Positions 1 to 64,000 of a stretch of DNA of 64,000 bases are shown piece after piece. The notes beneath the pieces were generated by a model. It saw only the letters and a program-made list of their open reading frames with translations, ran no database searches and had not been told where the DNA came from. The stretch covers positions 29,215,475 to 29,279,474 of the forward strand of contig OX459096.1 of the NCBI GenBank assembly GCA_949775045.1, in the 5' to 3' direction. This DNA is from Metridium senile (Eukaryota > Cnidaria > Anthozoa > Actiniaria > Metridiidae). Position numbers and translations under genes: made by a program. Positions within the stretch are counted from its first letter, which is position 1. The number at the start of each line of letters is the position of its first letter.

Positions 1-43
1 TAATGGAGTTTCAAACGAGATTTTGTCATTTTTCTTTCCCCAG

Positions 44-3000
44 TAAAATTGAAGGGACTCGAGCAAGAGATGACAAGAGAAGAGAGACTCATAACGAAGG
101 TACATTATAAAGATTTTATGCTAATTTATTAATTAAACAAGTTGTGCCTTTTGAAATTTTTGCCGTAAGTTCTTCTGTCAGAGAAAGAAAGCTCAAGTAG
201 TCAGTTTTATGTTTCTATTTTTGTATATATTTTGTGTAAGCTACTTTCACTTCTAGCCAGCAGAGATTGTATTCTCATCTAAGATGCTAGATGAAAATTG
301 ATTATAAAATAGTGTAAATATATGTATTGCGATGTAGTGTTGTGCTTATATATATATATCTCCATGCACCATTGGTGTCATGTTTTAAACTGAAAATATT
401 GTTGCTAGTAACTCAACGGTACAATATAATTTGTTTTGTATGATTATACTCATCATAAGTGTTACTAGTACTATAATAAATGTACTCTAACTACAAGTAC
501 TGCACTTGTTTCAGTTTTTTTAAGTGATTGACATGTATGCTGTGTACACTATGTACTTGTCACATTATCAGTCATAAAAAGAAATCATGACAAGATGACC
601 GTATCTTGTTTTTAACTGTCATTTGGTTAATTTGCATTTGTGTAGATTTTAATTGTAGATTTTTATATTGTACATTCATATAACCAATATATTGTCCTTT
701 TTCAGTTGAAAGACGTAGACGTGATAAAATCAATGGATGGATAACCAAGCTAGCTAAAGTTGTCCCTGATTGTGCTTGTGATCAAACAAAGGCAGGGCAG
801 GTAAAGGCAAGCATCACCTATAACATATAGTATTAACCACATCAGTTCAGCTGTAAACTTATCATGTTTAAATAAAAGCTATTATTATTTTAATTATTCG
901 TATATCACAACATAATTGTCACAGAATGGCTGGCAGCTTAGTGTACTACTGGTTGGTAAAGATGATGTCTTTCAATGGACTAAAGCTTTAAATTGTCTAT
1001 GCTTGTAGCCAAAATCTTTTAATCAATTCCTTTTTTCATATGGGTGGAAGTCCAGCAGTTTTTTTACACTTTTATTGAATTTGTGCAGAACTTCTTTTTG
1101 CAATAAGTTATCCACTTTTCCTCCCTCAACATGTAAGGAGTGATGTGTGCTAAAATATTTAAGGTATCAGGACTGGTTATGGACAACTCTCTGCTCAAAT
1201 TTTTTTTTTCTTCTATAAGTTAGATTGTGATATTATCTAACATATTCTTTAAAAAAATGCCGTTTTTACTTTCCAATTTCGCTAAATTGCTGATAATAAA
1301 ATTCGCGACCAAAATTTGACCACAACTATCATGTCAACAGTTAATTACAGGGTTCGTGCTACTCCTTAAACTCCTTGAAAACTCCTTAGATTTGATTTAC
1401 GTTTTTAAGGGCACTTGAAAAGCCCTTGTATTTTAGAAAATCAGCAAAAACTCCTTAAAAACTCCTTAATTCTAGCTAAAGTATGGTAAATTTTGATAAA
1501 TTTTGTTCATTCTGTGCGACGTTAACAATGACAGGAATATCATTTATATATTAAAGTTGTCGCAAAAAGTGCTTAAAAATTACTTTTTGATCCTTGAAAA
1601 CTCCTTAGATTTTGTTTACTGACATCAGCACGAACCCTGTAATTAGCAATCTGTCATCGAAAGCTGGTTGCCAGGCAACAATATGAGCCCCATGTGATTT
1701 CATACTTGAATCGTCTCTGGCGTGTTTACTCACAAAATCAAAAATCTTACTCAAACATCTTTTACACAACACGAAAATCGAAAAAATTAATAATATCTGT
1801 CAATATTCATGGTGTAGATTTTCGTATAGTCCATTAAGATTCTTTAGTGGCTTCTCGAAAGCGAAGATCGTCTTCTTTGTTATCGCCAAAACCATAGAAA
1901 CCGTTCCTGCTCGAACGACGAAAATCTCTCGCAGAAAGAGGCTCTTATTATGCCCAGGAAACACAAAGGTCAGACTGAGGAACCTACTCAAAGTGCTGCA
2001 CATTGTAGTTAGTGTTTGCTTCGATGTTTTCTACAAACACTTCGCCATCAAATCTAGAAGTTAGAACGTCAAATCTTTAGTATGCACTCTGAAGTAAGCG
2101 GTAAAAGTAGCATTGTTATCTGTGCGTTGTTACAAAGGTATTGACATTAAAATAGGATCATAATTACCCGCCTGCAATTCCCTCATTTGTTGAATAACAA
2201 TTTCTCTCGGTCGCCGTGGCGGCTCTGGTTGTGTGTTTTTGCGTCGGCCACAGCTTCGGCATTCACACGCGAACACTTTTGTCTAGGCATAATTCGTTTC
2301 TCTAGTTGAATTTGTAAAATCGTATGTTAGGATTTCAGTGAGTGTAAACTAATATTATAGACGAAATGCATCATAAAGTCATCGACTAGCAAAGCCCAGT
2401 ACCACAACACATGGGTTTCAATACACCAGAGAACGAGTGACTGGAATAGCATCCTATTACACTAATAATAGCCTACGGTATATGATACAGACCAGGCAAG
2501 ATGACAACTCATTGACAGATGAGGGGTCTGTGTAAACACTCAGCGGCTCCCTGGCCCGAAACTTATAAACGCGTTGTTCTCGGTAACTTTTTAAACTCAA
2601 ATTTTCATTTTTAAACGACTATCATTCGCTCAAATTTTAACAGATTGCAACTAAACTTCGAAATTTTGTAGAATGATGTTTCAAGCATGAGACAGTGTCT
2701 GCGATTTTTTATTTTGTTAAAAAGATATCACTTCACTAGTAAGAAAATACATATTGGTAATTGAACTAAGTGGAGTGCAATTTGGTCTGATATCAAACGC
2801 GCGATTACAAAATCACACGACCACGTAGCGGGAGTGTGATTTGTAATTGCAAGTTTGATATCAGACCAAAATTGCACGACATTATCAATTATCACTTTAT
2901 TATATCCATTTTGATATCTAATAAAAAAACATGAAAAAATTACTTGATTTTCTGTGCATTTTAGAGGTAATTCAGTGCAAAAACTATGTTAAACCCGACA

Positions 3001-4798
3001 TAATTCAGTGCAGTGATAACACAATGCTGATTGGCTAAGAAACAATAGAAATGTTTTTTCAACCAATCAGAATAGAGTTTTCTTCACAACTGAAAATTCG
3101 TGACAAAAATCCAAGATGGTGGACATATGGCCAAAAACAGAGAAAAAACTGTTCAAAAACTATCAAAAAATGCTTATTACGGATAACAAAAGCTTCCTCA
3201 TTGAAGAATGGGACTAAGAGTTTGTATGTGTGGAGTTTCAAGATTGCAAATAACCATTTTGAGAAGATTTTCCATCGATAAGGATGTCGCCTTTCTCAGC
3301 CGTCGACCATGATAAAATTCACTACACTTTCAAGATGAAATCAGATAAAATACTGACTTTTTTCTTCACATTAACCAGCAAAAGGTAATATTTTGTTTAA
3401 TTGATAGTGGTGTCATTGTTCAATTTCGAGTAAAATGCTTTAATAAAGTGGAGTAAATCATCGTTTTTTCAGCAGAAACGGCAAAGTACAACTTTTCAAA
3501 CTTTGTTTTTACCTCAAGTTTTTGACGTCTTTTGTACTAAAGAAAGCTTTATATGTTATAAACTAATATTTTTTGTTGTCCTTGATATTAAGATAAGTGT
3601 AATAATTGTTTTTCAAGAAGAAAATAAAATGATTTAGTACGGTATGCATTGACGATATTTCAGTTGTTTTGAGTGTTGTTGTCTCTTCTTTTCTTCAATT
3701 TGGGTTAATTTGCACTCATTTGTCTTTCACAGAGCTAAATTGCACCGTAATTACCTATACAAACTAAGTAAACTCTAAATCTGAGATAAACTTAGAGTAT
3801 TTATTTATAAAATAGCCGGGTTTTTCGGATCGTACTAACCCGCGTCCCCGATCCGGTTTTTACAAATGATGCAATAAATTCAAAAAATGATGCAATTCAT
3901 GCTCATATCATAGCTGCTGAGAGCCAATCAGAGTACAGGATTGCTTGGTGATATCAAAATGGATATAATAAATTAAAATATCGATCGTCGATGTTTCAGA
4001 TCTCGTAGCAACTGATCTAAGATAGATATCAAAAATCCCAGGCACCATTTTGGAGATTAACTTCTCTTATGTGCAAAGACGTATTTGTTATTGACGTGAT
4101 GGTAATTTGTAAAGGGCTGTAATTTTTCAAACAGAGGACGCTCGAATCACACTAAACTCTACATATCTTTTTCGCAATTTAAGTTATGGGCAATTCAAAA
4201 ATGTTTCCTAAAACTACATTTATTCACCTATCGGATAATATATACTTTTATAACAAAATATTGTAAAGCTTGAGCACAATTTGAGGTCGCTCACATAGGG
4301 GTCCATAACCAGTCCTGATACCTTGATGTTGGGGTAGTGATTGTGAGTGTTGAATATTTAAACATCAGCTACTGGCCAGGGAGATTCAGTAACTACGCCC
4401 CTATTTTGACATAAACAATGCTTTCTTTATTTTGTTTAAGGTAGTATATAAATAGAATATTGATTTTTTCTTTAAAGAAATTAAATGAATTACATTTTGC
4501 CAACTGTAATACTCATTGACTTTGGTTTTTGTTACAGAGCAAAGGTGGAATATTAGCTAAAACAGTAGACTACATCAACGACATCAAGGCAGCCAATACC
4601 AGAATGGGAGAAAATATCAAAGATAATGAGCATTTGGCTTTAGATATGGAGTTGCTACGGCAACAGAATGAAGACCTTCGGCAAGAAAATGTTATCCTGC
4701 GTGCTCAGCTTCAACAGCATGGCATTGACTTAGGCGCTATTGTATCAATAGGGCAACCTACAAACCAAGGAGCACCTACTGGACACACTAGTGTGTAG
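44..4798 (+). CDS. USF1: USF-type bHLH-leucine-zipper transcription factor, 3' part
   Basis: Upstream stimulatory factor family: a nuclear bHLH-zipper protein that binds E-boxes (CACGTG) as a dimer. Three exons are visible: 44-99, 706-800 and 4538-4798. They join in frame (phase 1, then phase 0), all with GT-AG introns. Exon 1 encodes the start of the basic region (TRARDDKRRETHNE). Exon 2 encodes the rest of the basic region and helix 1 (VERRRRDKINGWITKLAKVV, then PDCACDQTKAGQ). Exon 3 encodes SKGGILAKTVDYINDI of helix 2, followed by a leucine zipper with MELLRQQNEDLRQEN and ILRAQLQQH, ending at TAG 4796-4798. These blocks are signatures of USF1/USF2. The N-terminal activation/USR part lies to the left of the window. 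Invertebrates usually have one USF, so the symbol covers both vertebrate paralogues. The 3.7-kb last intron is largely transposon-derived. Confidence 0.92.
100..705 (+). other. Intron 1 of the USF gene
   Basis: AT-rich intron with clear splice sites and a short TA run near 345-358. I see no gene, repeat or hairpin in it. Confidence 0.6.
1348..1639. mobile_element. MITE with CAGGGTTCGTGCT ends
   Basis: 292-bp element bounded by CAGGGTTCGTGCT and its complement AGCACGAACCCTG, flanked on both sides by TA. The interior is dominated by variants of ACTCCTTAAAAACTCCTTGA, a motif common in marine invertebrate repeats. No coding capacity. Confidence 0.7.
2778..2875. repeat. Imperfect hairpin with GATATCAGACCAAATTGCA arms
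   Basis: GCAATTTGGTCTGATATCAA near 2778 pairs with its complement near 2853-2875 around a loop holding CACACGACCACGTAGCGGGA. It looks like a small foldback element or a fragment of the repeat that follows it. Confidence 0.5.
2896..3972. mobile_element. 1.08-kb element with TTATATCCATTTTGATATC inverted ends
   Basis: The 23-bp sequence at 2896-2918 recurs as an exact inverted copy at 3950-3972. The interior is AT-rich; the short open frames at 3051-3281 (both strands) are not convincing genes. It is nested inside the larger 1161-4324 interval. Confidence 0.55.
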
Positions 4799-5778
4799 AT
4801 TGACATATACGTGGATACATGATATATTTACTTTTAGAAACCAAGTTTAAGAATTCATTTTGTCAAGGAGAGGCTTGTCAAGTAAAGGATTCAATTGCAA
4901 CTAGATGTTTGAGTTTGTAGATTTAGACTAGAATAGTTTATAGAAAACAAGGATATGTTATAACGTTTGGGACTTAGTTCAAGGATATATTCTGCCGGCA
5001 GACCAGTAAGAACTGTAAGAATTCTTTTACTGCCATACATTTGACACATTAAAATGTGCAAGTATAGATCTAAATATTATACTAGCAAAGGCACTTATAT
5101 ATTATTATTGCATAGAAAAGTCGTCATTGTGATAATAGTGTTGCAACTGCTGAAAAACGTTTTCTTTTATAAAGGTACACTTTGATGAAAATCAATGAAC
5201 ATTGGAAATGACTTGGTAATAATCACCATGAGACAACATTCACTATCAAAACTGGTGAATAATTATTAGCATGTAATTTTTTCAACATTATCGTTCTACC
5301 ATGTTTGATAATCCAAATTTTCTGTAATGAGATTGATTTTTAGATTTATTCATCTTCAAATAGAAATCATCCAATCCAATTTCCTCAGATTGTCATACAA
5401 GTGTACCTTTGGCGTATCCTATACTACAGAAAATATATTTTCTTCTCTGCACAATGGCATGTTTAAGGCAATTTATCACTCATATTCAACCATACGAGAA
5501 TGACAACAAAATAACACCTCTCAGTCTTGATAGAATTAAAGAGAATATTTGCCTAAAACCTTCAACATTTCAGCCAAATAGATGAATGCATAATAACTTA
5601 TGTCACTGAAGTATGCACTCTTATTGTGAATACTTGTAATCTTTGTACGTAATAAGATTTTTTTAAACAATGTATATATATATAAAACATTTAAATGATT
5701 CCTAATTAATACCCATTATGTGTAGACTAGTTGTGTACAGTGATTTGTTCAACCCATTAAATAATGTAATGATACTTT

Positions 5779-5784
5779 AATAAA
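5779..5784 (+). terminator. Polyadenylation signal of the USF gene (probable)
   Basis: AATAAA, about 1 kb after the USF stop codon in AT-rich, ORF-free sequence that fits a 3' UTR. It is the best candidate by position; cleavage site and usage cannot be seen. Confidence 0.5.
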
Positions 5785-6093
5785 ATATACATAGAAGATA
5801 AACAAAGACTGGTTATTATTCATCTTTTTGTTTGTTGTAAATGAGCAACTTTGATTGGGCCAGAGTACACATTTGATTTTGGGTCAGTCTGATACGTCAA
5901 TCAGTGAAAAGGCAGAGCCTATATCAGATCAGCCAATAGTCCTTTCCACAGTTCTGCCTCAGTGACCACAAATAATATTTCCTAGTCAATGTTCGCATTC
6001 TAATATCACATCACTATTTGCAGCACTCCAAATGATCACATGAATTAACCAGAAAGCAAAAAGTGATCAATCTTTTCTTTGGCAATATTAACA

Positions 6094-6160
6094 CCAATCA
6101 CGTTCCCAGAGCCCGCGCTTGCCGCAGGCAAAAAGTTACGCGGGCTCTGGGCATGAGATT
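6094..6160. repeat. Short GC-rich hairpin between the USF and CENATAC 3' ends
   Basis: CCCAGAGCCCGCG pairs with CGCGGGCTCTGGG around a loop of about 25 bases, in an otherwise AT-rich convergent intergenic stretch. Probably a small MITE remnant. The rest of 4799-6482 is 3'-UTR-like sequence with no recognisable gene. Confidence 0.5.
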
Positions 6161-6482
6161 GTATAAAATTAATGTGATTAATTTTGGTAGTAAGATACCA
6201 GAGGGCATGTAGTTCCAGTCACAAACACTCAGACGAAGCAACTTATTGTTTTATCAAATCAAGCATCTTTCCCTTATTTAAACTTCAGCTTGTCATGTCT
6301 TATGTATAAATGTAAAGGTTTAGTAAATGCCCCTAGGATTGTCATGATGTTAGTTGTGTGGCAACCCTATTAATGTCTGCATATGAGTCTAAGACTGAGA
6401 TTTATAGTAGTTTTATTCCAATCACTTGAACACCATCACGTTTTGGACTGATATTTTATTAACAAAATAAGTTTTACAGATG

Positions 6483-9400
6483 TTATCTTTTCTTTGTCTT
6501 CTTTGCACCTTCATTTCTGTATTCATGTCTGAAAAGAGAGAAATAATTGCAATGTGAAATAATATTTTAAATAAAGAAGTGGAAAGTTGCTGAATGACTA
6601 TAACACAAAAAGAGTGTTTTGTAACCCTATATAGTGGAATTTTATGGCCGCCATGTTTGTGAGCAGGTCAGTAAAAAAGAAAGTTTTCAAATGACAAAGG
6701 ATTTCTTCTCCCTTAAGAAAAGATCCATTGTTTTGCACACAAACATGGCTGCCATGAAATCCCTCTATATACAGGACTAGTGTGATAGACCCTGAAACTT
6801 TAACAATATACTTCAATCAACAATTACTAGTTAGTACCTTGACTGCCATCGAGGACCTTGGTTCCACACTCTTCCAAAAGATGGAAGCCTAAAAGGAACA
6901 AGATTTTACAATTGAATTTAATTCCTTATTGAGATTAAAGTACTTAGCTAAAAACAATATATAACAGTTTCTTTTACCATTCATCATCCGTTTCCTTATC
7001 TCTGTCAAAGTTAGCACCAACTCTGTTAGGGTTTTGAGAAACTTTTTTCATTCTTTTGACTGAAAACAGAAAAGATGACGTATCAAAAAACTAAAATAAC
7101 AACACTGTCATAGTTAGTACTAAAATGAAGTCTATCAAGTTCAAGGGTTTTGTGACAGTAGAGGAATAAATGTTATGTAAAAAATAACTTACTATGTTTC
7201 TTGTAGTCTTCAAGTGACGGACCAATTGCTTTTGAGGTGCATGCCTGTAGCATTAACAAAAATATACAAAAACGCTTGATAATACTGTTTTGGTGGTTAT
7301 GAAAAATACTTTTCACATTTTTTTACTAATTTAGGGACTGTTCATTATTTATGGGGGGGGGGGGGAAGAAAAAAAGGTTGAGGAGCTTTGTTTTTTTTTG
7401 GGGGGGGGGGTTAGATTTTCAAGATAATCTGATGGGGGGGTCACAAACGTTTTCTCAATAATTTTGTGGACTCAAAATGTTATTGAAGAGCTTTTATTTG
7501 GAACCAAAAAAGTCACAATCAGAAAACCCATCTAGGTGGATTTTGATAAGGAATTCCTTCAGTTCAACTAAAAATGTATGTGTTGAGGGATGGGGGGGGG
7601 GGGGGGGGGTCAAAAACGTTTTCACTCCTTGTTGGGGGGGGGGGACAAAAAGTTTTGATGCATTTTGAGGGGGGATACAAAAAGTTTTTACCAATCCCTT
7701 TTCCATTTACCCCCCCCCCTCCCCATAGATAATGAAGAGTCCCTTATGACAGTTAGACTGTACAGATGTGTTGTTTCCATTGTGTTGTATTGTCATTTTT
7801 AGACTATTCTTGATGTCTGATAGCCTGAGAAAACAGACATTCTTTTGCTCCTCCCCCTCTCCCCTCACACAAAAGTAGGTCTGTTTTCTCAGGCTAGATA
7901 TCTGAGAGTCAAAGAGGCTAAATAATGAAAAAAGCTATTGAGGGGTAATTATTTTGATGTGATCTTGGTTGTTTGGATATTTTTCTCTATTTATTGCTAA
8001 AAACCATACCATAGTCTCCCCAAAGCATATTTTAGTATCATCATACCTGTCAGGCCAATCTCCCAGAAAGAAGCATTGTATAACAGCACTAAAAATGCAT
8101 GGGGACGAGTAGGGTGTGTGTGTGGGAGGGAGGGAGGGTAGGGGGTTAGACTAACCGTATCATAACTCTCATCTTCTTCATCATCTCTCAGCCAGGGTGG
8201 TGTAGCACCTGTTGGCGATAAATATTAAAATAGTTTAATTAGTAACAGTATTTATGGCGTTTTTTATATTTTAACTTTAAAAACATAGCATTACCATATG
8301 AAATAGTTCTAGTTAACCCTAGAGACCTGGGGAAAAAGGCCACAACTTTCCCCAACATGAATTAATATAAATGAAGAAAACTAAAGGCTTTTCTATGTCC
8401 CTCTACATTCTATGTATGGTGATCAATTATATTCTTCTGTATTAACAGAAACATAAAAAATAGAAGAATAGGTGTCAGAATAGTGGTGAATGTAATGCTA
8501 ATATATACAGTCATTTGAAAAAACATTGTCGCTGACCGGCTCCGCGACTACACATCTGGCCCAAGCGGGATTATGGGTAAAAATCACTGAAGCAATAAAT
8601 TTTAAGCACATACTAAAAAATATGCTGAAATATGTAGCGAGCACATGAATGAATATGTGCCTTCGCGTTCAATCGCCAGCGTAAATATAATAGAAACAAG
8701 GCACTGAGCTGAGAGCTCAAGATGTTGATAATATATGCAGCTAATTTGTACCCATACTCCTTTTAGGTTTAGTCGTATAGTCACGAGGCCTGTCGGCAAC
8801 AACGATTTTTGAAATAGGTGTATATGCAAAGAGGTGTTGTGCACACAACAAGTACATCTAAGGGAGTATATTGTTTTGCACTCGTAAGTGTGTGTTTCTT
8901 ACCAGAGTGGACATTGCCTTCCCCTGGCTTCAGTTCTGGCAAGGGGATACATGTCAAGTGTTGATCACTATAAGCTGTGTCTGTCTGAATACCAGATGAT
9001 AGGCTCTCTGTTGATACAAATATAGAACACAAAAAGATAAGACAATAAGGCTACGTTTACACGGTACTGGACGAATTTTTGACCAGTCAAAAAAACATCC
9101 GCTTATGGGTTCCGTTCACATGGGACCACGCTAAATGTGCAATAATTTGGACGTCTAACCGGTCAAATATTTGACCTGCAAAATCGAGGACGATTTTTTA
9201 ATCCGCCCTGTCAAAAACAAAACAAGCTGCCTGGTACTGTGTAAATGTAGCCATTAACAGCCCAGTGCGCATGGGCAGATGTTAAAACCACTGACAAACC
9301 TTACAATTGCCCGGTTCTGATGGTCTCGTCTGAATAGAAGGAAAATATTGATTGGTTCTGTGTGAACAGCATGTCCAGGTTGATCTTTTTTAAAACCGGT

Positions 9401-12400
9401 CAAAAATTCGTCCATTTAACATTGAAAATACATGTCTACCTAATCAATCAATTACTGAGGTTTTTGACTTTCTGCAACTCATGCAGACATTCCCACAGCT
9501 TGTTGTGAAATTGGTTTTTAGATGCCGTTAATCAAAATTAATAAGTTGGTACCTTTTAAATCCTTGATTGACGGCAGTGAAATATGTATTTTACAACTAG
9601 CTGTTGAAATGTCTGAGTTCGCAGAAAGTCGGAAACCGCAGTAATCAATCAATTATTTAATCAACCAATCATTGAAATCCACCAATCATTATACGTAATT
9701 CAATCAATCACTCACTAAATCAATCAGTCAATCAGTAAGTCAATCAATCAGTCAGTCAAGTCTCGACCATCTTTCTAAATCAAAGTTCAATAGACATCTC
9801 CAATGTCTTTGACATGGTCATGCTATCACTCACCATTACTTGGTACTGGTAGGCCATCATTGATATCCATTTCCCAAGGAAACCACTGACTAGAAGAACC
9901 TTCTCTACATTATCAAAATACATTTATTATTTCAAGTAATACTTTAGCTAAACATTGATCAACATGAATTAACACATCTAGGACTGATGAAAAACTTGAA
10001 TATGCCTTGTAAATATTATTTGGCACTGAAACCATGTATCCTGCTCCAGATTTTAAAATAGCTGCATCATACAAGTATTAGGTCTAATTTAATTTGTAAG
10101 TTATTAATGAGTTCATCACAAACTTGTAAATGTCTGGTGACTGTCACAAAAACAAAAAAAAAGATTGTGATTATTAGTTGTTTGTTTGCATTCTGTAAAA
10201 CAAATGTCATTAGAACTTTTTTGCTTACCTATATTTAAATATCCCCCCTCCCCAGACTCTGCAACCTTCATGCCTACAACACAAAACACATCCTGCTTTA
10301 GCAGTGAAGTAAACAAGGAGTAACGAATGGATTGAGTGAGCAGCTTTGTTAAATGTAGCCTTGGATTGTAAGCCATACATGTATGTCCATAGCACCATGA
10401 GCTTTGTGCCTTACTTTTACTCAGACAATCTTCTACTTTCCCTCCTATTTTACCAAATAGGGCATTTAAAAGTTTGTTTGGTAGCAAAAACATATCTTAC
10501 ACAGTTGAAGAATACAGGTACATTAAAAGTTGTTTTCAATTTGCAAATTACACTATAATTAGTTAATATTGACATCAATATTTTAGTACAAACCATCCTG
10601 TAGGGTTCTGTAGGATTCCATATTGATTCTGTACTGTTTTATATATAACTTGCAGCTTTTGTTGCTCTGGCGGCTGTCAGCCATATTCAGGAATAAAACA
10701 ACATTTTTCAAGCAAAGATTAATCAACACCCTAAACATAAGTAGAACCTCCTTCCCCTCCCCCTCCAAACCCCCTAACTATTTGGGATTTAAATAAGCAA
10801 GGAAACATGTTTTGACTTCATTTGGTGGTAACCAAAGGCTTGATCTAGTTCTTTCAAAGGCCCTACTAAAGTGGTAGGCCGATAATACTCCTATAGATCC
10901 CACAGGGAGCCCGGCTTTTGGTTGCTTTTACATGAGATAAAAAATCGCGTAGCTTTTTTTGGATTCCTGTGGTGTTTGGGAGATTAGCGCTACATATTGT
11001 GACCTTTGTAAACAGTTTGCATAATCTATGAAATCCGATCTCAGCAATGGGAAAGTCGTTGGCGTGTAATCAGATCCGGTGGTAATTGAATTCAAATTTA
11101 GTAACACACTCTCTTAAAACACACTTAGTGTACTCTATGCGAGTGGTCGGATTGTGGTACCCATTGCTGAGGTCGGATTTCATAGATTACGTAAACTGTT
11201 TACAAAGGTCACGATATGTATAGCGCTAATCTCCTAAACACCACAGGAATCCCAAAAAGCTACGCGATTTTTTATCTTATGTAAAAGCAACCAAAAGCCG
11301 GGCTCCCTGTGTAGATCCCAACTTTAATCCTAGGAAATGGGAAGGGATGCAAAAAATCTTTAATTCATATACTAGTAACTATTGCAGTTTTGGATACTGT
11401 TAGTCACCAAGACAGACCTGTAAGCTTGCAAGCTTTTGTTGAGCTTCCGCTTGTTTGATTTTATCTGCTTCCTGAAAATAACAAAAAACATCCATAGTGT
11501 TCACATAACATTATTCCATTATAAAAATACAAAAGAAGTATTATATTGTCTAGACCAAGTGGCCATATTAAATAACACTAAGTTGACCACTGTTGAAGAA
11601 ATAAAAAACTTGTGTGTGTGCTGTGACAGTGCTGTTATAAAGCACACCAGGATTGACAGAACACAAGAGAAGTGTTAACTAAGGAGAAGCAGCTAGAGTG
11701 CTTCTCAACACTTCTTGAGTGGTTTGAAAATTTCCCCAAGTGCTTTTATTTATAATAATTATAACTGCATGCAGCATGCACATGCAAATATGTATGTTTT
11801 CTATTTCTTTTATAAAATTCAAATTTATCAACATGCAAGCTGTGTACCTCATAAAGCATGTACCTCAACCAATCAGAATGTAGGATTTCTAATAGTTGTA
11901 TATACCTTCTGGTGTTTGATCTCCATCAATGCTTCATGGTCTTTTAATGCTTTATCCACACCTTCTTTGAATCTAAAAGAATGGCAATTGGAAATATATT
12001 AAACTCTTTAAATATCTATAATTATTTAAATGAATGTTGGATCATGCAGCTATTAAACAATTAAACAATAACATTATAATAAATATTTATAATATAATTT
12101 AACTTGAATGTGGTATGAAAGTATGAGTAAAACTGATAACCAATGAATCTTAAATATGAAGATGAATTCTGCTAAGGTTGTCAAAACACTATTCTTGGTT
12201 TGCAACCATTCCCAGGAGTGTGTATTGTGCAAATTATAAAAAAAAATTAAATTAAAAGTACCACCAGTAACGGTGATGGTTTTCTTTTGTCAAGAAGGGG
12301 TGGCGAATGGTACCTTCAAAAACGCTAAGTCTCGGAGTCTCGAATTTTCTAAATTGTTGGTCTCAAATTCTCATTTTTTGAAAAACGACAGTCTTGGAGT

Positions 12401-15400
12401 CTTGAATTACTTCCAAGGCTAATATGTTCTACTTTATGTTTACATTTCCGAAAAAATGTATAATTTAAGCATAATTAGATTAGATAGTAAGATGTTTTTG
12501 CAGTAAAATCTCGTTCTCGGAAAACGTAAAGCAAAAAATCTCAGTCTTGAATTTTGAAAATCTCACAGAGTCTCAACCTCGAATTTTAAAACCTCCATCT
12601 CGCCGTCTCGGGAAAATCTCGGAAGGACCATTCGCCACCCCTTCAAGAACAACAGCTTGGCTGTCTTTTATTTTGTTCAACTCACTCTCTTTTATTTTGT
12701 TCAACTCACTCTCCTGGGAATGGTTGCAACTCAAGAATACAATCATACACCCAGACAATGACAACCCATCGACATCATTGTCTTCTACCTTTATTTATAA
12801 GGTAAGCAATACTCCAACTTTTACAGTGTTATATAATAATTAAAAATGAGTAAAATTGTCACCACAAACCTTGAATAATGCTCTTTGTCAATCAAAAACT
12901 TATTTTTCTTGTCTTTTTCAGCACCATGCTTCCTCCAAAACTTGTGTAAATTTTTATGATGTTCATGACTGAAAGTATTACAGTGAAAGGGTGTCACGAA
13001 GCAGTTGGTTAACCACAACAAATAATTTTTCAGAACAGAGATGGCACTCGAACCATGACCACAAATAGATTTCAAAATAAGATTTATTGTGGACACTTAA
13101 ATGTCTCAATGGACCATTTTTAGAGGTTTTGAAGCAGTGGAATATTCAGAAAATAATAACCTGAAATATGTTGAGTTTGCATGATTCGAGTGTCTTTACT
13201 GTGATTATCTATTACATCTATCCAATATAGTTACAACTCCTTTGTCTTTTAATTCCCAAAAGAGCAGTATTTCATTGACAAATCTATTGGATGTTTATTG
13301 GTTGTACATCTTTTTGGATAATTTCTAAAGCCATGGTATTATATGGTACTACTTTTTTTCATAACTTTTCAAAGTTTCACTTAATCATCACAGGTGGTCA
13401 ATTCTATGTGAGGATTCAAACAGTTCCTCCCTGTTAACACTATATTAATTATTCACGTTATTTCCATCTTCTATTTGTTAAAGCAGCCCAGGTTAGCATC
13501 TTTCTAAGATCTTGCAAGATCTTGTAAGATCATCCAAGGTCTTAATAAAACCTTGGCAAGAAAATTTATTGAAAGGATCAGTTGGGAAGATCTTATCTAA
13601 ATCTTGGCAAACTTGAAAGTTCATGCAAGTTCTTGCAGATTTAGGGTTACAGGCCAAGATCTTGGTAAAATGTTCAACCTGTTGAGAGACTTTATTTTTT
13701 TCAGCTACTATGCATCCCAGTAGACCGTGACAACCTCGAAATTTTATCGCGACCCGTCGATACGAAAAATTGATCATGTGATGGACTTTTTATGTACCAC
13801 GTGATGATATTCTTCTGTACCACTGAACAACATTTTTCGTTTTGCGCGGGTTCACATACGATCTTCGATCGAATCATAGTGATCGAATCTTCCCACGGCT
13901 TCATTTATACTAGAGAATCTTTGCCTTCAACGTATATATACGGAGAATCTTTGCCTTCAACGTATAAACGCCAAACAAAAGTAGTATTTCAAGTACTAGT
14001 ATAAATGAAGCCGTGGGAAGATTCGATCACTATGATTCGATCGAAGATCGTATGTGAACCCGCAACAAACGAAAAATGTTGTTCACGTGGTACAGAAGAA
14101 TATCATCACATGGTACATAAAAAGTCCATCACGTGATCAATTTTTCGTATCGACGGGTCGCGATAAAATTTCGAGGTTGTCACGGTCTACTGGGATGCAT
14201 AGTATAGCTATTGGTGGGGGCCTGCTGTTTCACAAACACACTACACACTTCATTCTATATTTACAAGCACACTACATTCCAACTCACATGTTGATTTAAT
14301 CTGATATCTCAAAATAAAGCTCTCATAAAATATTTCCATGCTTAAGGCCTGGGCAAACGGCTTCAACATTTGCTTCAACATTCATTTGATTTTGTTAAAT
14401 GGCAATGTTAAACTGTTTGCCCACCCTTTCAACATTGTTGAAATGTGTTGAATTGATGTTGTAAGAGTTTAAACCAGTTTAAGAGCGACGGTCCACTAAT
14501 ACTGAGCCAAATCACGAATAGGCGGCAACAGAGAAAAATCGATTTTCTTAATAATCGGCCTAGAGATAGGTATTAGTGAGTAAGTAAACCTGGTGGGTTT
14601 GATTTTTCAAAGAATTAAATTGTCGCCGAGATATAGCCAAAAACCGGTTCGGCCGAATTCGAGCCAAAGGGTCTCTTTAACCTTGTCCTGCAAAGACCCA
14701 ACATAATTTTCGGAATTTATTTGTTGGAATATTTGTTTTTGAACTATTTTCGAACATCTTCAATGCAGTTTTAGGCTCATAGGCTTCTTTTCTGTTTTTT
14801 GAGAGGCTCGCCAATTTCGCTATAATTTTGGACCTTGAAAACTTCATTCCGGAGCACTAATTCAAAAATTACATTCTATATGTGGTATAACTCAGAAACT
14901 TTTAAATCTTCGGATTCTAAACAAGTTAAGGTTGTTCTTAAAGAATATGTAAAATTTATTCTGGGTAAATAACTACAGCGCTCCGAACAAGCGAGTGAAA
15001 ATGCCAGTTTTTGGTGAATATTTCAACAAAGCCTGTAAAAAGTGCGTCTTGGCCCTTTCGAAATACGACAAAAATTGATATACAATTACGTTCCAATTTA
15101 CACATTTAAGTTTAACAGAACTTTAAGAGTGATCGATCTAGATAACTCCAAAAATCAAAGCTTAGAAATCTATATTTTCTTTTGTTTACTTCAGTAAAAT
15201 GACTGAATTAATTTCTAATTAGCATATTATAAATGAAAACATTTCCAATATGGTTTGAATACGAAAAAACATTCCTAATTAGACTGATATCAAAAAGTAA
15301 TATTGGATCGGAGAAAGACATTATTACATGTTTTATTTGTTTTCTTGGTGATTCAGTACAGTTTCACATCCATTTTCATAATTTGTTGTGTGTGTTATTC

Positions 15401-18400
15401 TTGGAATCAGATTGCGTGATCTTCGCCCCGTGACGGAAGGCGTACATAGAGCTTGAACACGGTTAATCTGGATCACTCCAAAAATCAAAGCTCAGAATTC
15501 TATAATTTTTTTGGTTTACTGGCATAAGATTTTATTTTTTTAATTTTTTTTTTTTTTTCAATATGTTTTGGATGCAAAAAAAACTACATAGAGTACATAG
15601 AGCTTGAACACAGTCTACGGTACTGTCTATGGTTTAACTAGATAGACCCTGAATAATGACATTTTCTCAATCTTTTCGATTTTTTTTCAAATACTTTTAT
15701 TCATATCTTGCGACCAAGCGGCCAGTGTTAGGGCCATGCTCGACAAGAGGTCAGTGTGCGACGTCAAAAAATATTTTCATAAACCTTCCCATAATGTTTG
15801 CTAGTTTTCTCAAAGTCAATAGACAACACGTTTTTTACGAAATTTTAAGAATTTTTATCCTATGGTAATGTAACAAGTAGGGGAAGTTTGAGACATATTT
15901 TGGAACGGCGGCGCCCCGGATTTGTAGTAACTATCGGCTCTTTGGGAGGGGATTTAAATAGATATGTATTTTTTACAGGTGATTTTGCTTCCATTGTTAT
16001 GATATTTCAGCGATTTCTCTATTTTTGAAAAAAAAATGATTTCATAAAATGCAAACTTGGGCATAGCTTTCGTCAACACAGTTAATTTTTGTCAAGATTT
16101 AGCTTTCTAGCTCTAGATATAACTTTCGAAATACTGACGCAAACAAACAAAAACAAAACTTATGCATCATTCGTATCATATAAACTCGAATTTTATATGA
16201 AAACATTATTATTCGTTCTCGATCCATTTAAATTTATGATAATTAATGGGAATTCTCGGTACATATTCTTGCTTTCTCTCTATAATAAATTTAATTACGA
16301 GCTGTTTTTCCAGTAATACTGTCATAATACTGAAATTACGATCGTTTCTTTGTGGTTTTAACAGTTGAGTTATTTTTGGTAGTATCAAGAGAGTATAATA
16401 TAATATTAGACAGAACAATATTTATCTACATGCAGCCCAAGCTCATTAGGGACTGGTCATTTATTAGGAGGGGGAGGGCTGGTGCAAATGGGTAAAGGGT
16501 CATACTTTTTCATGCAGGCAAAAGTGGACGGCCAAGAAAAATTCTGCAATCATCATTATCATCATCATTGTTATTTTATGTACTATCTCTTAGAAGGCGG
16601 CATTAAATTGTGCATTTGAAAGAACAGGGCCACAAAAAATTATATCAAGGGAATTGAAAATGCACCAGGTCACCCCCTCTAATAAATGACCGTCCCTTAT
16701 TTGACAAGATTGGAAAATAAAATTACAAAATGAAAGACAAATTCACTTTCCAGACTTAAATATATATTTCGATGTTTACCGATATCTTAAAATTATGCAT
16801 TAATGCTTCCATTGAAAATAGAAAAATATCAAAATAATTGCATTCGGAATCATAGACACATGTGTGTTCTTTACCTCCTTCTTTACCCCCTCCACCCCCT
16901 ACCCCCTACTCCCCACAGGAAGTAGGTCATGCAATCTGATTATAACGAATTATGAAAATGGATATGAAAATGAAAATGTACAGAATCACCAAGAAAACAT
17001 GTACAGCATATTCAAATGTATTTCTGTTATATTGCTTTTTGATTCCAGTCGAATTGGGAGAGTTTTTTTTGCATCCAAAACGTATTGAAAAAAATAAAAT
17101 AAAATCTTAAAAAAATAAAATCTAATGCCAGTAAACAAAAAAAATTATAGAATTCTGAGCTTTGATTTTTGGAGTGATCCGGATTAGCCGTACGTGTTCA
17201 AGCTCTATGTACGCCTTCCGTCACGGGGCGAAGATCACGCAATCTGATTCCAAGAATAACACACACAACAAATTATGAAAATGGATGTGAAACTGTACTG
17301 AATCTGTACAGGCCCGCAAATGAACCCAGGCCCGCAAATGATCCCAGGCCCGCAAATGAACCCAGAACCGTCCCGCAAATGATCCCAGGCCCGCAAATGA
17401 ACCCAGAACCGGCCCGCAAATGAACCCAAGTAAAAATGGAATCTGGAAAGGACTAAAGAATAAAAAAAAACCCACGTCAACAAAATTATTATGATATATG
17501 ATAAATATTGTCAATATTCATTAAATAAGTAAGACAAAAAAAGAACAGTTCGGGCTTTCCAACTAGACTCTATCGATCGATTGTTGCACGTTGATATGAA
17601 GCTATGACTAATATGGTGGGGGGGGGGGGGGGGGGGGGGGTGGATGATTTTGTCCTTGCAGGAAATTTCTTTTAGCCCACCATCATGTGCACGGAATTTA
17701 TTTTATAGAAAAGCAAAGATTTCAGTGGCAATTTTGGCTTGCAGGAATTTTTTTTCGGCGCTCCGGCCCGTGCAGGAATTTTTTTTTCAAAATCATCCAC
17801 CCCCCCCCCCCCCCCCCCCTCCACTCAAAAGTTAAATGGTCCACCCCTAACGATGAATCTATGTGCATGTGTTCAGACTGTTTAGTGAATTGTTTCGGTC
17901 GGTGTTGCAAAACACTTTACTTGGCCATTTAATCGGTCGTTTGAAATAACCCGGTGAATCGCCATAACAAAGAATAACTCTGCTCATACATGACAGGCTA
18001 GCACGCGTGTTCAGTTGGGTCTTCAATTTGTTCGTTCTGTTGTAACTCAGGTTTTATCGACTGCTATGAATATTGTTGTTTGTTTACACCGCAAACACAG
18101 CCAACAATGAAAAGGAAAAAGAAAAGAAACAAGTAAGATACCGGTTGACTTTATTAAACCATAGTTAATTAATTATTATTAACTATGATCAAACCAAAAC
18201 ACTTTAGAACGATTAAAATATGATCGATCAAATCATTATTAAGTTATAGAGGGAACTACCAAATCTAGCTATATCTAAATGGAAACTAGCGAGTAAACTA
18301 GTATAGGCTGCGTCGGTGTTTGATATACTATATTTCCATTTAGATTACTATATTTCCATTTAGATATTATTAGCTAGATTTGATAGTTCCCTCTATTAAC

Positions 18401-21182
18401 TTAATAATGGTTTGATCGATCATATTTTAATCGTTTAGTAACGATAGGTAATATTAAAATACCGTAAAAAATGTTAATTTAATAAATTTATATAGTTCAA
18501 ATCATTTAAGTTCCTACTTTGTATTGTATGTACGTTAAAGTTTTGATATTGATTTCATTTTAAAGATAATAAAAAATCTTATAAAGTCTGTACTAGTTAG
18601 CCGGTGTAAATATAGCATAAGAAAATGTTCAGTACTCGGATTAGAACTAGCTCGTTTACATGTTGACATTGTTATTCACATGTTATTCTTTCGTCACGTA
18701 TTTGCTAAAGTTAGAATATGTTTCATTTAATTGCCAATAGCAAAAATCATAAACAGTTATGGTTTTTAAATAGTTACATTTTCAAATACAGTGAACTATA
18801 ATGAACCAGTTTAATAAGCTAGTTCATGTTGATACATTTTATCCGCTTGAATAGCAAATTAAAAACAATAATATGGCACATATGGCTATATCGTTCAATA
18901 ATAACATTTTGTATATTTATTCAATAAAGATTCTTAATAAACAATTCTAAACTTATATATAGCCCTCACTTGGTTGCTTATTTTTGTCTTACTTATTTAA
19001 TGAATATTGACAATCAATAGTTTATCATATATTATAATAATTTTGTTGTCGTGATTTTTTTTATTCCTTATTCCTTTCCAGATTCCGTTTTTACTTGGGT
19101 TCATTTGCGGGCCGGTTCTGGGTTCATTTGCGGGCCTGGGATCATTTGCGGGACGGTTCTGGGTTCATTTGCGGGCCTGGGATCATTTGCGGTCCTGGGT
19201 TCATTTGCGGGCCTGTACAAATCACCAAGAAAACAAATAAAACATGTAATAATGTCTTTCTCCGATCCAATATCAGTCTAATTAGGAATGTTTTTTCGTA
19301 TTCAAACCATATGGGAAATGTTTTCGTTTATAATATGCTAATTAGAAATTAATTCAGTCATTTTACTGAAGTAAACAAAAGAAAATATAGATTTCTAAGC
19401 TTTGATTTTTGGAGTTATCTAAAACAATCACTCTTAAAGTTCTGTTAAACTTAAATGTGTAAATTGGAACGTAATTATATATCGATTTTTGTCGTATTTC
19501 CAAAGGGTCAAAACGCACTTTTAGGGGCTTTGTCGAAATATTCACCAAAAACTGGCATTTTCACTCGCTTGTTCGGAGCGCTGTAGTTATTTCCCCAGAA
19601 TAAATTTTACATATTCTTTAAGAACAACCTTAACTTGTTTAGAATCCGAAGATTTAAAAGTTTCTGAGTTATACCACATATAGATTTAATTTTTTGAATT
19701 AGTGCACCGGAATGAAGTTTTCAAGGTCCAAAATTATAGCGAAATTGGCGAGCCTCTCAAAAAAAAAGAAAAGAAGCCTATGAGCCTAAAACTGCATTGA
19801 AGATGTTCGAAAATAGTTCAAAAACAAATATTCCAACAAATAAATTCCAGAAATTATGTTGGGTCTTTGCAGGACAAGGTTAAAGAGACCCCAAAATATG
19901 CTTTCATCGCACGCTTTCTCTGGCTCGAATTCGGCCGAACCGGTTTTTGGCTATATCTCGGCGACAATTTAATTTTTTGAAAAATCAAACCCACCAGGTT
20001 TACTTACTCACTAATACCTATCGCTAGGCCGAATATAAAGAAAATCGATTTTTCTCTGTTGCCGGACCTCGCTCGGTATTAGTGGACCGTCGCTCTTAAA
20101 CATTGCTTCAACATCCATTCAACATTTCTTTTGTTCTGTCAATGTTGAATCGGAGTTGAAGTCATTTGCCCCTCTCCGTTCAACATTGTTGACTACACCC
20201 ATGTGCATTTAGTGGTCTTTCAAATACTACATAACATGCTTCAACAATGTTGAAAATAGGTGGCAAATGGTTTCAAAATTACCATTCAACAAAATTGAAC
20301 AGATGTTGAAGTAAATCACTGTTGAAACCGTTTGCCCACCTGCGTTAAACATCGTTCAACAACCATTCTACAACGTTCAACAAAATCGAACAGATGTTGA
20401 AGCAAAGGTCAAAGCCGTTTGGCCGGGCCTTTAAATAATTGAACAGAAAAACTGTTAACAATTACAAATTACAAATTACAATTACAAAGTACATACCTTG
20501 CAAAATGTTCAAATAGTCCTCCATAATAAATGGACACTTCTCTGTCAGTCACATGTTTGTTTTGATTTTCTCTACAGAAGTGACACCAGAACTTAGCTCC
20601 AGGCTCCAGCTCCCCATCTTCAACACACGGTTTCTGTAGATATTTCTTAACTTCATCCACCTAAAAATAATAAAAGCAATGGGATTTCATCAAAAAAAAA
20701 AAACAAGCCAGTAGACTGTGTCAATGGTTCTTCAAGTAAACAATGGGGATTTAACTAGCGCAATAAAATATCAATTATTGGAGTATTAATTGAAAAAGGG
20801 AAATATTAACTTTTGAAATGTCAGTTTTACTCAAGCTTTCATTAATATACTGTAAAGATTGCAACTGAATTTGTAACTTGTCTTTAAATTCAGCCTTAAT
20901 TGTTTTACCTGTTACAAAAATTATTTTACTGCTAAGAAAAAGCAAAAATTGTCGAAGCTCAGAAACAACTTGAGAATATTTTTCTTTACAAATCCAGACA
21001 TTTTGCTTTAAAAATATTAAAATACATCAAATGATCAGCAATATACTTACTTTTTTACCATATTTCAATAGAATATTATTCAAAGCTGTTTTGTGTTTTT
21101 TAGAATAAATATGTTTTCTTCCTTGATTATGGTTTTTCCTGCAAAGTTCACAAAATGTATATTCTTTCCCTTCGTCCGCCAT
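6483..21182 (-). CDS. CENATAC: Centrosomal AT-AC splicing factor CENATAC (CCDC84)
   Basis: Minor-spliceosome component needed for AT-AC intron splicing; also known as CCDC84. Thirteen exons on the minus strand: 21182-21051, 20660-20497, 12968-12870, 11972-11906, 11471-11418, 10265-10229, 9902-9834, 9007-8903, 8208-8156, 7244-7193, 7059-6978, 6888-6838 and 6528-6483. Total 1,011 nt, 336 residues, close to the human length of about 332. The N-terminus has a zinc finger (CELCRKNHNQGRKHIYSKKH). Exon 2 has a second Cys pair (FWCHFC) and YYGGLFEHFA, and exon 3 has KNLHKFWRKH. The family-diagnostic C-terminus reads NRVGANFDRD, then WLPSFGRVWNQGPRWQSRH. The start is the first ATG before the zinc finger. 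The exon 6/7 boundary is the weakest part: the acceptor at 10265/10266 is chosen because the more obvious one 8 bases upstream would bring in a stop. Introns are 0.1-7.5 kb and full of transposons. Confidence 0.92.
7333..7745. mobile_element. G-rich MITE with GGGACTNTTCATTATNTATGGGG ends
   Basis: The left end AGGGACTGTTCATTATTTAT (7333) is mirrored by ATAGATAATGAAGAGTCCCT (to 7744). Just inside both ends, and twice in the middle, are runs of 8-18 G (left) or C (right), e.g. 18 G at 7592-7609. It lies in a CENATAC intron. Related ends occur at 48825-49067 and, more loosely, 16441-16700. Confidence 0.65.
7821..7896. mobile_element. Short hairpin element, TAGCCTGAGAAAACAGAC family
   Basis: TAGCCTGAGAAAACAGAC pairs with GTCTGTTTTCTCAGGCTA around a pyrimidine-rich loop (76 bp). 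A longer, better-paired member of the same family sits at 44367-44461. Confidence 0.65.
9049..9252. mobile_element. MITE with GGCTACGTTTACACGGTAC ends
   Basis: The left end GGCTACGTTTACACGGTACT is mirrored by AGTACTGTGTAAATGTAGCC. The interior holds tandem GACCGGTCAAA-like motifs. hAT-like MITEs with such ends are common in invertebrates; no clear target duplication was identified. CENATAC intron. Confidence 0.65.
9451..9645. mobile_element. Foldback element with GACTTTCTGC / CAGACATT / CAACAGCT arms
   Basis: Arms of about 80 bp, 9451-9530 and 9565-9645, pair imperfectly from ATTACTGAGG inwards. Related half-copies lie at 57487-57620 and 52340-52440 (TTGATNGCAGC and TCAGACATTCCAACAGC motifs), so it is a dispersed family in this window. 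Confidence 0.55.
9655..9770. repeat. Degenerate CAAT tetranucleotide repeat
   Basis: Irregular runs of AATC/CAGT tetramers (CAATCAATCA, CAGTCAATCAGT). Simple sequence, no coding signal. The opposite-strand equivalent appears at 61092-61130 (TTGATTGATTGATTAATC). Confidence 0.6.
10901..11311. mobile_element. MITE with CACAGGGAGCCCGGCTTTTG ends and 7-bp target duplication
   Basis: 411-bp element with long inverted arms of about 170 bp, starting CACAGGGAGCCCGGCTTTTG and ending with the complement. It is flanked by a direct TAGATCC at 10894-10900 and 11312-11318. It lies in a CENATAC intron. A degraded, rearranged relative is at 49993-50277. Confidence 0.8.
12200..12729. mobile_element. MITE with TTGCAACCATTCCCAGGAG ends, split by a second MITE
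   Basis: Outer ends TTGCAACCATTCCCAGGAG (12200) and CTCCTGGGAATGGTTGCAA (to 12729). The undisrupted relative at 49598-49727 is only 130 bp. The extra length is explained by the element at 12296-12642 inserted inside it and by a local duplication of a TTTTATTTTGTTCAACTCAC block. Confidence 0.7.
12296..12642. mobile_element. Inserted MITE with AGGGGTGGCGAATGGT ends and 6-bp target duplication
   Basis: 347-bp element; ends AGGGGTGGCGAATGGT and ACCATTCGCCACCCCT, flanked by direct TCAAGA copies at 12290-12295 and 12643-12648. The interior repeats a TCTCGGAGTCTCGAATTTT-like motif. It is nested in the 12200-12729 element. Confidence 0.8.
13490..13680. repeat. AGATCTTG-rich degenerate repeat
   Basis: Multiple close variants of AAGATCTTG/CAAGATCTTG are spread over about 190 bp (e.g. 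AGATCTTGCAAGATCTTG near 13507). It gives an open but repetitive minus frame that I do not regard as a gene. Confidence 0.5.
13706..14204. mobile_element. Near-perfect palindromic MITE, arms about 210 bp
   Basis: Ends TACTATGCATCCCAGTAGAC and its complement. The arms match almost base for base through GACCCGTCGATACGAAAAAT and GATCGAATCTTCCCACGGCT to a short centre near 13910-14005. The near-identity of the arms points to a recent insertion or to arm correction. It sits in the 7.5-kb CENATAC intron 2. Confidence 0.8.
15346..17311. mobile_element. Inner element inserted in the left arm of the TTAA element
   Basis: Inverted ends begin TCAGTACAGTTTCACATCCA (left) and end with the complement (right). 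Arms of about 240 bp cover TTATTCTTGGAATCAGATTG and CGCCCCGTGACGGAAGGCGT. The interruption point is exposed by the uninterrupted right arm of the host element near 19215. The interior (about 15600-17080) has no convincing gene; a smaller G-rich hairpin element lies at 16446-16700. Confidence 0.7.
16446..16700. mobile_element. Small MITE with GGGACTGGTCATTTATTAGG ends
   Basis: GGGACTGGTCATTTATTAGG (16449) is mirrored by CTAATAAATGACCGTCCC (to about 16697), with a G-rich and a C-rich block just inside. It resembles in layout the G-rich MITE at 7333. Confidence 0.6.
17312..17432 (-). repeat. Minisatellite with core GGGTTCATTTGCGGGCC (left arm)
   Basis: About six tandem, slightly variant units of 17-19 bp reading, on this strand, CCCGCAAATGAACCCAG / CCCGCAAATGATCCCAG. 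The same array occurs inverted at 19095-19213 because it is part of the host element's inverted arms. Open frames across it (repeating GFICGP / GSFAG) are artefacts of the repeat. Confidence 0.75.
17617..17835. mobile_element. Hairpin element carrying a G23 and a C20 tract
   Basis: 23 consecutive G (17618-17640) followed by TGGATGATTTTG is mirrored by CAAAATCATCCA and 20 C (17800-17819). It lies in the centre of the 14483-20095 element. Tracts this long may be mis-sized in the assembly. Confidence 0.55.
18205..18442. repeat. Inverted repeat inside the TTAA element
   Basis: The block with TTAAGTTATAGAGGGAACTA pairs with TAGTTCCCTCTATTAACTTA; a CTATATTTCCATTTAGAT unit is directly duplicated near 18325-18365. 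Probably another nested foldback element. Confidence 0.6.
19095..19213 (+). repeat. Minisatellite with core GGGTTCATTTGCGGGCC (right arm)
   Basis: Inverted counterpart of the array at 17312-17432, with the same unit and similar copy number. Confidence 0.75.
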
Positions 21183-22088
21183 TTTGAAAATTGATGATAT
21201 TTACCCAAAAGGGAGTGCGACAGTGCGATACAAAATGAATGATGATCCTTGGGCTTCCTGTGGAGTCCAACATATTACCTCATCCGTCGCCAAAGAGAAA
21301 TTTATCAAAAAAAATTGATATATCAAAAAAAAAGATTTTTTAAATTTCCCCAAATAAATTATTGCTATCAAAACAAATATCAACCTGTATTTGTGCACTT
21401 TTCTTTAATTACTAAACGTGCTTTGCCATGTTTGCCTCTGTTGCTATGATACTCAGTTTTACTCCGACCAATGGCTAATGCTCGAAACGTCAGTAAATTG
21501 AAGTTTGATTTTGTTACGGTGTTTCAAATTTCATTGTATTGCCATTGCCTATCTGCATAACAATAATTAACAATTATTTAAAGTGAATATCGTCAAATGT
21601 TATTATTCACCTCCTAGTATAGTCATTACTGTGTAAAATAAACATTAAAGATATTTACTTCACCTTCGGCGAACAATTGTTTTAATAATATATACACAAG
21701 TAATTATTTCAAAAAGTAAAAAAAAGCAATAATTTTAGGAAGAAAAACTGTTCATTTTTCATTTCTAAAAGTGCGCGAAACGCTGTAGGTGATTATCGAG
21801 AATTAGTGGCAATTTCTAGACCAATCAACGCGCGCAATTTTCCAAAATCACCTGCGTTTTTGTCTTATGTAGTTCGATATCACATGGAACGTTTTGTGAA
21901 CAAAAGTTTTTATTCCCAGTGGTTTTGAATTGGGTGGAAATTTACATAGCAACGCGTTAGCCCATTAGGTCTAAATATTTTAAAATATAGACTTAATCGG
22001 CTTAAAAGGCTTGAGAGCCTGTGCATATCAATCGCCAAAACGGAACTCACTTCAAATACCTCTTTATATATTATAAAACTGATTCAGG
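21183..22088. other. Upstream region of CENATAC, with a dispersed repeat
   Basis: Probable CENATAC promoter region up to the left end of the 8-kb transposon. 21660-21870 is a dispersed repeat (ACAATTGTTTTAATA, AAACGCTGTAGG, TTTCTAGACCAATCA) whose second copy is at 37745-37935 inside the RapGAP gene. I see no TATA box that can be singled out. Confidence 0.5.
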
Positions 22089-22156
22089 TATGGCAAGCCG
22101 ATTGTAGCAATATTCAATAAAAAAAAATGTTATTTCAAAGAGTACTATTTCAATTC

Positions 22157-22395
22157 AATTCAACGATCATATTTCGTTCAATACACTTTTTTCTCGTTCA
22201 ATGCTTTTTTTTTGTTCAACAAAACTTTTGCATTTAACGTTTTATCAATATTCAACAAGACTTTTTCATATTCAACACATTTTTTGCGTTCAACGCGTTA
22301 TTTTTCCTTCAATGCAAATTTGTTTTCGTTCAACGCGTTTTTTTTCGTTCAACGCATTATTTTTCGTTCAACACATTATTTTTCGTTCAACGATG
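22157..22395 (+). repeat. Left subterminal repeats of the transposon
   Basis: About ten degenerate copies of a roughly 20-bp unit (TTTTTCGTTCAACGCATTAT and variants). Inverted relatives lie at 29895-30112 near the right end. The layout suggests transposase binding sites. Confidence 0.7.
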
Positions 22396-22525
22396 TATTA
22401 TTTAGTACTGTACAGCGGTTGATATATATTACCCAGTCCCTCAGGATATTGTTAGCGTCGTAAGCCTGGTACCGAGTCAAGGAGAATCATTTTACAATTT
22501 CTGCGTTTCCATTTTACTTAATCTA

Positions 22526-24013
22526 ATGTCTCTACAATCAAGTTTCAATCCTGACGAAGACCTTACAAAATTTCTTCATTTAGTTCTGGACAATGCAGAG
22601 CAGGCTCTACTTGGAGACTGCTCCTCGAATAGTTTACAAATTCAGACCGTTGTCGATCAAACGATTGGTTTGCTTCGATCCTTGGCTGAAAACGACAATG
22701 AATTCCACGACTACTGGAGCTCTCTAGCAAGTGCATTTTACGATGTTTTTCAGTCCTTGCAGGAGCAACATTTAAAACTGCACAAAAGGCCAACTGCTGT
22801 AGCTCAAGTGCCTGTTGACTCTAAGCGCACTGGTAGACCTGGAAGACCATCATTACAAATTCCACAAGAAATGCTAGAGGACCTGAGAGGTTTTGGTTTT
22901 TCCTGGCAGAAAATAGCCGATATATTGGGAGTGTCGCGCTGGACTGTCTCTAGGAGATTAAAGGAGTATAATTTACAATCAATGAGTGGTTTCAGCTCAT
23001 TGTCTGATGGGGAACTAGATGAAAAGGTATCTGAATATATGAATGAACATGGCAAAACTACAGGACAGGTATACATGAGTGGTTACCTCAGATCAAAGGG
23101 GCTGAGAGTACAAAGGAGTAGAGTAAGGGAGAGCATAGCAAGGCTGGATCCTGAAAATGCAGCTTTGCGATGGGGAGCAGTTGTAAGACGAAGAACTTAC
23201 CAAGTTCCTTGGCCTAATTCCTTGTGGCATCTTGATGGACATCACTCTCTCATACGCTGGGGGCTAGTTGTCCATGGCTGCATAGATGGCTTTTCTAGAC
23301 GGATCATGTTTCTTCATTGCAGTTCAAACAACTTATCAGAAACAGTGCTATCCCTTTTTCTAAATGTTATTGAGAAAGATAGACTTTGGCCTTCCCGAAT
23401 TCGTGTCGACAAAGGTGTAGAAAATGTTTTGATTTGTGATGCTATGGTGGATGCAAGAGGACCAAATAGGGGGAGCTTTATTGCTGGGCCTTCTACTCAC
23501 AATCAAAGAATAGAACGGCTGTGGAGGGACGTGTTTCGTTGTGTTGTCCACTATTTTTATTATCTGTTCTATGCTTTAGAAGATACTGGCAAATTAAATA
23601 TTGAAGATCCCACTAACATGTTTGCACTTCATTATGTCTTTCTTGCAAGAATCAATAAAGCACTTCATCAATACCTGGAAACCTTCAATAATCATGGTAT
23701 CCGAACTGCTAATAACTGGTCTCCATATCAAATGTGGATGAATGGAATGCTTCATGATGATAATCCATTATCACATGACTGCCTTGATGAAGACCCAGAT
23801 GACCTGGTATTCTATGGCTATGATCCACAGGGACCTTCCCCATTTGATGATAGTGATAACAATGTCACAGTATCTCCAGTAGAGATATCAATGGAAGATG
23901 AAGTTTTGCAGATTCTTAAACAGGAAATAGATCCATTGGCATCCTCTACAGAGATGGGTATGGAAATTTACACGAATGCCTTGGACCTAGTTAAACAAAC
24001 TATAAACGTGTAA
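22526..24013 (+). CDS. DDE transposase with IS3-type integrase core (495 aa)
   Basis: Single uninterrupted reading frame. Residues about 100-150 form a basic stretch (RTGRPGRPS) and a resolvase/homeodomain-like helix-turn-helix (FSWQKIADILGVSRWTVSRR). Residues about 225-400 form a retroviral-integrase-fold core: WHLDGHHSLIRW (D237), RIRVDKGVEN (D295) and STHNQRIERLWRDV (E330). That gives a D...D-34-E spacing as in IS3 and retroviral integrases. The acidic C-terminus lacks an obvious domain. It cuts and pastes the surrounding element, presumably by binding the subterminal repeats. No stops or frameshifts, so it may be recently active. Related proteins are scattered through fish and cnidarian genomes as 'integrase core domain' genes. 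The ATG at 22526 gives the longest frame and no other start looks better. Confidence 0.9.
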   Translation: MSLQSSFNPDEDLTKFLHLVLDNAEQALLGDCSSNSLQIQTVVDQTIGLLRSLAENDNEFHDYWSSLASAFYDVFQSLQEQHLKLHKRPTAVAQVPVDSKRTGRPGRPSLQIPQEMLEDLRGFGFSWQKIADILGVSRWTVSRRLKEYNLQSMSGFSSLSDGELDEKVSEYMNEHGKTTGQVYMSGYLRSKGLRVQRSRVRESIARLDPENAALRWGAVVRRRTYQVPWPNSLWHLDGHHSLIRWGLVVHGCIDGFSRRIMFLHCSSNNLSETVLSLFLNVIEKDRLWPSRIRVDKGVENVLICDAMVDARGPNRGSFIAGPSTHNQRIERLWRDVFRCVVHYFYYLFYALEDTGKLNIEDPTNMFALHYVFLARINKALHQYLETFNNHGIRTANNWSPYQMWMNGMLHDDNPLSHDCLDEDPDDLVFYGYDPQGPSPFDDSDNNVTVSPVEISMEDEVLQILKQEIDPLASSTEMGMEIYTNALDLVKQTINV

Positions 24014-24473
24014 CATGATATACATCAATGCATTCACACTCAAATGGTCATTTGTCATCATTGTACATGTAAGTGACAAACCATAAGGAATAATAGCTGG
24101 ATGAGAGAAACCAACCAAAATAAAAATTGTTCACACCCCCAGTTACTGTATTTCAAATAGTTTGTCAGCGCTTTTCTGAAATAGATCAATAATTATCAAT
24201 GTATAAGATCAAACAACTTTTATTCATCATTATCAAGATATAGTCAACAAAGCAAATATCCATGTAAAAACTACATAAATTTAACAATCATTTTGTTTTT
24301 GTTGTCATTGAGATTGATTTTCATGAACCCTTGAAATACATGTAGTTGTTAACTAATGGTAACATTTAACTACTACACATTTTTGCTAATGTTTACAAGT
24401 TTATGTAAACCACTCTATCATTTTTATAGTCGTTAAACTTAAACTGTAAAATAATTAGCTATTAAGAGTGGTT

Positions 24474-24631
24474 TTAACTGGACTGTGAAATAGTTACCAA
24501 GCTATTAATAGACACTAGTATACCCTAAGTCATAAAATACTCAGTGTATTCTTTTGTTTGAATATGACTATTAGACACAGACTACACTGACTATTAGTAA
24601 TTGTTTTACAGTCCAATGAGAACCACTCTAA
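24474..24631. mobile_element. MITE with AGAGTGGTTTT ends inside the transposon
   Basis: AAGAGTGGTTTTAACTGGAC (24474) is mirrored by GTCCAATGAGAACCACTCT (to 24629). It lies between transposase and HECT gene. A longer related element follows at 24735. Confidence 0.6.
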
Positions 24632-24734
24632 AGCATGATATAGTACTAAGTAGTACAAAATAGCACAAATTGAATAGAGAACAAAGGAATTTGCATTATT
24701 TAGTAATACTTAGTTAGTACGTACTATTTTATTC

Positions 24735-25247
24735 TTTAGAGTGGTTTTCATTAACCCATGAAACACTTTTTTAGCATAATATGCTTTATTACATTTAAAG
24801 TACACCTGATGCCTTTCATTATATTTTGTGAATCTGTTGTACATGAGGTGTATAATAAGTGTACTTAATTTTTCTTTATGTCGACCTCTCCTTTCTGAGA
24901 TATAAACATTTGAAATCTGAAAATGCAAATGAAGTGACATCATTCCAGGCCTCATTAAATATACAAAAGTTCTCTGGAAATAATTATAGCAATTTTTAAA
25001 AGCTCAATATCTGTATTACAAATATTCACACTACCATTAACATTTTTACTACTTTACAAAAACAAGCTTGCTGTCAGCTTTGAAACAAAACTTCGACAAA
25101 TTCCTGGGATTTATTATACACCTCATGCACAACAGATTTGCAAAATAGCATGAAGGGCGTCAGGTCAATTTAAACTTTGTGTTTTAAAATTATTTGTTCA
25201 ATAGCACTATTACACTTTATTTCACAGGTTAATGAAAACCACTCTAA
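24735..25247. mobile_element. 513-bp MITE with TTAGAGTGGTTTTCATTAAC ends
   Basis: The left end TTTAGAGTGGTTTTCATTAA is mirrored by TTAATGAAAACCACTCTAA. A further single end (TTAGAGTTGTTTTCATTAAC) is at 25307, suggesting repeated insertion of the family in the 24014-25771 spacer. Confidence 0.65.
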
Positions 25248-25627
25248 GTGTTTGCACTCTAGTGGGTAAATAGCCTCAAACTAAAAACTATTAGGTAATA
25301 TATGTTAGAGTTGTTTTCATTAACCCAAGAAACAAAGTGAAATAGCTAGAGTGTAACAGATCGTAATTATTGTTAAGACAATAAAATACAAAAGATGAAA
25401 ATAACAATACCCTGCTTTCTGCTATTAATGTTAATATTCATCCTTTGGAAATCTATACAACACTGAGGAATTTTAATACCACAAACCTGACATCAAGCAT
25501 GGAAAGCATGCTATTAGATTTATTCATCAAAAGTGTTTATGAAAAACAGAACAATAACAATATAATAATACTAATACAAACTCATAATGTTCATAATACT
25601 GTAACTATAGACCCTTTTAATAAGTCC

Positions 25628-25742
25628 TGAAGTGTTGTGTTTTCCGCGCTTGACGTCAAATTTATTCTTTTCAATTCCTTTCATATTATACAAATTTCTA
25701 AAGAATAAATTTGACGTCAAGCGCGGAAAACACAACACTTCA
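25628..25742. mobile_element. Compact palindromic MITE, TGAAGTGTTGTGTTTTCCGC ends
   Basis: Exact arms of about 45 bp (TGAAGTGTTGTGTTTTCCGC, then GCTTGACGTCAAATTTATTC) flank a 25-bp centre. It lies 30 bp beyond the HECT stop codon, probably in its 3' UTR. A single diverged arm occurs at 45570-45605. Confidence 0.75.
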
Positions 25743-25771
25743 CAGTTCTATTACCATTATAAATCTGACAT

Positions 25772-28700
25772 TCACTTTGAACCAAAATAAGTGGACAAAA
25801 ATGCCATGTCATATAGAGGGAAAAGCACCTCTACGGCAGGTAACTGTGCATTCAGTGATGGCCTTGGCAGCCGGAGGCAGCAAATGCAAGTGTTTGCACT
25901 TGGCAAAAAAGAATCTTGTGCCTCATGGAATTGGATGCTTGGATGAATGTGGAATCCAAGGATAGGTTCTTCGTCTGTGCCAGTGGCGAATGTCAAAATG
26001 CTTGATAATGACAACCCATGTCTTCTACCACCTGAAAACATTGCAACATAATATACATTATTTTGGCTCTTAACATCTTGCAAAAGGCATCGGCACCTAT
26101 AATTTACAACAATCTATTGTCTAATTTCTGTTTTGTGCTTGAATTGGGGCTGGTGTCCCAGCACTATTTTGTCCTGCCTCATATCACAGAGCTGCAATTA
26201 AAATATGCAAATTACAATATAAATGCTCCTTTTCTTATTTCTTAATTTTGTAAGCCAAGAATCAATTATCATTGATATTTTAAGGCAGATTGGGATTTAT
26301 GGATCTTGCTGATAGGATTTTTTTTAATTTTGTAAAAAGGAAAAGATTGGTGTAGAGAAATACTGGAAACTAGTAGCTCAATTTGAGAAGCCATTATTTT
26401 ATGAAGCAATCATATTAGGGAATACTTTTGTTTGATTGTTCTAAATATAACCACAACAGCTGACTTATTAGCATTCTCGTACCCAGACCCTTTTCATCAT
26501 CACTGCCAAAGGCTCTGGGTTACCCTGTATTTTAAAGGCACCTGATTGGCTGTGATAGGCCCTGTGGGGTCTTGGTAGATTTAATGTACTTACTTGCTAC
26601 CTCCCTTATGTATTTTATAAATGCAGCATAGACTTTGTTTTCTAGGGGACGATTGTTTGACCCTTCAGGACTAAATTCGGGTTTCAGTAATTGTGCCAGT
26701 TGCGCCACAGTTAGCTTGTGATCAGTGTTTCGTCTCAATAAATGCAAAAACATTGGTAGTTGACATCCAATCTGTGAAAATGTGAATAGGTTTCTATTAA
26801 AAAAACAGTATTCAATAAATTATTAAAAAAAGATTTTGATTGATTAAAAAATGAGCTTACAATGACTTGGATAGGTTTGGATTTTTCTTAGCAATCAATC
26901 AGTGGTCAATGGGGGTAGAGTTACGTAAATCACTATAGCAACATGGTGAAAGGCCCAAAAGGAACGAAAATTGACCCATGACATGTAACCTAGCAGCCTC
27001 CTACTGTACATACAGAATAGTCATGTAATGTTCTTACACATGGGATGAAACATGCTTCAAAATGCTCATGATCATTAGAAAATTGGACAACATGCACATT
27101 CTCAACTTTTTTAGATTTATATTTTTTCATTTATTTAGTTCTTGAACTGGGGGAAAAAAGTTATAACAAAACATGTCAAGATAAGCATCCCTTGAAAGTT
27201 TTAGGTTAATTCATGTAGCTTAAAACCTGAAGCAATGTAATTTTTTTTCAACTCATCAAAAATAATAATTTAAATTATAACATGATTTTTTGACTGACAA
27301 GGTCATGTGATCACCAGTTTTAAGGATTAGAAAATGTGTGAATGTTCTCCAATAGTCAACCTTCAAAATAGTATAATAATATTGATGTGTATTTGCAGGA
27401 AATAAAAATATCTATGTTCTGACAAGGAGATCTACATGTAACCAAGATAATGGACAAAAAGATGATTTTATTAACTCCTACCTGGTGTATTCCAAGAAAT
27501 TTGAGACCATTTCGCAAATATTGCATGGATGAATGTGGTGGTGTTGGGGAATTAGAAAACATTTTTTGAAGTATTTCTTCTTCTAAAAATGTAGGCATCT
27601 TTCCATTTTGGAGGATACTTAGGCCTGTTAATACAGATTTATCAGTAGTTAATTATAACTCAGTAGACTGAGTTAACACATATAGTATTCTTACCAAGTA
27701 TTTTACCCACTGTGAGGTAGTCCTCTGCAATGTGATCTTTCAGTCCTTTTTCAAAGTATTTACTGTATATTTCAGAGAGGATAAGTCTAAAAAATTCTTT
27801 CCGGGGACCACCTAAATCTTCAGCTTCCTAAAATGTGTACAATAAAATAGTGATTATAAAACTGTTTTGAATCTAAACAAGCTACATGTACATCAAAATA
27901 ATAAAACTGCAGGCATTTTAATATTATGCTTTAACATCAAAAGACAAAAATCAACAACAAAATAAGACAAGAAAACAACCAATCTTTTAAAACATAATAT
28001 ACACCTATCCAAAAAAATCTGCAACTTCAAATATATATGTCTTTTGTTTCCCTATTGTTTTATCTCTCAAGAACAAAAGCCATATATATATATATTAAAA
28101 ATTGCAGAATTTGTTTGGTTAGTTGTATATAATAATATATAATAATATAATATTGATAGAGTGAACACACTAAACCTGTGAAACAAATAGTACTATTTAG
28201 TACTAAATAGTGCTAATTCATATAATAGAAAACAAAGGATTTAGCTTAGATTAGATAATGGATTCTGATTCTTTCTTTTACTGTAATAGAATTCAACTCT
28301 GTTGCATTCCAAACAATATGATGCAGTATTTTTTATCAAGTCAGACTGCACTAATAAAAGCAAAATCATTTCAGTACACCACTATAAACATATAAAATAC
28401 TACATATCAAACAAAACAAATGGTTTAGTATTGACATACTTCACCATAAAAATCTACTTGAAGGGTTTTTCTCAAATCTTCTGTAGGAACCACTTTCAGT
28501 TCATCAAATGCGGTGTCAAGAAGACTGCTTCTGTCAACCAAGATGTGCAGTGTCGTTCCTTCCGACACTTCACTCACACTTTGAACCTCAAGATTTCTCC
28601 CGTAAACAAACTTGCTTTGGACAAGTCTTAGGATCTCAGTTGGGTTTGAGATGTTACCATCTTTGCAGGACCTCACTGCTTCTTGAGCAAGTTTGTCCAT

Positions 28701-29108
28701 TTCAGGACAAATTTCAGAGGCAGGTTGGCTGTTGTTGCTTACTTGAGATGAGCTTTGGCTGTTGTTGCTCACTTGAGATGAGCTTTGGCTGTTGTTGCTC
28801 ACTTGAGATGAGCTTTGGCTGTTGTTGCTCACTTGAGATGAGCTTTGGCTGTTGTTGCTCACTTGAGATGAGCTTTGGCTGTTGTTGTTCACTTGAGATG
28901 AGCTTTGGCTGTTGTTGCTCACTTGAGAATAGGCTGGGGCTTGGTTGTTGGTGTAGCTTACTTCAGTAGGTGGCTTATTGGCTTCTTCTTTATCACTCAT
29001 GTACGAGTTAAGCAAGCCTAAAGGAATGACAATTACATGGATTAGCAAAAGGTGGTGATCGCTGATGAATGCTGGCATCAATCAAAACAAAAGTCGGTAT
29101 CCCCCCCC

Positions 29109-29139
<31 letters not shown>

Positions 29140-29826
29140 ACACAATGCACATTTATCATGCCTGTAACACTATCGCTTACCATCATCACTGTCGACGTCA
29201 ATGCTATCTTTTTTTTCGGATAACAGGCATTCAAAACCTGCTTTCAGCTTTACATAAATGGCACCTTGACCAGCAACAACTTTCAGCTGTTTGTATCCAA
29301 ATGAATTGCAGCTCACTGGAATTGATAGCTTTCTTCTGGTAGCTCTCAGAAAAACAAAGTCAGAATCTGTAACGATTGGATAGTTAACCCGAGTTGCTTG
29401 GCCTATTTTGCTTCGAATTGTAGCCTCGGAAGCATCAGAGGACAATTCAATTAAACCTCGAAGCATGATTTTATCGTCAGAAATCACCCAGTCGTGTTCG
29501 TCTTCGTCGTCTATTGAAATTAACACGAACTCAAAGGCTTTTAGATCTTCCTTTTTTGCTTTTTTTTTCTGGTCTCCTTGAGTACTGGTTGCTCTAAGGC
29601 GTTCGCGTTTGTTTAAACGCTTGGTAAGGCCACTTGCTGATTGCGTGGAGAAGTTGAGCATAGATCTTGCTCGTTGCAATGCACTCGATACGTCTGACGG
29701 CGACCTTGACGACCCAGGCCGAGAAGACGAAGCTCCAGCATCAGTCTCTTTTGTTAGAAGCTTGTTCACAAGCTCTGAAGCTTCACCAAGGCAAGTGGAT
29801 AACTTCGCTAGAGATGAAGGATCCAT
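25772..29826 (-). CDS. Transposon-borne HECT-type E3 ubiquitin-ligase-like protein
   Basis: Six exons: 29826-29181, 29017-28440, 27827-27695, 27624-27482, 26771-26594 and 26031-25772. They join in frame to 645 residues (1,938 nt). The N-terminal third is low-complexity Ser-rich with a basic patch (TKRLNKRERLRATSTQ). Exon 2 carries about seven tandem copies of the decapeptide SSSQVSNNSQ, then LHILVDRSSLLDTAFDELK, typical of the start of a HECT domain. Exon 3 has EAEDLGGPRKEFFRL, the conserved HECT N-lobe motif, and the end has LPSANTCICCLRLP, where the first Cys of TC aligns with the catalytic cysteine. The HECT domain looks closest to G2E3-like proteins. It lies entirely within the transposon and opposite to the transposase, so it is likely element cargo or accessory. 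Whether the enzyme is active is unknown. Initiation at 29826 is chosen; an upstream in-frame ATG at 29862 is possible. Confidence 0.87.
28722..28930 (-). repeat. 30-bp in-frame minisatellite in the HECT-like gene
   Basis: About seven nearly identical 30-bp units encode the decapeptide SSSQVSNNSQ. The low divergence between units implies recent expansion, so copy number probably varies among element copies. Confidence 0.85.
29101..29144. repeat. C25 tract followed by (CA)n
   Basis: 25 C then about ten CA dinucleotides, within intron 1 of the HECT-like gene. Length is likely unstable and may be inaccurate in the assembly. Confidence 0.8.
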
Positions 29827-29894
29827 CTCTATGTGCACATGCAAGATAAACTTCACATGCAAGTCGAAGAAGACTGGGTATTTCTTCAGTCAAC

Positions 29895-30112
29895 CGCTGT
29901 ACAGTAAATCGTTGAACGATAAAATATTCGTTGAACCAAAAAATCACATTGAATGAAAAATTTTTGTTGAACAAAAAAAAGACATTGAATGAAAACTTTT
30001 TGTTGAACAAAAAAAAAACATTGAATGAAACAGTGTATTGAACATAAAGTATATGCATTGAATTGAATTGAAATAATTACTATTTGAATGAAATATTCGT
30101 TCATTGAATATT
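29895..30112 (-). repeat. Right subterminal repeats of the transposon
   Basis: About five degenerate copies of the subterminal unit in inverted orientation (e.g. AAAAACATTGAATGAA, TTTTTGTTGAACAAAA), matching those at 22157-22395. Together with the ends they frame the element symmetrically. Confidence 0.7.
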
Positions 30113-30138
30113 GCTACAGTTGGCTTGCCATATTCAGG

Positions 30139-30960
30139 TCAACAACGCACCTTTACGTATAGAGCTGTAAACATTTGAATAAATGACCAGTCTTCACCTT
30201 CCTTGTTTGTTTACCCGTTTCGGATCACGTGATGCCACCCATGGGAGTTGGTTCTTTCACATGTAAATGTTATAACACGTTCATCATAAAAGAACAATTC
30301 TCAAGAGAATGCCACGTGATCTGAAATGGGTAATTTGCATACGGAGGTAAAGAGGTCTATTTAGATATCAGGGTTATGAGTATAAAGGACAATTCTTCTC
30401 TCAAATCCTTCCACGCCTCAATGAAGGACTTCTAGCACTCTCAGAGCAGTTTTCCGTTGTTTCTACTAATATAGAATCAATTTAGTATAGAATTTAAGTT
30501 TTATTTATCCTCTAAATGTTTTATTTACAGCTAGACACCACAGGTAGCCCAACCAAATGGACTGCAGAGGAAGTAAACCACTTGCTTAGCCAACCAAAAC
30601 AAGCGCGGTGATTGGTTGGCTGGATATGCGGGAACATGGTTAGATACATTTTAATAGGTAATTTGACATCGACGGGGTGTTTAGTTAATGTGCTCGACGA
30701 TGTTAATAGCTTTCATCGACCTCAAGTACATGACCTAAATTGAAATGCGGATTTGGTGCGTTTGTTTATTTTATTTTCACTCACTTCTCCGAAGTTGATA
30801 TCCTAAGTACATTGTTGGGAGCTGCGATTCGTCGACACGCACATCAATCACGCTGCCAAAACAGGATTGCTTGTAACGACACTTGGCTTAATTTAACTGT
30901 TAAAAGAATTATCTTGACTTCCAAGTTCTTTGCCTATAAAGACGCTATAATAATTACTTA
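30139..30960. other. Upstream region of the LIM-RapGAP-BTB gene
   Basis: Probable 5' flank/5' UTR. It holds a hairpin at 30211-30333 (TTACCCGTTTCGGATCACGT against CACGTGATCTGAAATGGGTA) with two CACGTG E-boxes, and a CCAATCA-like box near 30610. A non-coding first exon may exist here; it cannot be placed from sequence alone. Confidence 0.4.
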
Positions 30961-33900
30961 ATGGATGGAAAGAGGACTTGTATTGTGTGCAAAACAGCTG
31001 TAGTTTCAAGCGATCAAAGTGTTACTTCGTTGAACGATGTGTGTGTCCATCGACGGTGTCTTGTCTGTACGTGCTGTGGATCTACTCTCGACGAAACCAA
31101 TTACAAATTGATGGAAGATCAGTCTGTTTTTTGTCCACTTCATGAAAGCAATGGCGACTGTGATTTTATTTCGACATTGAGGGAGTTTAAACAAAGTTGT
31201 TTACCTGATGATAACAGTGAAGTTAGCGACCTTCCAGTTGAAGAAGGCCAGCAGGAACGATGCAATTTTTGTAGTTCACATCCTTTAATTACGACAAAAT
31301 GCGGCTATTGGATCGAATGTACCAGCAAGAACTGCACCAAATTACGAAGTGTATTTCAATTAACCGACAAATTAGTTAACAGCTTTTGGGATCTTGGTTC
31401 GAGCGGTAGAAAAATGGCTAAAGTTCTCTCAGAAGAGATTTACGAAAACTATTTCTATGGTTCAAAACATTGGAACTACTTCTCGAGAGAAGAAACAATC
31501 GGACCTGTTATTCTAACTATAAAACAAGAATTCCGTCACTCTCGTGATTTCTTGAGGTAAGTTAACTTATATAAAGTTTATTATTGTAATACATTTCATG
31601 GATACATATTGGTATACGGTTAATTGAAACATACACGGTCAGACATTCTAAATATATTAGTTGTTTGTAATATACACGATAGGTCCAAATCGTCGATAAA
31701 CTATTATTAACGCTCTACATATAACAGATGTTTCCAGAAGTGTTGTGTATTCGTCGTATATTAGAGCAAAGTGTGCTTCTAAATATTCTCACCGAGGAAT
31801 TAAGCCCTTATGCATGCAGGTTTATTGATACAAGTGTTTGGCTTTCTTTGAATCGTCTGCCTTCAATCAGCGCGCGTTAATTCTCTCCCTATTCACACTC
31901 TGTTATTTATTACTTGAGTAAACTATCGTGGAGTATATTTCTGTGTCTTTTAAAGCGATATTCTAGTGAGGGGAGATAAAAAGCAATTTTAGTGCTTTCG
32001 TAATTTTGACCACGCGCTACCAACATGTGTAATTTGCTTAACAAAAGACATTTCCCGTTCACTGTGACGGTTTCGGCAGGAGACCAGTTATTTATTATAG
32101 ACATATCTTTACGCTTTTGTACTCTATACACTTCTCTCCAGGACATTACTTTTTTCGAATGAACTCTAGTGGTTTTAGTGTTGGTAAACCACAACCATTT
32201 TGCTTTCGAATTTCCACTTCAGCCTAAGGAAATTGAAATCAGTTTAGAAAGCGAAATTGTTTTTGAATTCGGTGTTTTTGTATTATGTTATTGTTGAATT
32301 TATTTAAAACATCGGGTTGTGTTTCACTTGTGGTTTTTTGTATGCTTTTGTATTTATAAATCTATTGTTGTCTAATGTGATAATGATTTGTGAGAAAAGA
32401 GATTTATTATCCATTAAAAGGAATTATTTGTCATTATTTTTAATGCGTACAACTTTTTAATGAATTGTATTTCGGTTTATGTCAGCCATTATTAATATTG
32501 ATTAAAGATTTTTAGGAGTTGTGTTTTATTTCCTAAACAATATAGAAAACACCACTTAAAAATTAATTAACATTTTTTCCCCCGGTTATATATTTGGAGT
32601 AGACCTTAATTTAAAAGGAATAAAATAAGTTGACTTCCTATATTGATGTATCAAATATGACAGGAATAAGCACTTTGATCAAACGTAAGTCTAACCAAAA
32701 TACATAAGTTGTGTAAACAAATATGTTGAGTCAACAACTTAATGATGTCTGAAATAAAAATTGATCATTTTTTCAAATAAGGAAGTAAGATCATTCATCC
32801 ATTTGATCATTCATTCACCTATCTATATATTTAACTATCCATTGTTACATTCATTCATTCATTCATTTATATATTTAATTATCCATTGTTTCATTTATTC
32901 ATTCATTTATATATTTAACTATCCATTGTTACATTCATTCATTCATTCATTTATATATTTAATTATCCATTGTTTCATTTATTCATTCATTCATTTATAT
33001 ATTTAATTATCCACTGTTTCATTTATTCATTCATTCATTTATATATTTAATTATCCATTGTTTCATTTATTCATTCATTCATTTATATATTTAATTATCC
33101 ATTGTTTCATTTATTCATTCGTTCATTTATATATTTAATTATCCATTGTTTTATTTATTCATTCATTCATTTATATATTTAATTATACATTGTTTCATTT
33201 ATTCATTCATTCATTTATATATTTAATTATCCATTGTTTCATTCATTCATTTATATATTTAATTATCCATTGTTTCATTTATTCATTCGTTCATTTATAT
33301 ATTTAATTATCCATTGTTTCATTTATTCATTCATTCATTTATATATTTAATTATCCATTGTTTCATTTATTCATTCATTCATTTATATATTTAATTATCC
33401 ATTGTTTCATTTATTCATTCATTCATTTATATATTTAATTATCCATTGTTTCATTTATTCATTCGTTCATTTATATATTTAATTATCCATTGTTTTATTT
33501 ATTCATTCATTCATTTATATATTTAATTATACATTGTTTCATTTATTCATTCATTCATTTATATATTTAATTATCCATTGTTTCATTCATTCATTTATAT
33601 ATTTAATTATCCATTGTTTCATTTATTCATTCGTTCATTTATATATTTAATTATCCATTGTTTCATTTATTCATTCATTCATTTATATATTTAATTATCC
33701 ATTGTTTCATTTATTCATTCATTCATTTATATATTTAATTATCCATTGTTTCATTTATTCATTCATTCATTTATATATTTAATTATCCATTGTTTTATTT
33801 ATTCATTTATATATTTAATTATCTATTGTTTTATTTATTCATTCGTTCATTTATATATTTAATTATCCATTGTTTCATTTATTCATTTATTTATCTATAT

Positions 33901-36900
33901 ATTTAATTATCCATTGTTTCATTTATTCATTCATTCATTTATATATTTAATTATCTATTGTGTCATTTATTCATTCATTCATTTATATATTTAATTATCC
34001 ATTGTTTCATTCATTCATTCGTTCATTTATATATTTAATTATCCATTGTTTCATTTATTCATTCGTTCATTTATATATTTAACTATCCATTGTTACATTC
34101 ATTCATTCGTTCATTTATATATTTAATTATCCATTGTTTCATTTATTCATTCGTTCATTTATATATTTAATTATCCATTTTTTTATTTATTCATTCATTC
34201 ATTTATATATTTAATTATCCATTGTTTCATTTATTCATTCGTTCATTTATATATTTAATTATCCATTGTTTCATTTATTCATTCGTTCATTTATATATTT
34301 AATTATCTATTGTGTCATTTATTCATTCATTCATTTATATATTTAATTATCCATTGTTTCATTTATTCATTCACTTATCTATATATTTAATTATCCATTG
34401 TTTCATTTATTCATTCGTTCATTTATATATTTAATTATCCATTGTTTCATTTATTCATTTATTTATCTATATATTTAATTATCCATTGTTTCATTTATTC
34501 ATTCGTTCATTTATATATTTAATTAACCATTGTTTCATTTATTCATTCATTCATTTATATATTTAATTATCCATTGTTTCATTTATTCATTCATTCATTT
34601 ATATATTTAATTATCCATTGTTTTATTTATTCATTTATATATTTAATTATCTATTGTTTCATTTATTCATTCGTTCATTTATATATTTAATTATCCATTG
34701 TTTCATTTATTCATTTATTTATCTATATATTTAATTATCCATTGTTTCATTTATTCATTCATTCATTTATATATTTAATTATCTATTGTGTCATTTATTC
34801 ATTCATTCATTTATATATTTAATTATCCATTGTTTCATTCATTCATTCGTTCATTTATATATTTAATTATCCATTGTTTCATTTATTCATTTATATATTT
34901 AATTATCCATTGTTTCATTTATTCATTCGTTCATTTATATATCTAATTATCCATTGTTTCATTTATTCATTCATTCATTTATATATTTAATTATCCATTG
35001 TTTCATTTATTCATTCATTCATTTATATATTTAATTATCCATTGTTTCATTTATTCATTCGTTCATTTATATATCTAATTATCCATTGTTTCATTTATTC
35101 ATTCGTTCATTTATATATTTAATTATCCATTGTTTCATTTATTCATTCATTCATTTATATATTTAATTATCCATTATATCATTTATTCATTCATTCATTT
35201 ATATATTTAATTATCCATTGTTTTATTTATTCATTTATATATTTAATTATCTATTGTTTTATTTATTCATTCGTTCATTTATATATTTAATTATCCATTG
35301 TTTCATTTATTCATTTATTTATCTATATATTTAATTATCCATTGTTTCATTTATTCATTCATTCATTTATATATTTAATTATCTATTGTGTCATTTATTC
35401 ATTCATTCATTTATATATTTAATTATCCATTGTTTCATTCATTCATTCGTTCATTTATATATTTAATTATCCATTGTTTCATTTATTCATTTATATATTT
35501 AATTATCCATTGTTTCATTTATTCATTCGTTCATTTATATATCTAATTATCCATTGTTTCATTTATTCATTCATTCATTTATATATTTAATTATCCATTG
35601 TTTCATTTATTCATTCATTCATTTATATATTTAATTATCCATTGTTTCATTTATTCATTCGTTCATTTATATATCTAATTATCCATTGTTTCATTTATTC
35701 ATTCGTTCATTTATATATTTAATTATCCATTGTTTCATTTATTCATTCGTTCATTTATATATTTAATTATCTATTGTGTCATTTATTCATTCGTTCATTT
35801 ATATATTTAATTATCCATTGTTACATTCATTCATTCATTTGTTTATATATTTAGTTATCCATTGTTTCATTTATTTTGTTTGTTCATCCATCCATCTGTT
35901 TATTTATCCATAATTGTTTCATTCATTCATTCATTTTGTTCATTCATTCATCCATTCATTTATTTATTTATTTATCTATTTATTTATTTATTTATTTATT
36001 TTTTCATTAATTAATTCATTTTTAAATTTCAATTGCCCATTCATTCACTCATTTTACTCCTAAAATATCTGACAATTAAGAAAAGTTTCCTTTCTTCTTT
36101 AAGAGACAAGAAAAATATGCACTCAAGGCAAGAACAAACTATTAACTTACCAACATATTATACAAATTAATGGTCCTTCTTTCATCTTTTGTTTTTAAGG
36201 GTTATGGTGCGTTCATCTTCACATGTTATTCATGGCATGATCCCTGTCAGCAATATTTCATCAAACACTTATGGCCATGAGGAAGTAGTCCACTTTTTGT
36301 CCAAAGAGATTGGACTAGAATCACAGCTCAAGCTTATCACTTTGCCGACAGCTCCTGCAGAACTACTCAAAATTGACAAGGTATTTACTTTTTTGCGTGG
36401 GCGGTATTTTATTCCATAGGTGTTGACAGATAAGTTGAAAAGGTACGTGAGAAAGCGGAGGTCTGGTCTGCACAAGTCAACTATATAATGCTTTATTTTT
36501 ATTGTACAGCTTTATATCTGATGAAGAGTGGCTGGGATTGTGACAGATGGTGTATAATATATCTGATGTGGAGAAGATGTTATAAGTGCTATTATAAAAT
36601 TTACCATATTTATATCAGAGACAGAAACACACAAGTAAAAAAAATGTTAAACATATTTTATAATGTTGATTTAAAAAAAAAAAATGTTTTAGTAGATGCA
36701 TATAAAAATCAAATCCAGGAGGGTTGGGATGGGGTTTATGTCAATTTAATGGTTTTATTTAATTAAGTCCAAGATGCACAAATATTAAAGGAGGGTTTAT
36801 TTTACTGTATTTTATTAGCAAAACGTTATTATTTTTATTGAGCCTTTGGGATTATAGTGACCTAATTCTATATATATCTTTTTATTGAACAGCTTAAATG

Positions 36901-39900
36901 ATAACATCTGTTAAGGTCATAATATAAAAAATGTCAAATTCTTTATTATTTTCTCTTCTTTTTATTGTTAATTGTTTCGAGTTAATTGAAATTATAACCT
37001 CTGCTATCGACCTCTCCCATTGTATTTGTTTATTAGTGGTTATACTTGATACTTCATTTAAATTTTATAGCTAAAATCATTTATTGTATCCTATCCTATA
37101 TTTATAATCTCATCCTGTCATATTTGTTGATTTGTTGCATGCTCAAAGTCAAAATGAAATTCACATTTTGATGGCCGGGATCAATGCAATGATTTTGGCT
37201 AAAAAAAGAAATTTGCATGACACGTACAGGATCTTGGTTAATAATGTACCTACAAAAGCTGTTTGTTAATTTAATTTGTCTATTTGTTTGTTAATTTGTC
37301 TATTTGTTTATTCATTTGTCTATTTATTTATTCATTTGTTTATTTATCTATTCATTCAAATATTAATTTGTTCATTTATTCCTCTTTCGTTTATTAATGT
37401 ATTAATTTTCTTGCATTTATAATTTTTTCATTCATTCATCCATTCATTCAGAATTCATTTACTGATTTGTACCTTACTAGTAATCGGCTAGAGTACAAAC
37501 ACTAAAAGTGTGCAATACTTTGTACTATTTACCACTAAATAGTGTTGATTAAACAATAGAGAACAATAGAATTAGCATAATTTAGCATAATTTAGTGGTA
37601 TTTATGTTGCACACTTTTAGTGTTTGTACTCTACTATGTGCAATCACTAAATTATGACCAAAAGCTTTTAGTAATCATTAATTATTTAACAATATCGGTG
37701 GATCAGTAATAACCAAGACAGAGTCGAGGTTATTATTAACTGATTCACTGAGCCTGAGGTGGATAATTGTTTTAATATACATGATTATTTCAAAAAAAAA
37801 CCTTTTGTGAAGATAAACTTATCATTTCTCATATCGAAAAGCGCGGGAAACGCTGTAGGAGGCTATCGAGAAATAGTGTGAATTTCTCGACCAATCACCA
37901 TGCTCGCTTTTCTATGATCACCTGTGTATTTATACTAATATCATTTGTACATTCAAGGTTTTTCTCAAAGACGAGTATAAGGTTGGAATCATCTACATCA
38001 AAGAGGACCAGACAACAGAAGAGCAACTGTTCAACAACGAAGAGCACAGCAAAGCATTTGATGATTTCTTGGACCAGTTAGGAGATCGTGTCAGATTGAA
38101 AGGGTTTGGCAAGTACCGTGGAGGCCTGGATACTATCAATGACCTGACCGGTACCCACTCTGTTCATGCAACTTACGGAAATAAACAAATTATGTTCCAT
38201 GTGTCCACATTGCTGCCGTTTGAAAAGAAAGACATACAAAAGGTAATATAATTTTTCATATAATTTCTCACCCATGCACCTCGCTTTGCCTCCTCCGCAG
38301 GTAACCCACCGGAATTCGGACTTCCTTTCTATATTGGGCTTCCTTTGTCGAGAAAAAAGAGGATTTTGCCCGCGGAGGAGGCTACACCTCGCTTATCCTG
38401 TTCGCGTTTGGTTACGCATACGCCTTCTCAGTTCCTTCTTTATGTCTTCTATTGTCGCTAGTTTATTCCTACCATCTTGTCATATTTCACCCATTCATTC
38501 TTTATGACCACTTCTATCTTTGGCAGAACTTTGCATGCGTTTCATCCCATCCCATTCACTTGCTTGACTCCTTTTTCACTTGCTTGACTCCTTTTTCACT
38601 TGCTTGACTCCTTTTGTCTCATTTTTGATTGTCTTCTTCCTCCCCGCTTGTGCTTTATATCAACAAAACACTAAACAGCGCTCCTCCCTCTACTGTACTT
38701 AATTCATAGCCTGCGTAGCAATCCCACCGATTCACCACTTATCTGTCTTTTCCAATATCCCCTCCCTTCCCCCTTGCCTTCTCTGCTTCATCTTAGTGTT
38801 TATCTAAATCCTTTAAATGAGAGAGAATAAAACAGTTGTTATTATACCTTTTGTATAGCTGCAGAGAAAACGACACATTGGAAATGATATCGTGTGCATT
38901 GTGTTTCTGGAAGGCACGCAAACTAAGTTCGACCCGGAATGTATCAAGTCTAATTTCTTGCACACGTTTATCGTTGTACAAGTCGATGTCAAGGTCGATC
39001 CACATAGTTACAAAGTAAGTTATTTGATGAAGAATGTCATGAATATTACCCACGTCTGAATATATATGATCATTGATCCTAAAAGCCCGATGAGGGGGAG
39101 GAGGTCTCAGGGGTACGTACAAGTATCGGCTATGCTCATCGAAGATTTTGAAAAACATCCCTAAATGATATCTTGACCGCTTTTTTGTTTTCTTTGCTTC
39201 TATATTTCGCTATGACATTTCTTTATATTTGTCAAGGTTTCTGTAGTATCAAGAAACCAAGTTCCCCTATACGGACCTTCTCTGGTGGAAAAAGACTCTT
39301 TTACCAAGGTAAACTAATTCATGCCCCAGGCGAGAAAAAGGCACCGCTTTATACTGTGCGTCCACAGATTTTGTACTAGACACATTAGTACTCGCGTTAT
39401 ATTTAGCAGTTACTAGAGAAAGGTCTTTATCAGGCCGCGCACCAAAGGAGCATTGGAACTAGACCATTATATAGCCCCATGAAACCCAGTGTGGAGGACG
39501 CTTATATACCTGCAAATATAACGAATAGCCCCCTTAACAGTTCCCTGCGCCATCTTGAAAGGTAGCCGGGCCTTTGCATCGAAGCCAGACGACCGTCAGT
39601 TGAGCTTGCAGTGATACTGAAGACCTTTCAACACATTGCCGCGGGACAATTATTCACGTGTCTCTATCATTGCAAGTTCAACGTAGTCTCGCTTTGATGC
39701 AAAGGCCCGGCTACTTTTCAAGATGGCGCAGGGAACTATGAAGGGGACTATTTTGATAGAAGATCATAAAACCTTCGTGCAAGTTTTATTTTAATTATCT
39801 AGTAGCTTCTAGGAACTGAGAGATATACAAATATCATACAAATGATATCATTAATAATTGTTGTCAAATTGTCTTAACTTTATATTTCCATATGTCAGGG

Positions 39901-42900
39901 TCCTGAATTCAAAAGATGGATATTGAATAAAGTAATAAATGGAGAAATAGCTTCTCATAAAGCACCGAAATTTGCCAAATTACATGTAAGTCAGTGGACA
40001 TATAATTGTTGTTTTTCTCCGATAGATTACTTCGGTTTGCTCTGCACCATATAATCAACATCATTTTAATAACTCAGCATCAACATTACTGATCATTATC
40101 ATTAACATTATCATCATCATCCCTTCTTCGTCGCCATCATCATCATAACCACTATCCATTATCATAGTCATTAATATTTTTATCATTATTATCGTTATTT
40201 AGTTATTTAGCTATGCATGTATTTCTGTTTTGATTGTGTTTTATTTTTTAAATGTCACACTTATTTACGCATACATTCGTGCATGTTGTTTTTGGTGTAC
40301 ACATAACTGTTTTCTATACTAAACATTTCGCCGCACTCTTGATTGTTTTCCTTGCAGCAACGAACGCGGTATCAATTAATGAACGAGCTGTTAGACTCGG
40401 TAGAAAAGTCCTCGAGTGTCGAAAGGGAGAAAAGAGAGCCGCAGCCCTTCAGGTAAAACTATTTTGTTTATTTTGTGTTGCGTCGTTTTGTTTGTTATTT
40501 AATTTCACTTTGTTTCGTTGCTTGGTTGGTTTGTTCATATTTAAAAGAGTTTCTTAACTATGGTTGTTGTAACGCCAGGTCATGGCATGTTTATTTTTTT
40601 GCCGGTTTTCTCCTTTGCTGCTGCTTTATGCTGTTGTTTTGTGTTGTTTCGATTCGTTTCGTTTCGTTTCGCTTTGTATTTTGTTTTCATTTTGTCGCGT
40701 TTCGTAGCGTCGTGTAACGTCTAAGGAATTATGTTGCGCTGCTTCTGGCTGGGTTGTGCTGTGCCGTCTGGCATGCATTTCGCTGCATTTTGCGATATGC
40801 GTGTTTTGCTTATTTGTTTTTGCGTTGTGCTCTAAATGCGTTTCGTTGTGTTTTGTTTTGCGTTTCGGAGTGTTGTCTAGTGTTGCTATATATGTGTCGA
40901 CCGAGTGTGTTATGTACAACACACAACGTTTTCTAACTACTAACTTCTACCTTCCAGGGAACACGGCCGTATCAGTCAATCAAGCATCAGGTACTATAGC
41001 AATATATCAACAGCCCTTCTCCAATTTTTCCAGAAAATTGACGTTTATAGTTCATTTTTGTTTCAGTTCACAGGACAGTAATCCAGAAACCTTTGAAGTC
41101 GCTGATCAAGTACCTAAAGATTTCAGTGAATTACTGGGAAAACAGAAACAAACGGCCGATGTTCGATTTATTGTGGGTAGGTCTTTACCTCTATATATAC
41201 TGTATTCTCCATCTTCTTCTGGTTTAGCCCATATCTCCTTTGGTAGACTTCTTCTCCTTCTTCTTTTTCTGGAGGTTAACCCCTTATCCATCCCTAGTTG
41301 TTTTTCCAGTGTAGTCCACTTCAGGGAACGTTCATCAAAAAGAATCTGTTTCCTCATATCGTCATTGGGTGGTCAAGGCCTCTGCCATATCCATATCTTT
41401 ACTATGCTTTTGATAAATCAGACAATGCTTCTCTCAAAACAAGTTAAACTTACTGATGTGTCGTTTTTTAACTTATTTTCAGGCAAGACCCAGAAGAAAG
41501 TTTTTCTTGGCGTAAAACCAATAATGGCCGCTAAAAGCAGGTATTATCAATGTGTTACTTATCGAGAGATGGCTATTTTAACTTTTCAGAGAACGAGAAA
41601 GGCGTTCCGAATGCTCACTTAGTTTCTGAACTGAGCCATGATCCTTTGCGCCTCTAGTTTGTCATGTTTGTAGGCTTTTCACCGCGGGAGACAAACTTTC
41701 TAGGAATGGGTTTATAAAGACAGTGATGATAAGAGCAATAATGTGATCATCGTGCAAGATGATGGTTGCACTGATGTGGTGGTGATTGCAAGAGTAATCG
41801 TGTTGCTGATGGTGGTGATTAGCCTTCGTAAACAGACCCTTATTAGCGCTCGAAACGTCTCCCGCGAAGCGCTAATGAGGGTCTGTTTACGCAGGCTAGG
41901 TGGTGATATGATATATATAATTCAATATACTTATATAATTGTCATACGTTTTTTACATGAGCCTCTGGCTCGGATGTAAGGGCGACCTTATCCCACGTTA
42001 TGACTTTAATAAATTGATTGATTGATATGATGCTTGCGGTAATGATATCGATGATGACATTAGTGCATGGTGGTGATGCCGGATAATAATTGATGATTGT
42101 GGCGATAACGAAGGCGATCATTGGAAACAATGTGGGCGGTGACTATGTATAGTCATAGCTATAGGCCTGGAGCAAGGATGGCACAGTTGTTAGTGCGCGG
42201 CGTTATGCGCGAGAGTTTCCGAGTTCGATTCTCCTGCAGTGACCTCACATCCTTGTTTCGACTGCCCTCCTTTCCGTGTAGCTTTAAGTAACTTTAAATA
42301 CCCGTAAAATGTAGCACTGATGGAGAGAGGGGAGTAGATTAAAATGAGCGCATCGTCTTCCTAAGTCAGCCGTCGGTTACATTTTTTACGGTGTTACAAA
42401 TTTCATTATATTAACTTTAATTTGACGTAAAATAATGTTGTCTTTACTTTACTTTACTATGATGATCAAGTGCTGAACTGATTCTAATCTCTTCTTTAGT
42501 GTGTTCCAAAAGCTGCTTATCGACGATTCACCAACGGCCGTCGAACCTCCCTCCAACAAACTAGCTCAAAATGGCTCCACCTCTCCAACTCAGTCTACCC
42601 GCACAGCAACTTGGGGGATCACTGGCTCGATCCTGCCTGGTGTAACAAGAAGCAGAAAGTTCTCACTGAAAAAGAATTTGCGTTCACATAGTAGCGGTGA
42701 AGACGATGTTGTGCTGTCTTCCTACTCTGGACTTGATCAACATCCACAGAAAAATGGTGGACGACATAATGGCAAAGAAGCGGCTATTCATCAAGAGGTA
42801 AGAAATTTGGTTAATATAATTTGTTTGCATTACACAATGAATTGTATATTTTATTGTATAATGGGTTTTTGTGTAACCGACTGATATTTTTCAATTTTTA

Positions 42901-45900
42901 ACGTCTTAATTAATCTTGTAACCAGATACAAATGTGATACTATTTAATTCTCGACTTTCATGTTTATCTAGCACCGCTGTTATTTAACAAAATGCACGTT
43001 TGCACAGGCAGGGTTGCCTCAATTCAAAATATTGTTGAGCGATAATTTTGTTTCGTGGTTTGCTTTGAATTTGTGAAATATTAGTACAGCACACAAGGCT
43101 TAGCCTGTGCAAATGCTCTATTTGTCAAACATCAAAGAGGGTCGTACAGGGGTATTATCGTGATGCGTGTTATATAAGCTACTTTTATTTTCCGAGAAAC
43201 GTGAATTTAATAAATTCTTCTCCGTGATCCGTGACCCAAATGTTTTGCGTGACCCGTGAAGAACTTGAATCAATAACCGATATCCGTGATCGACGTACGT
43301 GATTTTGAGTTGCAAGACCTCCTTTGATTTATTTTATACCTTTTATTCAGTATTCACACTCCTTTTTTGACAAGTTTTTTTTATGTGTAAGAGTAGGGTA
43401 AAAGAGTGCGTTACTTCCATATTTTCGTGATTCGTGATTATGAAATTTTGACATCCGTGATCCGTAGTTTGCAATTTTTTTCGGCCGTGAACCGTGCCAG
43501 AGACCCCCTAGATACGACCCTCATCAAAGCGCTGCTAGATAACGTGAACGTGAACCAGGAATATCACTATCCCTTCGTTAAAATATTTTAGCACACAACT
43601 CTGCTCACATATATTTGCATTTATTTAATAAAATGCTTTATAAATGCTCAAAACGTATGGTTTTCTTATTGTGTCATACAGTATATCGTGGAAGATTTCG
43701 AGCCTGATGATTTTGATGCTCTTCTGATGTATCTTCATTGTGGTTCTTGTCATATAACAGCTGGTATATTACCTGGATTACTGTGTGCTGCACATCGGTA
43801 TGACATTAAAGAACTACAGCAAGTCTGTACGGACAGCATCGAACTTTGTTTAGATGAAACCACAGTAAGTATGCGAGTAAAAAGATTTTGACTCTTATAC
43901 GTATATACCTATTTCAAAAAAGGTTGTCGGAGAGAATTGGCGATTGGCTCTGGACTAGTTACGTACATGCAATAAAATTTGTTTCAAATAGACTATTTGT
44001 ATTATAGCGTCATACTACGACCAGTACCAGAATGCTTTGTCTACTTTCCTTTGTGAAATAAAAATCTGAATAAGAAATAAAATTCGTAAAGCATGCTGGT
44101 ACTGCCTACTGGTAGTAAATGACATATTCATGCAAATGGCCTATATAGGTTGTAATGTGTGTATGATTATGATCGTCGCGGAGAAATAAGCAATTTATGC
44201 AATTGCAATTATAGAAGCCCGAAAAAAATTAGGGACTTCATAGATTGTAAGTGAGAAACATATTATGAAACTGTTATGGGCACAAAGTTTCACTATACTA
44301 TTTCTTGCGCTAACGTTGGAACTAGATCGCTCCCTGGGTCGTATTGCTACGTTGTGGCAGTGGAAGTAGCCTGCGAAAACAGACGTTGTTCCGCTCCTCG
44401 TCCCCCTGCGTAACTAACGCAGGGGGACGAGGAGCGAAACAACGTCTGATTTCTCAGGCTACAGTGAGACGTTTCGTGACATCATGTGTGGCCACAGTAA
44501 AACGTCAAAATATATACTTGCGTTAATCTTTATTTTAAGAGTGACTGTCAGTAAGAACCAGACATATCGTGGCAAAAGTCGATTCATCTATTTTGTTCAT
44601 ATTTTGCAGTTCGATACCCTATCATGTTGTAAGAACTCCTGTGAACTTAGTTTAAAAAAATGTGTTTTCGTTTGGGAGAAATTTGAATTATTATGCGAGA
44701 AGGCAAATATGCTAATTCGACGACTCTGAAATAGAGACCACTCGGCGATCTCGTGCACAAAATACAAACAATATTTAACCTTAAAAACCTAATAACCTTT
44801 AAATATGCTATCTCTATATGCCTTATAGCGTATTTCAGACTTGTAGCTTTAACGATTAATTTTTGGCAGAATTTTGTTCAGGACACAGTTTTCATGAGCT
44901 AAAAAATACCCTCAAAACAGCCGCGAATTAAACTATGTTCGATATAACGGAATAGTTTGATATTCACTGTGTGTGAAGTTAAGATAATGTCTTAAAACAC
45001 TGCCGAAAAAAATTGCTAGGTTTTTATGTTTTGAAGTTGTTACAGTCGATCTAAGTTGCCTAAATTGGCTGTTTTTTACGATCATTTTTGCATAATTAGC
45101 AACGATAATGAGCGTCAAAACAATAATACTATTTGCAACAATCTTGTATTAAACGTATTTAACATTAGCAATGAGTCAATTTGTATTCCTTATTGTAGTT
45201 AGAACAATATTTATTCCAACTCGATATAAATCATGCATGTATTTTCGGGGTTTTAATGGTTTTGTAGCTTTTTGTTTATACAAAACCAAGGAGCATTGCG
45301 TGACAACTGGTAAGATAATTATCATTCTCACGTGTACAAGGTGCTTGGCAGCATTCTAATACCGGTAATGTAATATTTTGATTTCGTATTCTACACATTT
45401 GCTATAGCTGCCATGATTATAAAGTGCTGACATCCACAAAGCATTCATGTATGTATAAAAGCAGCTCTAATAATTAGAAAAATGTTTGTTCAAATTTATA
45501 CAAATGATTTTTGTGATCATAAATCAAAAGAACAGTAAATCTCCTATAGACCCTTTCATAAGTCCCTAAGTGTTGTGTTTTCCGCCGTTGACGTCCAATT
45601 TAATATTATTTTTGTTGAAATTTGTACAATATTCAAGAAATTGAGTTGTACCTCTAATAAACGGTCACCCTAGGGACTTTTCAAAGTGGCCGCTCAATAG
45701 ATGTTGGCTGATGAATAAAGGTTCGGCATAAATCTACATATATAAAAGGGGTGGAAATGGCAGGTTACGTTACTTATCGGTTATTTTAATAAATCTGTGT
45801 CTTTTAAATAAAAGAAAATACATTAATTTTGAGCATTGCTCTTTAGACTTTCTCAAAGTCCGGTTTTTTTCGTATTGGTTTCTCTCGTTTATCTCGTTTA

Positions 45901-48900
45901 TCTCTCCTTTATCTAGTCGTTTAGCGACCCGTCAAAATAAAGAGTGTATAGTCGACTTGTAGCAAGTCTGCCAAATATTGCAATTAGAAACTGCATTATT
46001 TGTTTATATAAGCATCGCATTATTGCTAAAATAACGTACTACTCAAACCTGTGTTTCGTTTCTTACAAAAGATATAAAATAAAACATTTATACTGGAGTT
46101 TTTATCAGAAATAAGATCGGTCATTATCTTGTAAATTTCATGTTGTAGACTTTAAAGATGGGATCAGACAATCTGCTCTCAAAGAACAACTACCGGTATA
46201 TCTATCTTCTATCCAAAAACACTACTACTATTCTATTCTACTATTATACAATTTTGCTATATTGAAGGAATTGTGTTGTGAGTCTCATGCATTATATAAT
46301 ATTTTTTTATGACTTCTATCAGATTCATTTTAGTATTTCAAAGGGCAGTATCTAAAAGTCTTGCCATATCTATTTTTAGTAACACTCGCACGAGGATATA
46401 ATTGGCTTTGTATAAACAAAACGATCCGGATCAAAACCCCGAAAATACATGCATGATTTATATCGAGTTGGAATAAATATTGCTCTAACTACAATAAGGA
46501 ATACAAATTGACTCATTGCTGATGTTAAATACGGTTAATACAAGATTGTTGCAAATAGTATTATTGTTTTGACGCTCATTATCGTTGCTAATTATGCAAA
46601 AATGATCGTAAAAAAACAGCCAATTTAGTCAACTTAGATCGACTGTAACAACTTCAAAACATAAAAACCTAGCAATTTTTTTCGGCAGTGTTTTAAGACA
46701 TTATCTTAACTTCACACACAGTGAATATCAAACTATTCCGTTATATCGAACATAGTTTAATTCGCGGCTGTTTTGAGGGTATTTTTTAGCTCATGAAAAC
46801 TGTGTCCTGAACAAAATTCTGCCAAAAATTAATCGTTAAAGCTACAAGTCTGAAATACGCTATGAGGCATATAGAGATAGCATATTTAAAGATTATTAGG
46901 TTTTTAAGGTTAAATATTGTTTGTATTTTGTGCACGAGATCGCCGAGTGGTCTCTATTTCAGAGTCGTCGAATTAGCATATTTGCCTTCTCGCATAATAA
47001 TTCAAATTTCTCCCAAACGAAAACACATTTTTAAAAACTAAGTTCACAGGAGTTCTTACAACATGATAGGGTATCGAACTACAAAATATGAACAAAATCG
47101 ATGAATCGACTTTTGCCACGATATTTCGAATTTGTCTGGTTCTTCCTGACAGTCACTCTTAAATACAAAATCGTTATTAAATATTACTGATTAAATAGAC
47201 AAGAGTCACCCTCTAAAAATCAGGGCTCATTTCCCACAATGGGACTCCAGGGTTTCTACAAAATGACAGGAGTTTTAAAGGGTGCTTTTGTTTTGTGTAG
47301 ATATATACGCTGCTGCAGTCAATGGAGCAGTGTACAAGATACCCTGAAGTACAACAGATGCTACAGAACAAGGTATGAAACGGTTTTTTTAGAAAATTTT
47401 ATTGCATACTTTGCTTTTGAGAGGAGCTTGTTGTATCAAGGACTAATGACATTGCTGCACAACATGCTGCAATATGAATATTATCTGTAACCATAATGTG
47501 ATATGTTATATTTATATTAAACCATTGCTTATTTTTCAGGTTGATGTATATCTTCAGGAGAACAAGCTTATTAAACTGGATGCAAAGCCAACTAGTTTAT
47601 TGTCTGAGAAAAATCTGAAACTCATCTTAACAAGTGTTGCAAAGGTCAGTATAAATGCAAATGATTTTTGAATGTTAACTTTGTAAACACAATATATGTA
47701 CAAAATGAAAGAAAAAGTTACAAAATTGAAGGAATTTATTTCAATCTGAAAGTGACATACTATACTCTGAAAATGAAAAAATAATAATATTATAGATTAA
47801 CGGGTTAGCTCAGTTGGGAGAGCACGGCCTGTTAACTGGGAGGTCAGGGTTCAAACCCTAGCCGGACCATCACTCAGGGTCGTAAAATAATTGAGGAGAA
47901 TGTTATAACTTTGTATTTATTTCGGTTTATAATTGTTAGGCTTCGCGTCCTCTCGGATAAGGACGTTAAATCGAAGGTCCCGCCTCTCCACTCACACACT
48001 AACCATAAATCGGGGGGACGTAAAAGAACGACTGAGGACACAGGTCATGACCATCCTCAGTAAAAGGCCTACACTTACACTAATTTATACTAATTACTAA
48101 CAGCTTATTATAATGTGTAAAGCGCATTTGAATATATACACATAGAAAGTGCGCTATATAAATGCATTATCATTAGCATTATCATTAATACAAATTGAAA
48201 GTTGCTTTATCCTAATTACAATTGTTTTTCTTTGTTTAAAGGGAAATGAAATTTCGAAATTCAATGCTATTATTGAATGGGCAAAAGGACAAAGCATGAA
48301 AATGGGTATGTTCAATTTATAATACTAATTATTAACCAATATGTGTAAGCATGCTAATTTGGCTTTCCACATCATTGGGTAACGTCATATAACTGGATAA
48401 TATCAATATCATCTTCATTATGTAATCAATTATTACAACTATCATTAGCATGAATGAAAGAATGCATGAAATAATGAATGAAAGAACAAAGTGATGAATG
48501 ATAAAATGAGGAATATGGTGTGGATGTAGGGGAAGTGTGAGAGAGGATACATTGTAAAAAGTGAAGATTTTGCTGTTAGAAAATGGAAGACCCCATGGGT
48601 CCACATCTGGGGGATGGACACGATGGACACGATGGATTAATACATTGAAAAATTAAAAATGCAATGGATGGGATAGTGGTTGAATGGGAAAGAATGGAAG
48701 AAAGGAGGGAATGGATAAATATATGAATTGGTCATTTAGCAGACTAGTGTTAGCCTGCATCACATCTGGACATGACGCAGGCTAACTTGTGAGTGCTTCA
48801 GAAGCGAAAATAAATGAATTACTAAGGCTGCGTTCATTATGTATGGCAGAGGGGGGGGGGGGGGGGGGGGGGAAAGGGGGCAGGTGAAAGTTTTAAATGC

Positions 48901-49539
48901 AAAAAAAATCCCAACACCCCCCTCACAATTCTCAAAAAATTTAACACTGGTATCCCCCCACTTTTCTGATAAAAAAATTCACATCCCCCTTTTCTTGGAA
49001 ATTTTTTTCCAGATCCCCCTCAATTTCACCTGCCCCACCCCCCTGCCATACATAATGAACGCAGCCTAATTAAATTATTATTCTCCTAGAATGTTGTGTT
49101 AGTATAGAAGAACTTGCTAAACCACTTATCTCAAACTATGTGGATTTGACTGATGTTTCTCCTGATGATTTAATGGAGGTAGGTAACTAGTGTCCTGCTA
49201 GAGTTATTGTTTCTTTTTAGAGATATTTACACCCTCACCATGTCAAGTAAATGTACACTGTCGACTGCAGTGCTTTGCAAAGCAAGTATAGGAAGGGGGA
49301 TGTAAAGGTAGTAGCATTCTATAGTAGCATTAAAGAGTTTAAGTGTGGAGCTTATTCGAGGGCATCACTTATTTAAGGGCGGCATTTATTCAAGTAAATA
49401 CAGTAATTACTTTTCATAATTGATCTATAATCTTTTACTATAATCTTTTACTATTTAGATTGTATATCCAAGTGGACTGGTATCAAGTGATCAACTGATG
49501 GTGATCATGGCAGTCAAGGCTGATCAAAGCACAAGTTGA
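30961..49539 (+). CDS. LIM - RapGAP - BTB - BACK fusion protein
   Basis: Seventeen exons join in frame to 854 residues: 30961-31556, 36200-36380, 37958-38242, 38859-39014, 39237-39308, 39899-39985, 40358-40452, 40958-40990, 41067-41176, 41483-41540, 42500-42797, 43682-43864, 47301-47372, 47540-47644, 48242-48305, 49090-49178, 49459-49539. Residues about 6-60 are a LIM zinc finger (CIVC..., [14 protein letters not shown]). Residues about 110-490 match Rap1[51 protein letters not shown], then [15 protein letters not shown] with the Asn-thumb asparagine intact, [11 protein letters not shown], and [24 protein letters not shown] domain follows ([19 protein letters not shown] to [11 protein letters not shown]), interrupted by a Ser-rich insert of about 90 residues encoded mainly by exon 11. 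A BACK-like helical end closes it. Predicted role: Rap GTPase-activating protein, possibly tied to a Cul3 ligase by the BTB (inference). Confidence 0.9.
32795..35880 (+). repeat. Minisatellite of about 3.1 kb, 44-bp unit, in intron 1 of the RapGAP gene
   Basis: Roughly 70 copies of a 44-bp AT-rich unit starting TTTCATTTATTCATTCATTC and ending TTTAATTATCCATTG. Variants (GTTCATT, TTATCTATTGTGTC, short units without TCATTCATTCAT) recur in fixed order. A block of about 345 bp is repeated near 33180/33525, and a 600-bp block at 34620-35200 is repeated almost exactly at 35220-35800. This is higher-order repeat structure. Confidence 0.9.
35881..36050 (+). repeat. Degenerate (TTCA/TTTA)n simple sequence
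   Basis: Tail of the minisatellite, decaying to ATTTATTTATTT and TTCATTCATTCA runs. A similar weak patch is at 37265-37450 in intron 2. Confidence 0.6.
37489..37633. mobile_element. MITE with TAGAGTACAAACACTAAAAG ends
   Basis: TAGAGTACAAACACTAAAAG is mirrored by CTTTTAGTGTTTGTACTCTA; the centre contains TAGTG/CACTA repeats. 145 bp, in intron 2 of the RapGAP gene. Confidence 0.75.
37745..37935 (+). repeat. Dispersed repeat, second copy
   Basis: Shares TAATTGTTTTAATATA, GGAAACGCTGTAGG, ATCGAGAA-TAGTG and CTCGACCAATCA with 21660-21870. It ends just before the acceptor of exon 3 (37957), so a transposon remnant forms part of this intron's 3' end. Confidence 0.6.
38276..38395. repeat. GC-rich hairpin after exon 3
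   Basis: CACCTCGCTTTGCCTCCTCC / TCCGCAGG pairs partly with CCCGCGGAGGAGGC and is followed by a repeat of CACCTCGCTT. Small MITE-like, within an intron. Confidence 0.45.
38553..38616 (+). repeat. Tandem repeat, 23-bp unit, about 2.7 copies
   Basis: CACTTGCTTGACTCCTTTTT repeated three times with a 23-bp period. Confidence 0.8.
39539..39737. mobile_element. MITE with AGTTCCCTGCGCCATCTTGA ends
   Basis: 199 bp. The left end AGTTCCCTGCGCCATCTTGA and following GTAGCCGGGCCTTTGCATC are mirrored at the right. In the intron between exons 5 and 6. Confidence 0.75.
41821..41897. mobile_element. Short hairpin, CGTAAACAGACCCTNATTAGCGCT
   Basis: AGCCTTCGTAAACAGACCCT pairs with AGGGTCTGTTTACGCAGGCT (77 bp). 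Its end sequence resembles the TAGCCTGAGAAAACAGAC family. Confidence 0.7.
42165..42400 (+). mobile_element. tRNA-derived SINE (probable)
   Basis: A polymerase III A-box-like TGGCACAGTTGTTAGTGCG and a B-box-like GAGTTCGATTC lie 30-odd bases apart. AAGGAT/ATCCTT at the ends recalls an acceptor stem, and an unrelated body follows. No proper anticodon arm forms, so it is not a functional tRNA. Confidence 0.5.
43137..43522. mobile_element. MITE with GAGGGTCGTA ends, 6-bp target duplication, GATCCGTGA repeats
   Basis: 386 bp between direct ATCAAA copies (43131-43136, 43523-43528). Ends GAGGGTCGTA and TACGACCCTC. The interior holds many variants of TCCGTGATCCGTGAC on one strand. Intron between exons 11 and 12. 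Confidence 0.75.
44020..44118. repeat. Imperfect hairpin in intron 12
   Basis: GACCAGTACCAGAATGCTTT pairs with AAAGCATGCTGGTACTG around an AT-rich loop. Small MITE-like. Confidence 0.45.
44367..44461. mobile_element. Strong hairpin, TAGCCTGCGAAAACAGACGTTG arms
   Basis: 95 bp with arms of about 45 bp, nearly perfect, meeting at CCCCCTGCGTAACTAACGCAG. Same family as 7821-7896. Confidence 0.8.
44539..47158. mobile_element. Second long-inverted-repeat element with TTAA target duplication
   Basis: Begins GAGTGACTGTCAGTAAGAAC and ends with the near-complement, flanked by TTAA (44535-44538, 47159-47162). The arms are about 750 bp, 44539-45290 and 46405-47158, with few mismatches. The interior of about 1.1 kb has no transposase but holds remnants of other repeats (45570-45605, 45640-45720). 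End sequence and TTAA flanks match the layout of the 14483-20095 element. Confidence 0.8.
45635..45730 (+). repeat. Fragment of the CTCTATTAAGCGGTCACC repeat
   Basis: ACCTCTAATAAACGGTCACC, then GGGACTTTTCAAAGTGGCC, closely resembles the first part of the MITE at 59038-59220. Confidence 0.6.
47803..48190 (+). mobile_element. tRNA-derived SINE
   Basis: A tRNA-like head has a good A box (TTAGCTCAGTTGGGAGAGC) and B box (GGTTCAAACCC); a GTTAA loop recalls tRNA-Asn, but the acceptor and anticodon stems do not pair. The body contains GGATAAGGACGTTAAATCGA and CGTAAAAGAAC, and the tail is GTGCGCTATATAAATGC followed by an ATTATCATTA-type repeat. This layout is typical of marine invertebrate SINEs. Intron between exons 14 and 15 of the RapGAP gene. 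Confidence 0.8.
48825..49067. mobile_element. G-rich MITE with AGGCTGCGTTCATTATGTAT ends and a G22 tract
   Basis: The left end AGGCTGCGTTCATTATGTAT is mirrored by ATACATAATGAACGCAGCCT. The 22-G run at 48851-48872 follows the left end; the right side is C-rich. Related in layout to 7333-7745. It ends only 23 bp before exon 16 of the RapGAP gene. Confidence 0.75.
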
Positions 49540-49597
49540 GCTACCAAATACACTAAACTGAAATATGACATCATTTAAAAAATATACTATAGGAAGA

Positions 49598-49727
49598 TTA
49601 CAACCATTCCCAGGAGAGTGAATTGAACAAAAGAAACGGCAGCCACACTGGTGGTCTTGACAAAAGAAAACCATCACTGTGACTGGTGGTCCTTTTGTTC
49701 AACTTGCTCTCCTGGAATGGTTGCAAC
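49598..49727. mobile_element. Intact copy of the TTGCAACCATTCC MITE
   Basis: About 130 bp. ACAACCATTCCCAGGAGAG is mirrored by CTCTCCTGGAATGGTTGCAA; the centre has a CCACTGGTGGTC / GACTGGTGGTCC palindrome. Undisrupted relative of 12200-12729. Confidence 0.7.
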
Positions 49728-49825
49728 CCATCTATTGTTCTGGACTGACTATAGCCTATCATGTCTCTCAACAACTCTTTTGTGTTTCAGCCTAATCATG
49801 ACCCTAGTCAGTACAAAACAACAGG

Positions 49826-49935
49826 GGCAGTTTGTTCAAAGCTAGATTAATGCTAATCCTGGGTAAACTCTAAAGAAAACCTATAGAGTTAACCTAGGAT
49901 TAACACTAAACTGGCTTTGAACAACTGGGCCCAGA
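49826..49935. mobile_element. MITE with CAGTTTGTTCAAAGC ends
   Basis: GGGCAGTTTGTTCAAAGCTA is mirrored by GGCTTTGAACAACTGGGCCC, with AATCCTGGGTAAACTCTA pairing with TAGAGTTAACCTAGGATTAA. A related element with TACGAAGCCTGGAT arms is at 52500-52640. Confidence 0.75.
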
Positions 49936-49992
49936 GGTTTAATTATTATTCTTGAGAATTAGTGTACTTTAAAGGGCACAAAATACAAGGTG

Positions 49993-50277
49993 GGGACACA
50001 GGGAACTTCGGGATTTCTGTGAAATCCGACCTCTATGAGTGGGACAGTCGTTGGCGTGTAATCAGAACTGGTAATGTACTCGCACAGAGTACACTAAGTG
50101 TGTTTTAAGAGAGTCTGTTACTAAATTTGACTTTAGTTACCACCGGATCTGATTACACACCAGAGGTCACGATATGTAGTGCCAATCTCCTAGGCACCAC
50201 AGGAATCTTGAAAAAGCTATGCATATAATGCAAAGGCGATTTTTTAAGCAAAGCAACCAAAAGCCAGGCTCCCTGTG
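49993..50277. mobile_element. Rearranged copy of the CACAGGGAGCC MITE
   Basis: Shares GTCGTTGGCGTGTAATCAGA, ACTTAGTGTGTTTTAAGAGAG (in part) and CAACCAAAAGCC with 10901-11311. One arm is shortened and mutated, so it is probably an old copy. Confidence 0.65.
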
Positions 50278-50939
50278 GTGGGGATAGACACAGTATAGAC
50301 TGAGACACAACTTGGATGATGTACTGTTCTGTCTTCATTCAAGCAAACTCAGGGGTTGCCATATTTCAATTTGGTCAATAAAATATAATATGTTATACCT
50401 TTTTATAGAAATAAATATTTTTCAAAAAAGTATATAATATAACCTAAAACAAAGAAAAAATATTATTAGGATTATTTAATCCAAATTTTTTAAATATATA
50501 TATTAGTTTTACTATGTTTTATTATAGGTTTTCTGCTTTTAAAGTAGATATGTTTGACAAAGAAAGCAACTAATAATTTATTGTGTTTTAAATATGAATG
50601 GTATGTGTGTAATTTTCAATTTACCCCGGGCGCATGACGGCCCTTTCCGCAATACAGTGTCAACGGCCCTAATAAAATTGAATGATCAACTCAAAAATGT
50701 GTAGAAATGTGGCAAAATTTAAAATGTGGCAAAATATAATTTGTCATAAAGTTTGAAAATATTATCTATATAAATCTGTTGTTATATATATTAATATAAT
50801 TTGTTATGATAATTTATTGATATTCTTGGTAAAATACTTTCAAAAATAAAATTTATTAAAAATAAAAGTTATTGAGATGTGCAATTATTTTGTTGAATAA
50901 TTCTGAAATGTTATTATTCTGACTCATAATTAGAATTAG

Positions 50940-51150
50940 AATTCAACAACAAATTTTCCTCTGCTCTCATTGGTCGAGGGGCGATCATGTGACGTGATAG
51001 TGCCTGCCGCGGAGGGATACTATCAGCGCATAGTGCCCGCTGAGCTTTTCATCTGCTTCTGAAAATTGCGTTCTCGGGCGACTATTTGTTTTTCTGAACA
51101 TACAGTTTCCGCGGGCAACTATCACAGCATAATGCCCTTGATTCAACTAC
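50940..51150 (+). repeat. Dispersed repeat, inverted relative of 62170-62335
   Basis: Shares the elements AACAACAAATTTTCCTCTGC, CTCATTGGTCGAGGGGCGAT, GTGACGTGATAGTGCC, GCAACTATCACAGCATAATGCC and TCAACTACTCTATTGTTTAA (each with mismatches) with the minus strand of 62170-62335. Unknown family, about 200 bp. Confidence 0.6.
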
Positions 51151-51934
51151 TCTATTGTTTAAATAGGACTGTAGATTCAATATTCAGTTGTATTGAATGA
51201 GCCTCAGTTTTAAAAATATTTTGTTTTGGTCTTATAAATAATGTTGTCCCTAGCCCACATTGTTCCAAAGTGTTGTTTCAACTCGGATAACCTTTTCCCA
51301 ATAAAATTATATTACATTAATTTTGACTTTTTGTCATAAAATGTGGCTGTTGGAATTTCAGTTACAAAACTGCCAATAAATAGTCAATCCCTGTATCAGC
51401 TTAATTTGATCCATTTGAATGTCCAAACTGTAGATATTATAAAGCCCCCTCTGCAGGCAAAAATCCCTAGTATAAATAAGTATCATACGTAGGAGGCTAG
51501 ATAGATGATAGAAGACATGCGACCAAAAGGATACATGGGAAGGAACTTTGTTATTCTTATGTGACTTGACAGATGCAGTCAATGAATAATGTCTGAAAGA
51601 ATACCATAAACTAACATTCTGTCCACCATTTCAGTCTCAGCCTCCATTCATTCATGATAGATCTATGATAGACATGATAACATTTGTTCTAATAAGCCTA
51701 TATTACCTAAAATAAATAATTACTATTGTTGTGATATATTATTATACTTAATTATTATTACCCGATGCAAAGTTGTAAATATTAATCTAATAAAACTATC
51801 TATTTATTGTAATAATCATTTCTTAATCTTTGTAATTAAATTTCTCTCAGCGCCTAGAGTAGTGACTATCCTGGATAGACAATATATAAATTATTATTAT
51901 CATTATATTATTGTCTGGTACATTACTTGAATCA

Positions 51935-53569
51935 TCAAGGAATACCAAACTGTCGCTTGCAGCACTGAGATGGTGGTACTTCCCAATCATATTCAAATGA
52001 CTTGTGGAGTTCTTCCTCTTCATCACAGAGTTTTTTTGTTTTCTTTAGACTTTCATACTTTGTGTACATGTCTTGGGCACTCTGCTTATGGCTTACTATA
52101 TGTTGATTGTTACATCCACGGGAACGGTATTCAGTGTCGAACCTTGTGTCATGTTCACGATGTAGTATCAGGGGTGCTAGCCAGGCTCCTTATATTAAAA
52201 AACGATTGATAAGAAATCAGAAGGTGAAATACAATAATTTAGCTATTGCTATAACCATTAGAGAGATATAGAGTATCTCACCTGGCAGTATTAAATACAG
52301 CACCTTACATAATTATGTGACATTTGAATGCTAACATGAAAAAGGCAGTTTATGCTGCCATCAATCAAAAATGATCATGCAGTTGGTACCTTACTGATAT
52401 TATGATTGACAGCAAAAATGCAAAAATGCATTTTACATGTTGCTATCTGATCTTTGATGGATGCGTAATTATAAAATGCACTATAAATCAGGAACCAGTT
52501 GTACGAAGCCTGGATAAAGTTATCCACTGGATAACTCTCCACTGGATAAGAGTCATCCAGTGTATATAGAATTTGAATAGGTTTTATCTTTTAGATAGGG
52601 ATTTATCCATGGATAGCGCTATCCAGGCTTTGTTAACCATGAGCCCCAGAAGGAAATGGGTTTAACTCTGCCTGGAGATATTTTATTCTGAGTATAGTTC
52701 ACTTGACATTACTTCTCTTAACTATTAATTATAATCACATAATATGTATTCCTGCATCCATACATACCTACAGACACATCCTCACTGTTATACAGTTGAA
52801 GTAAATCCCAATTTCTTGCAATAAAATTTACCAGTTTTGTTGACAATACATAGCCACCACCATTAGCATAAGGCAGATAATGATCACATAATACCCACTT
52901 ATGCTCTGCCCACTTGCCCTTACGTTTGACACGGGCATTACCTCTGAAGAATCCCCAGTAAAGATTTGGTGTCTTAATAGACTTGGAATGACTCAGTTCA
53001 GACACAATCTTATCTATCCTTACAAATGAATCGTCATCAGCTTTCATTACATACGAACAATCAATATTCTCATTTATCCATCTGAAGCCCTGCAATACTT
53101 TGTTAGATAATTCGTAGTAGCCATCCTTTAGATGTGGAATTATAACGAGATCTTGATAGCTTTGGTTTTCACTTTCAAGCAAATCTCGATCAGATTTGGA
53201 CAATGTTTTACCACCGATAATAAACTTTGCGATGAAATCTGATTTCACATTTTTAAGCCAAGTGCTTCGTATAGCATCTCGTCTTTCTGTTCCTTTAGGA
53301 GAAGTTAGTATCATAATAAATAAAAATGTACTTTTGTTTGGTGACGTAGTTTCAACCTCTCTCTTTGTCTTGGTAGTGGATTCCAATGAATCAATATTTT
53401 CATCTTGAAAAATTGATTTACTTGTTGCGTCCTTTGCAGAATTTCCGGAAAAAATAATTATTATAAAAATAACTGTCACAAATAATAAAAATAGGGCTCT
53501 CAGAGGATGTAAAAATATGTTTTTGTAAACGAACCTTCGACAAGATGCCATTTTGAATAACTCGTCCAA
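51935..53569 (-). CDS. B3GALT6: Beta-1,3-galactosyltransferase 6 (galactosyltransferase II)
   Basis: Golgi type II membrane enzyme that adds the second galactose of the glycosaminoglycan-protein linker (Gal-Gal-Xyl-Ser), family GT31. Two exons, 53569-52768 and 52188-51935, joined at a split Gly codon: 351 residues, slightly longer than human (about 329). A signal anchor lies at residues about 24-42 (ALFLLFVTVIFIIIIFSG). The catalytic region has RRDAIRSTWL, the DxD-type motif KADDDSF, LYWGFFRGNARV and YLPYANGGGYVLS. The second exon has GAWLAPL, REHDTRFDTEYRSRGC and the family-specific end VPPSQCCKRQFGIP. The vertebrate gene is intronless as I recall, so the intron at 52189-52767 is a difference; it holds a TTGATNGCAGC repeat fragment and the MITE at 52500-52640. 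A second in-frame Met 6 residues on could be the true start. Confidence 0.95.
52500..52642. mobile_element. MITE with GTACGAAGCCTGGATAAAGT arms in the B3GALT6 intron
   Basis: CAGTTGTACGAAGCCTGGAT, then TTATCCACTGGATAA, pairs with GGATAGCGCTATCCAGGCTT, then TGTTAACCATGAGCCCC. Same broad family as 49826-49935. Confidence 0.65.
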
Positions 53570-54855
53570 GTAGACTGGGAATAGTTTACAATGTCAACAA
53601 ACTTGTACCCTTGCATGGTTTGGCAGAAGCTTGACTATTAACTCTAATTTTTTAACCCTCTTTTAAAGCCGCGATGCGGCAAACGAGCTGCTTAGACGAC
53701 GACTCGCTGCTTCGCAGCTCGCTCGCCGCTACACGGCGGTTCAAAATCGCCGCTTCGCCGCTCAAAATAACTCAGGCAAGGAGAGAATTAGTCAACCGGG
53801 TAGTCAAGCCTCTGGTAACCAGGGTAACAAACTTGGTATCTTTGAATTATTTACATACATACATACATACATACATTTTTATTCTCGTCCTTAAAAGGCT
53901 TTTCAGAGAACATAAATTACAAATAAAATATATCTAGAATCAATAGAGAGAAAAAAATAGTAATAATAAAAATAATAAGAAATAAATATATATATATATA
54001 TACATATATACTTACATACGTATATATACCCTATAAATTACATTAATTAAATTAAGTATCTATAAATTTGTTACATTATCTAGTAAAACTATCTCTTCCT
54101 CTTTGCCTTTCTTGAGTCGCATCAGTTATAAATCAGCAGAACTTTTGGTCTTCCACTTGTTCTTTTTTTGGCTTGAGATCTTGCCCTTTCGACGTCACTC
54201 AGCAAAGCTTCAGTTTTGCATGCTGGCCGTTGGCTCAAAACGAGCTCTTCCGCCCTTTGACAGGTCTTATTTTTCGTCCTGCTGGGTGACATGCCACCCT
54301 CCTCACTAACATAATGTTAGTGGGGGAGCCGGTTTAGTCGCCGACAACCCGACCATGCGGCAGGTGGTACTGGGTTACAATGTTACCAGTAGCAGAGTCA
54401 CCAGTATTTAGAAGTTTCTTACTTAAAATATGATAATATATTTTGAAAAATCTCGATAGGATTTGCTTGAAATTATGATCTTAGAATCTACAGACTCTAC
54501 CCTGAAAAACTCATCTAGAGCGCGGGTTTCCTGTGTTGATTTTTAACAACAGAACACCCAACTGACTAATTTTTAAATTAAAACTATTTTAGACTAAAAG
54601 TTGAAATTAAAAAAGCTACATTTATATGCTAAAAGAATACATTTAATGAAGATGCATATAGAATAAAATAAGAAATATATTAAATATACCAAGCCCTAGC
54701 TGTGTTTTGGGCTTCCTGTGTTTGTCGACAAATACGTCTAGCTGCTACACGTGCAGCAAAATGGCGGCGTTGTAACTTTGTTGTTGTGTGTTGCATAGTA
54801 TTTTAGCTTATTTAAACACCAAAAAGACATTTGTTATCGTACAAATCAACCGAAT
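53570..54855. other. Divergent intergenic region between B3GALT6 and NUFIP1
   Basis: It contains a GC-rich patch at 53668-53770 (CGCTGCTTCGCAGCTCGCTC), a CATA microsatellite (53850-53876), a TA-rich run (53985-54030), and, on the minus strand near 54310-54130, a short open stretch (e.g. SDVERARSQAKKRTSGRPK) that may be a retroelement or decayed gene piece. The polyA-like, microsatellite-tailed order on the minus strand recalls the 3' end of a LINE. The final 150 bp before 54856 is presumably the NUFIP1 promoter. Confidence 0.4.
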
Positions 54856-57800
54856 ATGAATCGTTTACCACTTCCAAACTGGACTTGTCCTCCTAACATG
54901 AATCCAATGGCTCATTTCATTCCAATGTCGAATGTTGGGTACGGTACCTTACCGTTTTTAGGTCAGCCATATCACTATCCACCACGAAACCATCCACCAC
55001 CACAACCTATCGGTGGATACCACAGCGCAATATTTGTACCAAGACATCCAATCCATAGAGATTTTAAGCAGTCTAACATGATGGTAAGTTCACATGAGTA
55101 ATATCAGTATCATTTGTGTGGTGTGGTACGTATTCTAAAAGTTGCATGGTCCTTGTTTTCACATTGTAAAAGTTATCAGTTTCCCTTCGTGTTTGCTCCA
55201 ATTTAGGAGATACTCTTCTCTAATTTATGGTCTCATTTTGTTTCAGTCTAATAGAACCAATAACAATTCTAACTGTCAATCACAAGCACCTACATGTATA
55301 GCACAAGACTTTTCGTGTGATGTTTGTGAAAAGTCCTTCCAAACCCAAAAGATTCTTGAAACTCATCTTCAGTCACATGTTGAGGTAAATATATGATAAT
55401 CAAATACATACTAGTAATACAATGGTTTCAAATGGCATACCATGGAATATCCTGCAAGTCAACTGTATTTTCTAGTATACACACAAGCCTTTCGGTGAGT
55501 GTGTATGCAAAGAAAATGCAAGTAACAAGTGGGATATTCACAGTATGTCATAAGAAAATATGGTATAGATATTTTATCCTACATAATATAAAATAAAAAG
55601 AACCTGCAGTGTCTCATGGAAAGAGGCAGTTGAATACCGCCGAAGAAACAACGCCTTTCAAGCATTCTGATTGGTTGTATTTTATATGATGTGGGATAAA
55701 TACCTATATATATGTAGCCACAGATGTCTTTTCTGCGCTTATATTGTTAAGACATTCTAAGAGTAGGGCACAGAGCTTCTGGTGGTGTGGCCTGATACTA
55801 TAGGGACCACAGTAATTGATGCAGACTGTTATGGCGTCCCTGCCTTCGTATTGAGGGACAAGTTAATAAAATATGCTTTCCAGACTTCAAACTTTAACAT
55901 TGCTGAGGGAGAGAGGCCCAGACAAGGCTGAATTTTATTCATTATCACTTTTTTGTAGCTTTATAAAGCTCTAAATTCAGTTAATTTTTTTTTTTCATTT
56001 GAATGTACCAATTATTATTAAGTAAGCAAATAAAGTCATTCATTCATTTCATCCATTCAATCATTTAGTCAGGTCATTCATTCACACCAATAATTCAATC
56101 AGTCCATCATATTTTCCTATTCATTTCTGAGTATATCAATTGTGTAGTTAACAATGGAACAAGGCAGGTGAATACATAATGAATATACATTGGCTTTCAA
56201 GCATTCTGATTGGTTGTATTTTATATGATGTGGGATAAATAACTAGATATATGTAGCCACAGATATCTTTTCTGTGTTTATATCGTTAAGACATTCTAAG
56301 AGTAGGGCGCAGAGCTTCTAGTGGTGTGGCCTGACACTATAAGGACCACAGTAATTGGTGCAGACTGTTATGGCATCCCTGCCTTCGTATTGAGGGAAAA
56401 GTTAATAAAATATGCTTTTCAGACTTCAGTATCACTTTTTTTGTAGCTTTATAAAGCTCTATATTCAGTTAATTGTGTTTTTTTTTTTCAGTATCACTTT
56501 TTTTTGTAGCTTTATAAAGCTCTATATTCAGTTAATTGTGTGTGTTTTTTTCATTTGAATGTACCAATTATTATTAAATACAGTCATTCATTCATTTCAT
56601 CCATTCAATCGTTGAGTCTGGTCATTCCTTAAATTCACACCAGTAATTCAATCAGTCCATCATATTTCCTTTACATTTCTGGGAGTATCAATCGTGTAGT
56701 TTACAATGGAATGAGGCAGGTGAATACACAATGAATATACAATGGCTTTCAAGCTTTCTGATTGGCTGTATTTTATATGATGTGGGATAAATACTTATAA
56801 CAGGTTCCCATTTAATTCTGTACTTTCTCATTTAAATCTGTACTTATGCAAATTGTGTTGATGTGTGCTAAACACACAGATCAACCAACCAGAGAAATTC
56901 ACTTCAGAAATAATATACTCTGATTGGTTGATCTGTGTGTTTAGCACACATCAACACAATTTGCATAATTGTACAGATTTAAATGGGAAAGTACAGATTT
57001 AAATGGGAACCTGTTCTATATACATGTAGCTATATATATGTATCTTTTCTGCATCTTTTCTTAAGCATATATCTGAGTATCAAACAGTTTGTGTAGTTTA
57101 CAATCATATTATTATGTTATTGATTTATTATTATTTGCAGTGTGATCATGAAGGCTGTTCATTTACTGCATCAAGAAAGATGTTGAAACTCCATTTTATT
57201 CAGGTGAGCTAGAATCACAGACTAGCTGGAGAAACTCTTTTGGGATGCCAATAATAATTAACACTTACTGTACTAATAAAAATGATAATGATAGCGGTGA
57301 CGATAAGAGAGTTAATCATCCTAATGAAGGTGATGGCAGCAATAATGATAGTAATGATGATGATGGTGATAAAAAATCTGATATTTCTATCCCCTCACAA
57401 TTTATGGTTTCATGCAAAAGCTTGGATATGGCATGTGTCCTATGTACATACATATTTATAAATATATTAGTGCTGTTTTTGGCTTTCTGTGAACTCAGAC
57501 ATTCCAACAGCTAGTTGTGAAATACTTTTTTGGCTAATAAATAATATGCTGTTTTATTCAGTACCCTTTATGTTTATGGTTGATAGCAGCCAAAAATGTA
57601 TTTCATAACTTATTGTTGGAATTAACCCCAAAACTCTAACTATAATTATGAATCCTACATTATACACAGAATCTTTGAGAGATTTAATTTTTCAAAATGA
57701 ATGTTTTATTAATGTGACAATTATTCTTATTCAGAATCATGCCAAAGGGAAGATGAGAATAAAACTAGATACCCCAGAGGAAATAGCAAAATGGAAAGAA

Positions 57801-60800
57801 CAAAGAAGAAAGTAAGAACTCTGTGTTACTACATATACTTAAGAGAATGACAAGGCAAAACATCAGCGATAAGATGCACTCTCTTTTTTTGTACATTATT
57901 TTGCATTTAACACTAGCAATTAAGACCCACAATAGTTAAAGCATGCACTTGCTAATTTTTATACATGTATACATTTATGACTTCTAACCAAGAAAGACTG
58001 TAATGGTGACTTAATATAACAATGAAAATTAAGTGTAGCAGAACACAACAATGGTTTCATAATGAAACTGAAATGCTGCATTCTGTTACCCTTAATTTTC
58101 GTGATTAAATTTATAACATATTCAATAGTCTTTTGTGTGGCTATAGGTGGGCGTAGTGTTTGCAAGTGTTAGTATTGTGATGTTAATTTGCCAACCATTT
58201 TTACAATAGATGTTTTTAACAAGACAATGGTTGGTTTCCAAAACCATAACAAAATATGTCACTGTATGTCCACCTATACTGTCTCAATGGTAGCACTTTA
58301 TCATCACTATATGTACATGTATGTCAAAAGAAAATCAGTATTTCCCATAAAAACAAATACATGTCTGACTAATTTAACCACTCATTGTCTAGATTTGTGC
58401 TTTTGCTCCATTTCCTAATCATGTTTTCTTTAACATAGGAAATATCCAACGGTAGCAAATGTACAAAAAAAATTAGCTGAACAAAAGGCACGTCGTGAAA
58501 ATGGCCAAATGGCAGAAACACAAACTTTCAGGTACAAATTAGTTTATAATACAATAATACATATAATTACGTTATAATACAGTTTTGCATAATACAGTTA
58601 TATACAGCTATTTCAAAAAGGTTGTGAAGACTTCAAGGTTTTGTTGCCTGTTGCAGTGCTGCTTTTTGCATGGTGCATGTTGCATACTAAGCTTGAAATA
58701 TGTTATACATGTTATATATATTGTAGCGGAACGATGTTTCGGGTTCAAACAATATGAAGAGCACAAACTCAACTGAAAGACTTCATTCGACTAACTCAGA
58801 GTGAACTCAGACAGAACTGATTTACAAGAATATTAGACCTATATTTATACTAGTATTTAGCTATTTCTAGAACTGATTACATGATTTATTGCGGAATCAT
58901 TTACGTAAATCTTACTTGAGTTAAACGCCTATTTTACATAACTATTGATAACGCAATCGTGTACGTAAGTAAGATAAGTATCTAGGTATGGCAACTCGCT
59001 GACAGATATCTCACATACGTACACATTGCGTGACCCGTTACAATATGGTACCTCTATTAAGCGGTCACCCTCGGGACTTTCCAAAGTGGCCACTTAATAG
59101 AGGTTGGCCGTTGAATAGAGGTATAGAATAGGTATAGGAATAGATTTGGGACTTTTTATCGTGACTGCCTAATAGAGGGTGACTGCGAATGGGTAACCGC
59201 TTAATAGAGGTACCACTGTAAAATTTGTATGTAAACTAGACGCATAACTGCGTGAACTCGGGCTTCATTGCGATTATGTAATTATTTTCTCGGATTAGCT
59301 TGAGATGTTTTGAAGCGAAAAATAAGTTGTTTTTTTTTTGGTCGTCCTACTTTTCCCTTAGGTCCGTCGTTCCGTCAGTCCGTGATCCGCTTGTCTGTCT
59401 TGCTTTTATCTGGATATCGATGTTCGGTTCGTGCAGTGCAGTGCGAGTTCAAAGAGTGTCTAAGAAACATTGTTATTAAGTAGTTCTTGCAAAATAAACG
59501 CCAGAAAAAGGAAGATAGATAGTCCCTGAAGCAATTGGTGTTATATTTGAGGCGATTTAGGCTGTTGGATGTAGTTTTCAGAGAGGCCGTTTGAGCTGTT
59601 TATTTGTTGTTGTCGAGCTTGACCTGGAGGTTTAAAACCGGTCACGTTATCTGAGAAATATTACTTTCATCTATATATATATACATAGATCGCTAAGTGG
59701 AACTGCTAGATAATAGATTGAAGCGATTTTTAAAAGATAAAAGTTAAAAGTTTTAACTTAAAAGTTTTGCGAATAAGTTTGTTGTTCTTTGCAAGAAGCT
59801 AAGCGCCTGGCAATCGCCAGTTTCAATCGCGGATCTGAAGCTTGTACGAGTTAATAGTAGTCAATAAAATTAAACTATTGACAGATAAACTCGTTATTTT
59901 AATCAAAAAAATAAAATAAATAATTACAAGAAGCAAAATATTTACCCTAAACATCACTAAAGTATTATACTGTTGTTGTCTTGACTTCTAGTGCACTATA
60001 TCGTACTCTCGAAGAATGCTTACAAACTGTATAAAAAGCTTTGTCCTTTGTAACTGATTTTGATTCAATTCCATAGCATTAAGAAAGGATGGATAAAAAG
60101 AAGCTTCTGTTTATAGCAGGGACGATTTCTCAATGAATTCCATCATAATAAGTTGGCTCCCTTATTTAGCCCAAAATGCGACCTTTATTGAAATTCACAG
60201 TGACTCTTTCCGAAAACATTCAACATAAATTTAAGTGTAATTCTACTGCGAATCATGTGGCGTGAGGGCATAAAATATGAGAATATTCGCGATTACCTCC
60301 ACCGAGATCAATCCTTCGACGAATCAAATATCCATGTGTTCGTATTGGCCAGTCTATGCATGCGCGGTGACAACAGCGTTTTGTGACCCAAGAAACACAA
60401 CAACATTGAAGCCCATTTTAAGACTCCGGTTTCCTTTGGAAAGCCCGAGTAATAATATCAGCACAGAACAAAATATGTTGGAGAAACCTGTAGACAAGGT
60501 TTGAAAAAAATAAATATTGCTTTGACCTTTCCCTGATTGAATTCATATCATCCATAGTGCATTTCAGGCTGGGTATGCAACAAGCAACAAAACCTTGGCT
60601 AATCTTTTTGAAATAGCTGTATAAAGGAACATAAAAGTTATGCATGCATGTATTTTTTAGATATAGAGGAAACAAACATAGACATCAAAAAAGACAGCAG
60701 CATTCAAGATATCAAAAGCAAAATGGGAAATGTGACATGAATGTACAGGCTAAAGAAAGCCAACCATCTCAGCTGACAGTGAAGAAAGATGAGATGAAAT

Positions 60801-63355
60801 TAGAGTCAGACGTGGACCCTCTGTCAATACTTCTGGATACTGGTAAGAATTAAAGGAGTAAAGTTATACTCAGTCTGGAAGAAATAGAAATATATATACT
60901 TACTATTATTTTTAATATTTCCTTTAATTACGCATTATGAATTAAATACGTTAAAAAAACCCATATATTTATGTTAAGATAATTTATTGATTGACTAATT
61001 GACTGATGGATACTCAAATTGATTTTTTTATTGCTTTACTTGACAATAGCTTGGTTAATTTATTGAATATCTATCAACTGATTAAGTATATACAATGAAT
61101 TGATTGATTGATTGATTAATCAATTGATTGGCTAATTCACATGTGGATTGGTGCATTTGATCATATACATTTATTTGCACCTAATAAGTGATAAATTATG
61201 ATTATTATAATACATATATATGTTACAAATGGCAACCTCTCATGCAATGCCATATCACACCTTTATTATTTATAGGTGATGATGAAGAGGTAGCAGGGAC
61301 ACAATCTGCTACACCACCACAATCCTCTGCTCCAGCCTGTACTTCTGCACTCATGTCTCTATGTAGCTATGGAGGGGAGTCTTCTAGTGATGAGAATGAT
61401 CTAGAAATAGGTATGTCTAAATCCCTTGATTGATGGTTGTGTTTTTATTTATTTGATTTTTACCCATTCATCCAATAATATATTGATTGGTCAATTGGTC
61501 AGCCAATTAATTGATTTTTAACTAGAGAATGTTTCTTCAACCATAAAATAATTTATTTCCAAGCTTTTGGGCATAAGCGCCTGTATTCAGTGATTACAAT
61601 AAGGTTGCTCGTCATAACTGTTACATGGTTTCATGGTTGAAGAAACATCAGGTTAATGATTACCAACCTACAAAACTACACTTGGCATTAATTTATTGAT
61701 TGGTCAGTCAGTAGTCATTTTGTTGTTCAGTTGGTAAGTTAATATTTGTGTTCTTTTTAATTTCTTTATCTGTTTACCATATTTTCAGAAGTAAATAACT
61801 GTAACCTATCTACTTCGCACCCTGTGGTGCATAAGGCTTCAAGCATTACAGAAGTAAATAACAATGAACTAAAAACCAAAATCATACAAGAGCTTTATAA
61901 GCAAGAGCAATTATCATCCCCAAAAACAGAAAAGCCCTCACAACACAAAAGAACATCAAGAAAGAGAAAACAAGACTTTAAAAAGGTATGCTATGCTTTT
62001 TGTGTTGTTGTTGACATTGTATCCAAGCAAAAATTAATTCACTGTCAATACTAGACTATGAGTAGTCCCTCCAGAATCAGTGAAAAAACGAATGTTTCGG
62101 GATTCCTGTTGAGCGCACCAGAAATATATCGATCTATTTGTCAATACAGACATACTTAAACAATACAGTACTTGAATCGAGGGCATTATGCTGTGATAGT
62201 TGTATTATGCCCGAGAATTTAACTGCTCTATTGTTTTTATTATTCAACCCCTCTGCGGTGGGCACTATCACGTCATGTGATAGCCCCCTTGACCAATGAG
62301 AGCGGAGCAAAATTTGTTGAATTATAATCATAAATAGAGCAGATTTCATATGACTTTGAAAATCTCACAACATGAATACGCTCAAGTCATGACAAGGCAC
62401 ATCAAATTTCTAAAAACATCACATGCAGTTATGTCAAGGCATGCATATGGCACTGAAAATTTCACAGTCATAAGGAATCTACTCTATTGACCAGATAAAG
62501 TTTGACTATTCCCAATGTCAGATGCATATAGGTGAGCGTAGTGTTTACAAGTGTTGGTATTGTGATGCTAATTTGTCAACCATGTTCACAATTAGATTTT
62601 TTTACTTTTCTTTGTTCTAATAACAATGGTTGGCTGGCAAAACCAAAACCAAAAATGTCACTGTACGTCTACCTATTATGAACTATGATTCGTATTTAGT
62701 GCCAGAAATTTAGGAATATCATAGAGACAATAGCTGAAATGTCTACAATTCATGTGCACAATGGCTGCATTTTAAGCATTGGTTTTATGATCATTGTAAC
62801 AGTGAACAAATTTTGATTGCTTTGAATTTCAATGGGTATTCTTTGTATTAACTGCCTTCTTGATACACTTTAATGATACCTTGTTATATTCTTTCACAGA
62901 ATAAAGGTCCACAAATCAAGAAGAAAGTCACCCTACTAGAAAAGGTAATAGCCATATATGTAAATAACACTTGTGGCTGAAATATGATGTTCTTCAAACA
63001 ATGTCTACAGTGAACTGTCACATATTAGACATGTTTGGTTTTCAATATGTCAAAAAGCCACGTTGCAAAAGGAACTTTAGTATTTTGAGACAGTTTGCTG
63101 TGAATAATTGCACACTGTAACAGCACCTTAACTGTAGATGCATCGATTTTTTAAGCTCAAGCAAGAGAGCGTCATGCTCTCTTAATTTTGAGCATTTTTT
63201 CTTTTCATCTCATGTTTTTGTATTAACTATTTATATTTTTAATTTCCTAGCTATTAGCACCAGAGATGAGACATGAAAGTAACGTCATTCTACAATGTAT
63301 TCGCTACATTATCAACAACAATTACTTGGATGGGGATTGGCAAAATAAAGCCTAA
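54856..63355 (+). CDS. NUFIP1: NUFIP1, box C/D snoRNP assembly factor
   Basis: Nuclear FMRP-interacting protein 1: a nucleolar/nuclear adaptor that helps assemble box C/D snoRNPs with the R2TP complex and SNU13. Ten exons: 54856-55083, 55247-55384, 57141-57203, 57735-57811, 58439-58531, 60661-60842, 61276-61410, 61789-61985, 62900-62944 and 63251-63355. They join in frame (1,263 nt, 420 residues). The Pro-rich N-terminus (PYHYPPRNHPPPQP) precedes a C2H2 finger in exon 2 (CDVCEKSFQTQKILETHLQS, then H). A second Cys/His motif spans exons 3-4 (CDHEGCSF...LHFIQNH). The conserved NUFIP1 domain spans exons 4-5 (EEIAKWKEQRRKKYPTVANV). The C-terminus has KKVTLLEKLLAPEMRHESNV, then ILQCIRYIINNNYL, matching the vertebrate end. 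The middle is low-complexity acidic/Ser-rich (SYGGESSSDENDLEIG). Introns carry MITEs and a tandem duplication. The start ATG opens the Pro-rich region and no exon upstream is needed. Confidence 0.94.
55657..57040 (+). repeat. Tandem duplication of a 540-bp unit (about 2.3 copies) in NUFIP1 intron 2
   Basis: Unit 1 (55657-56191) and unit 2 (56192-56745) share TTTCAAGCATTCTGATTGGT, GTAGCCACAGATNTCTTTTC, GACTGTTATGGCNTCCCTGC and TCAATCAGTCCATCATATTT. A third, truncated unit starts at 56746 and is interrupted by the MITE at 56800-57014. Unit 2 also has an internal duplication (CAGTATCACTTTTTTTGTAG, near 56430-56530). Confidence 0.85.
56800..57014. mobile_element. Foldback MITE with ACAGGTTCCCATTTAA ends
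   Basis: 215 bp. ACAGGTTCCCATTTAATTCT is mirrored by TTTAAATGGGAACCTGT. The arms of about 95 bp include AATTGTGTTGATGTGTGCTA and GATCAACCAACCAGAG. It interrupts the third unit of the surrounding tandem duplication, so it is younger than that duplication. Confidence 0.8.
58142..58278. mobile_element. MITE with TATAGGTGGGCGTAGTG ends, copy 1
   Basis: 137 bp. TATAGGTGGGCGTAGTGTTT at the left, CACTGTATGTCCACCTATA at the right. In NUFIP1 intron 4. Confidence 0.7.
58601..60623. mobile_element. 2.0-kb element with TATACAGCTATTTCAAAAAG inverted ends, in NUFIP1 intron 5
   Basis: TATACAGCTATTTCAAAAAG (58601) is mirrored by CTTTTTGAAATAGCTGTATA (near 60623). Partial pairing continues through CAAGGTTTTGTTGC. 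No transposase inside; a second MITE (59038-59220) sits in it. The plus frame at 60277-60504 is not convincing. Confidence 0.6.
59038..59220. mobile_element. MITE with GGTACCTCTATTAAGCGGT ends
   Basis: TGGTACCTCTATTAAGCGGT is mirrored by ACCGCTTAATAGAGGTACCA (183 bp). Internal TTAATAGAGGTTGG repeats. Typical of widespread mariner-like MITEs. Confidence 0.75.
61526..61648. mobile_element. MITE with ATGTTTCTTCAACCAT ends
   Basis: ATGTTTCTTCAACCATAAAA is mirrored by CATGGTTGAAGAAACAT; centre of about 90 bp. NUFIP1 intron 7. Confidence 0.65.
62170..62335 (-). repeat. Dispersed repeat, inverted relative of 50940-51150
   Basis: See the partner at 50940-51150. It carries GGGCATTATGCTGTGATAGT, CACTATCACGTCATGTGATA and CCAATGAGAGCGGAGCAAAA. 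NUFIP1 intron 8. Confidence 0.6.
62527..62676. mobile_element. MITE with TATAGGTGAGCGTAGTG ends, copy 2
   Basis: Close to copy 1 at 58142-58278: shares GTGTTNGCAAGTGTTNGTAT and GTGATGNTAATTTG, differing in the middle. Confidence 0.7.
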
Positions 63356-63400
63356 ATTGCTGGAATTTGGAATAACTAGCCTTTACTTGATGAGTTTTGT

Positions 63401-63408
63401 TTTCTTTC

Positions 63409-63480
<72 letters not shown>

Positions 63481-63593
63481 TCCTTCTTTGATTTTTTCTA
63501 TCTTTCTTTCTTTTCTATCTTTCTTTCTTACTTTCTTTCTTTTTTCTTTCTTTCTTTTATTCTTTTTTCCATTTCTTTCTTTCTTTCTTATTA
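63401..63593 (+). repeat. (TTTC)n microsatellite
   Basis: About 85 bp of near-perfect CTTT repeat (63405-63490) followed by about 100 bp of interrupted repeats, just after the NUFIP1 stop codon and so probably in its 3' UTR. Ser/Phe- and Lys/Arg-rich frames across it are artefacts. Confidence 0.9.
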
Positions 63594-63611
63594 AAACAGT
63601 GCGCATATAGC

Positions 63612-63617
63612 ATTAAA
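63612..63617 (+). terminator. Possible polyadenylation signal of NUFIP1
   Basis: ATTAAA 257 bp after the stop codon, just past the microsatellite. Other A/T-rich candidates exist further on. Confidence 0.35.
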
Positions 63618-63948
63618 GTATAATAATTCTCTAACTGTAAGCATTTTAATACTTGTCTTCCTATGATTTATGCGCTTGAAATCTTGAAGATCATAAACAT
63701 TTATAAAAATGTCAACAAGAATAAATCAAACAATACACAACAATGATTGCTTTTGATTGGCTTTTATTGCTGATTAACATACGTTTTATTCAGTTTTTAT
63801 TCCTTTTTATTATCATCTAGTTATTTTATCATGACATTCTTTTGGATAACATCCTTTAAACTATCGTATCTTTATTCTTTATTTATCTTAGTCTTATTTC
63901 ATGATCACAAGTCGTCTGATGAATGACTGACTTAAACACGTTTTTAGA

Positions 63949-64000
63949 CGGAACAACTCCAGATGCAACGCAAGAAGCGATGATGTCTTACGCACTTTTG
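63949..64000 (+). CDS. Possible 5' part of an exon of a further gene, cut by the window edge
   Basis: After an acceptor-like TTTTTAG (to 63948) the sequence has more balanced composition than its surroundings and one open frame (GTTPDATQEAMMSYALL). Not recognised. It could be an exon of the next gene or chance. Confidence 0.25.

Follow-up and report, generated by a model that had tools for sequence, protein, structure and literature searches.

A predicted cnidarian orthologue of Drosophila Radish that combines LIM, RapGAP and BTB-BACK modules

Results

Gene structure and domains

The window (i.e., the whole stretch of 64,000 nucleotides that was analysed) contains a Radish-family gene at 30961..49539 on the forward strand, to which all positions given below also belong. 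The splice model comprised 17 coding exons, specifying a protein of 854 residues; all introns were GT-AG and phase was unbroken in a single reading frame, as an earlier note on this DNA had described. The splice model, Pfam and co-linear homologues together placed a LIM domain, a Rap-GAP dimerization domain, a Rap_GAP catalytic domain and a BTB(-BACK) module in this order within one protein. The four modules of the earlier note (LIM, RapGAP, BTB and BACK) were therefore all recovered, with the LIM below the Pfam threshold and the BACK identified through a family profile and the fold of a homologue.

The LIM domain (aa 7-61, exon 1; 30979..31143) scored 19.8 bits, against a Pfam curated cut-off of 22.9. 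The family alignment showed all eight zinc ligands with LIM spacing (C7, C10, H30, C33, C36, C39, C58 and H61), and comparison of structures with LIM folds supported the assignment. The second half of the domain was detected in just 45 of 77 family rows, many of the gene models starting late. Between LIM and RapGAP lies a second cysteine cluster (aa 101-125; 31261..31335) with the pattern CxxC...GYWIECx4C, which carries no annotation. This is a putative second zinc knuckle, and both it and the LIM domain would be expected to bind zinc.

The RapGAP core consists of a dimerization domain (aa 159-251, exons 1-2; 31435..36356; PF21022, 7.9e-13) and a catalytic domain (aa 284-463, exons 3-7; 38030..40369; PF02145, 1.1e-58). 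Both were covered by the alignment to 1srq, which a structure-sequence search matched over aa 159-474 (E = 3.4e-75; 1srq and 3brw, E ~1e-75). The catalytic asparagine thumb is N363 (exon 4; codon at 38883..38885), situated in a ten-residue stretch of the KRHxGN helix that is identical in Rap1GAP; the intact thumb motif noticed earlier was thus confirmed by alignment. This motif was retained in 75 of the 77 family rows and was missing from P0065 and P0124, the latter matching just 41 RapGAP residues. A catalytic role for the thumb is described in Rap1GAP (N290) and in TSC2 (PMC7804450). We infer that the window protein is a GAP for Rap-type small GTPases; no biochemistry on a Radish RapGAP was found in the literature.

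The BTB domain was matched in two stretches, with an alignment to BTBD6 delimiting the first (aa 517-565, exons 9-11; 41110..42521) and PF00651 the second (aa 651-710, exons 11-12; 42777..43840). A variable insert (approximately aa 566-650, exon 11; 42522..42776) separates them and follows the phi-x-E site of CUL3-binding BTBs; the equivalent residues in Priapulus (578-673) had pLDDT <50 in a predicted structure. A BACK-like helical region (aa 711-850, exons 12-17; 43841..49524) completes the protein. Pfam made no BACK call in the window protein itself; the family profile and the fold of a homologue identified the BTB-BACK module as of KLHL11/KLHL3 type.

Orthology

A protein search with the window protein as query returned the Radish family as the best homologues. 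In a tree of 43 RapGAP domains, assembled without SIPA1 or GARNL3, 29 Radish-family rows including the query were split from 14 Rap1GAPs (support 100/100), and the neighbours of the query were six Oculina-group rows (99/99). Judged from sequence, the gene is a cnidarian (probably anthozoan) orthologue of Drosophila Radish. Its domain mix is therefore a long-inherited arrangement and no recent fusion; the comparisons indicate that the LIM-RapGAP-BTB architecture predates the cnidarian-bilaterian split. The earlier note had held that Rap1GAP-type proteins carry neither LIM nor BTB; this applies to Rap1GAP but fails for Radish, since the LIM, RapGAP and POZ domains of the Drosophila protein are already in print (PMC7928361). 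The window gene is thus a new, anthozoan-like member of a family that is known but biochemically unexplained.

An insert within the pancrustacean LIM domain

Of 13 pancrustacean rows that could be measured, 12 contained an Arg/Ser-rich insert of 380-539 residues, rich in PKA-type sites, that separates the two zinc pairs of their LIM. Drosophila Radish spans 1464-1475 residues in the four rows from this genus whose first zinc pair could be measured. The insert is absent from the window gene, where the LIM loop comprises 19 residues and includes no PKA-type site.

Discussion

It is probable that the Radish orthologue in the window encodes a dimeric Rap GAP that is targeted by zinc fingers and carries a BTB unconnected with CUL3. 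A Rap1GAP-like dimerization and catalytic core, with its asparagine thumb intact, would act on Rap-type small GTPases; the C-terminal BTB-BACK module would hold the dimer additionally, and the N-terminal LIM finger, followed by the second zinc knuckle, would aim the protein at its site. The suggestion of the earlier note that the LIM might direct the protein to adhesion sites is unsupported.

Were a LIM-RapGAP gene (exons 1-7) and an adjacent BTB gene (exons 9-17) wrongly joined by the splice model, then the small size of exon 8 (33 nt) and the weak conservation of the linker among Oculina-group rows would be explained. However, phase is continuous across canonical splice sites, and the junction is crossed by five Oculina-group proteins (729-767 aa), which are probably transcript-derived because their contigs do not exceed 2399-3415 nt. 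The survey for the same domain order that the earlier note had suggested found it in single proteins from a coral, hydrozoans (including Clytia), a priapulid (Priapulus), hemichordates and arthropods; two genes at this locus are therefore very unlikely, and the single gene originally proposed stands on both splice phase and co-linear homologues from several phyla. A different objection is that the RapGAP fold was kept mainly for binding: the protein would regulate Rac or some other GTPase, or act as a scaffold, and Rap hydrolysis would not be its main role. According to one paper, fly Radish can bind Rac1, and its interaction with Bruchpilot is mentioned there as a proposal (PMC6529013); another paper describes the interaction with Rac1 as apparent (PMC3770896). 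Yet the catalytic helix is identical to that of Rap1GAP, and the near-universal presence of the thumb motif in the family would be surprising if the enzyme were inactive, which makes this explanation improbable.

The earlier note further suggested that BTB-BACK recruits Cullin-3, so that inactivation of Rap would be coupled to ubiquitination; the substrate could then be Rap itself or a partner bound through the LIM. The profile and fold of the module do resemble KLHL11 and KLHL3, both of which bind Cul3, but the contact residues tell against it. A survey of the Cul3 interface covered 78 family rows, of which 70 possessed the anchor helix; the phi-x-E glutamate is lacking in the window protein and was found in 0/70 measurable rows, compared with 3/3 control BTBs, nor did a phi-x-E occur within eight residues after the anchor helix in any of the 70. 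The position equivalent to A77 of KLHL3 was charged in all 70 (63 E, 6 K and 1 D; K in the window protein), and was A, A and P in the three controls; the KLHL3 mutations A77E and E85A are reported to severely disrupt Cul3 binding (PMC3616122). Since these canonical residues are missing throughout the measurable rows, the Cullin-3 link is not supported, and recruitment of this kind seems unlikely, though CUL3 might bind through another surface. This BTB lacks the contact residues and carries a lengthy, flexible insert next to the Cul3 contact site, so that its most likely functions are dimerization and scaffolding instead of ubiquitination. A tempting but unsupported CUL3 model is thereby replaced with a non-CUL3 model that can be tested.

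If the probable dimeric Rap GAP described above, targeted through zinc and with a BTB independent of CUL3, is taken as the ancestral Radish chassis, preserved in the window gene, then the pancrustacean LIM insert might, tentatively, be a cAMP-controlled switch. A segment rich in PKA sites would have been inserted in the pancrustacean line, converting a constitutive targeting finger into one under cAMP control. In that event, the stretch of fly Radish that holds most PKA-type sites would be a late graft, and PKA might control anesthesia-resistant memory by opening or closing the LIM, which would bring the Rap GAP to its site or release it from there.

Radish is required for anesthesia-resistant memory in the fruit fly and provides a genetic handle on it. 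A 2022 review regards as open whether, and how, the putative GTPase-activator role of Radish contributes to this memory (PMC9369046). A memory defect was partly rescued by a heat-shock rsh transgene (PMC3166323); if that transgene lacked the RapGAP part, this would be evidence against GAP activity in that memory. The window orthologue separates an ancestral core (Rap GAP, LIM and BTB-BACK) from a pancrustacean addition, and, being compact and free of the long insert, should suit biochemistry and structural work better than the fly protein.

Comparison with known systems

The window protein shares its BTB-BACK profile and fold with KLHL11 and KLHL3, but differs in having no Kelch match in Pfam, no CUL3 contact residues and an interrupted BTB. 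With Rap1GAP (1srq and 3brw) it shares the dimerization and catalytic domains and the identical catalytic helix. Fifty Rap1GAP-type rows showed 39-44% identity over the RapGAP part, while their comparison with the N-terminal, BTB and BACK parts of the query returned no match; many of these rows bear a GoLoco motif. GARNL3 carries a CNH domain, and Pfam found no CNH match in the window protein at E up to 1. GARNL3 has been named the most likely human orthologue of Radish (PMC9369046).

Among cnidarians, the coral Oculina patagonica (P0001) and the hydrozoans Hydractinia (P0055) and Clytia (P0057) share the LIM ligands, RapGAP and BTB, with 58%, 49% and 48% identity to the query over RapGAP respectively. 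A search by parts found no match to the BACK part in six Oculina-group and two hydrozoan rows, these three included; the hydrozoan C-termini do align with it in the family alignment. Six Drosophila rows (P0007, P0009, P0010, P0011, P0018 and P0019) covered 96% of the query. Like most of the other pancrustacean rows that could be measured, Drosophila Radish differs from the window protein in carrying the Arg/Ser-rich LIM insert and in lacking the fourth cysteine of the second cluster, but it has the same LIM, RapGAP dimerization and catalytic domains, split BTB and BACK, in the same order.

Gene structure and domain content

Reconstruction from the window sequence placed the gene at 30961 to 49539 on the forward strand, with 17 exons, 2565 nt of coding sequence and 854 residues; the exons and residues agree with those of the earlier note, and all 16 introns had GT-AG borders. 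The earlier note's sequence observation, that LIM, RapGAP, BTB and BACK modules are joined here, is real and was well read. In the encoded protein (the query), Pfam identified Rap_GAP (E = 1.1e-58), Rap-GAP_dimer (E = 7.9e-13), BTB (E = 1.2e-11, split over two stretches) and LIM at 19.8 bits, under the curated cut-off of 22.9; BACK had no Pfam match. Residues 159–474 aligned to the Rap1GAP structure 1srq (E = 3.4e-75), ten residues of one motif being identical in both.

Single proteins with the co-linear domain order exist across phyla. Five proteins of 729–767 aa that group with the coral Oculina patagonica lie on contigs of at most 2399–3415 nt, too short for a gene with such introns, and are therefore probably transcript-derived. 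Phase, splice sites and these single proteins together argue for one gene. Intron 1 contains a minisatellite (32809–35875; about 71 copies of a 44-bp unit). Intron 12 holds a large inverted repeat (44561–45257/46430–47127; arms about 700 bp, 98%), perhaps a foldback element, with a 46-bp hairpin nearby at 44366–44462.

Membership of the Radish family

A homologue search, with scoring limited to the 7992 candidates that had the most words in common with the query, gave 326 proteins at E ≤ 1e-3, of which 120 were listed. Among the matches listed, the closest relatives had the same domain order, several being named radish or rsh after the Drosophila memory protein, while the nearest named non-Radish proteins were Rap1GAPs. 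The query was compared part by part with 127 fetched proteins. RapGAP identity was mostly 48–60% to Radish-type sequences (lowest, 42–43%, for P0065 and P0062) and 39–44% to 50 Rap1GAP-type sequences; the latter shared the RapGAP part but had no match to the query's N-terminal, BTB or BACK parts.

Of the 127, 116 aligned over >270 residues, and 43 were left once near-copies were removed. Two trees were estimated, one of 44 sequences including the query and one of 43 that omitted the long branch P0069. The latter, which left out SIPA1 and GARNL3, separated 29 Radish-family sequences from 14 Rap1GAPs (100/100). It grouped the query with six Oculina-group sequences (99/99); four medusozoan-type sequences formed a group of their own (100/99), as did 18 bilaterian sequences (97/95). 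Species labels covered Oculina, Hydractinia, Clytia, Priapulus, Ptychodera, Saccoglossus and many arthropods, others being assigned by tree position. The query's position beside the Oculina group most likely reflects an origin of the window in an anthozoan-like cnidarian. Its placement among Radish-family sequences indicates that the LIM-RapGAP-BTB architecture predates the cnidarian-bilaterian split, and the window gene is one more member of an already known family.

LIM, POZ and RapGAP are reported for fly Radish (PMC7928361), a heat-shock transgene gave partial rescue (PMC3166323), and Rac1 has been tied to Radish (PMC6529013, PMC3770896). A review calls the contribution of its putative GTPase-activator role to memory unknown, and names GARNL3 as the most likely human orthologue (PMC9369046).

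A second Cys/His cluster

Downstream of the LIM and ahead of the RapGAP part, at 31261–31335, lies a Cys/His cluster that also occurs in fetched homologues and is covered by no Pfam family in the query. Its GYWxEC-type motif was found in 10 of 11 cnidarian sequences (some assigned by tree only); all 10 had CxnC upstream and a fourth Cys downstream, and four, including the query, an intervening His. The motif was also present in 56 of 67 non-cnidarian sequences, of which 39 matched CxnC with His, one CxnC without His, and 16 lacked the first pair, some through the pattern's too-short spacing and some through late-starting models. The fourth Cys occurred in none of these 56, being confined to cnidarians. 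The cluster is probably an unannotated zinc knuckle of the family, in which a His ligand could have been exchanged for Cys, a change that a zinc site could undergo.

The BTB insert and Cullin-3

A variable stretch interrupts the BTB directly after a helix reading VFxEML in most family members and VFQKLL in the query. Measured with a simple pattern, the halves were 98 residues apart in the query and 70–199 in 60 of 62 measured sequences, the outliers (245 and 424) being probably mis-anchored. In the predicted Priapulus structure, residues 578–673 had pLDDT under 50. Profile alignments with KLHL11, KLHL3 and BTBD6 put the insert at the phi-x-E site, a Cul3-contact feature of BTB-BACK adaptors, although the first half taken alone aligned weakly to KLHL11 and KLHL3 (1.8 and 4.2 bits).

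The anchor was located in 70 of 78 family members. Glu at the phi-x-E site was present in none of the 70 and in all three control BTBs. The equivalent of KLHL3 A77 was charged throughout (E in 63, K in 6, D in 1; K in the query), the controls having A, A and P. The KLHL3 mutants A77E and E85A are reported to disrupt Cul3 binding severely (PMC3616122). Given these residues and mutant effects, the route to ubiquitination through Cullin-3 proposed in the earlier note seems unlikely.

Other features of the window

A 535-residue open frame (22406–24013, forward strand) has an integrase core match (domain type rva_4, E = 9.7e-76) and is probably transposon-derived. On the reverse strand, frames matched Galactosyl_T (52718–53593, E = 7.3e-30) and HECT (25772–26113, E = 6e-8); the latter frame may represent one exon of a gene for a ubiquitin ligase. 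Another reverse-strand frame (28425–29081), without a Pfam match, has a 10-residue Ser/Gln/Asn repeat encoded by a 30-bp tandem repeat (28725–28928, 6.8 copies).

The LIM insert and PKA-type sites

By pattern, the second LIM half was detected in 45 of 77 family members, and the gap between zinc pairs was measurable in the 34 with a preceding CxxC. It spanned 380–539 residues in 12 of 13 pancrustaceans, four being Drosophila; the thirteenth, Petrolisthes, gave an unclear reading of 94 from an internal CxxC. The 21 non-pancrustacean gaps, including the query's, were 15–92. Because the myriapod Chamberlinius (P0026) and its tree neighbour P0022 have gaps of 23 residues, the insert dates to pancrustaceans. 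Models from Drosophila, beetles and wasps are among the 11 sequences without a first zinc pair; some isoforms or models therefore hold the second LIM half only, and for those the insert picture is weaker.

Arg and Ser make up 26–31% of the 12 pancrustacean inserts. Sites of the form R[R/K]x[S/T] were counted in 17 chosen sequences, each shuffled 300 times. Each pancrustacean insert had 10–19 sites, exceeding the maximum of its shuffles (means 1.5–3.2); in Drosophila virilis (P0019) it held 19 of the protein's 24. For fly Radish, the review puts the number of potential PKA sites at 23 (PMC9369046). A tick-type sequence (P0014) had two sites in the gap, and Priapulus, Saccoglossus and Clytia none. 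The interest of the window gene lies in its compact ancestral form and the tests that this form opens: whereas Drosophila Radish carries a long Arg/Ser-rich LIM insert, the Metridium protein has a gap of 19 residues and no such site within it.
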